From Chrysophaeum taylorii (taxonomy: Eukaryota > Sar > Pelagophyceae > Pelagomonadales > Pelagomonadaceae): 51,960 bases of DNA. The stretch covers positions 1 through 51,960 of the forward strand of contig JAQMWT010000197.1 in assembly GCA_029834535.1 (NCBI GenBank). Direction: 5' to 3'. This document shows, in pieces, positions 1-51,960 of the stretch (position 1 is the stretch's first letter; each line of letters starts with the position of its first letter). Both the position numbers and the translations under genes were made by a program. The notes under the pieces are model-generated. The model searched no databases. It worked only from the letters and a program-made list of their open reading frames with translations, and was not told the DNA's origin.

Positions 1-640
1 ATATTCGGCCAACTGTCATTGACCATGATCATTGAGCTGACGCAAGTCAACTGCAGCACGAAAAGCCTGACGTCCGGCCTCTGCTCCCTTCTTAGGCAGC
101 ATCAGTACAGGAATCCCCACGGAGAGTTCGCCGGTCGACTCCATCGCGACACCACTCAGTGATCTGCTTTCTGAGACACTCGAGCTTTGCTGGCGTCAAC
201 CATAGGCGTCATCTTGATCGGTCGTGGGTTTGCGTCTTTAAATCGTAGAGAGTCCGGTGGCGAGTCCACGGGTCTCATAATCGGATCAAAGAAAGCCCAC
301 GCGTATTGCACGCGGCTCAACATCATCTTCGCATCATCATCCAGATGCGGGTTGTCGGGAATTCCCAGATCTCGAACACTTTTACTCTCTTCCTTCGTCG
401 GAATTACGACTTTCATCGCATCATTGTCCTTGACGTGCTCGGGAGTCTGCGGTAACGGCACCGTCCGCATCGCGCGGCGCATCCTTCCATGGCACATCTT
501 TTCTTCGTATTTGAACCTCACCTCAGGGTGGCTCGCTGATCTTTTCACCTTTGACGCGCACATTCGGCTCGCCTTACTTTCGGCTCCTGTTCAGGTTCAG
601 GATCCGGCGGAACGTCCACTTTGATTGTCGGGGCAGCAGA
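1..640 (-). pseudogene. Gypsy-1 pol: reverse transcriptase N-terminal part (partial)
   Basis: The minus-strand translation of 563-156 contains LPQTPEHVKDNDAMKV, IPDNPHLDDDAKMML and RFKDANPRPIKMTP. These match the start of the RT-bearing frame at 15416-16594 almost residue for residue. The region from about 155 down to 1 continues into the RT fingers, seen as the complement of the codons for the AAVDLRQLND block. RT would copy the element's RNA into DNA in the particle. The frame is broken near 155-200 and the palm with its catalytic Asp pair lies beyond the edge, so this is a fragment. Family assignment is secure by comparison with the second copy; activity is excluded. Confidence 0.8.
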
Positions 641-735
641 GTTTACATGCCGTCCCCGGCGCATCTGTTGGAAGCGGGAAGAGGGACTCTGGCGGTTCCC
701 ATTTAGTGGATCCTGAGATCATCTTTGACACCCAC

Positions 736-1780
736 TTAACGACACGAGCGCGCGTATTTAACAGCGTTCTGTACGTGACGAAAGGTGGTGTCGGAGATTC
801 GCGTCTGCTCAAGGATCGATCTGTCGGGCTCAACGCGGTCGGCGACTTCGCCACTTTGGCGGAAACCCTGGTCACGGAGTTGTGCATCGACTGCTAAAAT
901 CGCAAGAGTGTTCCGAGGGACGACAGACGCTAAATGTTGAATCAAATCTGTCTTACGTGTTAGCCTCAATCATGGTCCACCGGCATCGTGAGCAACTCGG
1001 CCGTCATCTCGAGAGTCAAAGGCTGAGTGTCCGAGCGATGCGGTCCCAAACGAAGAGGAACCCGCGTAACCAGCCGTATCTGTTGCTTCGGACGAGCGAG
1101 CATTATTCAGCTGGAGCAGGTGGCGTTCATGAGCATAACCCCAGCTGCAGCAAATCTGTTGCATGTCTGCATGTCCGGAGCCTTGCAAGTGCGCGGTGAC
1201 TGAAACCAACAACCGCACGCGAGAGCTCATCAGAGTGGGCGCATATCATGAAAATTGACGACGTACACGTAAGGGTGTAAGCGCGCTATATAACAAAACA
1301 ATGACGCCTCCTGTTCAATCAGTCATCATGAAGCCAGCCATTTTGCACAGCTTCATCGTCCGTATTAGTGGCCGTAACCCTGCCACATCTGATGTCAAGT
1401 TGCAGAGTGCTGAATGAACGCGTGGTACGCTATACACATCGACGATGACCATTCCGCTTCAGGCAAAAGCCTTGATCAATCGGAGGGTCGAGTCGCACAT
1501 CCGCCACGTGTGCTGAACCACAGGTATCTTCGGAAACTTCTGATGAACCTTGTTGGCAGCTGTTGAAGAGTCAAAGGACGACTCGAAACGACGTCCCGCA
1601 CAACCTGTTCGCTCGTTGCAGTCCTAAAGTACTTCCTCCGGCGCCGCTAGAGAGCATCACAACCTTGCGATACGATCGGCACCAGTGGACCTTTTCAAAC
1701 CTTCGGCGAATCTCGCCTTCTGTAACTCTCGGCATTTCTTTTCCTCCTCGTCAGTTCGTCGGTCGAAACGTCGTTACCGA
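736..1780 (-). pseudogene. Gypsy-1 pol: C5-cytosine methyltransferase-like domain, decayed
   Basis: Reading down from about 1760, the minus strand encodes VVMLSSGAGGSTLGLQRAN, the counterpart of motif I of C5 DNA methyltransferases and of MLFSGAGGSTLGLQRAN in Gypsy-2. After a frameshift come a motif II/III-like stretch ending FPKIPVVQHT, then RVHSALCNLTSD (motif IV region; the PPC box has become VPR), TMKLCKMAGF, an RVRLLVS block (motif VIII-like) near 1225-1200, and QHLASVVPRNTLAILAVD (motif X-like) near 930-880. At least three frameshifts and several stops are present. The same domain in the same place in two diverged copies shows that it is a family trait rather than a one-off insertion. 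It is not functional here. Confidence 0.65.
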
Positions 1781-1934
1781 GCGATTCTTGACGAGTCCTT
1801 CTTATCGGCAGAAGGAGACGCCTTCTGCACTGAGCTCAAAGCATCGGTTCGGGAGCCGCATCGCCTTGAGTAAGATTTGCGATCGAAACAGTGATGATGT
1901 ACAGCCTTGTTAGATTCGGCTTCACCATCCTTCG

Positions 1935-3010
1935 TTAAATCGTCGACCGTCTCATTCGCTCGTCATCAAAACGAACAATATCGCCCAAAGCAGACTTCAC
2001 CTTGGTAATCACGGTCGGCACATCCTGGGGTAAGGATATCGCCACTCGAGCTGCGAACTTATCATGATCCTCGAGAAGAAACATTCCATCGACTACCCTG
2101 AGTTGCTCGTACCCAGAAGACGTAGCAAAAACTTGCCCGGTTTGGGCTCTGAAAGAGCGAGGCTGCACGTGCGCCCAGGCTCGACCTTCATCATGCGCGC
2201 AGCATAGGTATCACTTCATAGGCATCGCTGTTCGAACTTTGAGAGGCGTAACTGGAGGGACTCCCCTGTCGTCGAAGCTCCCGCTCGTTTCGGCGGTGGA
2301 CGCTGGAGGTCTTCGATCTTGCACAAGCGAGCGTAGACTCGGTTCTCAACTGTGCTCAGGCTCTTTTGCATCGCATGGTGCTGTTGCCCATAAACCTGAA
2401 CTACCGCGGATTGCTCTCGTCATGTTGTTCTGAACGTCAAAATCGGATAATCGACTCGTCGATCCTGCACCTTAACTTCTTGCGCCCATAGCGATTGTGT
2501 GCGGAGAAGAGCAATGCGATTTCGCGGGTAGTCCACTGGCCCCAACACCCGAATATCGCGCGCTCCCAGCAAAAATAGATGATTAGTATCGGCCACAATA
2601 GCAACAACTGGAACGGCCACGTCGTCCGCAAGCGCAATCTGCAATGCGACCCATTTGTGCATAGTCGTTTTGTTCAATCCTGACTAATACAAAGTGCGCT
2701 CGACTGGAAGATCGCCCCGGACAAGGATGGTGCTATCCTTTCCAGTTTTTCAACCATCCCACGACAAATATAAGAGACATCAGCCATTCCATCCACGCCT
2801 AAAGTCGTTGCCAACTTCGGCCCGTCTCGTCGTCTGTAAATATGACCAACTATAAACGCAAGTGTACCAGGGTCCAAACAACCGATGGTGATGAGGTCTT
2901 GCTCGATCTTTTCCCCATCGCTCGGCGAAAGTGCAGTGTGATGACATCGTATCCCGGGTTCGCATTTCCCGGCATCTGCATCGTCACCGCTGCCATATCT
3001 GGCGTTCCAC
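1935..3010 (-). pseudogene. Gypsy-1 pol: aspartic protease and following beta-domain, decayed
   Basis: Frames at 2877-2674 and 2677-2420 give GVDGMADVSYICRGMVEKL followed by a stretch with ARDIRVLG. This is the same retropepsin-like segment as in Gypsy-2: the catalytic Asp lies in D-G-M-A rather than D-T/S-G-A, and an ILG-like strand follows near the end. Frame 2168-1935 gives TGQVFATSSGYEQLRVVDGM and DVPTVITKVKSALGDIVRFDDE. This corresponds to the beta-rich domain that lies between protease and RT in many gypsy polyproteins. The frames are mutually shifted, so this is a remnant. Assignments rest on alignment to the other two copies in the window. Confidence 0.65.
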
Positions 3011-5650
3011 TCGCCTCTAAACTATATTGGCGCTCGCCGCTTCGGGTGCTTCCTCACTCCCCAGTTTCGCTGACAACAAATTCTGACACTTCTCAATCGG
3101 AGGCACATGTACTTCCTCCTTTATCTCTTCTGACCATTGTCGTTTCTCGTCCATCAAATCGGACATTCCCGTCAACTTCTCCTCCATCGGCGCCGCTGTG
3201 GTCTGCTCTGCTGCGACCAAACCGTCGGCTAAACACATCGGCTAAAAACGGTCTCGGGGGCCTGTAGTAAGAGAAGACGTCGTCCCCGACGTCAACTCAA
3301 AAGGGCTAACGTCATCATCGTGAACTGCCCTGCAAGACATGCACATTGACGAATGGGGGGACACTGGAACCTGCGGCTCGTCGGTCTCCGAATCTGAGTC
3401 TTCCCAGTAGTGCGGAGAATCCGAGCATTTGATTGCTTCATCACGATAGAAGGCCACCGAACGATCCGAGCGTTGGTGGTATTTTGCTCCTGTTACAAGC
3501 GATGGCTGCTCGTCACGGCGGCATCGGCAACATCATCGGAGACTCGGGCGGGGCGCGCCGTCGGGTAAAAGACAACTCCCGACGATGGCGGCGCGTCGCA
3601 TAAAGATTGGAACGCGAAAGTTGCGCTCGAATGTCCCAACTATCCTGATATCGGCCTCCGTCATATTCGTCATCGCGCTGTCGATGACGTCTGCGCCGGC
3701 GCGAATTACGACGAGCTCCGGCTATGGCGGCGACGGCGGGACTCGGGCTGGTTTGAGGAGTATTGGCCTTTTGGTCCGGGCTCTTACTTCGATGTCGGCG
3801 CGACGATCGTCTAGGAAGGCGATCGTCCGTCTCGCTGTCGTGAGAGACGACTTGCTATCCTTGATGCCTCTGACCTCGCTCACCATGGTCGCCATTGTGG
3901 TTCCAAGCTCGGTGAGGGCCGTTTGAATTTCATTAGAAGCGCCCGATCCGCGCGTGGCGTTCGCCGAGAGATGCATCATCACTTCCCCAATCGGAACGCG
4001 ATATGGGTTGCTTCTTCTGCTTTCGAATGCGCTTCCACATCGCACAGTAATAACGGTCCGGATCGCGGTTGCAAACCACGCGATTTCCGTGTTCATCTTC
4101 ATCATGGATGGTCCAGAAGAATCCACAGTCCTTGCACGTCTTCTTGCACCACCAAGAAGGATCTCGTAAGATCAGCGGATCCGTATTCCCAGACGGCCTA
4201 TCCGCATCTTGCTTGCTTGTTGATCGGAGGCCAAAGCTCGACCTCCCCGCCCTCGCGGCAGTTTATTCGATTTCGGATTAGGAGGCCTTGGTCCTTCTCC
4301 TCCTCCATCAACTTCGCGTCGTTCTCGAGCCGCGTAATAAGCGCCACCATCGACTTGAAAGTCAAGTAACTATCAGGATGTCCGCTCCTCATAGTCCGCA
4401 CACGGGTCCTGAACCTTGATGTCAACCCACCGATGCTGGTCGAGGATATCGACATCATCCATCGTGCGGCTGGACACGGAACAAAGCCAAGCCATCAGAT
4501 TGGAATCTGGTACGTCTGGACGCTCCCCACCTTCGGAACTGAAGCCTGGGTGACCTTCCGCTTGCTTCGAGCAGCGCCCTGCTGCGTGCTCGGAGGTCGG
4601 CAAGTCGATCTAAAAATCCAGTTTTATCGCAACCGTCTTATTAAGACGACGGATGCGACGAACCGAGGCTCCATGCTCTTCATCGCCAGCATCCACTTCG
4701 CAAACGACGGAATGCTCATCGCCCTCGTATTTCCAAGTGTTCCTCGAAAATTGGTGCAACGGTGTCCGTAGATGCACCGGTAATAAGTAACGGTTTTCGA
4801 CCGAGTAATGGTCATCCGCTAAAGTATGCATCACCGCTGCCGAATCCAAATTGAATTGCCGTTGATCTCGGCCGTCGATGACGAGTATGAAGTTGTCAGG
4901 CTTCAAACTGGAAGTGGGGCGACGGGATCGGCTCAAGTTGGCCTTTTCGAAGGCGTCCGCAACCGTCTGCGTTATTCCCCGCATAATCCCCGTTAAATTT
5001 TCGTACCTTCATCCTCAGCTTCCGCCCTACCCTCAGTCTCCGTATCGACTCAGGGCGGAGGTTCATTCTCCGTTTCAGTGTTCCTTTCCGGTTCAGGCTG
5101 CCTCACGGGCGTTTCCGGTTCGGGTCGGCTCACGGGTCGTTCGCGGCTACTCTGACGACGCGTACGTTCGGCTAACACTCAGGGGCGGCGAAGACCGGAT
5201 GATTCTCACGCCTGCGTCTGTATCCGCGGTATCAAAATGTCGATGATGAGGAATCTCGACAACGTCCGATCCGATCACTGAAGTAATGCACGTTGATCCC
5301 AACAACGCTATCTGCCGCTGTAAAACAGCACTCACGGAATTCCAATCCGCTGGCAATCCAAAATGCCCGTGGGCGCGATCCCACTCGCAACAGCTTCCGC
5401 CGTTGAGCTCGACCAAAATCAATTTGAGGGAGCAATGGCGATTTCCAACTCGCGCGCGTGTTCGTCGTCTCTCGAAACGCACGAACACAAAAAAGTCCGC
5501 GTATATTCTCAACGCGAACCGGTCCACTGGAACTCCGCGTGCTTGATCAGGGCGCACCGCAAATCCGGACCACGCAATACATACCGTACGGCGCAGCACT
5601 CGTTCGTCGGCGACCGAAGTAGTCGCACGATCTCGTGTACTCCACCACGT
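3011..5650 (-). pseudogene. Gypsy-1 gag, decayed
   Basis: The minus strand carries the gag order of this family. First is an N-terminal basic region around 5600-5150. Next, at 4984-4610, comes a capsid-like block with FILVIDGRDQRQFNLDSAAV and HTLADDHYSVENRYLL. A second capsid block at 4458-4198 holds RFRTRVRTMRSGHPDSYLTF. The Cys/His cluster around 4150-4060 reads CKKTCKDCGFFWTIHDEDEH then GNRVVCNRDPD. An acidic tail at 3457-3242 contains YWEDSDSETDEPQVPVS. Each block has a counterpart in Gypsy-2 (10665-13529) and Gypsy-3 (48610-50620). Gag would package the RNA. Multiple shifts split it into short frames. No CCHC zinc knuckle of the usual type is seen. Confidence 0.7.
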
Positions 5651-5791
5651 ATGGCGGCACAGAAAAACCACTCCCGACCCCCTAGTGACAAAGGGGGCAC
5701 TCACCGACTCGTCCTAGACCTCACTGAACGAGGAAAACACGGACTCGGGGTCGGATATGCTCGCCACACACCTTGCTCACGCTCACCAAGC
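5651..5791 (-). repeat. Gypsy-1 5' LTR, inner part
   Basis: The reverse complement matches the inner part of the Gypsy-3 LTR (24740-24880), including GAGGCTTGGTGAGCGTGAG, CAGTGAGGTCTAG and the end CTGTGCCGCCAT. A primer-binding-site candidate (complement of 5641-5647) follows at lower coordinates. The LTR is cut at 5791/5792 by the hAT insertion and resumes at 8693. Confidence 0.8.
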
Positions 5792-5910
5792 CTCTCAACT
5801 ATCGAACAGCGCTATATTATATTGCCAAAATATAATATCGTTTTTTTTCCGTTTTATATTGATATTATATAGAAGCCATTTTTGAATAAAAAACGCCTAT
5901 ACAAAATTAG

Positions 5911-6289
5911 TAACCCTGCGAGCGCTAACCGTTGGTTGCGATGGAGGACGGCGCCTAACACGCTTGCTCCCTGCGGCGGCCCCGGCCGTCCCGGAGTGAG
6001 ACGGTGCCTGCTCGCCTCCCGGGCTGGCCGGTTAGCACCCGGAAAGTCCGCGCTGGGATGGGGTTCGCTCGGTTGGGCAGAACGCGACGGACAGGTCGAT
6101 TGTTCGTGGACCAACACGTTTGCGGCCTGCGACGCTCTTGCACGACTTCGCACAAGACCGCGCGCAGTGGCGGTCCGTCATCAACGATCCTCGCCCGCCT
6201 CTGCCCCAACTGCGTGATTTTCCTCTATCCGGATCGGTTCCTGCCTGTCCGGCCTGGTCCCATGCTCGCAGGCCTGAAGTAGTAGCTGG
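5911..6289 (+). mobile_element. SINE-like retroposon copy 1
   Basis: The copy is flanked by a 12-bp target duplication, ATACAAAATTAG at 5899-5910 and 6290-6301. It begins TAACCCTGCGAGCGC and shares GGTTGCGATGGAGGACGG, GCCTCCCGGG and CCCATGCTCG with the copies at 38493-38851 and 42319-42609. The 3' end is GAAGTAGTAGCTGG, in place of the GTTA repeats of the other copies. Variable-length target duplications and a simple 3' tail suggest LINE-driven retroposition. I cannot recognise a tRNA or 5S head, so the source RNA is unknown, and it could instead be the 3' end of a LINE. Confidence 0.75.
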
Positions 6290-6301
6290 ATACAAAATTA
6301 G

Positions 6302-6479
6302 ACAAACCAACACCAACAGCCGAACTTGCATCCGGCCAGGTCGTCGAGCCGTGCGGCGACATGGAGCGCGTCATCGATACTGCGGTTGGTCTCGTAGTCG
6401 GAGCGCCCGGCCTCGAGAGGGGCTCGTCCTCGTCGTGGCAGTTGCTCGCGCGTCTGCGCGAGTCGCCGCGCCCTGCGCT
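6302..6479. other. hAT interior next to the SINE-like copy, no feature seen
   Basis: GC-rich hAT interior between the SINE-like insertion and the readable transposase C-terminus. The minus-strand frame stays partly open, but I see no conserved motif. Confidence 0.4.
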
Positions 6480-7440
6480 CTTGTTGATGGCGCGGGGACG
6501 GCGAAGCGATGCCGCGATGTGCAGGCGAGCGGTTGCGCGTCTTGGTGTGGATGAGCTGTGGGTCTTGCAGACTCGCTCGACGTCGGCAGACTGGACAGCC
6601 ATCCGTCGATGGCATGATGGGCGGATATTTGGGAAATTGCTTGATGCCGGTGAGTCGCCAGTCGTCGGCGACGGACATCATCCGCGACTGCTTGAAGATC
6701 TCGCGCTCGGTGGGCGCCTTGAGTCGCATGTCGGCGGGCGGTTTGATGAGGGACTGCTTGCGTTCGATGAGCGCGCCCCACTGGCCCCGGCGGAGAGCGA
6801 TCTCCTTGAGCTCGGTGAAGGCCACCTCGCGATCAGTAGAGTTTGGGTAGAACCGCTCGATTATCTTGATGCTGTGGTCTTCCCAGTCTGTCACGTTAAA
6901 AAGCTCATCATACGTCGGCGTTGTGAACGGGTCTACCAGCCAGGCGAAGATATGCAGCGAGTCCAGGAGACCAACCTGCCGCGATGGAGAACGGGAGAGC
7001 GCATCCGACAACGAACTTGGTGATCGTCGCGGTGATGCGCTGTGCACGCGCGTCGCCACAACGGTCAAAGCAGCCAGTGACCCGGGCCTGCTTACTCTTA
7101 CTGCTCGCGGCTGGCTCGGACTCGGCTGTTCGCTTAGAGGGGATCGATTCAGACATGGCGCACGTCACCAGTTCCGTGGCCCTGTTCTCCATAGTGCTCA
7201 AAAAGGCCCGCGTCCTCGTCGTATTGGTGGACTTGGCGACGGCGATTTTGACCTCATCAGTAGTAAACTTGCACCCAACAATATGATCCGCCCAGTACGA
7301 CGCCGTCCATGTCTGCGTCTCCTTCGAATAGGTGCAGCCATGCGCCGCACAAGAATACGTCGTTTGATTCTCGGAATTAGTAGGTCCCTTGACGACGTAG
7401 TCCGCGACGATGCTCTTTTTGCGACCAACCTTCGTCGACG
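6480..7440 (-). pseudogene. hAT transposase remnant (BED finger, N block and C-terminal block)
   Basis: From 7440 down, the minus strand reads SIVADYVV, then a BED-like zinc finger, YSCAAHGCTY ... WADHIVGCKF (C-x4-C ... H-x3-C), near 7345-7260. A shifted frame then gives RITATITKFVVGCALPFSI and SLHIFAWLVDPFTTPTYDEL, the conserved block before the hAT catalytic core. Next come IIERFYPNSTDREVAFTELK and ALRRGQWGALIERK. Last is PQLIHTKTRNR near 6553-6525, which resembles the hAT dimerisation-region signature ending in RNR. Most of the RNase H-like catalytic core is missing, so this is an internal-deletion derivative. The start is lost, since a stop precedes the BED region with no ATG. It would have cut and pasted the element; it cannot do so now. 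Confidence 0.6.
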
Positions 7441-7524
7441 CAGCCGCCTCTCAAAAGTACTGGACAACCAAGTACTGACGCTCTGAGAGGGTTTTCAAAG
7501 CGAAAATTGAAAAAATACAAGTGC

Positions 7525-7862
7525 AGGCCAGTGAGTTCACCTGGTCCCAATCTCTAACCCCAGTAAGTTCACCTGTTCCCAATAAGTTCACCTGGCCAGC
7601 AAGTTCACCTAGTCAAAATCTCTAACCCTAGTAAGTTCGGCGTAAACCCACTCGTGCTCACACCCACTCGGTCGAGCTCGTCGCTATCGCCTCCGCCAAT
7701 CTAAGCTGCTTTGATCCGCACACGGCGCTAACCTTTGAGTTTACTCTAAAACCCCCAGTAAGCGCACCTGGTCCCAGTAAGTTCACCTGGTCACTCAGTT
7801 CACCTAGTCCCAATGTCTAGACCCAGTAAGTTCACCTGGTCCCAGTAAGTTCACCTACAGTG
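7525..7862 (+). repeat. Cluster of about ten AGTAAGTTCACCTGGTCCC repeats
   Basis: Roughly ten imperfect copies of (C)AGTAAGTTCACCT(G/A)GTCCCA occur here in one direction, at about 7530, 7561, 7581, 7600, 7628, 7756, 7775, 7797, 7824 and 7844. An unrelated stretch (about 7645-7745) lies between two groups. Spacing is irregular, so this is a motif cluster rather than a strict tandem array. The position between the transposase remnant and the element end is where hAT subterminal repeats bind transposase. It also adjoins the Helitron fragment and could belong to that. Confidence 0.7.
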
Positions 7863-7929
7863 CGCGTGTAGACGCCGGGAGGGGGCTTATCGGTATTGCG
7901 CCGCACGTGTGGGGTAGGGTGGAGTCGTC

Positions 7930-8460
7930 GACTCAGAAGAGCATATCCTCGGGGTTGCCGATCGACAGAGAGCCACGTAGAGCTGGACGTGACAGAAGAC
8001 GGGCTTGGGCAAGAGGACGCCGACCTCGCAGGGCGTCTGGCCCTGGCTCTTGTTGCTCGTTTGGCGTCGGCGGGCCTTAAGGGATACAGGTTGGAGTAGC
8101 CTCGGTGACACGACACGATCGATCATGTATCTGGTGCCGTTGCAGTGGACGTGCGACGGGTCGAGGTTGCGAAGACCTTAAGCTCGCGATCAAAGTCAGC
8201 ATGTCAGCATGCCGTTGGTTGTCAGGGAGTCGAAAACTCGACTGTAAAGAGCGAGGCGTCGTCTTCCGACCCAACCTAGTCGGCCGAAAAGAACTCCGAC
8301 GCCTCGTCTCCGGGAAAAAAAGGCCGCGGTCATGCGCGCGTTGTCGGCATCGACAACATCGTTTCGACGTGGCGTGAGAATGGCGCGCTGAAAGAGCCGC
8401 CGCGGGTCGTGGAAACAGTCTGCGAGGTCGCCGTAGACGGCTTGGAGGATCAATGTCTGG
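7930..8460 (-). pseudogene. Helitron/PIF1-type helicase, C-terminal fragment
   Basis: The minus strand from 8453 reads LILQAVYGDLADCFHDPRRL then FQRAILTPRRNDVVDADNAR. A shifted frame gives PGDEASEFFSAD and ASLFTVEF. Then come RNLDPSHVHCNGTRYMIDRV, TSNKSQGQTPCEVGVLLPKP and VFCHVQLYVALCR. This is the order of the last helicase motifs in Helitron Rep-helicases: AIL-P-N, the SAD-S region, LLRNLD-CNGTR, NKSQGQT and GQLYVALSR. The Walker A part and the Rep domain are absent, and at least three frameshifts are present. A Helitron fragment therefore sits inside the hAT element, or was captured by it. I cannot define its termini (TC start, CTRR end with hairpin). Confidence 0.75.
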
Positions 8461-8692
8461 CTCGCGCGCCTACCTGATCCTTACCCTAAATCGGGGGACA
8501 ACCACCCACATCCTTCATGCTCCCCACATACACCCCCCTCTTAGCAGTCGACATTTAAAGACAAACAGACAAACATCTGTCGATTAGTAGTTAGGACAAA
8601 CGACGATATAATGTTTAAATAATACCGGTATAAAACGAAATTATATTTTGGCCCGTTATAAAAAACGTTTTAAGTTGTTCAATACTCTCAAC

Positions 8693-8866
8693 AAGATGGA
8701 GAGATGGTATATGATAGCAAGAATGCTACAATAATACTACAAGAAAGCTTCTCACTAGAGAGAGGTATGATGTCACTAGGAAGGTGGCAAAAAGGCGTCG
8801 CGTTGGACGGGTATCAAGCCTCGAGAAAGGGAGGGTAAGCCTTAGCGGTCAGGACTTGCCGCCACA
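8693..8866 (-). repeat. Gypsy-1 5' LTR, outer part
   Basis: The reverse complement starts TGTGGCGGCAAGTCCTGACC and runs through GCTAAGGCTTACC, GATACCCGT and GTGACATCATACCTCTC, matching the first part of the Gypsy-3 LTR (24580-24740). It is continuous with 5791-5651 once the hAT element is removed. Confidence 0.8.
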
Positions 8867-9051
8867 GACAGAAAATTTGATGCCATCTGGGCGGAGTCCT
8901 TGTCGCCGTGGTAGAAGTGCTTTTCCTCTGTGCGTCCTGTCTCCTTCGACGCAGGGACAGCACTTTACAGTATCAGGCGACGGGCTTCTCGAGCGTGTAC
9001 GTAGTGCGCTAGCGATATAGAGACGGGGGGGGGGGGTGTCATGGCGAGAAT
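8867..9051 (-). repeat. Element C 3' LTR, first part
   Basis: It matches the 5' LTR at 21576-21790 from GACAGAAAA through GTCCTGTCTCCTTCGACGC and CGATATAGAGA, then a G run, to TCATGGCGAGAAT. The first four bases (TAGA) are lost where Gypsy-1 abuts. Gypsy-2 inserted after AGAAT; the LTR finishes at 19535-19551. Confidence 0.8.
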
Positions 9052-9131
9052 TGTGGCGGCAACTCCCGCCTCCTAAGGCTTACCCCTCTTCTAGCCCCCC
9101 CCCCCTTATCAGGGGCGCCCTACTCCGTCAT

Positions 9132-9161
9132 GATGATGTCAGTTTTCTTTATGACATCATC
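9132..9161. promoter_or_regulatory. 10-bp inverted repeat in the Gypsy-2 LTR
   Basis: GATGATGTCA (9132-9141) and TGACATCATC (9152-9161) are perfect reverse complements separated by 10 bp. Each half resembles a bZIP site (TGACATCA). The 3' LTR keeps the right arm intact but has GATGATGCCA on the left. It could be an enhancer for LTR transcription or an RNA hairpin; this is inference only. Confidence 0.4.
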
Positions 9162-9200
9162 TTCCCTTTCCGTGACATGTGCCACCCTGGTTTCTGTGTT

Positions 9201-9224
9201 TGGATAATATCTTAATCATAAAGC
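9201..9224 (+). promoter_or_regulatory. TATA-like stretch in the Gypsy-2 5' LTR
   Basis: GGATAATATCTTAATCATAA is the only AT-rich stretch of the LTR and is kept in the 3' LTR. Gypsy-3 has ATCATAAATCG at the matching place. It is a plausible core promoter for the genomic RNA, not proven. Confidence 0.3.
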
Positions 9225-9388
9225 AACAGCCGATCCTCAAGTTGTGAGGACCAGGCACGGAAGTTGTTTGTGGTTGTGTGGCGAGAGAACGGCCATCCTC
9301 GTCCAGTGACTCCATCAAGGGCACGGACGCGAGCGGCGAGCCAGGATTCGAGGGCACGCCAGGTAGTCCTAAATTCTCCTTGCGCCAT

Positions 9389-9408
9389 TGGTGATGGAGG
9401 ATATGAGA
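9389..9408 (+). other. Primer-binding-site candidate of Gypsy-2
   Basis: TGGTGATGGAGGATATGAGA follows the 5' LTR directly and starts with TGG, as expected for pairing with a tRNA 3' CCA. Gypsy-3 has TGGTGGAGGCTACGAGA and Gypsy-1 TGGTGGAGTACACGAGA in the same place. I cannot name the tRNA. Confidence 0.4.
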
Positions 9409-10085
9409 TTCGAGCGACCATATCGGTCGCAGCGGACGAGTGCATCTTGCATTCTCTATACGGTCCGGACAAGCCGTGCGCGCTCTGATCAAGCGCGCCG
9501 ACGAAGAGTTCCACGAGGACCACTGCCGTGGGAAAATTCCCCGGCCGGATACATTAGTCGTCGGAGGTGACGACGCGCGATTCGGTTCTAGCCGACGCGC
9601 AACCCGGGTACCGCTGCCGCAGGCGAGCGGAGTGAGACCGCAACTCACTGAGGCATTGATTGCCGGGCAGAGACGAATTCTGCCGCCCACCGGACTGATA
9701 GATCGGTCGGTGGAAGACGCATGCGACGACGATATTACGCGTGTCGTGGACGAGTAGAAGTCCCAGAGTCGAAGGAGCACGATAACGACGACGACTCAAC
9801 CATTTTGGACCCGCTCTGATCTCGGCCGATTAGAACGAGCCAGAGCCAATGTGAACGATGATGATGCTGCCGACGAGCAGATGCGATACGACGAACCGCT
9901 AAGCCGTCAGGATGAGACGAGCGAGGGAAACGATGACCCGAAGACGATGATAACGATGACGAAGAGCACGACACTGAAGTTGACAACGAGGAAGAAGAAC
10001 TAGACTACAACAACGGCGAACCGGCGGAGAGACCGCCGGGAGGACGACCGACAGCCCCGTCAACGCGTGCACGAAACCCGGATGT
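9409..10085 (+). pseudogene. Gypsy-2 gag N-terminal region, frame-broken
   Basis: In three frames the region matches the equivalent stretch of Gypsy-1 and Gypsy-3: GGYEIRA ... DEC, then ALIKRADEEFHED in the next frame, comparable to CALIKHAEFQW in Gypsy-1. An acidic run coded from about 9940 (DDNDDEEHDTEVDNEEEEL) leads into the coiled coil at 10093. I recognise no known domain. It is probably the matrix-like N-terminus of Gag, split by frameshifts around 9480, 9760 and 9940. Confidence 0.45.
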
Positions 10086-10092
10086 AACGAGA

Positions 10093-10578
10093 ATGAACGA
10101 GTTCTACGAGGCTCATTTGCGGGCGTTACGTGAAGAAAACGAACGTTCGCAGGAACGACTTTTACAACAAATAGCGGAAGAAAACGATCGAATGGAGTCG
10201 CTACAACGGAAGGAGGCTGAAGAATTAAGAGAGCAAGTGCGGAGGGCCAACGCTCGAGAAGACGACCTCCAATATCAAGTAAATTCATTGACCCGAGAAA
10301 GGGACGAGCTGCGTACGCCGAGTCGATCGAGGCGAGCGAGCAGCCCGGGGTCCCGAGCTGAGGAAGAGCCGCCAACTACACGATCACGCGCGAAAGCTAG
10401 GAAGCCGCGCTATGAAGACGACGATTGCGAAGAAAAGGAGGAGACGCATGACGACGGAAGAATCGACAACCAAAAGTTCTTGATGGCTTTCACGGATCGG
10501 TTCGCCGGCGCGTTAGCCAAACACGATCGCAACAAGGATCGGCGATCGACCTCCGGATTAAAGACCGAAACTTTTTAA
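10093..10578 (+). CDS. Gypsy-2 Gag coiled-coil segment
   Basis: A 161-codon frame, open upstream of this ATG as well. Residues 1-75 form a long charged helix (EAHLRALREENERSQERLL, then EENDRMESLQRKEAEELREQ), typical of a coiled coil for Gag assembly. A Ser/Arg-rich patch (TPSRSRRASSPGSRAEEE) and an acidic stretch (YEDDDCEEKEETHDD) follow. The end KTETF is followed by a stop, but Gypsy-1 and Gypsy-3 continue as DNFKLVIEGRDQRQF at this point. The stop therefore reflects a frameshift near 10560-10580, and the same Gag resumes in the frame of 10665. The true start probably lies further upstream. Confidence 0.6.
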   Translation: MNEFYEAHLRALREENERSQERLLQQIAEENDRMESLQRKEAEELREQVRRANAREDDLQYQVNSLTRERDELRTPSRSRRASSPGSRAEEEPPTTRSRAKARKPRYEDDDCEEKEETHDDGRIDNQKFLMAFTDRFAGALAKHDRNKDRRSTSGLKTETF

Positions 10579-10664
10579 ACTTGTTCTTAATTGACGCGAT
10601 CAGGACCAGTTCGATTTAGATGCGGGCGCGGTGATGAGTACGTTGGCCGAAGACCATTTTTGGC

Positions 10665-13529
10665 ATGGAGAAGCTGCGGTACCTGCTGCCCGCGAGCTTG
10701 CGCGACACAGTCGCACCGATTTTTCGAGAACACTTGAAGAAGTACGAAGACCTGTATAAAGATCTCGATCACCCAGCGTCTTTTAATTTACGACGGGATA
10801 TCGACGATGAGGAGTACGGTTCAGTGGTACGACGAATACGACGACTGGACGAGAAGTACTGCATCGAGATTTTAAGATATTTCCGAGAGAGTTGCCCATT
10901 GCCGATGACGGCTGAGGAATTACTACGAAAACTGCAGGGCACGACCCAAGCGACCGTTCCGCAACGATCTGGTGAACGCCACGTGCATACTTATTGCATC
11001 AAATTTCAGAAAAAAGCCATGGCGTATTGCTCTGTGGTCAACCGAGATCTCAACGACGTGGAGATCATTTCTTACTTGATACGTGGACTGGAGTCCAGCG
11101 AATTGAAATCCCGCGTGCGAACCATGCGCAGCGGGCACCCGACGACGTATAACACGTTTACGTCGACGTTGTCATGGATTACACCGCTCGATAACGATTT
11201 CGCAACCGCCATGGCGGAGCGGAACAGCCGAAATCCACCGAACGCGTCGGGCGGGAAGCCGCAGAAGCCATCGTCCGGACGCGGAGGACGAGCGCTCGCC
11301 TCGGGACCGAAAGATAAAACGACGAAATATGAAGCATTGCGTCTAGAAGAGAATCCGAAAAAGTGGTTCGAGAGCACATGCAAGGATTGTGGGTTTTTCT
11401 TAACGACCCACGAAAAGGATGAACACGGGAACCGGGTCATTTGCAACCGCGAGCCTGATGACTATTATGTGGCGATGTGTAAGTACATCGAAGACGGTAA
11501 AAAGCCCATCTCTCGGGGACGATGGGAGAGCCGACAAAAGAAAGATAATCATTCGCGTGACGACGGCAGTTCCAATGCCACCCTCGGTTCGAGCGCCGCT
11601 CACGATATTCAGAGCAGACTCAACGATATGGGCACGCAGCTGACCACGGTTGTGGATTCCGTGAGGCACTTGAAAGATGGACACGGCCGATCGTCTTCGA
11701 CACGACCGGGCCGTCGAGATAGCCGGAGCCCCCGACGCCGCGACAAGAGCCGTAGCAGCTCGCGCCCGCGCCGACGGAAAGAAAGCCGGAGCTCTAGCAG
11801 ACATTCACGCCGCCGCCGGCGACGAAGATCTCGCGATCGAAATTCGGACGATGGTCGTTATCGGGGAGACTCGGGACATTCGTCTGCAACGTTCGCGTTT
11901 ACGACCCCTTGCGGTCAACAGTTACCATTAGGAGTGATGGTGTACCCGAACACGGACATCCGCACCGACGACGCAGCCGACGCCCTTGCCGCGGCCGCAT
12001 TCGACGATCTTGCTCGCCCGCCGATGGACGAGCCACCCAGCGTGCTGACCGATCATCGGTCTTTGGCACAGATTTATGAGGAGATGTCGAGCGATGAACT
12101 CGAAGAGTCGAGCAATGAACTCGAAGCTCCACGATACTGGGAAGGCGATTCAGACTCGGAAGACGAAGAAGCTACACCTTGTGAACCAGTGTCCGCGATA
12201 ACGTTACCCGACGAGTCGTCCACGGACGACCCACCGTTTGTTTTTGACGAGGAAGCCCTCGACGCTATCGGCTTATCTTTGGACCCTCCAGAGACGACCT
12301 TTAGCGACCGAACTGTCTGTGAGCCAGACATGGATTTCTGCAGTGATAGCTCGGATGATCATTCGACGGACGAGACGGTGACCATCGCGAGTGAAGCAGA
12401 CGACGATCTTACGATAGAGTTGACGTCGGGGACGACGCTATCTTTTCCTGCGGACCCCCCCGAAACGGTTTCGGTTACGACGGATCGAGCCACGGACACG
12501 CCGCCGGAAGAAAAGGATAAATTTATGAAGAAGATAAGCAGCGTTCTCGATGGGGACGAAGACGAGCCGACGTGGAACCTGCAGGATTGGTGGACGAGAA
12601 CTCGGAACTTCTTGCTAAAGAAGCCACCAGAACAACCGCTCAGCTACGGACTCGAAGCCGCAGCCACCACGGAACCGATCGCCGATGATGAGGATGATCA
12701 ACCGATGACGAATGAATCTACGGATGCATTCTGGAAAGACGAAATGAATGAGTTATGGGAGAGGTCCTTTGCTTCCGAGAATAACGAAGATCAGGATCCC
12801 CTACCAGCACTGATTCCCTCCGAGATTGTCATGGAGGAAGAACGGAAGCCGCCAGATAAAGAGGCTGCCGCGAGCGTTACGTCGATGACGCCAACAACAG
12901 ATGATACGAGAGCTCAAGCCGCGGTGTCGATGCCCAACCCCGGAGATGAGCGAGTCAGAGCCCAATGTGCTCACACTGCGCTGACGCCGCGAGATGGCAA
13001 GACTATCGAAGATGATTTGGTTACCCTCCGTTGTTTGGATACGGGTACTCTTACGTTTATGGCCTGTCACATCTACAGGAATCGTGACGGACCGAAATTC
13101 TCGACGACCATCGGTGTCGATGGAATGGCAGATGTTTCTTATATTTGCCAAGAAATGATCGGAAAGTTGGCCAAAGGTAAGTTGATTTTCGATGAAGGCG
13201 AACTTCCGATTAAGCGCAAGCTGTACGGATCGGGGTTGAATACGACGACGATCTTTCGTTGGATCGCGATTCGGGTCGCTCTCGCCGACAACATCGCCGC
13301 CCCCATTGTCGCTATTGTGGCCGATACGAACTATCTGTTCCTGTTGGGAGGGCGCGATATACGAGTTTTAGGAGCCGTCGTGGACTACCCCCACGATCGG
13401 ATCTGTTTTTATCGAACCCAAGTCGTCTACGGGCTCAAGAAGATTAAAGTCAAGGACGAACGAGTCGATGCACCCATCGTGACCTTTCGATCTATTTACG
13501 ATCGAGACCCGATAACCGTACCGATTTAA
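10665..13529 (+). CDS. Gypsy-2 Gag (capsid, Cys/His cluster, RS tail) and aspartic protease
   Basis: 954 codons. Residues 1-190 are capsid-like, with YCIKFQKKAMAYCSVV and SRVRTMRSGHPTTYNTF, matching Gypsy-1 and Gypsy-3. A Cys/His cluster follows at C239, C242, H249, H254, C260 and C273, in the place where nucleocapsid CCHC knuckles usually stand. Residues about 340-415 are rich in RS dipeptides and Arg. A long acidic Ser/Asp/Glu-rich stretch with YWEGDSDSEDEE follows. Residues about 785-920 are retropepsin-like: the catalytic Asp would be D819 in VDGMADVSYI, and GGRDIRVLGAVVDY follows near the end. Gag should assemble the particle and the protease mature it. The TAA at 13527 aligns with a Tyr codon in Gypsy-3, and the frame reopens directly after it, so Gag-Pol was one frame here. 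The annotated ATG is only where this frame reopens after a shift. Confidence 0.7.
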   Translation: MEKLRYLLPASLRDTVAPIFREHLKKYEDLYKDLDHPASFNLRRDIDDEEYGSVVRRIRRLDEKYCIEILRYFRESCPLPMTAEELLRKLQGTTQATVPQRSGERHVHTYCIKFQKKAMAYCSVVNRDLNDVEIISYLIRGLESSELKSRVRTMRSGHPTTYNTFTSTLSWITPLDNDFATAMAERNSRNPPNASGGKPQKPSSGRGGRALASGPKDKTTKYEALRLEENPKKWFESTCKDCGFFLTTHEKDEHGNRVICNREPDDYYVAMCKYIEDGKKPISRGRWESRQKKDNHSRDDGSSNATLGSSAAHDIQSRLNDMGTQLTTVVDSVRHLKDGHGRSSSTRPGRRDSRSPRRRDKSRSSSRPRRRKESRSSSRHSRRRRRRRSRDRNSDDGRYRGDSGHSSATFAFTTPCGQQLPLGVMVYPNTDIRTDDAADALAAAAFDDLARPPMDEPPSVLTDHRSLAQIYEEMSSDELEESSNELEAPRYWEGDSDSEDEEATPCEPVSAITLPDESSTDDPPFVFDEEALDAIGLSLDPPETTFSDRTVCEPDMDFCSDSSDDHSTDETVTIASEADDDLTIELTSGTTLSFPADPPETVSVTTDRATDTPPEEKDKFMKKISSVLDGDEDEPTWNLQDWWTRTRNFLLKKPPEQPLSYGLEAAATTEPIADDEDDQPMTNESTDAFWKDEMNELWERSFASENNEDQDPLPALIPSEIVMEEERKPPDKEAAASVTSMTPTTDDTRAQAAVSMPNPGDERVRAQCAHTALTPRDGKTIEDDLVTLRCLDTGTLTFMACHIYRNRDGPKFSTTIGVDGMADVSYICQEMIGKLAKGKLIFDEGELPIKRKLYGSGLNTTTIFRWIAIRVALADNIAAPIVAIVADTNYLFLLGGRDIRVLGAVVDYPHDRICFYRTQVVYGLKKIKVKDERVDAPIVTFRSIYDRDPITVPI

Positions 13530-13592
13530 AATCATCAACACGATGCCTTTCGGAAGAGTCTCGACCTAGTCAAGACTCGAGTTTACGCTCGT

Positions 13593-15212
13593 TTGAGCAC
13601 GATTAAAGACCTCCGAAGCCCGTCGCCGGAACGAACGGTAGCTTTGGCTACGCGGGGACATGCTACGACCAAATTCTCCCCAGCTCCGGGAGAAGCCGCG
13701 CGAGAAGTAGTGGCTTACGCTGCGCGCACGCTTCAAATCGAGCCCGGTCGAACTTACAATCTACCGGTTATTTTGTCGAAACCTATGGAAATGGGACAGG
13801 TTTTCGTCGCTACGTTTGCTGAAAACGAGCAGCTGGGAGTCGTTGAAGGAATGTGTTCTTCTTGCGAAGAGCACGACCGGTCCGCTGCTCGGGTTGCGGT
13901 TACAGCCGCGGAGGAAGTGCCGACGGTCGTCACTCAAGGCGAAGTCCTCGCGATTGGCGATATCGTTCGGTACGAAGATGAGTTGAATGTCTCTACGATC
14001 AACGAACTTACGAAAGAATGTGAAGAAGGATACGACAAGGGGAACCTTTCTTTCACCGTTTCCGTCGCTAGTCATTTGACGCATTGCGACGCGTCTCCCC
14101 CGCCGATGTTGCTGAGCACGGCGCAGAAGGACGCTACGACCGCTATTGCGGACAAGTCCTCCCTCAAACGACCCGAAGGCGACGACGATTTTGCTCGAAG
14201 GTCGGAAGAAGACGAAAAGAAGTGCCGCGAGATCACCGAAGCGGAGATCCGCCGCCAATACGAAAAGGTTCAATGGCTTCCAACACACACTTATCGCAAG
14301 GTGGTGATGCTGTTCAGTGGAGCCGGGGGCAGTACTTTAGGTCTCCAACGAGCCAACGAACTGTGTGGAACGTCGTTTCGAGTCGTGCTAGCACTCGATG
14401 CGTCGGACACCGCCAACCAGATCCACCACAAGAACTTTCCGAATATTCCTGTGGTGCAGCACACACTGTGTGGTCGCTATGTTACAACCTTACGGTTCAT
14501 CGAATCTTATTTACCCTACGCGGAATGGTCGTCGTCGATGTGTGTCGCGTCGCCACCCTGCGTACACTCCGCTCTGTGCAACTTGACTTCCAGAGATGTT
14601 GGGAAGGGAGTCACCGCTACCCACTGGACGATGAAATTATGCAAGATGGCTGGTTTCTTCATGTGGTTGATAGAGCAGGAGGCCTCGATTATTTCTTACG
14701 TTGCACGTTTGCACCCTTACGTGTACGTCGTCAATTTTTACGACATAACACCCAGTTTGATGAGCTGTCGCGTGCGATTGTTGGTTTCCAGCCATCCGCT
14801 CCATTTGCGCGCAGTTCCAAAGACTTGCAAGAATATGCAGCAAGAGTTCGCCGCCGCGCTTGGCTACGCCGACGAACGACATTTACTTCAGATGAACAAT
14901 TTAGGATCATCACGAGCCGCGACAGACGCAGCTTATACCGTTCCGCGTGTCCCGCTTCGCGTAGGACCGCACCGTTCCGATTACAGATCTCTGAATCTGA
15001 AAATGACTTCGGAGTTGCTGACAATGCCCCTTGATTTTGATTGGGCCGGCTTCTCCAGGACGACCTCGTTGAAACACTTGGCGTCCGTCGTGCCACCAGA
15101 CACGATGACCTTATTAGTACTCGATCTGCACAACTCCGCGACCAAGGACTTTCACTTGAGCGGCGAAGCTTGGCCGTCTGCGTTAAGTCCTGCAGACCGA
15201 CCGTTTGATTAA
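13593..15212 (+). CDS. Gypsy-2 Pol: beta-domain plus C5-cytosine DNA methyltransferase-like domain
   Basis: 539 codons, in the same frame as the upstream Gag-protease. Residues 35-140 (VVAYAARTLQIEPGRTYNLP, then GQVFVATFAENEQLGVVEGM) form the beta-rich module that follows protease in gypsy pol. Residues about 225-510 show the ordered motifs of C5 DNA methyltransferases. Motif I is MLFSGAGGSTLGLQRAN (from residue 239). A II/III-like part is VVLALDASDTANQIHHKNFP. Motif IV is CVASPPCVHS, with nucleophile Cys323. A Glu in WLIEQEA lies 38 residues later, where motif VI Glu is expected. Motif VIII-like is NFYDITPSLMSCRVRLLV, motif IX-like is LNLKMTSELLTMPLDFDW, and motif X-like is LKHLASVVPPDTMTLLVL. 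Predicted role: methylation of cytosine in element or host DNA. ENV and GN of the canonical motifs are not kept, so activity is uncertain. It ends at a TAA where Gypsy-1 has CAG. Confidence 0.72.
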   Translation: MSTIKDLRSPSPERTVALATRGHATTKFSPAPGEAAREVVAYAARTLQIEPGRTYNLPVILSKPMEMGQVFVATFAENEQLGVVEGMCSSCEEHDRSAARVAVTAAEEVPTVVTQGEVLAIGDIVRYEDELNVSTINELTKECEEGYDKGNLSFTVSVASHLTHCDASPPPMLLSTAQKDATTAIADKSSLKRPEGDDDFARRSEEDEKKCREITEAEIRRQYEKVQWLPTHTYRKVVMLFSGAGGSTLGLQRANELCGTSFRVVLALDASDTANQIHHKNFPNIPVVQHTLCGRYVTTLRFIESYLPYAEWSSSMCVASPPCVHSALCNLTSRDVGKGVTATHWTMKLCKMAGFFMWLIEQEASIISYVARLHPYVYVVNFYDITPSLMSCRVRLLVSSHPLHLRAVPKTCKNMQQEFAAALGYADERHLLQMNNLGSSRAATDAAYTVPRVPLRVGPHRSDYRSLNLKMTSELLTMPLDFDWAGFSRTTSLKHLASVVPPDTMTLLVLDLHNSATKDFHLSGEAWPSALSPADRPFD

Positions 15213-15415
15213 TATTTGCAAATTGATGACACCACCCTTCGTCACGTACAAGTACCGCTGTTAAACACGCGCACACGTGCCGTAAGCTGGGTGTCGACTG
15301 ATGATCTCCAAGATCGCACCAAATGGAAACCTCCAGAGGTACCGTTGATTCCGCCTGCAACAGATGAGCCGGGGACGTCTCGCGCTTCTTCTGCTGCCCC
15401 CCCCGACAACCAAAT
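15213..15415 (+). other. Gypsy-2 Pol linker between methyltransferase and RT
   Basis: The frame of the methyltransferase reopens after the TAA at 15210-15212 and stays open (DDTTLRHVQ, VSWVSTDDLQDRTKW) to a run of C at about 15397-15404. The frame changes there: Gypsy-1 has a shorter C run and continues directly into DVPPDPEPEQEPK. The shift is therefore a homopolymer indel in this copy. I recognise no domain in the linker. Confidence 0.5.
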
Positions 15416-16594
15416 TTGGACGTTCCGCCAGATCCTGAGCGAGATCGTGAACCGAAGATTAAGAGCGAGCCGAGTGTTCGTGTCAATGGCGAGAGGATCA
15501 ACAAAAGCCACCCGGAAGTGAGACTAAAATATGAGACAAAGTTTGATGTGCCATGGGAAGATGCGCCGCACGATGCTGAGGGTGCACCGCTACCGCAAAC
15601 TCCTGAGCATGTCAAGGATAACAACGCCATGAAAGTTCAAATTCCTACGAAGGAAGAAGTTGATAAGGTTGTTCAGGAGTTGGGAATTCCTGACAATCCG
15701 CACTTAGATGACGAGGCGAAACTGATGCTCCGTCACTGTGTGCAATATTCTTGGGCCTTTTTCGACCCGATTATGAGACCTGTGGACTCACCTCCTGTGT
15801 CTCTACGATTCAAAGACGCGAATCCGCGACCGATTAAGATGACGCCCTACCGATTGACGCCTGCGAAGCTCGATTGTCTCCGCAATCAGATCAGCGAGTG
15901 GTGCCGGGATGGAGTCATTCGTCCGGCCGACTCACCTTGGGGCTTTCCTGTGTTGATGCTTCCGACGAAAGGAGCTGAGATTGGAACGTCAAACGCGTTC
16001 CGCGCTGCAGTTGACTTACGTCAGCTCAACGATCAATCGGTCAATGACAGTTGGCCGAACATTCGACAAGATGATGCTTTAGCTTTTCTCGCTATGCGAC
16101 GATGGCGGACATGCATTGATATTAGATGGGGATACCACAACCTTCGTCTGGATCCGGCAGCGCAAGACGCTGTCACGATGGTTAGCCCACTTGGTGCTCA
16201 TAGTTTCTTGCGATTACCTCTAGGTGTGAAGACAGCCGGTGCTCTTTTCTGCAAGCAAATGGCGAGCGACCTTTCGAAATGGATGTATCGAGACTTGGTT
16301 GCGTTTGTTGACGATAATATGATGGGATCCGACGATCTTCATCGACATTTACAAGTTTTGATCGAAATGATGTGTCATTGGTCCCAGAGAGGGTACAGCG
16401 GTCGAACCGCGAAGTTCCACCTTCTCAAGGATGATATAGAATTTCTTGGACACATCTCGACCCCAGAGGGCTTGAAGCCGAATCCGAAGACGCTGGAAGC
16501 ACCGCAGAAGATGCCGATTCCAGGTACTTTGCCGAATACTTTCCCGAAGACCCAGATACGCTCTTTCATCGGCATGAGTAATTACTACCGATGA
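15416..16594 (+). CDS. Gypsy-2 Pol: reverse transcriptase
   Basis: 392 codons. A basic/acidic linker leads into a classical gypsy RT from about residue 120. Recognisable parts are TPYRLTPAKLDCLRNQISEW, SPWGFPVLMLPTK, AAVDLRQLNDQSVND, TCIDIRWGYHNLRL, FLRLPLGVKTAGALFCKQM, and the catalytic box FVDD (residues 297-300) in VAFVDDNMMGSDDLHRHLQV. The thumb (KDDIEFLGHISTPEGLKPNP) and the end (RSFIGMSNYYR) follow. The palm Asp in TCIDIRWG and both Asp of FVDD are present. The TGA stop at 16592 sits where YR-R/YVKGY is expected, so it is most simply a CGA to TGA change. The next frame continues in phase. RT copies the genomic RNA in the particle. Confidence 0.9.
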   Translation: MDVPPDPERDREPKIKSEPSVRVNGERINKSHPEVRLKYETKFDVPWEDAPHDAEGAPLPQTPEHVKDNNAMKVQIPTKEEVDKVVQELGIPDNPHLDDEAKLMLRHCVQYSWAFFDPIMRPVDSPPVSLRFKDANPRPIKMTPYRLTPAKLDCLRNQISEWCRDGVIRPADSPWGFPVLMLPTKGAEIGTSNAFRAAVDLRQLNDQSVNDSWPNIRQDDALAFLAMRRWRTCIDIRWGYHNLRLDPAAQDAVTMVSPLGAHSFLRLPLGVKTAGALFCKQMASDLSKWMYRDLVAFVDDNMMGSDDLHRHLQVLIEMMCHWSQRGYSGRTAKFHLLKDDIEFLGHISTPEGLKPNPKTLEAPQKMPIPGTLPNTFPKTQIRSFIGMSNYYR

Positions 16595-16597
16595 TAT

Positions 16598-16837
16598 GTG
16601 AAGGGCTACTCGAAGATCGTGGAACCGCTGAGACGATTATGCCTCGAAGGCGCAAAGTTCGAGTGGACGCCCGAGTGTCATAAAGCTTGGGATACGATTA
16701 GTGAGGCTCTGGTTGATTCCCGTGGAGTCTACCACCCCGATTATGATCTGCCTTTTCAGATCCGATCCGATGCTTCCATGGACTTGGAGCGTATCTCTTC
16801 CAGATTGTCGAAGTCAAGGACGATGCCGGGAGAGTGA
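16598..16837 (+). CDS. Gypsy-2 Pol: RT connection and RNase H start
   Basis: In phase with the RT frame after its TGA. It encodes YSKIVEPLRRLCLEGAKF, then HKAWDTISEAL, and PDYDLPFQIRSDASM, where the first RNase H catalytic Asp lies in the DAS box. After DASMDL the frame is shifted; RNase H continues in the frame of 16834 with FQIVEVKDDAGRV. The last 24 residues listed in this frame are therefore out-of-phase translation. Confidence 0.7.
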   Translation: MKGYSKIVEPLRRLCLEGAKFEWTPECHKAWDTISEALVDSRGVYHPDYDLPFQIRSDASMDLERISSRLSKSRTMPGE

Positions 16838-17991
16838 CTCGAGATGAACGAGTGATTGAATATTGGAGCCGAGCTGTGCCGAAGGAGATGCGCAATTACG
16901 AGCCCCGCCGGCTAGAGCTGCTGGCAGTTATACTTTCTCTAGAGCACTTTCGAGCCTACATCGAAGGGCGCCGGACTGTTTTGGAGACCGATCACCGAAA
17001 TTTGACGTTTTTACGTAAGGCGACGCACTCGTCTGGGCAGCTTGCTCGTTGGGCGATGCGCCTCGCCAATTTTGACCCTGAACTTGGTTACAAGCCGGGA
17101 AAGTCGCCGGGAATGAGTATCCCTGACTGTCTCTCCCGCAATCCGATAGATCATGTCATCGAGACTGACGAGTTTGGAGAACCTTTGAACCACGCTTGTT
17201 TGGTGTTCCAAGAGCTTCCCCGACCTGTTGATGACCGAGGAATTCCCGCCTCCGGCTGCCACTTCATAATGTCGTTTGTTACGACCGAACTGCCGGAAGA
17301 CGAAGACGAAGGCCCTGAAAAGGATCCGATGAAACTGGCTACATCTCATGCTACGAGACAACGTCGGAAGAACCGTGCGCACGATGAGCCACAGGTCTTC
17401 AAGGACGCAGCCGCTTACAAAGATTATATCGATAAGATACCCGATAATATGACGCTCGCTGAGATCGCACGTGAGCAAGAATCTGATGCTACTTGCGAGG
17501 ATATTCGCCACCGAATGGCCCAAGGTCAGACGCCGCGACGTTCCCGAGCGAACGAACGATTCGAAGTCGTTAAAGACGTTCTTTACCGCATTTCTGCTGA
17601 TTTGTACCCGATGATTGTTGCACCTGCTACGTTTCGCAAGCGCATTATTCGACTCTACCATGACACTCCGGTTAACGGTGGTCATATGGGACGTCACAGT
17701 ACTGTCCAGGCTATCCAAGAACGATTTTGGTGGCCCCACATGTCGAACGAAGTTGGAGTCTTCATTGCTGAATGTTTAGTTTGCCAGAAAGCTCGTACGC
17801 CTGAGCCGAAACGAGCTGGACTCTTGCAACAGCCCATCTACGATGGTGATGGTGCTGTTCTTTGCATGGATTTATTTGGACCCTTGCCCAGCGCTGGTCC
17901 CGAGACGTATCTTCTAGTATTTTTTGATCCGTTCTCGCATTTCTTGATTCTGGGTGTTTTGAACGATAAGACTGCTGCGTCCGTCCTCTAG
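16834..17991 (+). CDS. Gypsy-2 Pol: RNase H and integrase N-terminal half
   Basis: 385 codons. Residues 1-110 complete RNase H: VIEYWSRAVPKEMRNYEPRR with the Glu of LELLAVILSLEHF, then ETDHRNLTFLRK and PDCLSRNP. From about residue 260 comes the integrase zinc-binding HHCC domain: LYHDTPVNGGHMGRHSTVQ ... CLVCQKAR. The catalytic core starts with VLCMDLFGPLP (first Asp of DDE) and LLVFFDPFSHF. The TAG at 17989 interrupts the core; the next codons (SFVINILLKGYLPQMIRTDN) continue in phase and hold the second Asp. Integrase would insert the cDNA and make the 5-bp target duplication seen at the element's ends. Confidence 0.88.
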   Translation: MTRDERVIEYWSRAVPKEMRNYEPRRLELLAVILSLEHFRAYIEGRRTVLETDHRNLTFLRKATHSSGQLARWAMRLANFDPELGYKPGKSPGMSIPDCLSRNPIDHVIETDEFGEPLNHACLVFQELPRPVDDRGIPASGCHFIMSFVTTELPEDEDEGPEKDPMKLATSHATRQRRKNRAHDEPQVFKDAAAYKDYIDKIPDNMTLAEIAREQESDATCEDIRHRMAQGQTPRRSRANERFEVVKDVLYRISADLYPMIVAPATFRKRIIRLYHDTPVNGGHMGRHSTVQAIQERFWWPHMSNEVGVFIAECLVCQKARTPEPKRAGLLQQPIYDGDGAVLCMDLFGPLPSAGPETYLLVFFDPFSHFLILGVLNDKTAASVL

Positions 17992-19161
17992 TCTTTTGTC
18001 ATTAACATCCTCCTCAAGGGCTACTTGCCCCAGATGATTCGTACCGACAACGGTAAATAGTTCGTGAACAAGTTAATGCGCGAGTTTTGCCATCTCTTTA
18101 ACACACGATACCAAACTACGATTCCTTATCATGCCCAGTCGAACCCGGCTGAGCGTGTTAACCGATTTATCAAGGCCTTCCTCCGTGCTTGCCTTCAGGG
18201 CCGGGACATCACGGATTGGCCCGACTTTGCCCATTATATTGCGTTTTGTTACAACCGCAAGTTTATTCCAGGCACGCAGATTTATCCCTTTATGCTGCGC
18301 CTGAACCGTCAGCCGATGCTGCCTACTGACTACACGCTTATGGATTTTGATACGCGATTGTTCCCGAAGACTCGCTCTGATGCAGCCGCCGAAACTCGTG
18401 AACGACTGAAGTATTATACGAAGATCGTCCGCGAGGCTCGTGATATAGCTTTGAAGAAACAACGATTGGCTTATAATGCCGATCATGTCGATGTTGAGTA
18501 CAAGGAAGGATCGCACGTTTTGCTCTGCTTTCCTTTCCTTCAGAACAAACTTCGACCGGAATGGGGAGGACCGTTTATTATCAAGGAACGACTTTCCACG
18601 GCCACCTATATGATTGAGTCTCTCGACTCTCCGCCCGAAGAACGACGTGTTCATGTTAGTCAGATCACGCCTGTGATGGTACCTCCGATCGTTGATCAAA
18701 CCATCCGCAAACCCGAAGAAACCTTCCGTGATGATTATCAGCACGGCAAGTTTGTTGTTTTCCGGATTCCTGACCGGAAGCGCTCTGATTGGCGCAAGAA
18801 GATTTATGTTGCCGAAGTTTACGAGCCTTACGATTACCAGAATGACCGTGTTGCTCTACATTTCTATTCCGATTTGGGTCCGAACGATGATGTCGCTTAT
18901 TTCAAGCCGACCTCTCACCTTTCGCATCGCAAACTCAAGCCCGAGTTCAAGGACGTTGAAGGTCGCAGTTTCACCGATAAGTCCAGAATCTCATCCAACA
19001 CAACTCCTTGTGTCACGGATTTCGCTCCGCACCAGATTGATGTGTTGATCCCCAAGTTTACTTTGCGCGTTGGTCGAGTTCCTGAACCGATCATCACCCG
19101 CGTTTATCAGAAGATTCGTTCACGAGATGCTCGTAAGGCGAAGCCGCGCTCCTCGCGCTAG
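17992..19161 (+). CDS. Gypsy-2 Pol: integrase C-terminal half and C-terminal extension
   Basis: The frame opens at 17992, and a TAG at 18058 falls where NG-K-(Q)-F is expected. The DDE Glu lies in HAQSNPAERVNRFIKAFLRA. A GPY/F module follows (WGGPFIIKERLSTATYMIES), the usual integrase tail of gypsy elements. Past it is an extension of about 150 residues with KFVVFRIPDRKR and KKIYVAEVYEPYDYQNDRVA, which reads like a small beta-barrel. I cannot name it; a chromodomain-like targeting role is possible but not shown. The end is a basic tail, RSRDARKAKPRSSR, before the stop at 19159-19161. A short G/A-rich stretch (CCTGGGGAG) precedes the 3' LTR as polypurine-tract candidate. Confidence 0.82.
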
Positions 19162-19201
19162 CAGCTCGCTGGGGCAGCTCGAATTCTAACCTGGGGAGTC
19201 C

Positions 19202-19529
19202 TGTGGCGGCAACTCCCGCCTCCTAAGGCTTACCCCTCTTCTAGCCCCCCCCCTTATCAGGGGCACCCTACTCCGTCATGATGATGCCAGTATTCTTTAT
19301 GACATCATCTTCCTTTTCCGTGACATGTGTCACCCGGATTTCTGTGTTTCGATAATATCTTAATCATAAACGATCCTCGAGTTGTGAGGACCAGGCACGG
19401 AAGTTGTTTGTGGTTGTGTGGCGAGAGAACGGCCATCCTCGTCCAGTGACTCCATAAAGGGCACGGACGCGAGCGGAGAGCAAGGATTCGAGGGCACGCC
19501 TGGTAGGACTAAATTCTCCTTACGCCACA
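19202..19529 (+). repeat. Gypsy-2 3' LTR
   Basis: A copy of 9052-9387 starting TGTGGCGGCAACTCCCGCC and ending TACGCCACA. It lacks a few bases (around CATAAACGATCC) relative to the 5' LTR. The differing bases indicate an insertion that is not recent. Confidence 0.88.
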
Positions 19530-19534
19530 ATAAT

Positions 19535-19551
19535 GAAATTTTCTACCTCTG
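19535..19551 (-). repeat. Element C 3' LTR, remaining part
   Basis: GAAATTTTCTACCTCTG equals the end of the 21576-21790 LTR, except that the last base is G instead of A. It follows the Gypsy-2 target duplication and finishes the LTR begun at 8867. Confidence 0.78.
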
Positions 19552-19783
19552 CGCCCTCGCAGAGCGAATTCGGGAGGAGGAGCTCTGGACCAAGAAAGGT
19601 CGACGAAGGAGAAGAGCGGACGGCGGGGAGGGAGCCGAAGAGGTTGCGGTCGTGAGAAGCTTGGTGGTTGGGCTTGGTGGCGGGCGACGGAGTCGTCCAT
19701 GGAATCAGGGAAAGGGTCGGGGAAGATGCGTTGTAGTTCTTGTAGGCTTCGTCGGAGTGGCTGGATGAGGCCAAAAGTTTGAT
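19552..19783 (-). other. Element C 3' untranslated region
   Basis: Between the Gag-like stop and the 3' LTR. The LTR-proximal sequence is GCTCTGCGAGGGCG on the minus strand, which is shared with A and B (CAATCTGCGAGGGCG) and is G-rich enough to act as polypurine tract. I see no gene. Confidence 0.4.
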
Positions 19784-20701
19784 TCATGGGGGGTGGGCGA
19801 TGCGGGTGGCGAGGTGGTGGACGGTGGATTCGGCAAGAAGAAGGCCTGGAGGGGTGTAGGTGGTAAGGGGGCCGGGTCCGTTGTGGGGAAACAGAGAATG
19901 TTTGAGTGGGGAGTCGGCGCAAGATGGGGGTGGGTGACATGGCGGAGGCGAAGGAATGCGGTCGGGAGGGGACTTGGGGAAAGGAGTGTCGTGTGCGGGA
20001 GGAATGAGATGGTGTGAGGAATCCGGGGTTCCGGGTCCGGGTCCGGGAAAGTTGAAGAGGGGTGGGTCGTGAGAGAGGTTGAGCGGGGTGACGCCCTCAG
20101 AAGAGGAACGTGGGTCTGAAGGGAGAGTCGGAGCGACAGTGGGTGTTGGAGCGAAAGGGGTCGGCGGTGAAGGAACAACTTGCGGCTGTGGTGCCGGTGG
20201 GGATGTGGTGTCGGTGCATGGGGGTGTACCAGGGTCGTAACCGTAATCGGAGTAGAGGTGAGGTGTGATACGAGGAGCATCCGGGTGGATAGGCGGTGGA
20301 AGGGAGTTGAGGATTTGCGGAAAAACAGCGTCTTGGGCTCGTTGGGTGTCGTGAAGGACCGCGAAGGAGACTTCTTGGGCGGAAAGATGAGCTTTTGCTT
20401 GGGCGATATCAGATTGTGCTTCGTCGTGAGCGCGGGCTTCGGCGTCAAGACGGGCGTTGGCGTTGCCGAGTGCGGTGCGGGTTGCGAGCAACTCGTGGTA
20501 GAGAACTTCGGGATTCACAAAGGAGGGAGGAAGGGTGGTGTTGTCGGAGAAGTCGCCAGGGCCGTCACGACCATTGGTGGCGTAGTTGCGCGGGTGGAGG
20601 CGTTGGTCTTCGGAGAGGAGTGTGCCATGGACCGGGGAAATAATGGCAGTGGTGTCGGAGATGGGGACTTGAGTGTGGAGTGGTGGTGGTGTGGTCGACA
20701 T
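19784..20701 (-). CDS. Element C proline-rich coiled-coil protein (Gag-like)
   Basis: 305 codons starting MSTTPPPLHTQVPISDTTAI. It contains LHPRNYATNGRDGPGDF, a helical heptad-like region (ELLATRTALGNANARLDAEA, then QSDIAQAKAHLSAQEVSFAV), a Pro-rich middle and PLKHSLFPHNGPGPLTTY near the end. Elements A and B have the same plan: LHPRDY/YGHDGPG, a helix with ELQRELATTKAAL, a Pro-rich stretch and SLFGHNGPGS. It is therefore the same protein in short form. There is no zinc knuckle. Structural Gag-like function is inferred from position after the 5' LTR and from the coiled coil. The stop at 19784 follows ATRIAHPP. Confidence 0.5.
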   Translation of the reverse strand: MSTTPPPLHTQVPISDTTAIISPVHGTLLSEDQRLHPRNYATNGRDGPGDFSDNTTLPPSFVNPEVLYHELLATRTALGNANARLDAEARAHDEAQSDIAQAKAHLSAQEVSFAVLHDTQRAQDAVFPQILNSLPPPIHPDAPRITPHLYSDYGYDPGTPPCTDTTSPPAPQPQVVPSPPTPFAPTPTVAPTLPSDPRSSSEGVTPLNLSHDPPLFNFPGPGPGTPDSSHHLIPPAHDTPFPKSPPDRIPSPPPCHPPPSCADSPLKHSLFPHNGPGPLTTYTPPGLLLAESTVHHLATRIAHPP

Positions 20702-21408
20702 CGGTGGCGATGAAAGCGAACAAGGTGATGGTGATGGGGTGGTGCCTGGAGAGGCAGACGAAGGTGGGGTTGTGGTTGGGGTGACGACCGGGATGGTCGG
20801 TGGGACGATCGGGACGGTCGGTGTGGTGACCGGGGTGGTCGTGGCTTTGGGTGGTGTGACTGGAGTGGTCAGGGGTGTTGGTGGTGCAGAAGCGGCGGCT
20901 ATAGTTGGAGGAGCTAGCGGGACGGTCGGTGCGTTGACCGGGGTCGTCGGGGCTTGTAGTGTTGTGACCGGAGTGGTCGGGGCTTGTGGTGTTGCGACCG
21001 GAGGGGTCGGGGCTTGTAGTGTTGTAGAAGCGGCGGCTGCAACTGGAGGAGCGGCGGCGGTTGGAGGGGGGGTTCTGATGGTAAGAGCGGCGAGTTGGGT
21101 CTGAGTGGTCAGAGGTTGTGGTGGAGCAGCAGCTTCGGCTACAGCTGGAGGAGCTGCGGCGGCTGGAGGGGGGGTTCGCTGGTAAGAGCGGTGAGGTGCC
21201 GGTTGAGTTTGGCACGGTCGGCGGCGACTTGGGCACGAAGGATGACGAGTCGCGCGGCGAGTTCGTCGAGTTGATCGTCGTCGAGATCTGCTTCGTCGTC
21301 GTCGTCGAGATCGGCGTCGTCGGCGGCATGGTCGGCGGCGAAATCGTCTTCTAGTGGTGCGATCGCTTGGTGCGGGTCTTGGTCTTGCTTGCGCGACATC
21401 TTGTGCTG
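20702..21408 (-). CDS. Element C N-terminal coding region with Asp-rich helix and 30-bp repeats
   Basis: The minus strand from 21399 reads MSRKQDQDPHQAIAPLEDDF, an Asp-rich run (DDADLDDDDEADLDDDQLDE) and a helix, LAARLVILRAQVAADRAKL. It ends at 21139. The acidic-then-helix plan resembles the LDQDEQ repeat and helix of A/B ORF1. Downstream (about 20800-21080) the strand is made of imperfect 30-bp units, three of them in a row at about 20935-21025. In one frame these encode NTTSPDHSGH-type units. The connection to the frame at 20701 is unclear, so shifts may have occurred in the repeats. Confidence 0.35.
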
Positions 21409-21575
21409 CGAGTCGCGGGACGTGGTTGGGGTCTGTGGGTCTTGACTTGAGTTGGGGGGGTTGGCGTCGAAGTGAACTTCGATAGCCTGTCGAGGTCGGG
21501 ACGTCGAACTAGTGCGATTGTCTCCGAGTAACGCGAGATTAAAGAACTCCGCGAATGCGAAAAGAGCCCAAAACC

Positions 21576-21790
21576 TAGAGACAGAAAACTTAATGTCACC
21601 TGGGCGGAGTCCTCGTCGCAGTGGTAGAAGTGCTTGTCCTCGGTGCGTCCTGTCTCCTTCGACGCAGGGGCAGCACTTGCCAGTATCAGGTGACGGGCTT
21701 CTTGAGCGTGTACGTAGTGTGTTCGCGATATAGAGAGAGGGGGGGGGGGGGGGGGGAGGTTCATGGCGAGAATGAAATTTTCTACCTCTA
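21576..21790 (-). repeat. Element C 5' LTR
   Basis: A complete LTR with ends TAGAGACAG and TACCTCTA and a run of about 20 G near 21740-21757. It matches 8867-9051 plus 19535-19551. It keeps the empty Gypsy-2 target CGAGAATGAAATTTTC. Confidence 0.8.
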
Positions 21791-22482
21791 CACTTGTTCA
21801 GTCACAACGGGCGCTTCTAAAGGACGGATGACGCAACAATTACCGTATAGCACTCTTTAGTTTTCTAATGGGAAATGCTGGAATTTGGGGGGCGACAACG
21901 TTGGATTCTATATGTATTGGGGGGGGCGACCTTAAAAACATGCTGTTTTGGGGGGGCGACCGTCAAAAAAGTGGTGATTTGGGGGGGGGCGACCTTAAAA
22001 ACATGTTGTTTTGGGGGGGGCGACCGTAACAAAAATGGTGGTTTTGGGGGGGGCGACGCCGACCTGCCGCATACTATAACCCTCATCAAGACTCATACTG
22101 TAATCTTGAGTATGTCTCACGAGCGCTCGTTGATGACCGCCTTCCGCTTGGTCTTCAAACGGGAAGCAAGCTCGACTGCGCCCTAGTGCTGCTGCTGAGA
22201 CGGCTCATGGTCGTCCGGGGCGCTGGCTCCTCGACCGTCGACGGCGGAGTGAGGTCGCTGTAGCAGCCCTCCCTGTCGCTCTCGACAGCGGCGTCGACAG
22301 CGGTGCGCTCTTCGCTGTCGAGGTCAGCCCAGCCACGGCGCAGCTGTCCGAGTCGATGCCCGGAGCTCGGTCTTGGAATCCGGTCCCCAGGGCTGAATTC
22401 CGGTTGTAGTCTCGACGGGTCGAGCAGCAACCGCCGAACCTTTATGAGCTTTTTCCGGCGTCTTCCGGAGTTGCTCGCGCGC
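21791..22482. other. Flank with G-rich minisatellite; no gene supported
   Basis: Right flank of element C, starting CACTTGTTCAGTCACAACG. It holds the minisatellite at 21881-22060 and then GC-rich sequence with short minus-strand frames (22541-22155, Arg/Ser/Pro-rich) that I cannot assign. They may be the decayed C-terminus of the MULE-like element upstream on that strand. Confidence 0.4.
21881..22060. repeat. G-rich minisatellite, about 30-bp unit
   Basis: About five units of TTTGGGGGGGCGACC followed by (T/G)T(A/C)AAAAACATG(C/T)TGT or a related tail, for example at 21930, 21960, 21990 and 22020. G runs of 6-9 could form quadruplexes on this strand. No coding role is evident. Confidence 0.8.
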
Positions 22483-24243
22483 TCACTTGGCCTCCTTCTC
22501 GGTGGCGAACTCCTTTCCCTCCAGCCCGGCGTCGAGTTCAACCTTGGTGACCCTCATAGCCATTGTCTCGGATAGCCTTTGGAAGAACTCCGGCACCGCC
22601 CACTGTGACGCCGACAGCGAACCCTTCTTCTTCGACGCGGTGGCACCCGCGTCGTTTCCGCTATCGCTGGCGCCCAGCCGAACTTGGCCGCAAGACCCCA
22701 GGAAGACGCAGGCGAGCACCCCAACGCCCGAGCAATCGAGCATCCCTCGCACGAACAACAATAACACACCCTTCCGCTCGCAGTGCGCACCATCTATTTG
22801 ATAGAAGGGGCGGGCATGTTCGTCTGGCCGCCTGCTCCAAGGTGGCACCAACAACAAGAACACACCCTTCCGCTCACAGTGCGCACCATCTATTTGATAG
22901 AAGGGGCGGGCATGTTCGTCTAGCCACCTGCCCCAATGTGACACGACGACCATGTCGTGGTAGCACTTCGACGGGACGTCCTCGCCATCGACATTGACAG
23001 TATCCCTGATGTCGGAGATGTCGACGGTGCTTGGGTCGAAACCCACACGATCCGCCTCGGGCAGCTTCTTCTGCTCCTGGGCGTGCCGGTACGCCTCACA
23101 GGCGATGCGGTTCACTCGCATTTCGGCGGCATCCGAAAAGAAGATGCTGACATGGCAGCCGTACTCGTCGCGACGCTACTTGGCGAAGGCAGGGAGGCGT
23201 TGTAGCGCCGCGAGGCGGTCGCCGAGAAGAATCAGTTGAGCCTGGCGCTTGATCTCGCGGAGAAAGGGGAGTTTCCGGCTGTACGATACGAAGGGGGTTA
23301 GGAGGGTGTCGATGCCTTTGGAGGTCATTTTGGGACACGCGGCAAGGACATGCACAACAAGACGGGCGAGATGCTGGGCCAAGTGTGGGCTGCGGCCGCG
23401 TTTCCATGCGATCGCAGCACAGCTTCGCGAGTGCTCCGTGTGGTTTCGCAAGACAAAGCGGCCGGTTTTTCGGGGAACGCCAGTATATCTCGACGAAACG
23501 ACACTCGTCTTGGGCCTCTTCGTCTGGCGTCGCCGCCCTAACACCACACCGGGCCTTCTTGCTGGCGCGAGCTCGTGCCGTCTCCGCCGCACCGCAAACT
23601 ACGCAGAGGACGTCGTGCTCGCATTCGCGAGCTTCGAGCACGGTGCCAAATTTAGCCGATCTACCGCGCGCGAATTGTTCGGCCTGCCACCGAAACTCGA
23701 ACGACGTTGCCCCGTCGCTCCCGGTCTCATTACCCACGACCAGCTCGCACGCGAGGAGCGGGTCGTAAATGCGCAGAGGCTCCCAGATAACGCCGCGTTC
23801 TTTCGCGAAGAGGAGCCGGCTTTGCTCCTCTACACGCCGTTTGTACGCCGCCTTCGACGCGTTTCGAGCCCGATTAATTTCCGCCGCATTCTCCTTCCTC
23901 TTTTTTTTTTTTGTGGCGCTTCTTCTCGCGGTTTTCGTCTGCGTCGTGGTTGCAAAAGGTCGCTTCCGATTCCGCTTCACATTCATCATCAGAATCATCG
24001 ACATCCGACTCAGCCTCAACCGTCGACATAGGCACTGAGCGAGCCTCGCACGACGAACTGACAGGAGGAGGCAGCGTCGCTCCGAAGTAGTTGCGAAACA
24101 TTCGTAACGCTTGGTTCAGCCGCTGCATCACCTCGTGCGCCCGCCGGTCTCGCCATTTGTCCCCGTGGAACTGCCGCGCGAGGTCGCAGAACAATGCTTG
24201 CGCCTGCGCGCGGGGCGAAGACGTCAAAACTTTTCGAAGTCAC
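22483..24243 (-). pseudogene. MULE-like transposase remnant
   Basis: Read downward: an acidic/basic N-terminus near 24000 (SDVDDSDDECEAESEATF, then lysine runs), KAAYKRRVEEQSRLLFAKE, and a Cys/His region ECRFVEIYWRSPKN with, after a frameshift, VLRNHTEHSRSC. That layout (C-x-F ... H-x2-H-x3-C) resembles the N-terminal zinc finger of MULE/FAR1-type proteins. After helical sequence (IDTLLTPFVSYSRKLPFLRE) comes YHDMVVVSHWGRWLDEHARP and FYQIDGAHCERKGVFLL, like the first catalytic Asp block (DGAH/DGTF) of MULE transposases. A 96-bp in-frame duplication repeats this block. Later DDE residues are not found and the frame is broken at least twice, so this is a remnant. The assignment is moderate to weak. 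Confidence 0.4.
22764..22955 (-). repeat. 96-bp tandem duplication in the MULE-like frame
   Basis: The unit starting ACACACCCTTCCGCTC at 22764 is repeated at 22860 (period 96 bp, 32 codons), including CATCTATTTGATAGAAGG and GCGGGCATGTTCGTCT. It duplicates the DEHARPFYQIDGAHCERKGV block in frame. Confidence 0.85.
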
Positions 24244-24579
24244 GTTACTGCGACGGGACGCACCTTTTCAAGAGTGACACTTTTTTTTTTCGCGCCTAAG
24301 ACCGCCACAGCGTCTGAAGCTGTAAGTATGCGCGCGATGACGCGCACCTTCGCCTCGTCGACTGACTCCTCCGACTCCCACGGCAGCGGTTGCAGCGCAA
24401 CCGCTCCCCTCTCTCTCTCCTGAATCGGTTTGGGCCGGTGGTGGCGGCGATGGTGGAATCGGTGATTCCTTAAACGTTTGCGGCCGCGACCGCGACGGCG
24501 GGGGCGACGACGGCGATGGTGGAATAGGTGACTCCTGTAGGGTCAGCGTCCTCGTCCTCGCCAGCGACGGCGTAGGCGC
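24244..24579. other. GC-rich stretch without a supported gene
   Basis: Sequence between the MULE-like remnant and Gypsy-3. It contains two related units, GGCGATGGTGGAATCGGTGA (about 24448) and GGCGATGGTGGAATAGGTGA (about 24511), and CG-rich simple sequence. I see no ORF with recognisable content. Confidence 0.5.
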
Positions 24580-24884
24580 TGTGGCGGCAACTCCTGACCG
24601 CTAAGGCTTACCCCCCCTTTCTCAAGGCTGGATACCCGTTCAACGGAGCGCCTTTCCTTGATTTCCTAGTGATGTCATACCTCTCCCTCGAGAGAGGCGC
24701 ATCTTGCTATCATAAATCGACTCTCCATCCTCAAGTTGAGAGGCTTGGTGAGCGTGAGGAAGTGGTGTGGCGAGCATAACCGACCCCGAGTGAGCGTTGG
24801 CCTCGTTCAGTGAGGTCTAGGGCGAGTCGGTGAGTACCCCCTTTGTCACCCTAGGGTCGGGAGTGTTTTCTGTGCCGCCATACA
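24580..24884 (+). repeat. Gypsy-3 5' LTR
   Basis: Starts TGTGGCGGCAACTCCTGACC and ends near GCCGCCATACA. It matches the two LTR pieces of Gypsy-1 and, more distantly, the Gypsy-2 LTRs (shared GTGGCGGCAACTCC, CTAAGGCTTACC, ATCATAAA, and the end of the U5-like part). It is followed by TGGTGGAGGCTACGAGA, the primer-binding-site candidate. Confidence 0.85.
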
Positions 24885-24901
24885 TGGTGGAGGCTACGAG
24901 A
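24885..24901 (+). other. Primer-binding-site candidate of Gypsy-3
   Basis: TGGTGGAGGCTACGAGA lies directly after the LTR and is shared with Gypsy-1 except for a few bases. The tRNA is not identified. Confidence 0.4.
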
Positions 24902-24951
24902 TTGTGCGACTATATAGGTCGCCAACAAACGAGTGCCCCGTACGCACTGTT

Positions 24952-25138
24952 TAGAGAACAGTAAAAATCACTGTGCCTCTGGTAGAGAATGGTGGCAGTG
25001 GTAGTGTCACTCTTATTGCCCTGTCTCCAACGACACAAAGAGCAGCACGGTGTTCGACACCGCGATTTGGGTGTTTAGGTGTGAGTGTGAGACTAGGGGG
25101 AGGGGGGTCCTAACCCTAAATGGAATTTTCTATCTCTA
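24952..25138 (-). repeat. Element A 3' LTR
   Basis: Starts TAGAGAACAGTAAAAATCAC and ends GGAATTTTCTATCTCTA on the plus strand. By eye it differs from the partner LTR at about ten positions plus the G run. It contains CCTAACCCTAAA near its end. Confidence 0.87.
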
Positions 25139-25518
25139 CGCCCTCGCAGATTGAACTCGGTTATGAGCGCAATCTGGGACAAACAAAACAAAATGTGTGG
25201 CCAGAGACAAATAGACGTTGAATTGTGAGGCGGCGTGGAAGGAAAAGTGTGCGAAGTGCACGAGAGAGATAGAGTAGAGCGGAATAGCAGGCAAGTGTGA
25301 GTGAGAAAGGAGAAAGAGCGCGAAGTCGAATATGGCAGAGGTTGAGAGGGGAAGCAAAATGGAAAGGATATTGCAAGAAGAGGCGAATGCTCGAAGAGAA
25401 GAAAAGAAAAGGCATCGATCATAAGGAAGAAGAAAAGTGGAGGAAGATGCTAAGAGGGTACGTGGAGGAAAATGCGGGGTAGGCTAATGGCGAAGTATGG
25501 CGAATTCTGTTCGAGAGA
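25139..25518 (-). other. Element A 3' untranslated region
   Basis: From the stop of the long frame to the 3' LTR. Purine-rich on the plus strand, with many GAGA/GGAA runs (25240-25480). The LTR-adjacent CAATCTGCGAGGGCG (minus strand) is shared with B and C and is the polypurine-tract candidate. No gene is seen. Confidence 0.5.
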
Positions 25519-28500
25519 TCAGATCATCATATTGTTCAGTGACTGATGAGATAGGGGACGGTGCGTGCCGGTGGATAAATCCCAAGTGGCTGGGGGATCC
25601 TCGTAGTAGAACGGGTGGTCTAACTGATAACAACAGTAGGGATCATGGGTCAGGCAGTCGGGAATTGTGCAGCAGACCAATGGTTGATCGAAAGGTGAAT
25701 GGTGAGAGTGGCCGTAGGGATGAGATTCTATTGTGACTAACGTTCTGCTAGTAAAGGTTTGACGATGTGACGGAGCGCCAGCGTCATCCCATGAAGAGAC
25801 ATGACCATTTAACCAAATCGGTTTCGACATGGTAAGGTAATCGTCGTAATGATGGCGAGTAAGGCGGAGCTGTTTCTGGAAGATGAGAGAACCAGAATTG
25901 CCTGTCACATACGTGTCGAAGCTGTCGTCCTGAGTGTAGTGTGGGACGGCTGAAGCTAGGCTATAAGCGTGTAAAGTAATATGCGGATAATCGTAGCGCG
26001 GTGAGGATATCGGGATAAAGTTGTCTGGGGGTGGCCATAAATATGAAAACTATAAATTTGCTGTAGACGTGGAGTTGTAGTCTCGTGTAAGTCGCCAGTG
26101 GCTATCATCGAAAGATGATTGGGATGATACTGAGGTTTGCGAGTGTATCGCGGATGATGGTGGATACAGGCGTGTGTCCTGTGCTGAAGAGTCGGTGTCC
26201 TGTGCCGAAAATGCAGAAGAGTCGGGCAACGGAAGAAGATGCCGGAAGGCGATGGACTGCTTGAAGATATTGTCCGTGCCAGGGGGAGAGTTGACTTCGA
26301 AGGTATGGTCAAAGTCGCGTCTTTCGTGTTTTATTCGACAAAGTAATCCTGAACTGTGACAATCGACTGATCCAGTATTCATTTCATGTGCAAAGTCGTT
26401 TTCACCAGAATCGAACTTCCCTTGATGTACAAACGCGAGGGAGCGTGGTGCATCCCTGGTGAATCGTGCAGTGACTGAAAGGGGGGACATTCGACAGGAG
26501 GGTGTTGTCGATATGCGAGAGCTGTACAGTATACAACGTGTAGGGAGCGTATGTTTCAAGAGAGGATTAATCTGTGGACGGGAGATGTCCGAATAATGAA
26601 CATGATGTGAGGTAATGTCCATAATGCGAGAACTGTCCGACAATGAGTCATGCGAGACTGTGGCTAGCAGCGAGTGTGTGGGAATGCAGAAGTTGATAGG
26701 CATGGCAGTTAACTTCCCTTGATTCGTAACACAACTGGGTGGGGCTAGCGGTGTGCGGCAGAGCGCGTGTCCAACCTGTGGAGATTGGGGGTTATCCTCG
26801 CGGGTGCTACGGAAAGTGTCGACTGGGTGCGAATCGCAATGGCGGCTGTTGGGCTCAGAGTTCTGCAAGGTGGAACCTGCAGTGCGAACGGAGAGGAGCG
26901 AACCGGGTGCGTCATAAGAGCGTAAGACGCGAGTGTAGTCTGAGCTGTGTCCGAAGCAGGATTCTGACAGTAACGTAGAGATGCGAAACATGATCAGAAT
27001 TGGGCGAGGATGTCGCGTGAAGTTGTGTTGTAACCGAACCATAGTGGTGCAGAGCTTCGACGTCAAGCATGGTGCTGGGAGTGACGTGAAAAGATGTGAG
27101 CAAAGGACTCTGAGTGCGGCTATCATTTGGTGGCGGGCATTTATTGAGCGAGACTGGCGATAACTGCGACGTTTGGCTTTGGCGTGACAGAACTTCGTTT
27201 GCATATGACAGCGTGCATGATAAAATCGAGCGAGCTGAAACTTGAGAGGTGTAACCTGGAAGAGACTGCCGGAAGAGCGTGGGTGGCTCTGAATTGCATT
27301 GATAACGGAACTTAGTGTCATCACAAATCGTCGGGGATTTGGTCGTCGGGAGTCGCGTCGAAGCGGGGAGGAACGACGAATGCTCATCAGGTCTTGGCGT
27401 GTGACAGAGGTCCTTAGAAAGAGGGACTTCGGTACGTGCCTTGAATTGAGTTCCGATGTAGCCAGAGTAGCCATAGGAGGCATGACTGATGCGAATCGAA
27501 ACGAATCTTGTCGTCGGTGGAAAACTAATGCCCCCTCGTAATCGAACTGGGTAAAAATTTTTGAATTGCCGGTGAGACGGAGAGACCATGGTTGCGAAAC
27601 GAGCGCAGAGCCGGGCGGCGGTCGGAGGAGGCGCCTGAGCGGTGGCTGAGACGACAGTGTCCTGCGTATCCTGAATCAAAAGGTGTTCGGGCATCGTACT
27701 GTGCGACAAGCGAGCGTGCGTCTCAGTTGACTGTGAGTGTACCATGGTTATGGCGCAATGTTCGTAGTCTAAACCGAGAGGGACGGTGAGCGTGCCGTCG
27801 CGAGTGCATAGGAGCCTGTGCGGTGTCTGAGCTGTAATCGGAATATGACATATGACGTCATACAAAGCGATGGGAGCTGCATCAGACGTGATGGGACCGG
27901 CTAGTAGTGCCGGGAGCAGCGTGTCGGGGGTAGCGCTCAGAGATGAGGGTGGAACGCAGTCCACTTCTATCTTGGTTGCCGTGTGTCGCGGTACTATGAG
28001 CGTAAACAACGGACATGAAGTAAATGCCTGCGTCTCAAACGAGAATGCGGGTATAGTCGCATGGGAAGGTTGCATATTGTATCTGCTGCGGTCAAACGCT
28101 CTGGAGGATACCAATGGAGAAACCACGACCACATGGGTGGCGTCTGGTGGCCAAAGTTCCTGTGGGAGTGGTTGAGGTGACTCCAAAGTAGGACGCCTTC
28201 TTGGGTATGACTCAAGCGTTGCGATGAGTTCATGCTCGAGATCATAGTCGTCCATTAGATGAGTTGAGGTGGTCGCGAACGAGCGATACGTCGACCTGGT
28301 GTCAGGGGAGACCGAGATGGTGCAGTGATCTGACTGGCTGAGGTAGCCGTGCTGGTAAGATTCCAGCGGGTGAGTATAACTATGGAGAATGCTGGCATTG
28401 GCTTGTGCCTGATCTGCAGTCGTGCAGAGATGCGACATGGTCTGTACTAATGCGGATTGCAGCGACAGGGGCGGGTCAGGTGCCTGGGAGGCTGAAAGGC

Positions 28501-30820
28501 GGCCTTTGTCTTCCAGAGGCGAAGGGACCAAGCAGAGCTGTAGCTTCGTTTCGTCGCGATCAGATAGGCGCAATGAGCTTGTGCGCGTGATCGTGGTGCG
28601 CTTACCTGCATCTTCATGATGTACCTGTGTGTCCTGCGGTGGTGCTTCTGCGAGCGGGACATATCTTAAGGATTGGTCCATCGGATGGGGTGCATCAGCT
28701 ATGAATGAGACAGGAGCCAGTAGCAGTGCAAGGTCAGGTGACAGAACGTGTGCGTGGTCGAGTAATTGAGCGTCGGACCTGAGCATGGTCTGCATGGTCT
28801 GGAACCGTGCTGTGCAGTTGGTTTGCATTGTCTCGTCTGCTACATCAATGAGCTAGCTGGTGTAGCTGGCCGTTGTCGTCTTATCTTTCGTCTTGTCGTC
28901 CAATAGAGACTGCGAGATAGTACTCGTTGCTATGTACGAGACTATAAGTAGCTGTTGAGCAGCTGTGGAGAGCTGAGTGCTTTCTTGTCTGGCAGTTTCT
29001 GTGGCTTTCGAGTTCCAGAGACATGATTGCGCAGCTTCAGACGTCTTGGCATTGGGGATTGCCATAAAGCACCTCGCAAGTTCAAAGTCGGACGTCGGAA
29101 AATGCGTCGAAGGACCTGTGAGGTCACCAATTAAAATGCGCCCTCGTAAGGCGTGCGCGACGTGGTGCGGGCGCGAGCGACTTATTTTGGTGATCTGAAG
29201 GTCGTGAGATACGTTGCGGCTCGGAGTGTCGGTGGAAATGACGAGTGTCGTGGTGTTAGAGGCGGTGACGCGGAGAGCATCGAAAAGCGCGTCATGCTCC
29301 AAGAGCAAAAGCGCGCGATGCTGGTGGTCCGAAGTCAGTGCCAAAAGGGGTGTGGCTCGCGGCTGACCTGTCTGCAAGGTAGGGCAGATGGGCGCGTGAG
29401 CTGAGATCCCGTGGTGGAGAGTATCCGGCTTGGAATGCTGGGGGTCCAGTGCAGGAATTCGAAAAGGGGGATCGCCGAAGGAGAGTGCAGTAGAGCCAAG
29501 GGCGATGAAAGGGTCAGTCCTGCTGGGTGCATCCTTAATGGCGGAGATGTTGGGACCAGAGCAGTGAGTGCCGTAGTGACCAGGGTTGCCCTTAGGCGTG
29601 TGGAGCATTCGAAGGTGCGGGCATGTGACATGCGTCCTCAAATGAGGAGTGACGTGCCGAGCGATAAGACGCACGCTTTTGAGGGAGGCAACATGCGTGA
29701 CTTTGGTGCATGTTTGTGGTGGAGCCGGCAGCTGGCGTGGAACGTATTTCGTACATTCCAGTGATGCGAAAATGCTGACAGAAGCGGCACAGGTGAAGCG
29801 AGTCTGTGCATAGTGCGCGGAGAATGTTTCCTGAGAGCGCAACGTCGATTTTCCGGAGGCAGCGCAAGCGTGTGGCGTCCAGAAGAGAGCTATGCAAGGG
29901 GACATAAAGGACCGAAGTGGTCGCAATGGAATCGTGCATAGTTTGCGGCTGATCGGGCCGTTCAGAACTCTCGAAATCTGTGTCTGTTACTGCGGCCATG
30001 GGGAAAGCTTTCCAGAAGCTTGGTCGCGGTGAGACATAAGGATGGGCAGCCGAAAGGATTGCGCTCTCTGACTGAAAGTTGGGGAGCGGGTGATCATGTG
30101 CTGCGACTGCGACTGGTGCTCGTGCGAAGACATCCATCGAATCGTGACATGGTGATCGCAGATGGGTCCATGCAACCTGCTGAGCAGTGTCATCCAGTGC
30201 ATCCGGCCGAGAAGGTGGATGGTGGGTGCAGCAGCGAGCGCCGGTGAGCGGCAGTGCGCGCTTGTCTTCGGGGAGAGAAGGCGGCGAGGTGGAACCAGCT
30301 TCGAACTGATCGGGAGCTGCTGATCGAGAGAGATATCGAACAAGGCGGGAGTGCCTGGTGAATCTGAGCTGATACCTGCAGGTGCGGTGAGTACCTGCGA
30401 GTATGTTGACCGTGGGACCGTCGACAGCGTGTCTTGTATTTGTGGATACGGCATTGCAGGGGCATTGATGGTGCTTGGATCAGGTGGCTGATTTGGAATG
30501 GTCGGGGAGACCATCTTCGAGGCTAGTGGAGTGGGTCTTGCTTCTTCGCTGTATGCATCATACCAGGGGGCTGAATCCGAGGGGATGTTGTCAGTAGCCT
30601 GCGGCTCTTGTGCCTGGGGCATAGAGTACGGCGGAGCCTTGGGTCCTTGTGTGTAGTTGCATATAGTCCATAGTCGATATAGGCATAATACTCGGGAACA
30701 TCTCGAGGTGTCTTGTTCTTTGACTTGTCGAAAGTGGGAGCGAGGTGGCTTGGTGTTCCTTCGACAAGACTGCTTCCTGGGCCGTTGTGCCCGAAGAGAG
30801 AAGAAGCCCTTGTGCATGTT
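25519..30820 (-). pseudogene. Element A unrecognised long coding region (ORF2 part)
   Basis: A broken minus-strand frame, readable in pieces 30817-29987, 30137-29592, 29926-28853, 28828-26912, 27483-26050 and 25908-25519. Each piece matches B. Landmarks: PAMPYPQIQDTLSTVPRST, FPMAAVTDTDFESSERPDQP, PLHSSLLDATRLRCLRKIDV, LRGRILIGDLTGPSTHFPTS, HLMDDYDLEHELIATLESYP, FVSIRISHASYGYSGYIGTQ, VTGNSGSLIFQKQLRLTR, ATWDLSTGTHRPLSHQSLNN. The TAG at about 28855 aligns with CAG in B, and a TAG after STANL aligns with GAG in B. Both copies keep the same peptide across their indels, so this was a real protein of about 1,700 residues. I recognise no domain. It is rich in Ser, Thr, His and Pro. Confidence 0.5.
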
Positions 30821-32771
30821 TTGGCAGCATGATGGTGAGCATGACCATCAGGCAAAGAGCTGTCTTTTGATAATTCGGAATTTGTCGACTCTTGATGTTG
30901 GTGGTCTTGTTTCTTGGTGGGACTTTGCACGTTGCGGTCGTCGCTGATGGTAGGGGTACGGTCGCCGGTGTTGGATGTACGCCCTCGCAACTCGGACGCG
31001 GGGATGTGGTCGAGTTGGGATGAACCAGGTGGCTGAGAATGCGAGCGGGTGCAAAGGGGGCCGGGCGGATAGGCGAAGAGTGATTTGGCAGAGGAGGAGG
31101 GGCCAGAGATGGCGGGGGGTTGAGAACTGAGAGACGGAGTGGGTGTTGAACCATGAAAACCGTGTCCGGGGCTTCCGTGGAGGTGGTGATGATACTCGGG
31201 GAGAATCGGGGGAGAGGCATTGGAGGTTGGTTCGGAAGGGGATGAAGGTTGGTTGTTGATGGGGAAAGGAGGTGAAAGATGCGATGCAGCATCTTTGGTG
31301 GGGTGGGTGGCATCTAGTGAGGTGAGAATGGTGTTGACGACGGCGTTGGTTTCAAAGTGGGAGTTGCGGATGTCGGCGTGGGCAGTTTTCGAGTGCCTTG
31401 AACTGTGTGTGGGTGAGATGGAGCTCCGCGTGGGTGGAGACCAGTTCGTCGGCTTGGAAGGCGAGCTGGGCGGTGGCGAAAGCCAGGGCGGCGTCGGTGA
31501 TGGTGAGTTTGGCGGCTGTGGAGGACAAAGCGTCGTCCTTGCGAATGAGCATGGCCTTGGTTGCGGCCAAGTCAGCGGCTTGGGAGTGGAATGCAGCCAT
31601 AGTGGTGGCCAACTCGCGTTGGAGCGCAGACGGAGGTGCATTGGAACTTCGAGAAAGGAGGTGAGTTTCAGGAGGTGAGTTTTTGCTTGGGTGCAGACGG
31701 AGGAATGGTCGTAGTCGTGGAGTGCGTAGTCACGCGGGTGGAGATGAAAATCGGGGAGACCGCAACTTTCGAACGGTGATGAAGGTCGGTCAGGATGGTC
31801 CGATGGTTGGGCGGCAGGAGCTTGAGCCGCGGAAGGAGCTGGGGTAGGAATGGAAGTGCCGGGGCCGTCGTGGCCGTAGGTGGCATGGTATTGTGGGTGG
31901 AGATGAAAGTCTGGAGGAGAATGACTTGCCGAAGATGATGGATATCGGACAGGAGAATCCGACGGTGGGGCGGCAGGAGCTTGAGCCGCGGTGGGGGCTT
32001 GGTCAGGGATGACGGTGCCGGGGCCGTCATGGCCGTAGGTGGCATGATCGTCAGGAAGGGAATGAGTGTTGCGGCGAAGGGGTTGACGAGGATGTTGGGG
32101 AACTTGAATAGATGGTGAAGTGGGAGTCGCCGATAGTGGGGAGTTAGGCTCCAGTGAAGGAGGTGGAGGCTCCGGTGGGGTTGGTGGAGTGAAGGGAGTA
32201 ATGTATTGTGGTGGTGGTGGTTGAGTGTTCAACATTGCTGGTGCGATATTCGAACAAGGTGGCGTGTCCTCGTGAATGTGGGGTGTGCCAGGTTGTGAAG
32301 TAACCGTGGCTATGCCTGGGTCCGGAGGGAAGGCAGTGGGGTCGGAGACTTTGCTGTGGGGTGTTTGACATCCAGCGGAGTTGTCGGCATGAGGGGGGAT
32401 GACCATCGAGATGATCGGATCTTGGATCGCGGCTTCATTTTTCTTGAGGGGGGTTGCCGTAAGAATAGCTGTCGTGGAAGCTTGTTCGAATTGCTCGTCT
32501 TGATCGAGTTGCACGTCTTGGTCAAGTTGCCGTCTCGAGCTTCGATTGCGGCAGTGATTTTGGCTCTGAGATCAGCGTAACAAGCGGCGATTTTGACTTG
32601 TAAGGCAGCGTGATCAGCGGCGAGTTGATCTAATAAACTAGCTTTGCGCCGTTGGCAATCAGCGGCGAAGTAATCAAAGAAATCGCCTTTGAACTGTTGC
32701 ATGAGAGCTTGTTGCGTGGCGAGTTGCGTCGCTACTTCCAGACTCGGGACTTGTGGATCGTGAGTCGCCAT
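30523..32771 (-). pseudogene. Element A Gag-like proline-rich protein (ORF1 part)
   Basis: The ATG complement at 32769-32771 lies in an AAACGATGG context and starts MATHDPQVPSLEVATQLATQ. A helical stretch follows (FFDYFAADCQRRKASLLDQL, then KIAACYADLRAKITAAIEAR), with AAD-type motifs about 16 residues apart. After a frameshift near 32520 the frame to 30523 (663 codons) continues: LDQDEQFEQ, a long Pro-rich segment with two 53-residue repeats (HATYGHDGPGT ... SPPDFHLHP), a coiled-coil segment and LFGHNGPGSSLVEG. It is the counterpart of B (40083-42320) and of the short protein in C. Gag-like function is inferred only from position and coiled coils. No zinc knuckle or protease motif is seen. 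Confidence 0.5.
31715..32045 (-). repeat. 159-bp tandem repeat in element A ORF1
   Basis: GGCCGTAGGTGGCAT occurs at 31872 and 32031, and the surrounding sequence (GGCGGCAGGAGCTTGAGCCG, GGAGATGAAA) repeats with the same 159-bp period, or 53 codons. It encodes two HATYGHDGPGT units. B has the same duplication. Confidence 0.8.
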
Positions 32772-32991
32772 CGTTTTGGGGTTGCGTTTTGCGCGTTGTT
32801 GGTTGCCTTTCACACTTTTTCACACTCGTTCACCAGTAGCAAGCGATGAGACTTGACTACGGTCTTAAAAGTTGCCGGAACTTCAAGAGATTGCTATTGC
32901 CTGGAAACCCTGAGTCTTTGTCCGAGACGTTGATCGAGATCGATGTCTTGCGGAGGACCTTTCTCTACCAGTATCGGACTGGGTCCAAACC

Positions 32992-33177
32992 TAGAGAACA
33001 GTAAAAATCACAGTGCCTCTGGTAGAGAATGGTGGCAGTGGCAGTGCCACTCTTATTGCCCTGTCTCTAACGACACAAAGAGCAGCAAGGTGTTCGACAC
33101 AGCGAGTTGGGTGTTTAGGTGTTAGTGTGAGACTAAGGGGGGGGTGTCCTAACCCTAAATGGAATTTTCTGTCTCTA
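32992..33177 (-). repeat. Element A 5' LTR
   Basis: Plus-strand ends are TAGAGAACAG and TTCTGTCTCTA; it is the partner of 24952-25138. The interior next to it (minus strand) starts GGTTTGGACCCAGTCC, shared with B. Confidence 0.87.
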
Positions 33178-33184
33178 CTGTTAT

Positions 33185-33280
33185 TGTGAGGAAGCTATGA
33201 CACTTACCCCTGCACCACGTATCTAGTATCCCTACGTCATTCCCTTATCGCTAGTCTAACGCCCCATTCCAGTTGTAACA
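33185..33280 (+). repeat. Copia 5' LTR
   Basis: TGTGAGGAAGC ... CCAGTTGTAACA, 96 bp. It is followed by TGGCAGTAGGTGTTCTCC, a primer-binding-site candidate starting with TGG. Confidence 0.88.
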
Positions 33281-33298
33281 TGGCAGTAGGTGTTCTCC
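33281..33298 (+). other. Copia primer-binding-site candidate
   Basis: TGGCAGTAGGTGTTCTCC begins immediately after the LTR. The matching tRNA cannot be named from here. Confidence 0.4.
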
Positions 33299-33381
33299 AC
33301 GGTCGAGCCTCTGCTTGACTTCGTGGCGACTCCTCCTCGGCTTCAGTTCATTGCTACGTGTTCGGTTCGTTATCGTCCAAC

Positions 33382-34034
33382 ATGTCCTCGATCGAAATTA
33401 AAGATAGCAAGCTTCCGCAAAAACTTGATGCCTTCCGCGGTGAGCGACATCTTTTCACCAATGGACCCGGCACCTGGAAAACATGATCATTTCCAGCGGC
33501 GATCGCATTATCTTGACCAACGACACTTGGACCAGCATTTCCGCCTCTGGCTGCTCTGAAGAAGAATTTGGTGTTAAGCAGCAACGTTGGTACTCTGCAC
33601 CGTCCATGGCACTTCCCATGCAGGATACTGATCGTGCGGATATCCGCGAAAACCGCGATATGAACTTCACGCGGCGTTACAAGCGCATTACCGATGTTTA
33701 CATGGGCCATGGGGTTCGTGTCGCTCAGTATGCAATTGCTTCCTTGCATTCCTTGGTATGCAACAATCTCGACGAAATGGAGTCTTTTCTTAACAAGTTC
33801 ATCACTGGTGTTCAAGTTGCTCGGCATCATCAAGATTTCCCTGACACTCTTGCATTGCAATTGCTTCAAACGAAAATCCCCGGCTCGATCTTGTCTAAGG
33901 ATCTCATTGCACTTGACCCTAAACTGCGCACATTTGATGGTTTCGTTGATCGCCTCAACAGTAAAGTTTTCGATTATCTTCAGACCAAGTCTGCGCTTGT
34001 CCATGCTACGCTCCGTGAGTCCCCGCCATCGTGA
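33382..34034 (+). pseudogene. Copia Gag, one frameshift
   Basis: ATG at 33382 starts MSSIEIKDSKLPQKLDAFRG and stays open to NGPGTWKT. A shift near 33475 moves it to the frame open from 33483, with ILTNDTWTSISASGCSEEEF, YMGHGVRVAQYAIASLHSLV, a helix around MESFLNKFITGVQVARH and FDYLQTKSALVHATL. The helical middle resembles copia Gag (UBN2-type) in layout, but I cannot show more than that. It ends at the TGA at 34032, just where the zinc knuckles begin in the next frame. Gag would form the particle shell. Confidence 0.65.
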
Positions 34035-36549
34035 ACGTTGCAACTTTTGCGGTCGTACCAACCATCCTTCTGATAAATGCCTTCATCGTCTCAATGCTTT
34101 GCGCTCCCAACAACGTTCTAGCCCTCGCCCATCTTTTCGCCCATCTTTCCGTTCCCGTGGTTCCTTCCATCGCAAGCGCCCACGCCCTACTGACCGTTGT
34201 CACTTTTGTGGTATTCCTGGCCATCACCAGAAGGACTGTCGTAAGCGCCAGCGCTATTTGCTCTCACAAGCCGCCGCCCGCCCTCGCCCTCGGCCTCAAT
34301 ACCCACCTCGATCCACTCCCCACTACCCACCACGACTCAATCCCCGATACCCACCTCGACCCCATCCACCATTATACCAAAACTATCTTTCCGCCCCCAT
34401 CCCACTCTTGCCCCCATCTCACCCCTCTCCGCCGCTTCTTGCGTTGCCACCCTCCACCACACCCTCTGTCCCACCTTCCACCGCCATCTCCCCTCCTGGC
34501 CCATCTCTTTCTGCACCCACCTACCCGTCTTTCAATTACCATATTCTTTCTATCTCCCCCTCCATTCATCAAGTCCTTTCCTCCACCAATGCTCTTACCG
34601 CTCTGCTCATCGCTCGTGAGCGCGACTACCTGCACAGCAACAACCTTCGCCTCGTCGTCTACGATACCGGCGCCAACGTCGATCTCTTCAATTCTTCTGC
34701 TGGTTTCACTGACCTTGACAACACTCAACAGCACTCAATCACTTCTGCTATCGGCACTGGCTCTGTTTCTGGTTCTGGCACTGCTCACTTGACGTTCCCT
34801 TCCATTGCTCCTCTCGACAATCGTGGTCTTCCTTCTCCTGCACCCACTCTTTCCGCCCCTCATGGTATCCATGTCGCGTTCCCGCATACCCTCATTTCTC
34901 CTGGCCTTGGTGACAAACAGATTCTTTCGGATCATGCCCTTGAGCAAGTTGGTTACGATTGTCATACGATTCAGGCTGTTGGCCCTGCTCATCCGCAACG
35001 CATTTTACGCCACCGTCAAACGCATCACGTTATTCCCCTGCTTCGTCGCTGTGGTCTTCTTTTGATCGTCTGTTGGAACGGGAATACGACCGCTGCGCCC
35101 TACGCGGACTTCGTTTCACCTTTTGTGGCATTTTCTTCTTGCCCTCGCGTACATGACCCTTGTGCGTTTCCCGTCGTGTCTCAACGCACTCAACTTACAT
35201 TCGACCTTTGGCATGCTCGTCTTGGTCACTATAGTCCCTCTTATATTCGACGTTTGTCTTCTCTCGCTGTTGGCGCACCGTTTTTCCCGAGCTCCGCGTC
35301 TCTTTCTTTTTGTCCTGCTTGTGCTCTAGGTAAAATGCATGCTGCGCATGTTGGCCAACGTAAAGCACATGTCTCCACTTCCACCTCGCTTCCTACCTCC
35401 GAGCATTTGTCTCGTCCACGTGCCGTTGCGCCCTATCTTATTATCCACGCCGATCTCATGTTCACCGGCGTCCCTTCCTTCATTTATCAAGACCGAGCGA
35501 TCCTCACGTTTGTCGATAATCATACGCGCCGCCGCACACGTTACTTTGCTCTACGACACGATGCACTTACGAACGCTCGTCAACTCGAACTTTTTCTGTC
35601 TACCGTGGTTCGCCCAGTTGGATATCGCATTGCCCTCATCTACACAGATCGTGACCGCTCTCTTATGGGCCAGTTCGAAACCTTCTGTCTGGGCAACAAC
35701 ATCGCTCTCAAACGTGCTCCTGCAGCTCAGTCCAAAACTTCACAGGCGCACGCTTTTTCTGGTGTTGTGGAACGCTCTCATCGCGCAACTGCTGATATTA
35801 CTCGCACTCTTTTGGTGCATGCGCACCGTCCACCTGATTTTTGGCGTTCGGCCATGGAAACGGCTGACTTCATCTCTGAGCGCATGCCAAACGCCTCTAA
35901 CCCTGGTTACATGACGCCATATGAAATGCTACATGAAACTCTCCCCCGTGTCGATTTTCTTCGTGTTTGGGGCTGTCCTGCTGCAATTCTTACTGGCGAC
36001 AAATGGCCTACCAAAGCTATAACAGGCATCTTAATTGGGTATCCCTCAGCCGGCCCTGGATATCGCATATTGCTTCAACGCGCCACTGGTCCCGTCATCC
36101 ACACTTCGATTGACGTTGTTTTTGACGAAAATTTTGCTATGCGTAAGTCTCTGTCCTCTCAACCCCTTCCTCCGCCTCTTGTGGATTCTCGTTTTCCTGA
36201 CTTATTTTATTATGACCCTCGTTTATCTTCCGCTGTTGCTCCCTTGTCTTCTGTTTTTGATGCTCAGGAGCCTGCCTTATCGGGACTGATCACCCCAGCA
36301 ACAATACCACAACCGTCAACGGACAATACGAAACGTGCACCATTGCGTCGAGCCAAACGGGGCCGACCGCGCAAAGTCGACCAAGCGCATTACAAACCAC
36401 TCAACCAACGAACTTTCATTCTGGCGTTTGTCCACAACGCAAGGTCGATTCTGTTTCCTCCTGTCACAATGTCGATTCTGTTTCCTATGTTGATTCTGTT
36501 TCCTCCAGTCACTCTTTGTATGTCTCTTATTCTAGCTTTCGTTTGTTAG
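33694..36549 (+). CDS. Copia zinc knuckles, protease and integrase
   Basis: 951-codon frame; the meaningful part begins near 34018. Two CCHC zinc knuckles follow each other, CNFCGRTNHPSDKC and CHFCGIPGHHQKDC, then a Pro/Tyr-rich linker. The aspartic protease site is VVYDTGANVDLF (Asp324). The pre-integrase motif LWHARLGHYSPSYIRRLSSL and CPACALGKM form the zinc-binding HHCC. The integrase DDE triad lies in LIIHADLMFTG, LIYTDRDRSLMG and FSGVVERSHRATADI, and a copia-type tail follows (WGCPAAILTGDKWPT, ITGILIGYPSAGPGYRI). The final residues (from ILAFVHNAR) are out of phase, since a repeated GTCGATTCTGTTTCCTC near 36446-36510 causes a shift. All catalytic residues of protease and integrase appear intact. 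Confidence 0.88.
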   Translation: MFTWAMGFVSLSMQLLPCIPWYATISTKWSLFLTSSSLVFKLLGIIKISLTLLHCNCFKRKSPARSCLRISLHLTLNCAHLMVSLIASTVKFSIIFRPSLRLSMLRSVSPRHRERCNFCGRTNHPSDKCLHRLNALRSQQRSSPRPSFRPSFRSRGSFHRKRPRPTDRCHFCGIPGHHQKDCRKRQRYLLSQAAARPRPRPQYPPRSTPHYPPRLNPRYPPRPHPPLYQNYLSAPIPLLPPSHPSPPLLALPPSTTPSVPPSTAISPPGPSLSAPTYPSFNYHILSISPSIHQVLSSTNALTALLIARERDYLHSNNLRLVVYDTGANVDLFNSSAGFTDLDNTQQHSITSAIGTGSVSGSGTAHLTFPSIAPLDNRGLPSPAPTLSAPHGIHVAFPHTLISPGLGDKQILSDHALEQVGYDCHTIQAVGPAHPQRILRHRQTHHVIPLLRRCGLLLIVCWNGNTTAAPYADFVSPFVAFSSCPRVHDPCAFPVVSQRTQLTFDLWHARLGHYSPSYIRRLSSLAVGAPFFPSSASLSFCPACALGKMHAAHVGQRKAHVSTSTSLPTSEHLSRPRAVAPYLIIHADLMFTGVPSFIYQDRAILTFVDNHTRRRTRYFALRHDALTNARQLELFLSTVVRPVGYRIALIYTDRDRSLMGQFETFCLGNNIALKRAPAAQSKTSQAHAFSGVVERSHRATADITRTLLVHAHRPPDFWRSAMETADFISERMPNASNPGYMTPYEMLHETLPRVDFLRVWGCPAAILTGDKWPTKAITGILIGYPSAGPGYRILLQRATGPVIHTSIDVVFDENFAMRKSLSSQPLPPPLVDSRFPDLFYYDPRLSSAVAPLSSVFDAQEPALSGLITPATIPQPSTDNTKRAPLRRAKRGRPRKVDQAHYKPLNQRTFILAFVHNARSILFPPVTMSILFPMLILFPPVTLCMSLILAFVC

Positions 36550-36649
36550 TTCATTATGTCTTCCTCCCCCTTTGTCTAGCTAACACCCTTGTTGATCCCC
36601 ATGCACATGTTTATTACTCTGCTTCCGAAGAAACTCTCAGTATTCATAC

Positions 36650-38251
36650 ATTGACGACTCAAACATTACCTCCACCCATTTACGCGAAGCTTTAGCTCAG
36701 ACAAATCCCGAGCGTCCTGGCTGGTTGCAAGCCATCGCGAAAGAATATCATTCTCTCGGTCAGCTTGGTTGCTGGGATGTTGTTCGCGTTCCTTCGACTT
36801 TTTCTGGCAACATTTGTACCCTCAAGTGGATCCTCCGCAAGAAGTATGACTCCGGCCGCTTCAAATCGTACAAGGCTCGCCTCGTTGTCCGCGGTTACAC
36901 CCAAGTTCACGGCGTTGATTATCACGACACCTACTCGCCGGTTGCTAACATCGTCATGATACGCTTCTTTCTAACGTTTGTTGCTGTTCATGACTGGGAT
37001 TTGCACAAGTCGGACGTCAGCTCCGCATTTATCCAAGCTCCCATTGACGAAGACATCTATGTCTGGCCACCCGAAGGCTACGCTCCTCGCCAACCCACCG
37101 ATGGTTCCAAGATCGTTTACAAGCTCCGTCGCTCTGGGTATGGTTGCAAACAAGCTTGTCGTAATTGGTGGCTTTAGTTGGAACGCTTCCTTGTCAATGA
37201 TTGTGGCTTCGTCCGCGGATCTGGTGACACTTGCAATTACAAGCTCGTGCTTAATTCTACCGTTGTCCTACGTCTCGTTCTTGTCGCTGGTGATCTTCTT
37301 GTGGCGCACCCTCGCCATTGTCTTGGCCATTACCAAGCCCTCTTCCTCCGTTTCAGAACCTTCACAGACGTCAATGAGCTTGATCTCACCACTTACGTTG
37401 GTCTTCGCATTACGCGTGACCGCCCTCGACGCACGCTCACTCTTGACCAATCCCATGCTATCCGTGAAATCCTTACCGAACATCGCTTCATCAACAGTAA
37501 ACCCGAACTGACTCCCGCTCCTAAGGGTCTTCATCTTTCTGCGGCTGATTGTCCTGCTCCTGGTTCTCCAGATCACATCTTCATGGCGCGCATCCCTTTT
37601 CGCCGTATTGCTGGCCGTGTCCTATTTATTTCCGTTATGACTCGCCCTGATATCACTTGGTCCGTCAATCAGTGTGCGCGTCTTTCGCACAATCCTGGTA
37701 AACCCCACTGGCACGCTTTATCCCACACTCTGCGTTATCTCAACGGTTCTCAGGATCTTGCCCTTATTCTTGGTCGCGATTCTACCCTTCGTCTCTGTGG
37801 TTATTCCGACTCCAGCTGGGCCGACGACCCTGATGACCGCCACTCCACTACTGGTTTTTGTTTTCTCCTTGCTGGCTCTATGATAGCCTACTGCTCCCGC
37901 TCGCAGTACCTCCTCGCCCGCTCTTCTGTTGAAGCTGAATTGCTCGCTCTTTACGCCGCTACTGCTGAGCTCTCTTGGCTTCTCAAACTTTTTGATGACT
38001 TTGACATCCCTCGTCACACAGTCCCAATGTATGTCGATAATAGCACCACCGCAACCCAAGTCCGTCTCCAATGTCTCACGCGGCGCACCCGCCATATTGA
38101 TATTCGCTTTTACAGCACCGCCGAATATTATCGCAACCACATCATTGATCTCCAACACATTACTCGCCCTGACAACCTTAGCGATATTTTCACCCGCAGT
38201 TCGGAAGCTCCTTGCTTCCTCCGGTTTCGTGCTCGTTACCTCACCTCGTGA
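36650..38251 (+). CDS. Copia reverse transcriptase and RNase H, one TAG
   Basis: Open from about 36650 (HLREALAQTNPERPGWLQAI). RT blocks: CTLKWILRKKYDSGRFKSYK, ARLVVRGYTQVHGVDYHDTY, SPVANIVMIRFFL, KSDVSSAFIQAPIDEDIYVW. The TAG at 37175 falls in NWWL-stop-LERFL, where Gln is common in copia RTs; the frame continues in phase. The catalytic YVDD box is replaced by VAGD (LVLVAGDLLVAHP, about 37283-37294), so the palm is probably dead. RNase H follows: GYSDSSWADDPDDRHSTTGF, ARSSVEAELLALYAATAEL, MYVDNSTTATQ, RRTRHIDIRFYSTAEYY and NLSDIFTRS. Stop at 38249-38251. Confidence 0.88.
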
Positions 38252-38429
38252 CTTCGCCCTGATCTCTCCTGTTTCTTTATGCCACAATGCCTCTATTGAC
38301 GTCTTCCTCAAAGCCTCTGTGAGCGTCTCATTTACCCTTTTTTTCCCCCCTTCTTCCTTTTTCTTTCCCAGCACCTGTGTGAGGACCTCACTTACCCTTT
38401 TTTCCCTTTTCTTTCTTTTCCAGCACCTG
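38252..38429 (+). other. Copia 3' region with pyrimidine tracts and a short duplication
   Basis: Between the RNase H stop and the 3' LTR the plus strand is T/C-rich (CTTTTTTTCCCCCC, TTTTTTCCCTTTTC). The stretch CCAGCACCTGTGTGAGGA occurs twice: once about 60 bp upstream, and once crossing into the LTR at 38430. The expected purine tract is absent on the plus strand. Confidence 0.6.
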
Positions 38430-38893
38430 TGTGAGGAAGCTATGACACTTACCCCTGCACCACGTATCTAGTATCCCTACGTCATTCCCTTACCCTGATC
38501 GCCGACTGCGGTTGCGATGGAGGACGGTGCCTCATGAATCCTGGGCCTTGCGAGGGCATCCGCCCTCCCGGCGTAGGTTGGCACCTATTCGCCTCCCGGG
38601 CGGGCCGGTTGGCAGCCAGAACGTTCGCAGTGGGACGGGGTATGGCCGGGGGGCGAAGACGGAAGGTTATCGACGAGTTGGTTGTCAGTCACATCGCGGT
38701 CTCCTCGTCGCATGGCGACAAGCTTGATGGTCACTCTCCGCCGACCGACCTTTCGGCGCTCCTCGTCTACAGGCCCGTGATTCCGGACTGGCACCTGTCG
38801 GTCCGGCCTGGCTCCCATGCTCGGGAGAGGTCTGAAGTTAGTTAGTTAGTTATTCCCTTATCGCTAGTCCAACGCCCCATTCCAGCTGCAACA
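38430..38893 (+). repeat. Copia 3' LTR, split by SINE-like copy 2
   Basis: 38430-38492 and 38861-38893 together equal the 5' LTR with two or three substitutions (CTAGTCCAACG, CAGCTGCAACA). The split is flanked by the duplication ATTCCCTTA. Confidence 0.88.
38493..38851 (+). mobile_element. SINE-like retroposon copy 2
   Basis: Flanked by a 9-bp target duplication, ATTCCCTTA at 38484-38492 and 38852-38860. It begins CCCTGATCGCCGACTGCGG and ends in GTTAGTTAGTTAGTT. It shares GGTTGCGATGGAGGACGG with copy 1 and is nearly identical to copy 3 over the last 290 bp. It is the longest clean copy and the best template for a family consensus. No RNA polymerase III boxes can be assigned with confidence. 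Confidence 0.82.
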
Positions 38894-38898
38894 GTTAT

Positions 38899-39686
38899 TA
38901 CGCGGTACGAATTTGCGCGCGTGCCCTGATCAAGCACGTAGAGTTCCAGCGGGCCGAATTGCGTCGAAGAGTATACGCGTATTTTGTTTCGTTCGTACGT
39001 CCCGAGAGACAACGAACACGCGCGCGAGTTGGAAATCGCAGCACATACACCCGGGATTTTGGTATAGCTGAACGGCGGAAGCTGTTAGCGAGTGGGATCG
39101 CTACCCACACGGCAGTTTGGATTGCCATGTGGACAAGAACTCCGCGAGTGCTGTTTTGACAGCGACGGATCACGTCATTGTCAACGACGTGCATCGCTTT
39201 GAGTGATCGAATCCGGACGTGGTTCGAGATTCCTCATCGACATTATGGAAGAAGACGCAGACGTGCGTGAGGAAGGATTTTATCCAGTGCTTCCCGCCGC
39301 CGCTGGGACCGGCCGCGAGGAAGGTGAATTACGAGAGGCCGAGGCAGTCGATGTTACAGACATGCCTCCAGCAGAAGTGCCTCCAGAGACAGCAATTTTT
39401 TCGCCGACGAGTCCAACGACCCCGGACCATGGCGAGCGCACTACTATTGAGCGCGGATCCGTGACTCGACGTCAGCTTCGCGAACACCTCGAGCGGAGAC
39501 GACGCGAAAACGAGCGGCTAGCTGAGCGATTCGCCCATGAAAGGGCTGAAGCTAGGGAGGAAGCAGCTCGACAAAATCTTCTTGCGCTAAATGAAGCGCT
39601 GCGGCAAGACCTCGAGACAACGAGGACCTTGCGTGAAGAGGCTGATCGATTTCGTCGTGAGCGAGACGAATTAGCAGCAGAACGAG
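38899..39686 (+). pseudogene. Gypsy-3 gag N-terminal part and coiled coil, cut by element B
   Basis: Starts after the copia target duplication. A frame at 38959-39159 gives YAYFVSFVRPERQRTRARVG, like Gypsy-1 (FVRFERRRTRARVGNR). A second frame from 39203 holds VDVTDMPPAEVPPETAIFSP and a coiled coil (LREHLERRRRENERLAERFA, then ALRQDLETTRTLREEADRFR) up to ELAAER at 39686. Element B interrupts here; the following residues up to the stop at 39715 are LTR sequence. The coding sequence resumes at 48578 with RREVAREQ-type/RPEPETPARQTEPERSTE sequence. Confidence 0.65.
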
Positions 39687-39872
39687 TAGATATAGAAAAT
39701 TCCACTCAGGGTTAGGAACCCCCCCCCCCTTAACCTCACACTCACATTTCAACCCCAAAATCGCTGCGTCGTACACCATGCTGCTCTTTGTGTCGTTAGA
39801 GGACAGGACGAAAGGCAGCACTACCACTGCCACCATTCTCTACCAGAGGCACAGTGATTTTACTGTTCTCTA
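39687..39872 (+). repeat. Element B 5' LTR
   Basis: TAGATATAGAAAATTCC ... TTACTGTTCTCTA. By eye it differs from the 3' LTR at about nine positions. It contains CAGGGTTAGG and an 11-12 base C run. Confidence 0.88.
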
Positions 39873-39900
39873 GGTTTGGACCCAGTCCGGTACTGGTAGA
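39873..39900 (+). other. Conserved post-LTR segment with short hairpin (A/B)
   Basis: GGTTTGGACCCAGTCCGGTA follows the 5' LTR in both A and B, and GGTTTTGGG follows that of C. CCAGT and ACTGG in CCAGTCCGGTACTGG can pair. This is where a primer-binding site should lie, but it does not start with TGG and I cannot match a tRNA. Confidence 0.35.
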
Positions 39901-40082
39901 GAAGCGTCCTCCGAAAGACATCGATCTCGATCGACGTCTCGGACGAAGACCCAGCATTTCCAGGCAAGAGCAATCTCCGGAAGTCCCTGAAAGTTTTAAG
40001 ACCGTAGTCAAGTTTCATCGCTTGCTACTGGTGAAAAAGTGTGAAAGGCAACCAACAACGCGCAAAACGCAACCCAATAACG

Positions 40083-42320
40083 ATGGCGACTCACGACCCA
40101 CAAGTCCCGAGTCTGGAAGTAGCGACGCAATTCGCCACACAGCAAGCTCTCATTCAACAGTTCAAAGCCGATTTCTTTGCTCAGTTCGCCGCTGATTGCC
40201 AACGGCGCAAAGCTAATTTCTTGGATCAACTCGCCGCTGATCAAGCTATTCTCAAAGCCAGAATCGCCGCTGATTACGCTGATCTCAGAGCCAAAATCAC
40301 TGCCGCAATCGAGCAACTCGATCAAGACGTGCAACTCGATCAAGACGAGCAACTCGATCAAGACGCGCAACTCGATCAAGACGAGCAATTTGAACAAGCT
40401 CCCCTACCAGCTGTTCTTCCGGCAACTCCTCTCAAGCACAAGCAAACTTCTACCGAAGTCGCGACCCAAGACCCGATCATCTCGATGGTCACCCCCCCTC
40501 ATGCCGACAACTCCACCGGATGTCAAACACCCCACGGCAAAGTCTCAGACCCCACTGCCTTCCCTCCGGACCCAGGCATAGCCAAGGTTACTCCACAACC
40601 TGGCACACCCCACATTCACGAGGACACTCCACCTTGTTCGAATATCGCACCAGCAATGTTGAACACACCACCACCAATAAACATTACACCCTTCAATCCA
40701 CCAACCCCACCGGAGCCTCCACCTCCTTCACTGGAGCCTAACTCCCCACTATCGGCGACTCCCGCTACACCACCTATACAACTATACAACTTGTAGTTAC
40801 CCAACATCCTCGTCAACCCCCTCGCCGCACCACTCATCTCCTTGATGATCATGCCATATACGGCCATGACGGCCCTTCATCCCTGACCAAGCCCCCACCG
40901 CGGCTCAAGCTCATGCCGCCCCACTGTCGGATTCCCTTGTCCGATATCCATCATCTTCCGCAAGTCATTCTCCTCAAGACTTTCCTCTCCATCCACAAGA
41001 CCATGCCACCTACGGCCACGACGGCCCCGGCACTTCCATTTCTACCACAGCTCCTTCCGCGGCTCAAGCTACTGCCGCCCAACCATCGGACCCTCCTGAC
41101 AGACCTTCATCACCTTTAGAAAGTCGCTGTTCCCCCGATTTGCCCCTCCACCCGCGTGACTGTGCATTCCACGACTACGACCATTCCTCCGTCCCCACTC
41201 AATCAACATTCCACCTCCTTTCTCGAAGTTCCAATGCACCTCCGTCTGAGCTCCAACGCGAGTTGGCCACAACTAAGGCTGCACTCCGCTCCCAAACCGC
41301 TGGATTTGCCGCAACCAAGGCCGTGCTCATTCGCAAGGATGACGCTTTGTCCTCCACAGCCAACAAACTCATCATCACCGACGCCGCCCTGGCTTTCGCC
41401 ACTGCCCAGCTCGCCATCCAAGCCGACGAACTGGTCTCCACCCACGCCGAACTCCATCTCACCCACACCCAGCTCAAGGCACTCGAAACTGCCCACGCTG
41501 ACATCCGCAGCTCCCACCTTGAAACCAACGCCGTCCTCCAAACCATTATTGCCTCCTTGGATGCCACCAAACCCACCAAAGATGCTGCATCGCATCTTTC
41601 ACCTCCTTCCCCATCAACAACCAACCTTCATCCCCTTCCGAACCAACCTCCAATGCCTCTCCCCCGATTCTCCCCGAGTATCATCACCACCGCCACGGAT
41701 GCCCCGGACCTGGTTCTCCTGGTTCACCACCCACCCCGTCTCTCTGTTCTCGACCCCCCGCCATCTCTGGCCCCTCCTCCTCTACCCACTCATTCTTCGC
41801 CTCTTTGGCACCCCCTGAACCCCTTTGCACCCGCTCGTCTTATCAGCTACCTGGTTCATTCCAACTCGACCACATCCCCGCGTCCGAGTTGCGATGGCGT
41901 ACATTCAACACCGGCGACCGCACCCCTACCACCAGCGACGATCACCACGTGCAAAGTCCGACCAAGAATCAAGACCACCCACATCAAGAGTCGACAAGTT
42001 CCGAACTATCAAAAGACGGCACTTTGCCTGATGGTCATGCTCACCATCATGCTGCCCAGACATGCATAAGGGCTTCTTCTCTCTTCGGGCACAACGGCCC
42101 AGGAAGCAATCTTGCCGAAGAAACACCAAGCGACCTCGTTCCCACTTTCGACAAGCCAAAGAAAAATGCACCTCGAGATGTTCCCGAGTATTATGCCTAC
42201 ATCGACTATGGCAACCACACCCAACAACCTAAGGCTCCGCCGTATTCCATGCCCCGGGCACAAGAGCCGCAGGCCACTGACAACATCCCCTCCGATTCAG
42301 TCCCCTGGTATGATGCATAA
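40083..42320 (+). pseudogene. Element B Gag-like proline-rich protein (ORF1 part)
   Basis: ATG 40083 is in context AACGATGG and starts MATHDPQVPSLEVATQFATQ, followed by a helix (FFAQFAADCQRRKANFLDQL, then AILKARIAADYADLRAKITA) and four LDQD(E/V/A)Q repeats (40312-40385). The Pro-rich part runs to TIQLYNL with a TAG at 40794; there the copy has a small insertion relative to A and shifts frame. It then continues as AIYGHDGPSSL, ELQRELATTKAALRSQ and a long helical stretch (41140-42069, KDDALSSTANKLIITDAALA). Last is the frame 41805-42320, with SLFGHNGPGSNLAEET and AQEPQATDNIPSDSVPWYDA, which ends in the SINE-like insertion. Function unknown; Gag-like by position. Confidence 0.5.
40312..40385 (+). 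repeat. 18-bp repeat array in element B ORF1
   Basis: Four imperfect units of CAACTCGATCAAGACGTG encode LDQDVQ, LDQDEQ, LDQDAQ and LDQDEQ. Element A has only about two units, so the array varies in length between copies. Confidence 0.85.
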
Positions 42321-42609
42321 CTAACTAACGAACTAACTTCAGACCTCTCCCGAGCATGGGAGCCAGGCCGGACCGACAGGAGCCAGTCCGGAATCACGGG
42401 CCTGTAGACGAGGAGCGCCGAAAGGTCGGTCGGCGGAGAGTGACCATCAAGCTTGTCGCCATGCGACGAGGAGACCGCGATGAGACTGACAACCAACTCG
42501 TCGATAACCTTCCGTCTTCGCCCCCCGGCCATACCCCGTCCCACTGCGAACGTTCCGGCTGCCAACCGGGCCGCCCGGGAGGCGAATAGGTGCCAACCTA
42601 CGCCGGGAG
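42319..42609 (-). mobile_element. SINE-like retroposon copy 3 (5'-truncated)
   Basis: The reverse complement starts CTCCCGGCGTAGGTTGGCAC and ends GTTAGTTCGTTAGTTAGTT. It is flanked by a 7-bp target duplication, GATGCAT at 42312-42318 and 42610-42616. Element A has the empty site (TATGATGCATACAGCGAAG, as complement near 30543-30561), so the insertion occurred after A and B diverged. It lacks the first ~65 bp of copy 2. Confidence 0.87.
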
Positions 42610-42616
42610 GATGCAT

Positions 42617-45600
42617 ACCGCGAAGAAACAATACCCACTTCACTAGTCTCGAAGATGGTCTCCTCGACCATTCCAGATCAGCCGCCTGATCCAAGCACCA
42701 CCAATGACCCCGCAATGCCGTATCCACAAGGACAAGACACGCTGTCGACGGTCCCACGGTCACCATACTCGCAGGCACTCACCGCACCTGCAGGTATCAG
42801 CTCAGATTCACCAGGCACTCCCGCCTTGTTCGATATCTCTCGATCAGCAGCTCCCGATCACTTCGAAGCTGGTTCCGCCTCGCCGCCTCCCCTCCTCGAA
42901 GACAGGCGCGCACTGCCGCTCACCGGCGCTTGCTGCTGCACCCACCATCCACCTTCTCGGTCGGATGCACTGGATGACACTGCTCAGCAGGTTGCATGGA
43001 CCCATCTGCGACCACCATGTAACGATTTGATGGATGTCTTCGCACGAGCACCAGTCGCAGCACCTGATCACCCGCTCCCCAACTTTCGGTCAGAGGACGC
43101 ACTCCTTTCGGCTGCCGATCCTTATGTCTCACCGCGACCAAGCCTCTGGAAAGCTTTCCCCATGGCTGCAGTAACAGACACAGATTTCGAGTTCTGAACG
43201 ACCCGATCAGCCGCAAACTATGCACGATTCCATTGCGACCACTTCGGTCCTGTATGTCCCCTTGCATAGCTCTCTTCTGGACGCCACACGCTTGCGCTGC
43301 CTCCGGAAAATCGATGTTGCGCTCTCAGGAAACATTATCCGCGCACTATGCATAGACTCGCTCCAACTAAACCACTTCTGTAAGCATTTTCGCATCACTG
43401 GAATGCACGACAAACGTTCCACGCCAGCTGCCGGCTCCACCACAAACATGCACCCAAGTCACGTACGTTGCCTCCCTCAAAAGCGTCTTATCGCTCAGCA
43501 CGTCACTCCTCGTTTGAGGACGCATTTCACATGCCCGCACCCAAGAATGCTCTACACGCCGAAGGGCAACCCTGGTCACTACGGCACTCACCGCTCTGGT
43601 CCCAGCATCTCCGCTATTGAGGATGCACCCAGCAGGACTGACCCTTTCATCGCCTTTGGTTCAACTGCACTCTCCTTCGGCGACCCCTCTTTTCGAATTC
43701 CCGCACTGGACCCCAAGCATTTCAGGCCGGATACTCTCCACCACGGGATCTCAGCTCACGCGCCCATCTGCCCTACCTTGCAGACAGGTCAGCCGCGAGC
43801 CACACTCCTTTTGGCACTGACTTCGGACCACCCGCATCGCGCGCTTTTGCTCTTGGAGCATGACACGCTTTTCGATGCTCTCCGCGTCACCGCCTCTAAC
43901 ACCACGACACTCGTCATTTCCACCGACACTCCGCGCCGCAACGTATCTCACGACCTTCAGATCACCAACATAAGTCGGTCGCGCCCGCACCACGTCGCGC
44001 ACGCCTTACGAGGGCGTATATCAATTGGTGACCTCACAGGTCTTTCGATGCATTTTCCGACGTCCGACTTTGAACTTACGAGTTACTTTATGACAATCCT
44101 CAATGCCAGGACGACTGAAGCTGTGCAATCATGCCTCTGGAACTCCAAAGCAACAGAAACTGCCAGACAAGAAAGCACTCAACTCCCAACAGCTGCTCAA
44201 CAGCTACTTAAGGTCTCGCACATGGCAACCAGTACTATCTCGCAGTCTCTATTGGACGACAAGACGAAAGATAAGACCACAACGGCCAGCTACACCCGCC
44301 AGCTCATTGATTTAGCAGACGAGACAACGCAAACCAACTGCGCAGCACGGTTCCAGACTATGCTGACGATGCTCGGGTCCAACGCCCAATTACTCGACCA
44401 CGCACACGTTCTGTCACCTGACCTCGCACTGCAACTGGCTCCTGTCTCATTCATAACTGATGCACCCCATCCGATAGACCAATCCCTAAGAAATGTCCCG
44501 CTCGCAGAAGCACCACCACAGGACACAAAGGTACATCATGAAGACACAGGTAAGCGCACCACGATAATGCGCACAAGCTCATTGCGCCTATCCGATCACG
44601 ACGAGACGAAGCTACAGCTTCGCTTGACCCCTTCGCCACTGGAAGACAAAGGCCGCCTCTCAGCCCCCCAGGCACCTGACCCTTCCCTGTCGCTGCAATC
44701 CGCATTAGCACAGACGATCTCGCCTCCATGCACGACTGCAGATCAGGCACAGGCCAATGTCAGCACTCTGCAGAGTTATGCGCACCCGCTGGAATCTCAC
44801 CAGCACGGCTACCTCAGCCAGTCAGGTCACTGCACCACCTCGGTCTCCCCTGACACCAGGTCGACGTATCGCTCATTCGCGACCACCTCAAGTCATCTAA
44901 TGGACGACTATGATCTCGAGCATGAACTCATTGCAACGCTTGAGTCATACCCAAGAAGGAATCCTACTTTGTAGTCACCTCAACCACGCCCACAGGAACT
45001 TTGGCCACCAGACGCCACCCATGTGCTCGTGGTTTCTCCATGGTTTCCTTCAAAGCTTTTGACTGCAGCAGTGACAAAATGTAACCTTCCCATGCGACTA
45101 TACTCGCATTCTCGTTTGGGACACAAGCATTTACATCATGTCATTTGTTTGCGCTCATAGTACCGCGATACACGGCAACCAAGATAGAAGTGGACTGCGT
45201 TCCACCCTCATCTCTGAGCGCCACCCCCGACATGCTGCTCCCGGCACTACTAGCCAGTCCCACCACGTCTGATTCAGCCCCCATCGCTTTGTATGACGTC
45301 ATATGTCATATTCCGATTAAAGCCCAGACACTCCCACAGGATCTTTGGCCACCAGACGCCACCCATGTGCTCGTGGTTTCTCCATTGGTTTCCTCCAAGG
45401 CATTTGACTGCAGCAGAGACAAAATGAAACCTCCCCATGCGACTATAACCGCATTATCGTTTGAGACGCAAGCATTTACTTCATGTCATTTGTTTGCGCT
45501 CATAGTACCGCGATACACGGCAACCAAGATAGAAGTGGAGTGCGTTCCACCCTCATCTCTGAGCGCCACCCCCGACATGCTGCTCCCGGCACTACTAGCC

Positions 45601-48042
45601 AGTCCCACCACGTCTGATTCAGCCCCCATCGCTTTGTATGACGTCATATGTCATATTCCGATTAAAGCCGAGACACCGCACAGGCTACAATGCACTCGCG
45701 ACGGCACGCTCACCGCCCCTCTCGGTTTAGACTACAAACATTGCGCCATACCCATGGTACACTCACAGTCAACTGAGACGCACGCTCGCTTGTCGCACAG
45801 TACGATGCCCAAACACATTTTGATTCATGATACGCAGAACACTGTCGTCTCAGCCACCGCTGAAGCGCCTCCTCCGACCGCCGCCCGGCTCTGCGCTCGT
45901 TTCGCAATCATGGTCTCTCCATCTCACCGGCAAGTCGAAGATTTCACCGAGTTCGAATTACGAGGGCGCATTAGTCTCCCACCGACGACAAGATTCGTTT
46001 CGATTCGTATCAGTCATGCCTCCTATGGCTACTCTGGCTACATCGGAAAACAATTCAAGGCACGTACTGAAGTCCCTCTTTCTAAGGACCTCTGTCACAC
46101 GCCAAGACCTGATGAGTATTCGTCGTTCCTCCCCGCTTCAACGCGACTCCCGACGACCAAATCCCCGACGATTTGTGATGACACTAAGTTCCGTCATCAA
46201 TGCAATTCAGAGCCACCCACGCTCTTCCGTCAGTCTCTCGCAGGTCACGCCTCTCGATTTTCGGCATTCCACCCTCGCTCGATTTTATCCAGCATGCTGC
46301 CATATGCAAACGAAGTTCCATCACGCCAAAGCCACACGTCACAGTTATCGCTAGCCTCGCGCAATAAATGCCCGCCACCAAATGATAGCCGCACGCAGAG
46401 TCCTTTACTCACCTCTCTTCACGGCCCCCCCAGCACTATGCTTGACGTTGAAGCTCTGCACCACTATGGTTCGGTTACCACACAACTTCACGCGAAATCC
46501 TCGTCCAGTTCTGATCATATTTCGCATCTGTCGACATTGTTATCAGAATCATGCTTCGGACACAGCTCAGACAGCACTAGCGTATTACGCTCCTATGGCG
46601 CACTCGGTTCGCTCCTCTCCGTTCGCACTGCAGGTTCCATCTTGCAGAACTCTGAGCCAAACAGCCGCCATTGCGATTCGCACCCAGCCGACGCTTTCCG
46701 TAGCACCCGCGAAGATAACCCCCAACCTCCACAGGTTGGATACGCGCTCTGCTTTAAGCATTCCACCGAATCTCACTGCCGCACACCGCTAGCCCCACCC
46801 AGTTGTGTTACGAATCAAGGGAAGTTAACTGCCATGACTATTTACTTCTTCATTCCCACACACTCGCTGCTAGCCACAGTCTCACATGACTCATTACCAG
46901 ACAGTTCTCGCATTATGGACAGGACCTCACATCATGTCCATTCTTCGGACATCCCCCGTCCACATATCAATCCTCTCTTGAAACATACGCTCCCTACACG
47001 TTGTATACTGTACAGCTCTCGCATATCGACAACACCCTTCTGTCGAATGTCTCCCCTTTCAGTCACGGCACGATTCACCAGGGATGCACAACGCTCTCTC
47101 GCGCTTGTACATCAAGGGAAGTTTGATTCTGGTAAAAACGCTTCGTTTGATTCGGATGAAAACGACTCCGGACATGAAATGAATGGATCAGTCGACTGTC
47201 ACAGTTCAGGATTACTTTGCAACATAGAACACGGAAGATGCGACTTTGACCACACCTTCGATGTCAACTCACCCCCTGGCACGGACACTATCTTTAAGCA
47301 GTCCATCGCCTTCCGGCATTCAGTCTTCTGTTGTCCGACTCTTCTACATTTTCTGCACAGGGCACCGACTCGTCCGCACAGGACACACGCCTGTATCCAC
47401 CATCATGCTCGATACACTCGCAAACCTCAGTCTCCGCCCAATCATCTTTCGATGATAGCCACTGGCGACTTACACGAGACTACGAACCCAAACCTACAGC
47501 AAATTTAGAGTTTTCATATTTATGGCCAACCCCAGACAACTTTATAACGATATCACCATCGCACTACGATTACCCCCATATCATGTTACACGCTCATAGC
47601 CTAGCTTCAGCTGTCCCACGCTACACTCAGGACGACAGCATTGACACGTATGTGACAGGCAATTCTGGTTCTCTCATCTTCCAGAAACAGCTCCGCCTTA
47701 CTCGCTCTCATTACCACGATTACCTTACCATGACGAAGCCGATTTGGTTAAATGGTCCTATCTCTTCATGGATCACGCTGGCGCTCCGTCACATCGTCAC
47801 ATCTTTACTAGCAAAACTTTAGTCACGATAGAATCACATCCCTACGACTACTTTCACTATTCGCCTTTCGAGCAACCATTTGTCTGCTGCACAATTCCCG
47901 ACTGCCTAACCCATGATCCCTCCTGTTATTATTCGTTAGACCACCCGCTCTACTCAGATGCTCCCCCAGCCACTTGGGATTTATCCACCGGCACGCACCG
48001 TCCCCTATCTCATTAGCCACTGAGCAAGATGACAATCTGATC
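42617..48042 (+). pseudogene. Element B unrecognised long coding region (ORF2 part)
   Basis: Pieces 42655-43197, 43220-44974, 45145-47508, 47331-47822 and 47744-48016 are colinear with A. Landmarks: PAMPYPQGQDTLSTVPRSPY, PLHSSLLDATRLRCLRKIDV, LRGRISIGDLTGLSMHFPTS, SSHLMDDYDLEHELIATLES, FVSIRISHASYGYSGYIGKQ, VTGNSGSLIFQKQLRLTR, TWDLSTGTHRPLSH. The TAG at 48014 aligns with CAG in A; the next shared stop is near 48040. The TAG at 44972 aligns with GAG in A. A 344-bp tandem duplication and several 1-2 base shifts break the frame. Agreement with A at protein level across indels argues for past coding function. No known domain is recognised, so reverse transcriptase or integrase roles cannot be assigned. 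Confidence 0.5.
44989..45676 (+). repeat. 344-345 bp tandem duplication in element B
   Basis: The unit beginning CCCACAGGA(A/T)CTTTGGCC at 44989 is repeated at 45333 and runs to ATTAAAGCC(C/G)AGACAC. The units differ at scattered bases, including a one-base indel. Element A has a single copy (PQELWPPDATHVVVVSPLVS to CHIPITAQTPHRL). Confidence 0.9.
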
Positions 48043-48385
48043 TTTCGCACAACATTCGCCATACTTCATCGTTAGCCTACTTAGCATCTTCCTCCACTTT
48101 TCTTCTTACTCACGATCGGTGCTTGTTCCTTTCTTTGATCATCCGCCTCTTCTTGCAATACCCTCTATCTTTTGCTTCCCCTCTCAACCCATTCTACACT
48201 CGACTTCGCGCTCTTCCTCCTTTCTCACACACTCCTACCTGCGTTTCGTTTTCCTCTATCTCTTATGCATTTCGCACACTTTCCTTCAGCGCCTCCTCAC
48301 TACTCGACATATATTTGTCTCTGGCCAGACATTTGTTTTGTTTGTCCCTGATTTCGCTCATCACCGAGTTCAATCTGCGAGGGCG
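48043..48385 (+). other. Element B 3' untranslated region
   Basis: T/C-rich sequence between the stop and the 3' LTR, ending CAATCTGCGAGGGCG as in A and C (polypurine-tract candidate). No gene is seen. Confidence 0.5.
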
Positions 48386-48572
48386 TAGAGATAGAAAATT
48401 CCGTTTAGGGTTAGGAACCCCCCCCCCCTTAACCTCACACTCACATTTCAACCCCAAAATCGCTGTGTCGTACACCGTGCTGCTCTTTGTGTCGTTAGAG
48501 GACAGGACGAAAGGCAGCACAACCACTGCCACCATTCTCTACCAGAGGCACAGTGATCTTTACTGTTATCTA
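48386..48572 (+). repeat. Element B 3' LTR
   Basis: TAGAGATAGAAAATTCC ... TTACTGTTATCTA. It has TTTAGGGTTAGG close to its 5' end, followed by a C run. Partner of 39687-39872. Confidence 0.88.
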
Positions 48573-48577
48573 ACGAG

Positions 48578-50620
48578 TTACGCGACGCGAGAGCAGCCGT
48601 GAACGACCCGTGAGACGGCCCGAACCGGAAACACCTGCGAGGCAGACTGAACCGGAAAGGAGCACTGAAACGGGAGACGAACCTCCGGCCCGAGTCGATA
48701 CGGAGACTGAAGATAGGGCGGAACCCGAAGATGAAGGTGCGAAGTTACTACGGGGATTATCGCAGACTTTTGCAGAGGCTTTCGAGAAGGCCAGCTAGGG
48801 CCGATCTCGTCGCCCCAATTCCGGTTTGAAGGCTGACAACTTCAAACTCGTCATCGAAGGTCGAGATCAGCGACAATTCGATTTGGAGTCGGCAGCGGTG
48901 ATGCACACCTTGGCTGACGACCATTACTCGGTCGAGAAGCAACGTTATCTATTGCACGTGCATTTACGTGACACGGTTGCACCGAGTTTTGAGGAGCATT
49001 TGAACAAATATGAGAAGCTCTGCGCCGAGCTGCCGCACGGCCCGTCATTTTACTTGAAATTGGATGCGGACGACGAAGAGCATGGGGCCGCGATTCGGCG
49101 CCACCGTCGTCTGAACAAAGCCTATTGTGATGCGGTCTTGGATTATTATAGATCGACTTGCCGACCTCCGAGCACGCAGCAGGAGCTGCTCTATAAGCTG
49201 CGGATGGTCACTCCGGCCTCAGTTCCGAAGAAGTGTGGATAAAGGCACGTGCAGACCTACTGCACCAAGTTCCAGAATGAGCCGTTAGCCTTTTGCACCG
49301 AGTCGAGCCGCGCGATGGACGACGTTGATATTGTCGACCAGCTTATTGGCGGTTTGGCGTCCAAGGACTTGCGGACCCGTGTGCGGACTATGCGGAGCGG
49401 CCACCCGGATAGCTATTTGACTTTCACGTCGACGGTGGCGCTCATGACGAGACTCGAGAACGACTTTCGGAAATTCATGGAGGATGAAAAGGACCAAGGG
49501 GCCTCCAATCCGAAAGTCAATAAACCGCCGCGAGGGCGGGGAGGTCGAGCTATGGCCTCCGATCAAAAACCCAACAAGATGCGGACAAGCCGTCAGGGAA
49601 TACGGTTCCGCTGATCTTACAAGGTCCGTTTTGGTGGTGCAAGAAGACCTGCAAGGATTGCTTATTCTTCTGGTCCACTCATGATGAAGACGAACACGGA
49701 AATCGCGTGGTTTGCAACCGCGAGCCGGATCGATACCATTGTGCGATGTGGAAGCGCATTCGGAAACAGAAGAAGCAACCCATATCGCGGTCCGATTGGG
49801 AGAAGCGCGACGATGCATCTAATGCGCACGCTACGCGCGGATCGGAACCCAATACCGAGATTCAAACGGCCCTCACCGAGCTTGGAACCACGATGGCGAC
49901 CATGTGAGCGAGGTCATAAGTATTAAAGACGGTAAGTCGTCGTCTACACGACAGCTAGACGGACGGTCACCTTATAGACGATCGTCGCGCCGACGCCGAA
50001 GTAAGGGCCCTGATCAGAAGGTCAATAGCCCAACACGAGTCCGAGCCCCCGCCGTCGCCGCAATAGCCGGAGTTCCAGTCGCAATTCGCGCCGGCGCAGA
50101 CGACGTCGGCCGCGCGATGACGAATATGACGGAGGCCGATACCAGGACAGTTCGGGTCATTCGAGCGCAACTTCCGCGTTCCAATCTCAATGCGAAGCGC
50201 AGACATCGTCGGGAGTTGTCTTTTACCCGACGGCGCGCTCCGCCCGAGTCTCCGATAATGTTGCCGATGCCGCCGCGACGAGCAGCCATCGCTTGCAACA
50301 GGAGCAAGCTACCACCGACGCTCGGATCGTTCGGTGGCCTTCTACATCATGTGAGGATGCAATATCAGATGAGGCTTTGGATTCTCCACGCTACTGGGAA
50401 GACTCAGACTCGGAGACCGACGAACCAGCGCTGCAGGTTCCAGTGTCCCCCAATTCGTCAATGTGTACGTCTTGCAGGGACGTTCACGACGACGACGTCA
50501 GGCCCTTTGAGTTGACGTCGGGGACGACGTCTTCTTTTCCTGCCCCCCCCCCCCCCCCGAAACGGTTTTACCCGATACAGTTTTGGTCGCAGCAGAGCAG
50601 ACCACAGCGGCGCCGATAGA
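48578..50620 (+). pseudogene. Gypsy-3 gag, middle and C-terminal parts, frame-broken
   Basis: Resumes the Gag cut by element B: RPEPETPARQTEPERSTE, LLRGLSQTFAEAFEKAS (TAG at 48796 where Gypsy-1 has TTG), NFKLVIEGRDQRQFDLESAA, HLRDTVAPSFEEHLNKYEKL, a TAA at 49240 where Gypsy-2 has GAA, then QTYCTKFQNEPLAFCTESSR, IGGLASKDLRTRVRTMRSGH and a basic RGRGGRAMAS tail. The Cys/His cluster (CKKTCKDC ... THDEDEHGNRVVCNREPD) lies near 49640-49740 in another frame. An Arg/Ser-rich stretch follows near 49940-50100, then the acidic YWEDSDSETDEP part near 50395. Capsid-like and nucleocapsid-like functions are inferred as for Gypsy-2. Not functional. Confidence 0.7.
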
Positions 50621-51673
50621 GGAGAAGTGGACGGGAATGCCCGATTTGATGGACGAGAAATTGCGAGGATCGTCCGAGGAAACGAAGGGGGGAATATATG
50701 TGCCTCCGATTGAGAAGTGTCAGAGTTTATCGCCAGCGAAACTTGGGGATGAGGAAGCAGCCGAGGCGCCGAGCCCACCCGAGGTCGCAATGGAAAAAGA
50801 GAGAGAGCCACCAGACAAAGAGACCGCGGCGAACGCCAATATAGACTCAGAGGCGAGACGCGGGACGCCCGAGAGGGCAGCGGTGACGATGCAGATGCCG
50901 GGCGACGCGAATCCGGAGGGACGATGCCATCATACTGCCCTTTCGCCGCGCGACGGGGAAAAGATCGAGAAGACCTCATCACCATCGGATGTCTGGACCC
51001 TGGCACACTTACGTTCATAGTTGGACATATTTACAGACGACGAGACGGGCCGAAGTTCGCAACGACATTAGGCGTTGGTGGAATGGCTGATGTCTCCTAT
51101 ATTTGTCGTGAGATGGTGGACAAACTGGCGAAGGATAATATAATCCTCGACCAAGGCGATCTCCCAGTCGAGCGCACCCTGTACGGGTCGGGATTGAACA
51201 ATACGACTATCCATAAATGGGCCGCGTTACGAATTGCGTTCGCGGACGACGTGGCAGTCCCAGTGGTTGCCATCGTGGCCTATACTAATCATTTATTTAT
51301 GCTGGGAGCGCGCGATATTCGGGTGCTGGGAGCCATAGTGGACTACCCGCGAAATCGCATTGCGTTTCTCCGCACACAAGTCGCCTATGGGCGCAAGAAG
51401 TTTAAGGTGCAGGATCGACGAGTCGATTCTCCTGTTTTGACGTTCAGATCAACTTATGATGAGCGCAACCCCGTGGTAGTTCAGGTCTACGGGCAACAGC
51501 ACCATGCGATGCAGAAGAGCCTGAGCACGGTTGAGGATCGCGTTTACGCTCGCTTGTGCAAGATTGAAGACCTCCAGCGTCCACCGCCAAAACGGGCGGC
51601 AGCTTCGACGACTTGGGGAGTCCCGACAGTTGCGCTTCTCAAAGCTCGAACAGCGATGCCCACGAAGTGGTAG
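50583..51673 (+). pseudogene. Gypsy-3 aspartic protease region
   Basis: Two overlapping frames. 50583-51018 holds an acidic linker (KWTGMPDLMDEKLRGSSEET, PPIEKCQSLSPAKLGDEEA). 50924-51673 holds TIGCLDPGTLTFIVGHIYRR, GVGGMADVSYICREMVDKL, ERTLYGSGLNNTTIHKWAAL and MLGARDIRVLGAIVDYPRNR. It is colinear with the protease of Gypsy-2, but the catalytic Asp of D-G-M-A is Gly here, so this protease is dead. Downstream, VYGQQHHAMQKS shows that the TAA at 13527 of Gypsy-2 replaces a sense codon. The frame ends at a TAG in 51671-51673 after a shift near 51650. Confidence 0.7.
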
Positions 51674-51960
51674 CCTATGCTGCGCGCACGATGAAGGTCG
51701 AGCCTGGGCGCACTTACTGCGTGCCAGTCACTCTTTCGGAGCCCATGGAAACCGGGCAAGTTTTCGTTGCTACGTCCCCTGGATACGAGGAACTTGGGGT
51801 AGTCGATGGTATGTGTTCTTATCCCGAGGATCACGACAAAGTTCGCCGCTCGAGTGGCGATCTCCTCTACCCAGGTTGTGCCGACCGTGATTACTCAAGG
51901 CGAAGTTCTCGCTTTGGGCGATATAGTTTGTTTTGATGACGAGCTGAATGTTGAAACGGT
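51613..51960 (+). pseudogene. Gypsy-3 beta-domain after protease (partial, runs off the window)
   Basis: Contains HEVVAYAARTMKVEPGRTYC, VPVTLSEPMETGQVFVATSP and EELGVVDGMCSYPEDHDK, matching residues 35-100 of the Gypsy-2 frame at 13593. After a shift near 51840 the end of the window still reads LALGDIVCFDDELNVET in another frame. The methyltransferase-like domain should begin a few hundred bases beyond 51960. Confidence 0.72.

Follow-up and report, generated by a model that had tools for sequence, protein, structure and literature searches.

We identified, on the evidence of its sequence, a Ty3/gypsy LTR retrotransposon that is multicopy in its host genome and whose Gag-Pol carries a predicted C5-cytosine methyltransferase (MTase) domain, placed 3' of a protease-like region and 5' of the reverse transcriptase (RT). 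The MTase domain has the catalytic residues and is under selection. The best explanation of the findings as a whole, to which we assign a probability of about 50%, is that the element-borne enzyme modifies the element's own cDNA. The copy described here lies in a window of 51,960 nucleotides, the whole stretch of DNA analysed, which is an entire contig (C197) of a 70.8-Mb assembly. Its features are as follows.

9052..9387, + strand: 5' LTR (TG...CA), direct repeat with 19202-19527
9395..9413, + strand: primer-binding match, 19 nt able to pair with the 3' end of host tRNA-Ala(AGC), gene L075
9937..10575, + strand: gag-like ORF, coiled-coil-like, no Pfam match above cut-off
10638..13526, + strand: gag/pre-protease ORF, ending at an in-frame stop in the window copy, no Pfam match above cut-off
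13119..13526, + strand: protease-like stretch (DGMAD ... LLGGRDIRVLGAVVDY), motif level only, window position derived from copy L003
13530..15209, + strand: ORF comprising a post-protease linker and the C5-MTase domain (PF00145, E 2.8e-5, 24.2 bits, cut-off 22)
14265..15137, + strand: C5-MTase domain, from motifs, profile matches and conservation across copies
around 14319, + strand: MTase motif I, FSGAGGSTLG
codon 14559-14561, + strand: catalytic Cys of MTase motif IV (SPPC), residue 344 of the 13530 ORF, 323 counted from 13593
codon 14673-14675, + strand: Glu of MTase motif VI, 38 residues past the Cys, in EQE instead of ENV
14769-14777, + strand: RxR of MTase motif VIII, RVR
15027, + strand: Pro of MTase motif IX, from the motif alignment
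15093, + strand: VPP of MTase motif X, from the motif alignment
15368..16591, + strand: RT ORF (RVT_1, E 5.9e-10), frame different from that of the MTase in the window copy
16747..17988, + strand: RNase H and integrase zinc-binding region (RT_RNaseH, E 6.9e-21; Integrase_H2C2, E 5e-18)
18061..19158, + strand: integrase C-terminal ORF (Integrase_p58_C, E 0.0052; SH3_Tf2-1, E 0.05; both below their cut-offs)
19202..19527, + strand: 3' LTR, direct repeat with 9052-9387

The LTRs are paired direct repeats with TG...CA ends, identical at 310 of 326 ungapped aligned positions (95.1%). Twenty-three tRNA genes were fetched and 17 compared in full with the primer site; the tRNA-Ala(AGC) gene shares 19 nt with it and the best of the 16 others 9 nt. 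A 12-mer scan over all 20 loci gave 12/12 for the same gene and 10/12 for two Val genes. The TGG that should pair with the CCA end is displaced by 3 nt. The 17-nt core of the site occurs at 36 exact places in the genome and at 59 with at most one mismatch, the backwards-read control giving 0; at least ten of the 36 are situated 3.9-4.7 kb upstream of listed MTase matches, in fitting orientation.

The order RT, RNase H, integrase is that of gypsy elements. Integrase was recognised by its zinc-binding domain, the integrase core (rve) reaching E 0.12 in 16747..17988, below its cut-off. Retropepsin and gag are represented in the gypsy element by motif-like strings with no Pfam profile match, and the protease-like motif was located in two copies (L003 and L036). 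The window copy is decayed: stops interrupt it at 13527-13529 (upstream ORF) and 15210-15212 (MTase ORF), more stops follow 3', and no target-site duplication was seen flanking 9052/19527. An earlier, sequence-only reading had placed the MTase between protease and RT, in phase. Its position is supported, with the protease-like region recognised at motif level. As for the phase, the MTase ORF shares its frame with the ORF before it but is cut off from it by a stop, and RT is in another frame in this copy. Frame shifts between the MTase linker and RT also occur in copies L003 and L030 of subfamily A1; L029, L032 and L037 stay in one frame. The change seen in some A1 copies may be a programmed frameshift or shared decay.

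The sequence-only reading had also proposed the C5-MTase itself, and here it holds. All motif strings that it cited are present in frame in 13530-15209, where motifs I, II, IV, VI, VIII, IX and X follow in order, and its Cys323 and the Glu 38 residues later occupy the codons given above. The Pfam match on the whole ORF spans motifs I-II only (residues 257-312); on the isolated window domain the score rises to 26.2 bits. Copy L003, in a context of 1,179 aa, scores 21.9 bits, just below the cut-off, as several family A rows do in the genome-wide search, and the NCBIfam dcm model (TIGR00675) gives 17.6 bits, far below its cut-off of 100.65. For L037, a relative with 40% identity, PF00145 aligns over two stretches and scores 34.6 bits, or 38.7 with the isolated domain as query; L036 is matched best over motif IX-X. 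The window domain is also matched by PHROG DNA methyltransferase profiles, at 28.4 bits (E 9.8e-7). When five phage MTases and two host DNMTs were aligned with the domain by L-INS-i, motifs I, II, IV (ASPPC), VI (IE), VIII (RVR), IX and X fell into register without guidance. A C5-MTase profile of seven references gave 32.8, 33.1 and 38.8 bits for the window, A2 and A3, none of 255 shuffled or reversed controls exceeding 4.2; this test is partly circular, because four of the seven references came from searches with L037, a member of family A, a circularity from which the Pfam and PHROG matches are free. Searched against 50,697 phage records, the L037 MTase had 14 matches at E<=10 (best E 0.006, others listed 0.6-6), and eight of the ten listed carry DNA or cytosine methyltransferase or methylase annotations. 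AlphaFold2, run on the window domain as a single sequence without aligned relatives, returned a pLDDT of 36.

Certain motifs depart from the canonical form. Besides EQE in motif VI, the Q of motif VIII is replaced by S and the GN of motif X by AS or GS; alterations of ENV and GN had been pointed out before and both were found. Because of these changes, activity of the enzyme is not assured.

Searching the 70.8-Mb host genome with the window ORF gave at least 80 match rows (78 of 1,234 first-look candidates scored), many of them without stops and two sitting in open frames of more than 3,000 aa. For subfamily A3 (L036, L037), about 40% identical over the MTase, there were at least 139 (130 of 891 candidates scored); rows may be fragments of one copy. 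A single ORF of L037 (349-2736) opens before the MTase and reaches the beginning of RT, and the MTase of this subfamily stands in Pol directly before RT, as in A1. Among the 30 fetched best-matching A1 copies, the catalytic Cys of motif IV and both Glu of motif VI are kept in all, the two Arg of RxR in 29 and 30, and the domain is free of stops in 25. The motifs of the sequence-only reading thus recur in other genomic copies, and they are kept even in the family with about 40% identity.

Comparison of substitution rates revealed constraint on the domain. In 30 copies taken as best matches to the MTase ORF, a choice that biases dN low, and with L029-L033, L038 and unfetched copies left out, pooled dN/dS was 0.213 for the MTase (bootstrap 0.157-0.298) and 0.294 for RT (0.226-0.377), with overlapping intervals, and 0.297, 0.350 and 0.664 for linker, protease region and gag tail, respectively. 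Between A1 (two copies, L003 and L002) and A2, the MTase showed dN of ~0.09 and dS of ~1.7-1.9, a ratio of ~0.05; the ratio was 0.040 for RT and 0.15-0.17 for the linker (for which alone L005 gave a value), all at near-saturated dS (1.6-1.9). Two A3 copies gave 0.225 for the MTase and 0.427 for the part following it. By these values the MTase domain, like RT, is under purifying selection, and it is maintained about as strictly.

A new Ty1/copia family of the same genome (family B; L020, L025 and L081, on C582 and C96) has a different predicted C5-MTase, of PCQ/ENV type, between a protease-like motif and integrase/RT. The frame order is a DGGAS protease-like motif (no Pfam match), the MTase (L020, L025), an integrase-like stretch and a copia-type RT; L025 and L081 overlap on C96 within an uninterrupted frame of 1,952 aa, and L081 matches RVT_2 with E 8.5e-35 and rve with E 0.003, the latter below its cut-off. 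At least 120 match rows were found in the genome (111 of 695 candidates scored), dN/dS over 18 sequences was 0.165, and PCQ and ENV are present in 17/17 and 16/17 of the sequences covering those sites. Two LTR superfamilies in one genome, judging by these motifs, carry different-looking C5-MTases behind a protease-like motif. Alike in this placement, family B differs from family A by the presence of PCQ and ENV, by its copia-type RT and by an MTase without detectable relation to the other: hhalign found none with small alignments of little power (7 and 3 sequences), and in a small tree of 12 sequences family A joined host DNMT2 with support 70 and family B fell elsewhere with 42, values too weak to settle independence. 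The similar slot suggests that position, hence delivery together with the enzymes of the particle, is what selection favours.

The window also contains a copia element of its own at 33185-38492, with an identical 63-nt direct repeat at both ends and an RVT_2 match in 36596-37174. Pfam revealed no MTase in the three of its ORFs that were searched (33664-36546, 36596-37174, 37178-38248), which makes it a useful comparison element for the MTase-bearing families. A tblastn match of family B at 43283-43738 (E 2e-4) was weak and was set aside as probably compositional. Two units of 8-9 kb at 24952-33144 (- strand) and 39686-48560 (+ strand) are bounded by direct repeats and their long ORFs are alike, and 50029-51673 is the 5' part of an A2-like relative that stops short of the MTase near the contig end.

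Next, we examined the methylation genes of the host. PF00145 gave at least 124 matches in its genome (123 of 474 candidates scored), part of the rows being assigned to a family. Two loci lead in strength, one of DNMT2 (L009; 1g55, E 3.9e-39) and one DNMT5-like (L010 on C621; 7r76, molecule name Rad8, E 3e-143); 7r76 is presumably Cryptococcus Dnmt5. Many of the remaining matches fall into family B. No DNMT1 or DNMT3 was recognised among the PF00145 matches listed, a partly assigned set from which spliced genes can escape, and PF12047 (DNMT1-RFD) had no match anywhere in the genome, the controls being likewise silent, so that this search is uninformative about DNMT1. Five matches to the methyl-CpG-binding domain (MBD) suggest that readers of 5mC exist in the host. 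The MBD matches at C498:9461-9670 and C498:21648-21779 fall within open frames 1342 and 1721 aa long and possibly represent another element-borne epigenetic domain. On the tRNA-rich contig C697, rbcL and rbcS adjoin. Their side-by-side arrangement fits a red-lineage plastid, and the host seems to be an alga with such a plastid.

What might the MTase do for its carrier? It would be produced as part of Gag-Pol and either freed or held near RT inside the particle. There it could methylate cytosines of the element's own new nucleic acid, most likely cDNA before or at integration, so that the new copy would arrive with a mark read by the host as self or as silent chromatin, a mark that host DNMT5 could propagate. 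A function in the replication cycle of the element is likely, given the similar slot in two superfamilies and selection comparable to that on RT. DNA as the target is favoured by the presence of DNMT5 in the host genome; the accessible text of one study reports that DNMT5 autoinhibition is released by hemi-methylated DNA (PMC9998398). Domains of SymbioDIRS-Dnmt3 methylate CG in yeast, and in the same test the Klebsormidium gypsy DNMT, whose architecture is the closest one published, and a LINE DNMT were without activity, which the authors call inconclusive in the accessible part of their paper (PMC5890265).

The window element and its A1 copies bear no clear trace of such methylation. CpG observed/expected is 1.34 in the window element and 1.31 pooled over 30 copies, meaning no CpG depletion; it is 1.00 in A3 and B, 1.26 and 1.46 in two host gene loci and 1.09 in the MTase-free window copia. 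A3 and B thus stand lower than A1 and the host loci but close to the copia, and their ratio speaks neither for nor against methylation. C>T singletons were found at 151 of 819 CpG, 72 of 402 GpC and 195 of 1166 other C/G sites, without clear CpG excess. Lack of a CpG mutational footprint leaves room for RNA as the target. The MTase might thus act in a DNMT2-like manner on the genomic RNA of the element or on its tRNA primer, for packaging, stability or priming, a possible reading that we consider less likely than action on cDNA. Along with the unclear footprint, it is favoured by a primer site of tRNA-Ala type, by the tree position next to DNMT2 and by hhalign, which aligns family A with host DNMT2 over 143 columns with motif order kept (E 9.4e-5, probability 58.8) and gives nothing with host DNMT5. 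In a single-sequence search of PDB, moreover, the two matches naming a C5-MTase were DNMT2/tRNA C38 methylase, at a non-significant E of 0.17-0.18. DNMT2 has SPPC in motif IV as well and, set against the DNMT5 of the host, gives the better, though weak, profile match. Nevertheless, the similarity is weak and very remote, and with the family profile two 'cytosine-specific methyltransferase' chains (E 0.16 and 1.1) come out ahead of DNMT2 (1.3), none of them significantly. The CFT string is a mark of DNMT2; present in the host enzyme (L009), it reads AYT or AFT in the gypsy MTase, its Cys not being kept.

Changes in ENV, QxRxR and GN could also be expected of a catalytically dead fold retained in Pol for binding or as a scaffold. 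We find this distinctly unlikely, as Cys, both Glu and RxR persist in at least 29 of 30 copies and in subfamilies of ~40% identity, and GAGGST of motif I is intact. That the MTase is a passenger, or a host-protective brake that slows transposition and limits harm, was raised in its brake form as a possibility by de Mendoza et al. 2018 (PMC5890265, accessible text). Silencing marks would fit a brake, and selection on the MTase is all that speaks for it; a place inside Pol beside replication enzymes, in two LTR superfamilies, would better suit a part in the element's own cycle, and we consider the passenger or brake reading highly improbable. Mere chance resemblance of motifs, with no MTase at all, could appeal to the small Pfam margin of the window copy and its restriction to motif I-II, and is refuted in practice by PF00145 in L037 and L036, the PHROG and phage matches, the motif alignment and the seven-reference profile.

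Methylation of the element's own cDNA, the reading that we prefer, has a bolder version. In a genome whose sole recognised cellular DNA methylase gene is DNMT5, an enzyme said to require hemi-methylated DNA, the elements might supply the missing de novo MTase: gypsy and copia would have independently placed C5-MTases after the protease, each cDNA would be methylated on arrival and DNMT5 would copy the mark. We regard this version as rather doubtful.

Retrotransposon-borne DNMTs as such are not new, as the sequence-only reading rightly noted. The accessible text of de Mendoza et al. 2018 (PMC5890265) describes them in LINE and DIRS elements of Symbiodinium and in a Gypsy element of Klebsormidium. 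KnitGypsy-Dnmt3 of Klebsormidium nitens is similar to the window element in having a C5-MTase in a Gypsy-type Pol ORF, several copies and purifying selection; it is Dnmt3-related and has, per figure legend, DIRS-like repeats. In contrast, the window gypsy has ordinary direct LTRs, altered ENV and GN, a host with an apparent red-lineage plastid and no Dnmt3 similarity that we could see: no Dnmt3 chain was among the weak PDB matches of its MTase (the small tree contained no Dnmt3 sequence). SymbioDIRS-Dnmt3 and SymbioLINE-Dnmt likewise place C5-MTases by the hundred in the retrotransposons of an algal genome, but their carriers are DIRS and LINE elements with Dnmt3 or orphan MTases, and the same text states that LTR Copia of Symbiodinium is without a DNMT domain. 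Dam-type adenine methylases of DIRS elements and, in the accessible text of PMC9289625, the m6A demethylase of an orchid Ty3/gypsy element are further modification enzymes within elements, epigenetic or epitranscriptomic, and both unrelated to the present MTase.

The literature covered, which included few subscription papers or bioRxiv preprints, contained no report of a non-Dnmt3 C5-MTase in a gypsy Pol and touched on copia-borne MTases in a single sentence. This sentence, in the accessible text of PMC12344493 (2025), places DNMT3 members in 'LTR Copia and DIRS' elements, citing the 2018 paper, whose own text says Gypsy; a copia carrier may therefore already be named in print. Searches requiring shared exact words found no homologue among ~8,000 candidates scored per search in a set of 5.8 billion proteins, nor in viral contigs (families A and B) or prokaryote genome contigs (family A), and this dependence on exact words limits what can be claimed on MTase origin. 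A separate capture, as the sequence-only reading proposed, is plausible in view of the Dnmt3-free PDB matches and of direct LTRs as opposed to the DIRS-like repeats of KnitGypsy-Dnmt3 (accessible text of PMC5890265), but it is not proven; the gypsy MTase looks like a separate, non-Dnmt3 lineage.

Capture of MTases by retrotransposons was known from dinoflagellates and one charophyte. To these we add an alga with an apparent red-lineage plastid, an MTase lineage unlike Dnmt3 and a second MTase, in copia, at a matching place of the polyprotein. Two types of retrotransposon with an MTase in a similar place hint that modification helps elements to live with their host. With its DNMT5 and its MTase match rows from elements, which number in the hundreds, this genome of 70.8 Mb is a system small enough for testing elements as founders of host methylation. 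If elements indeed are the source of de novo methylation, the methylation pattern of this host would have been founded by its parasites.
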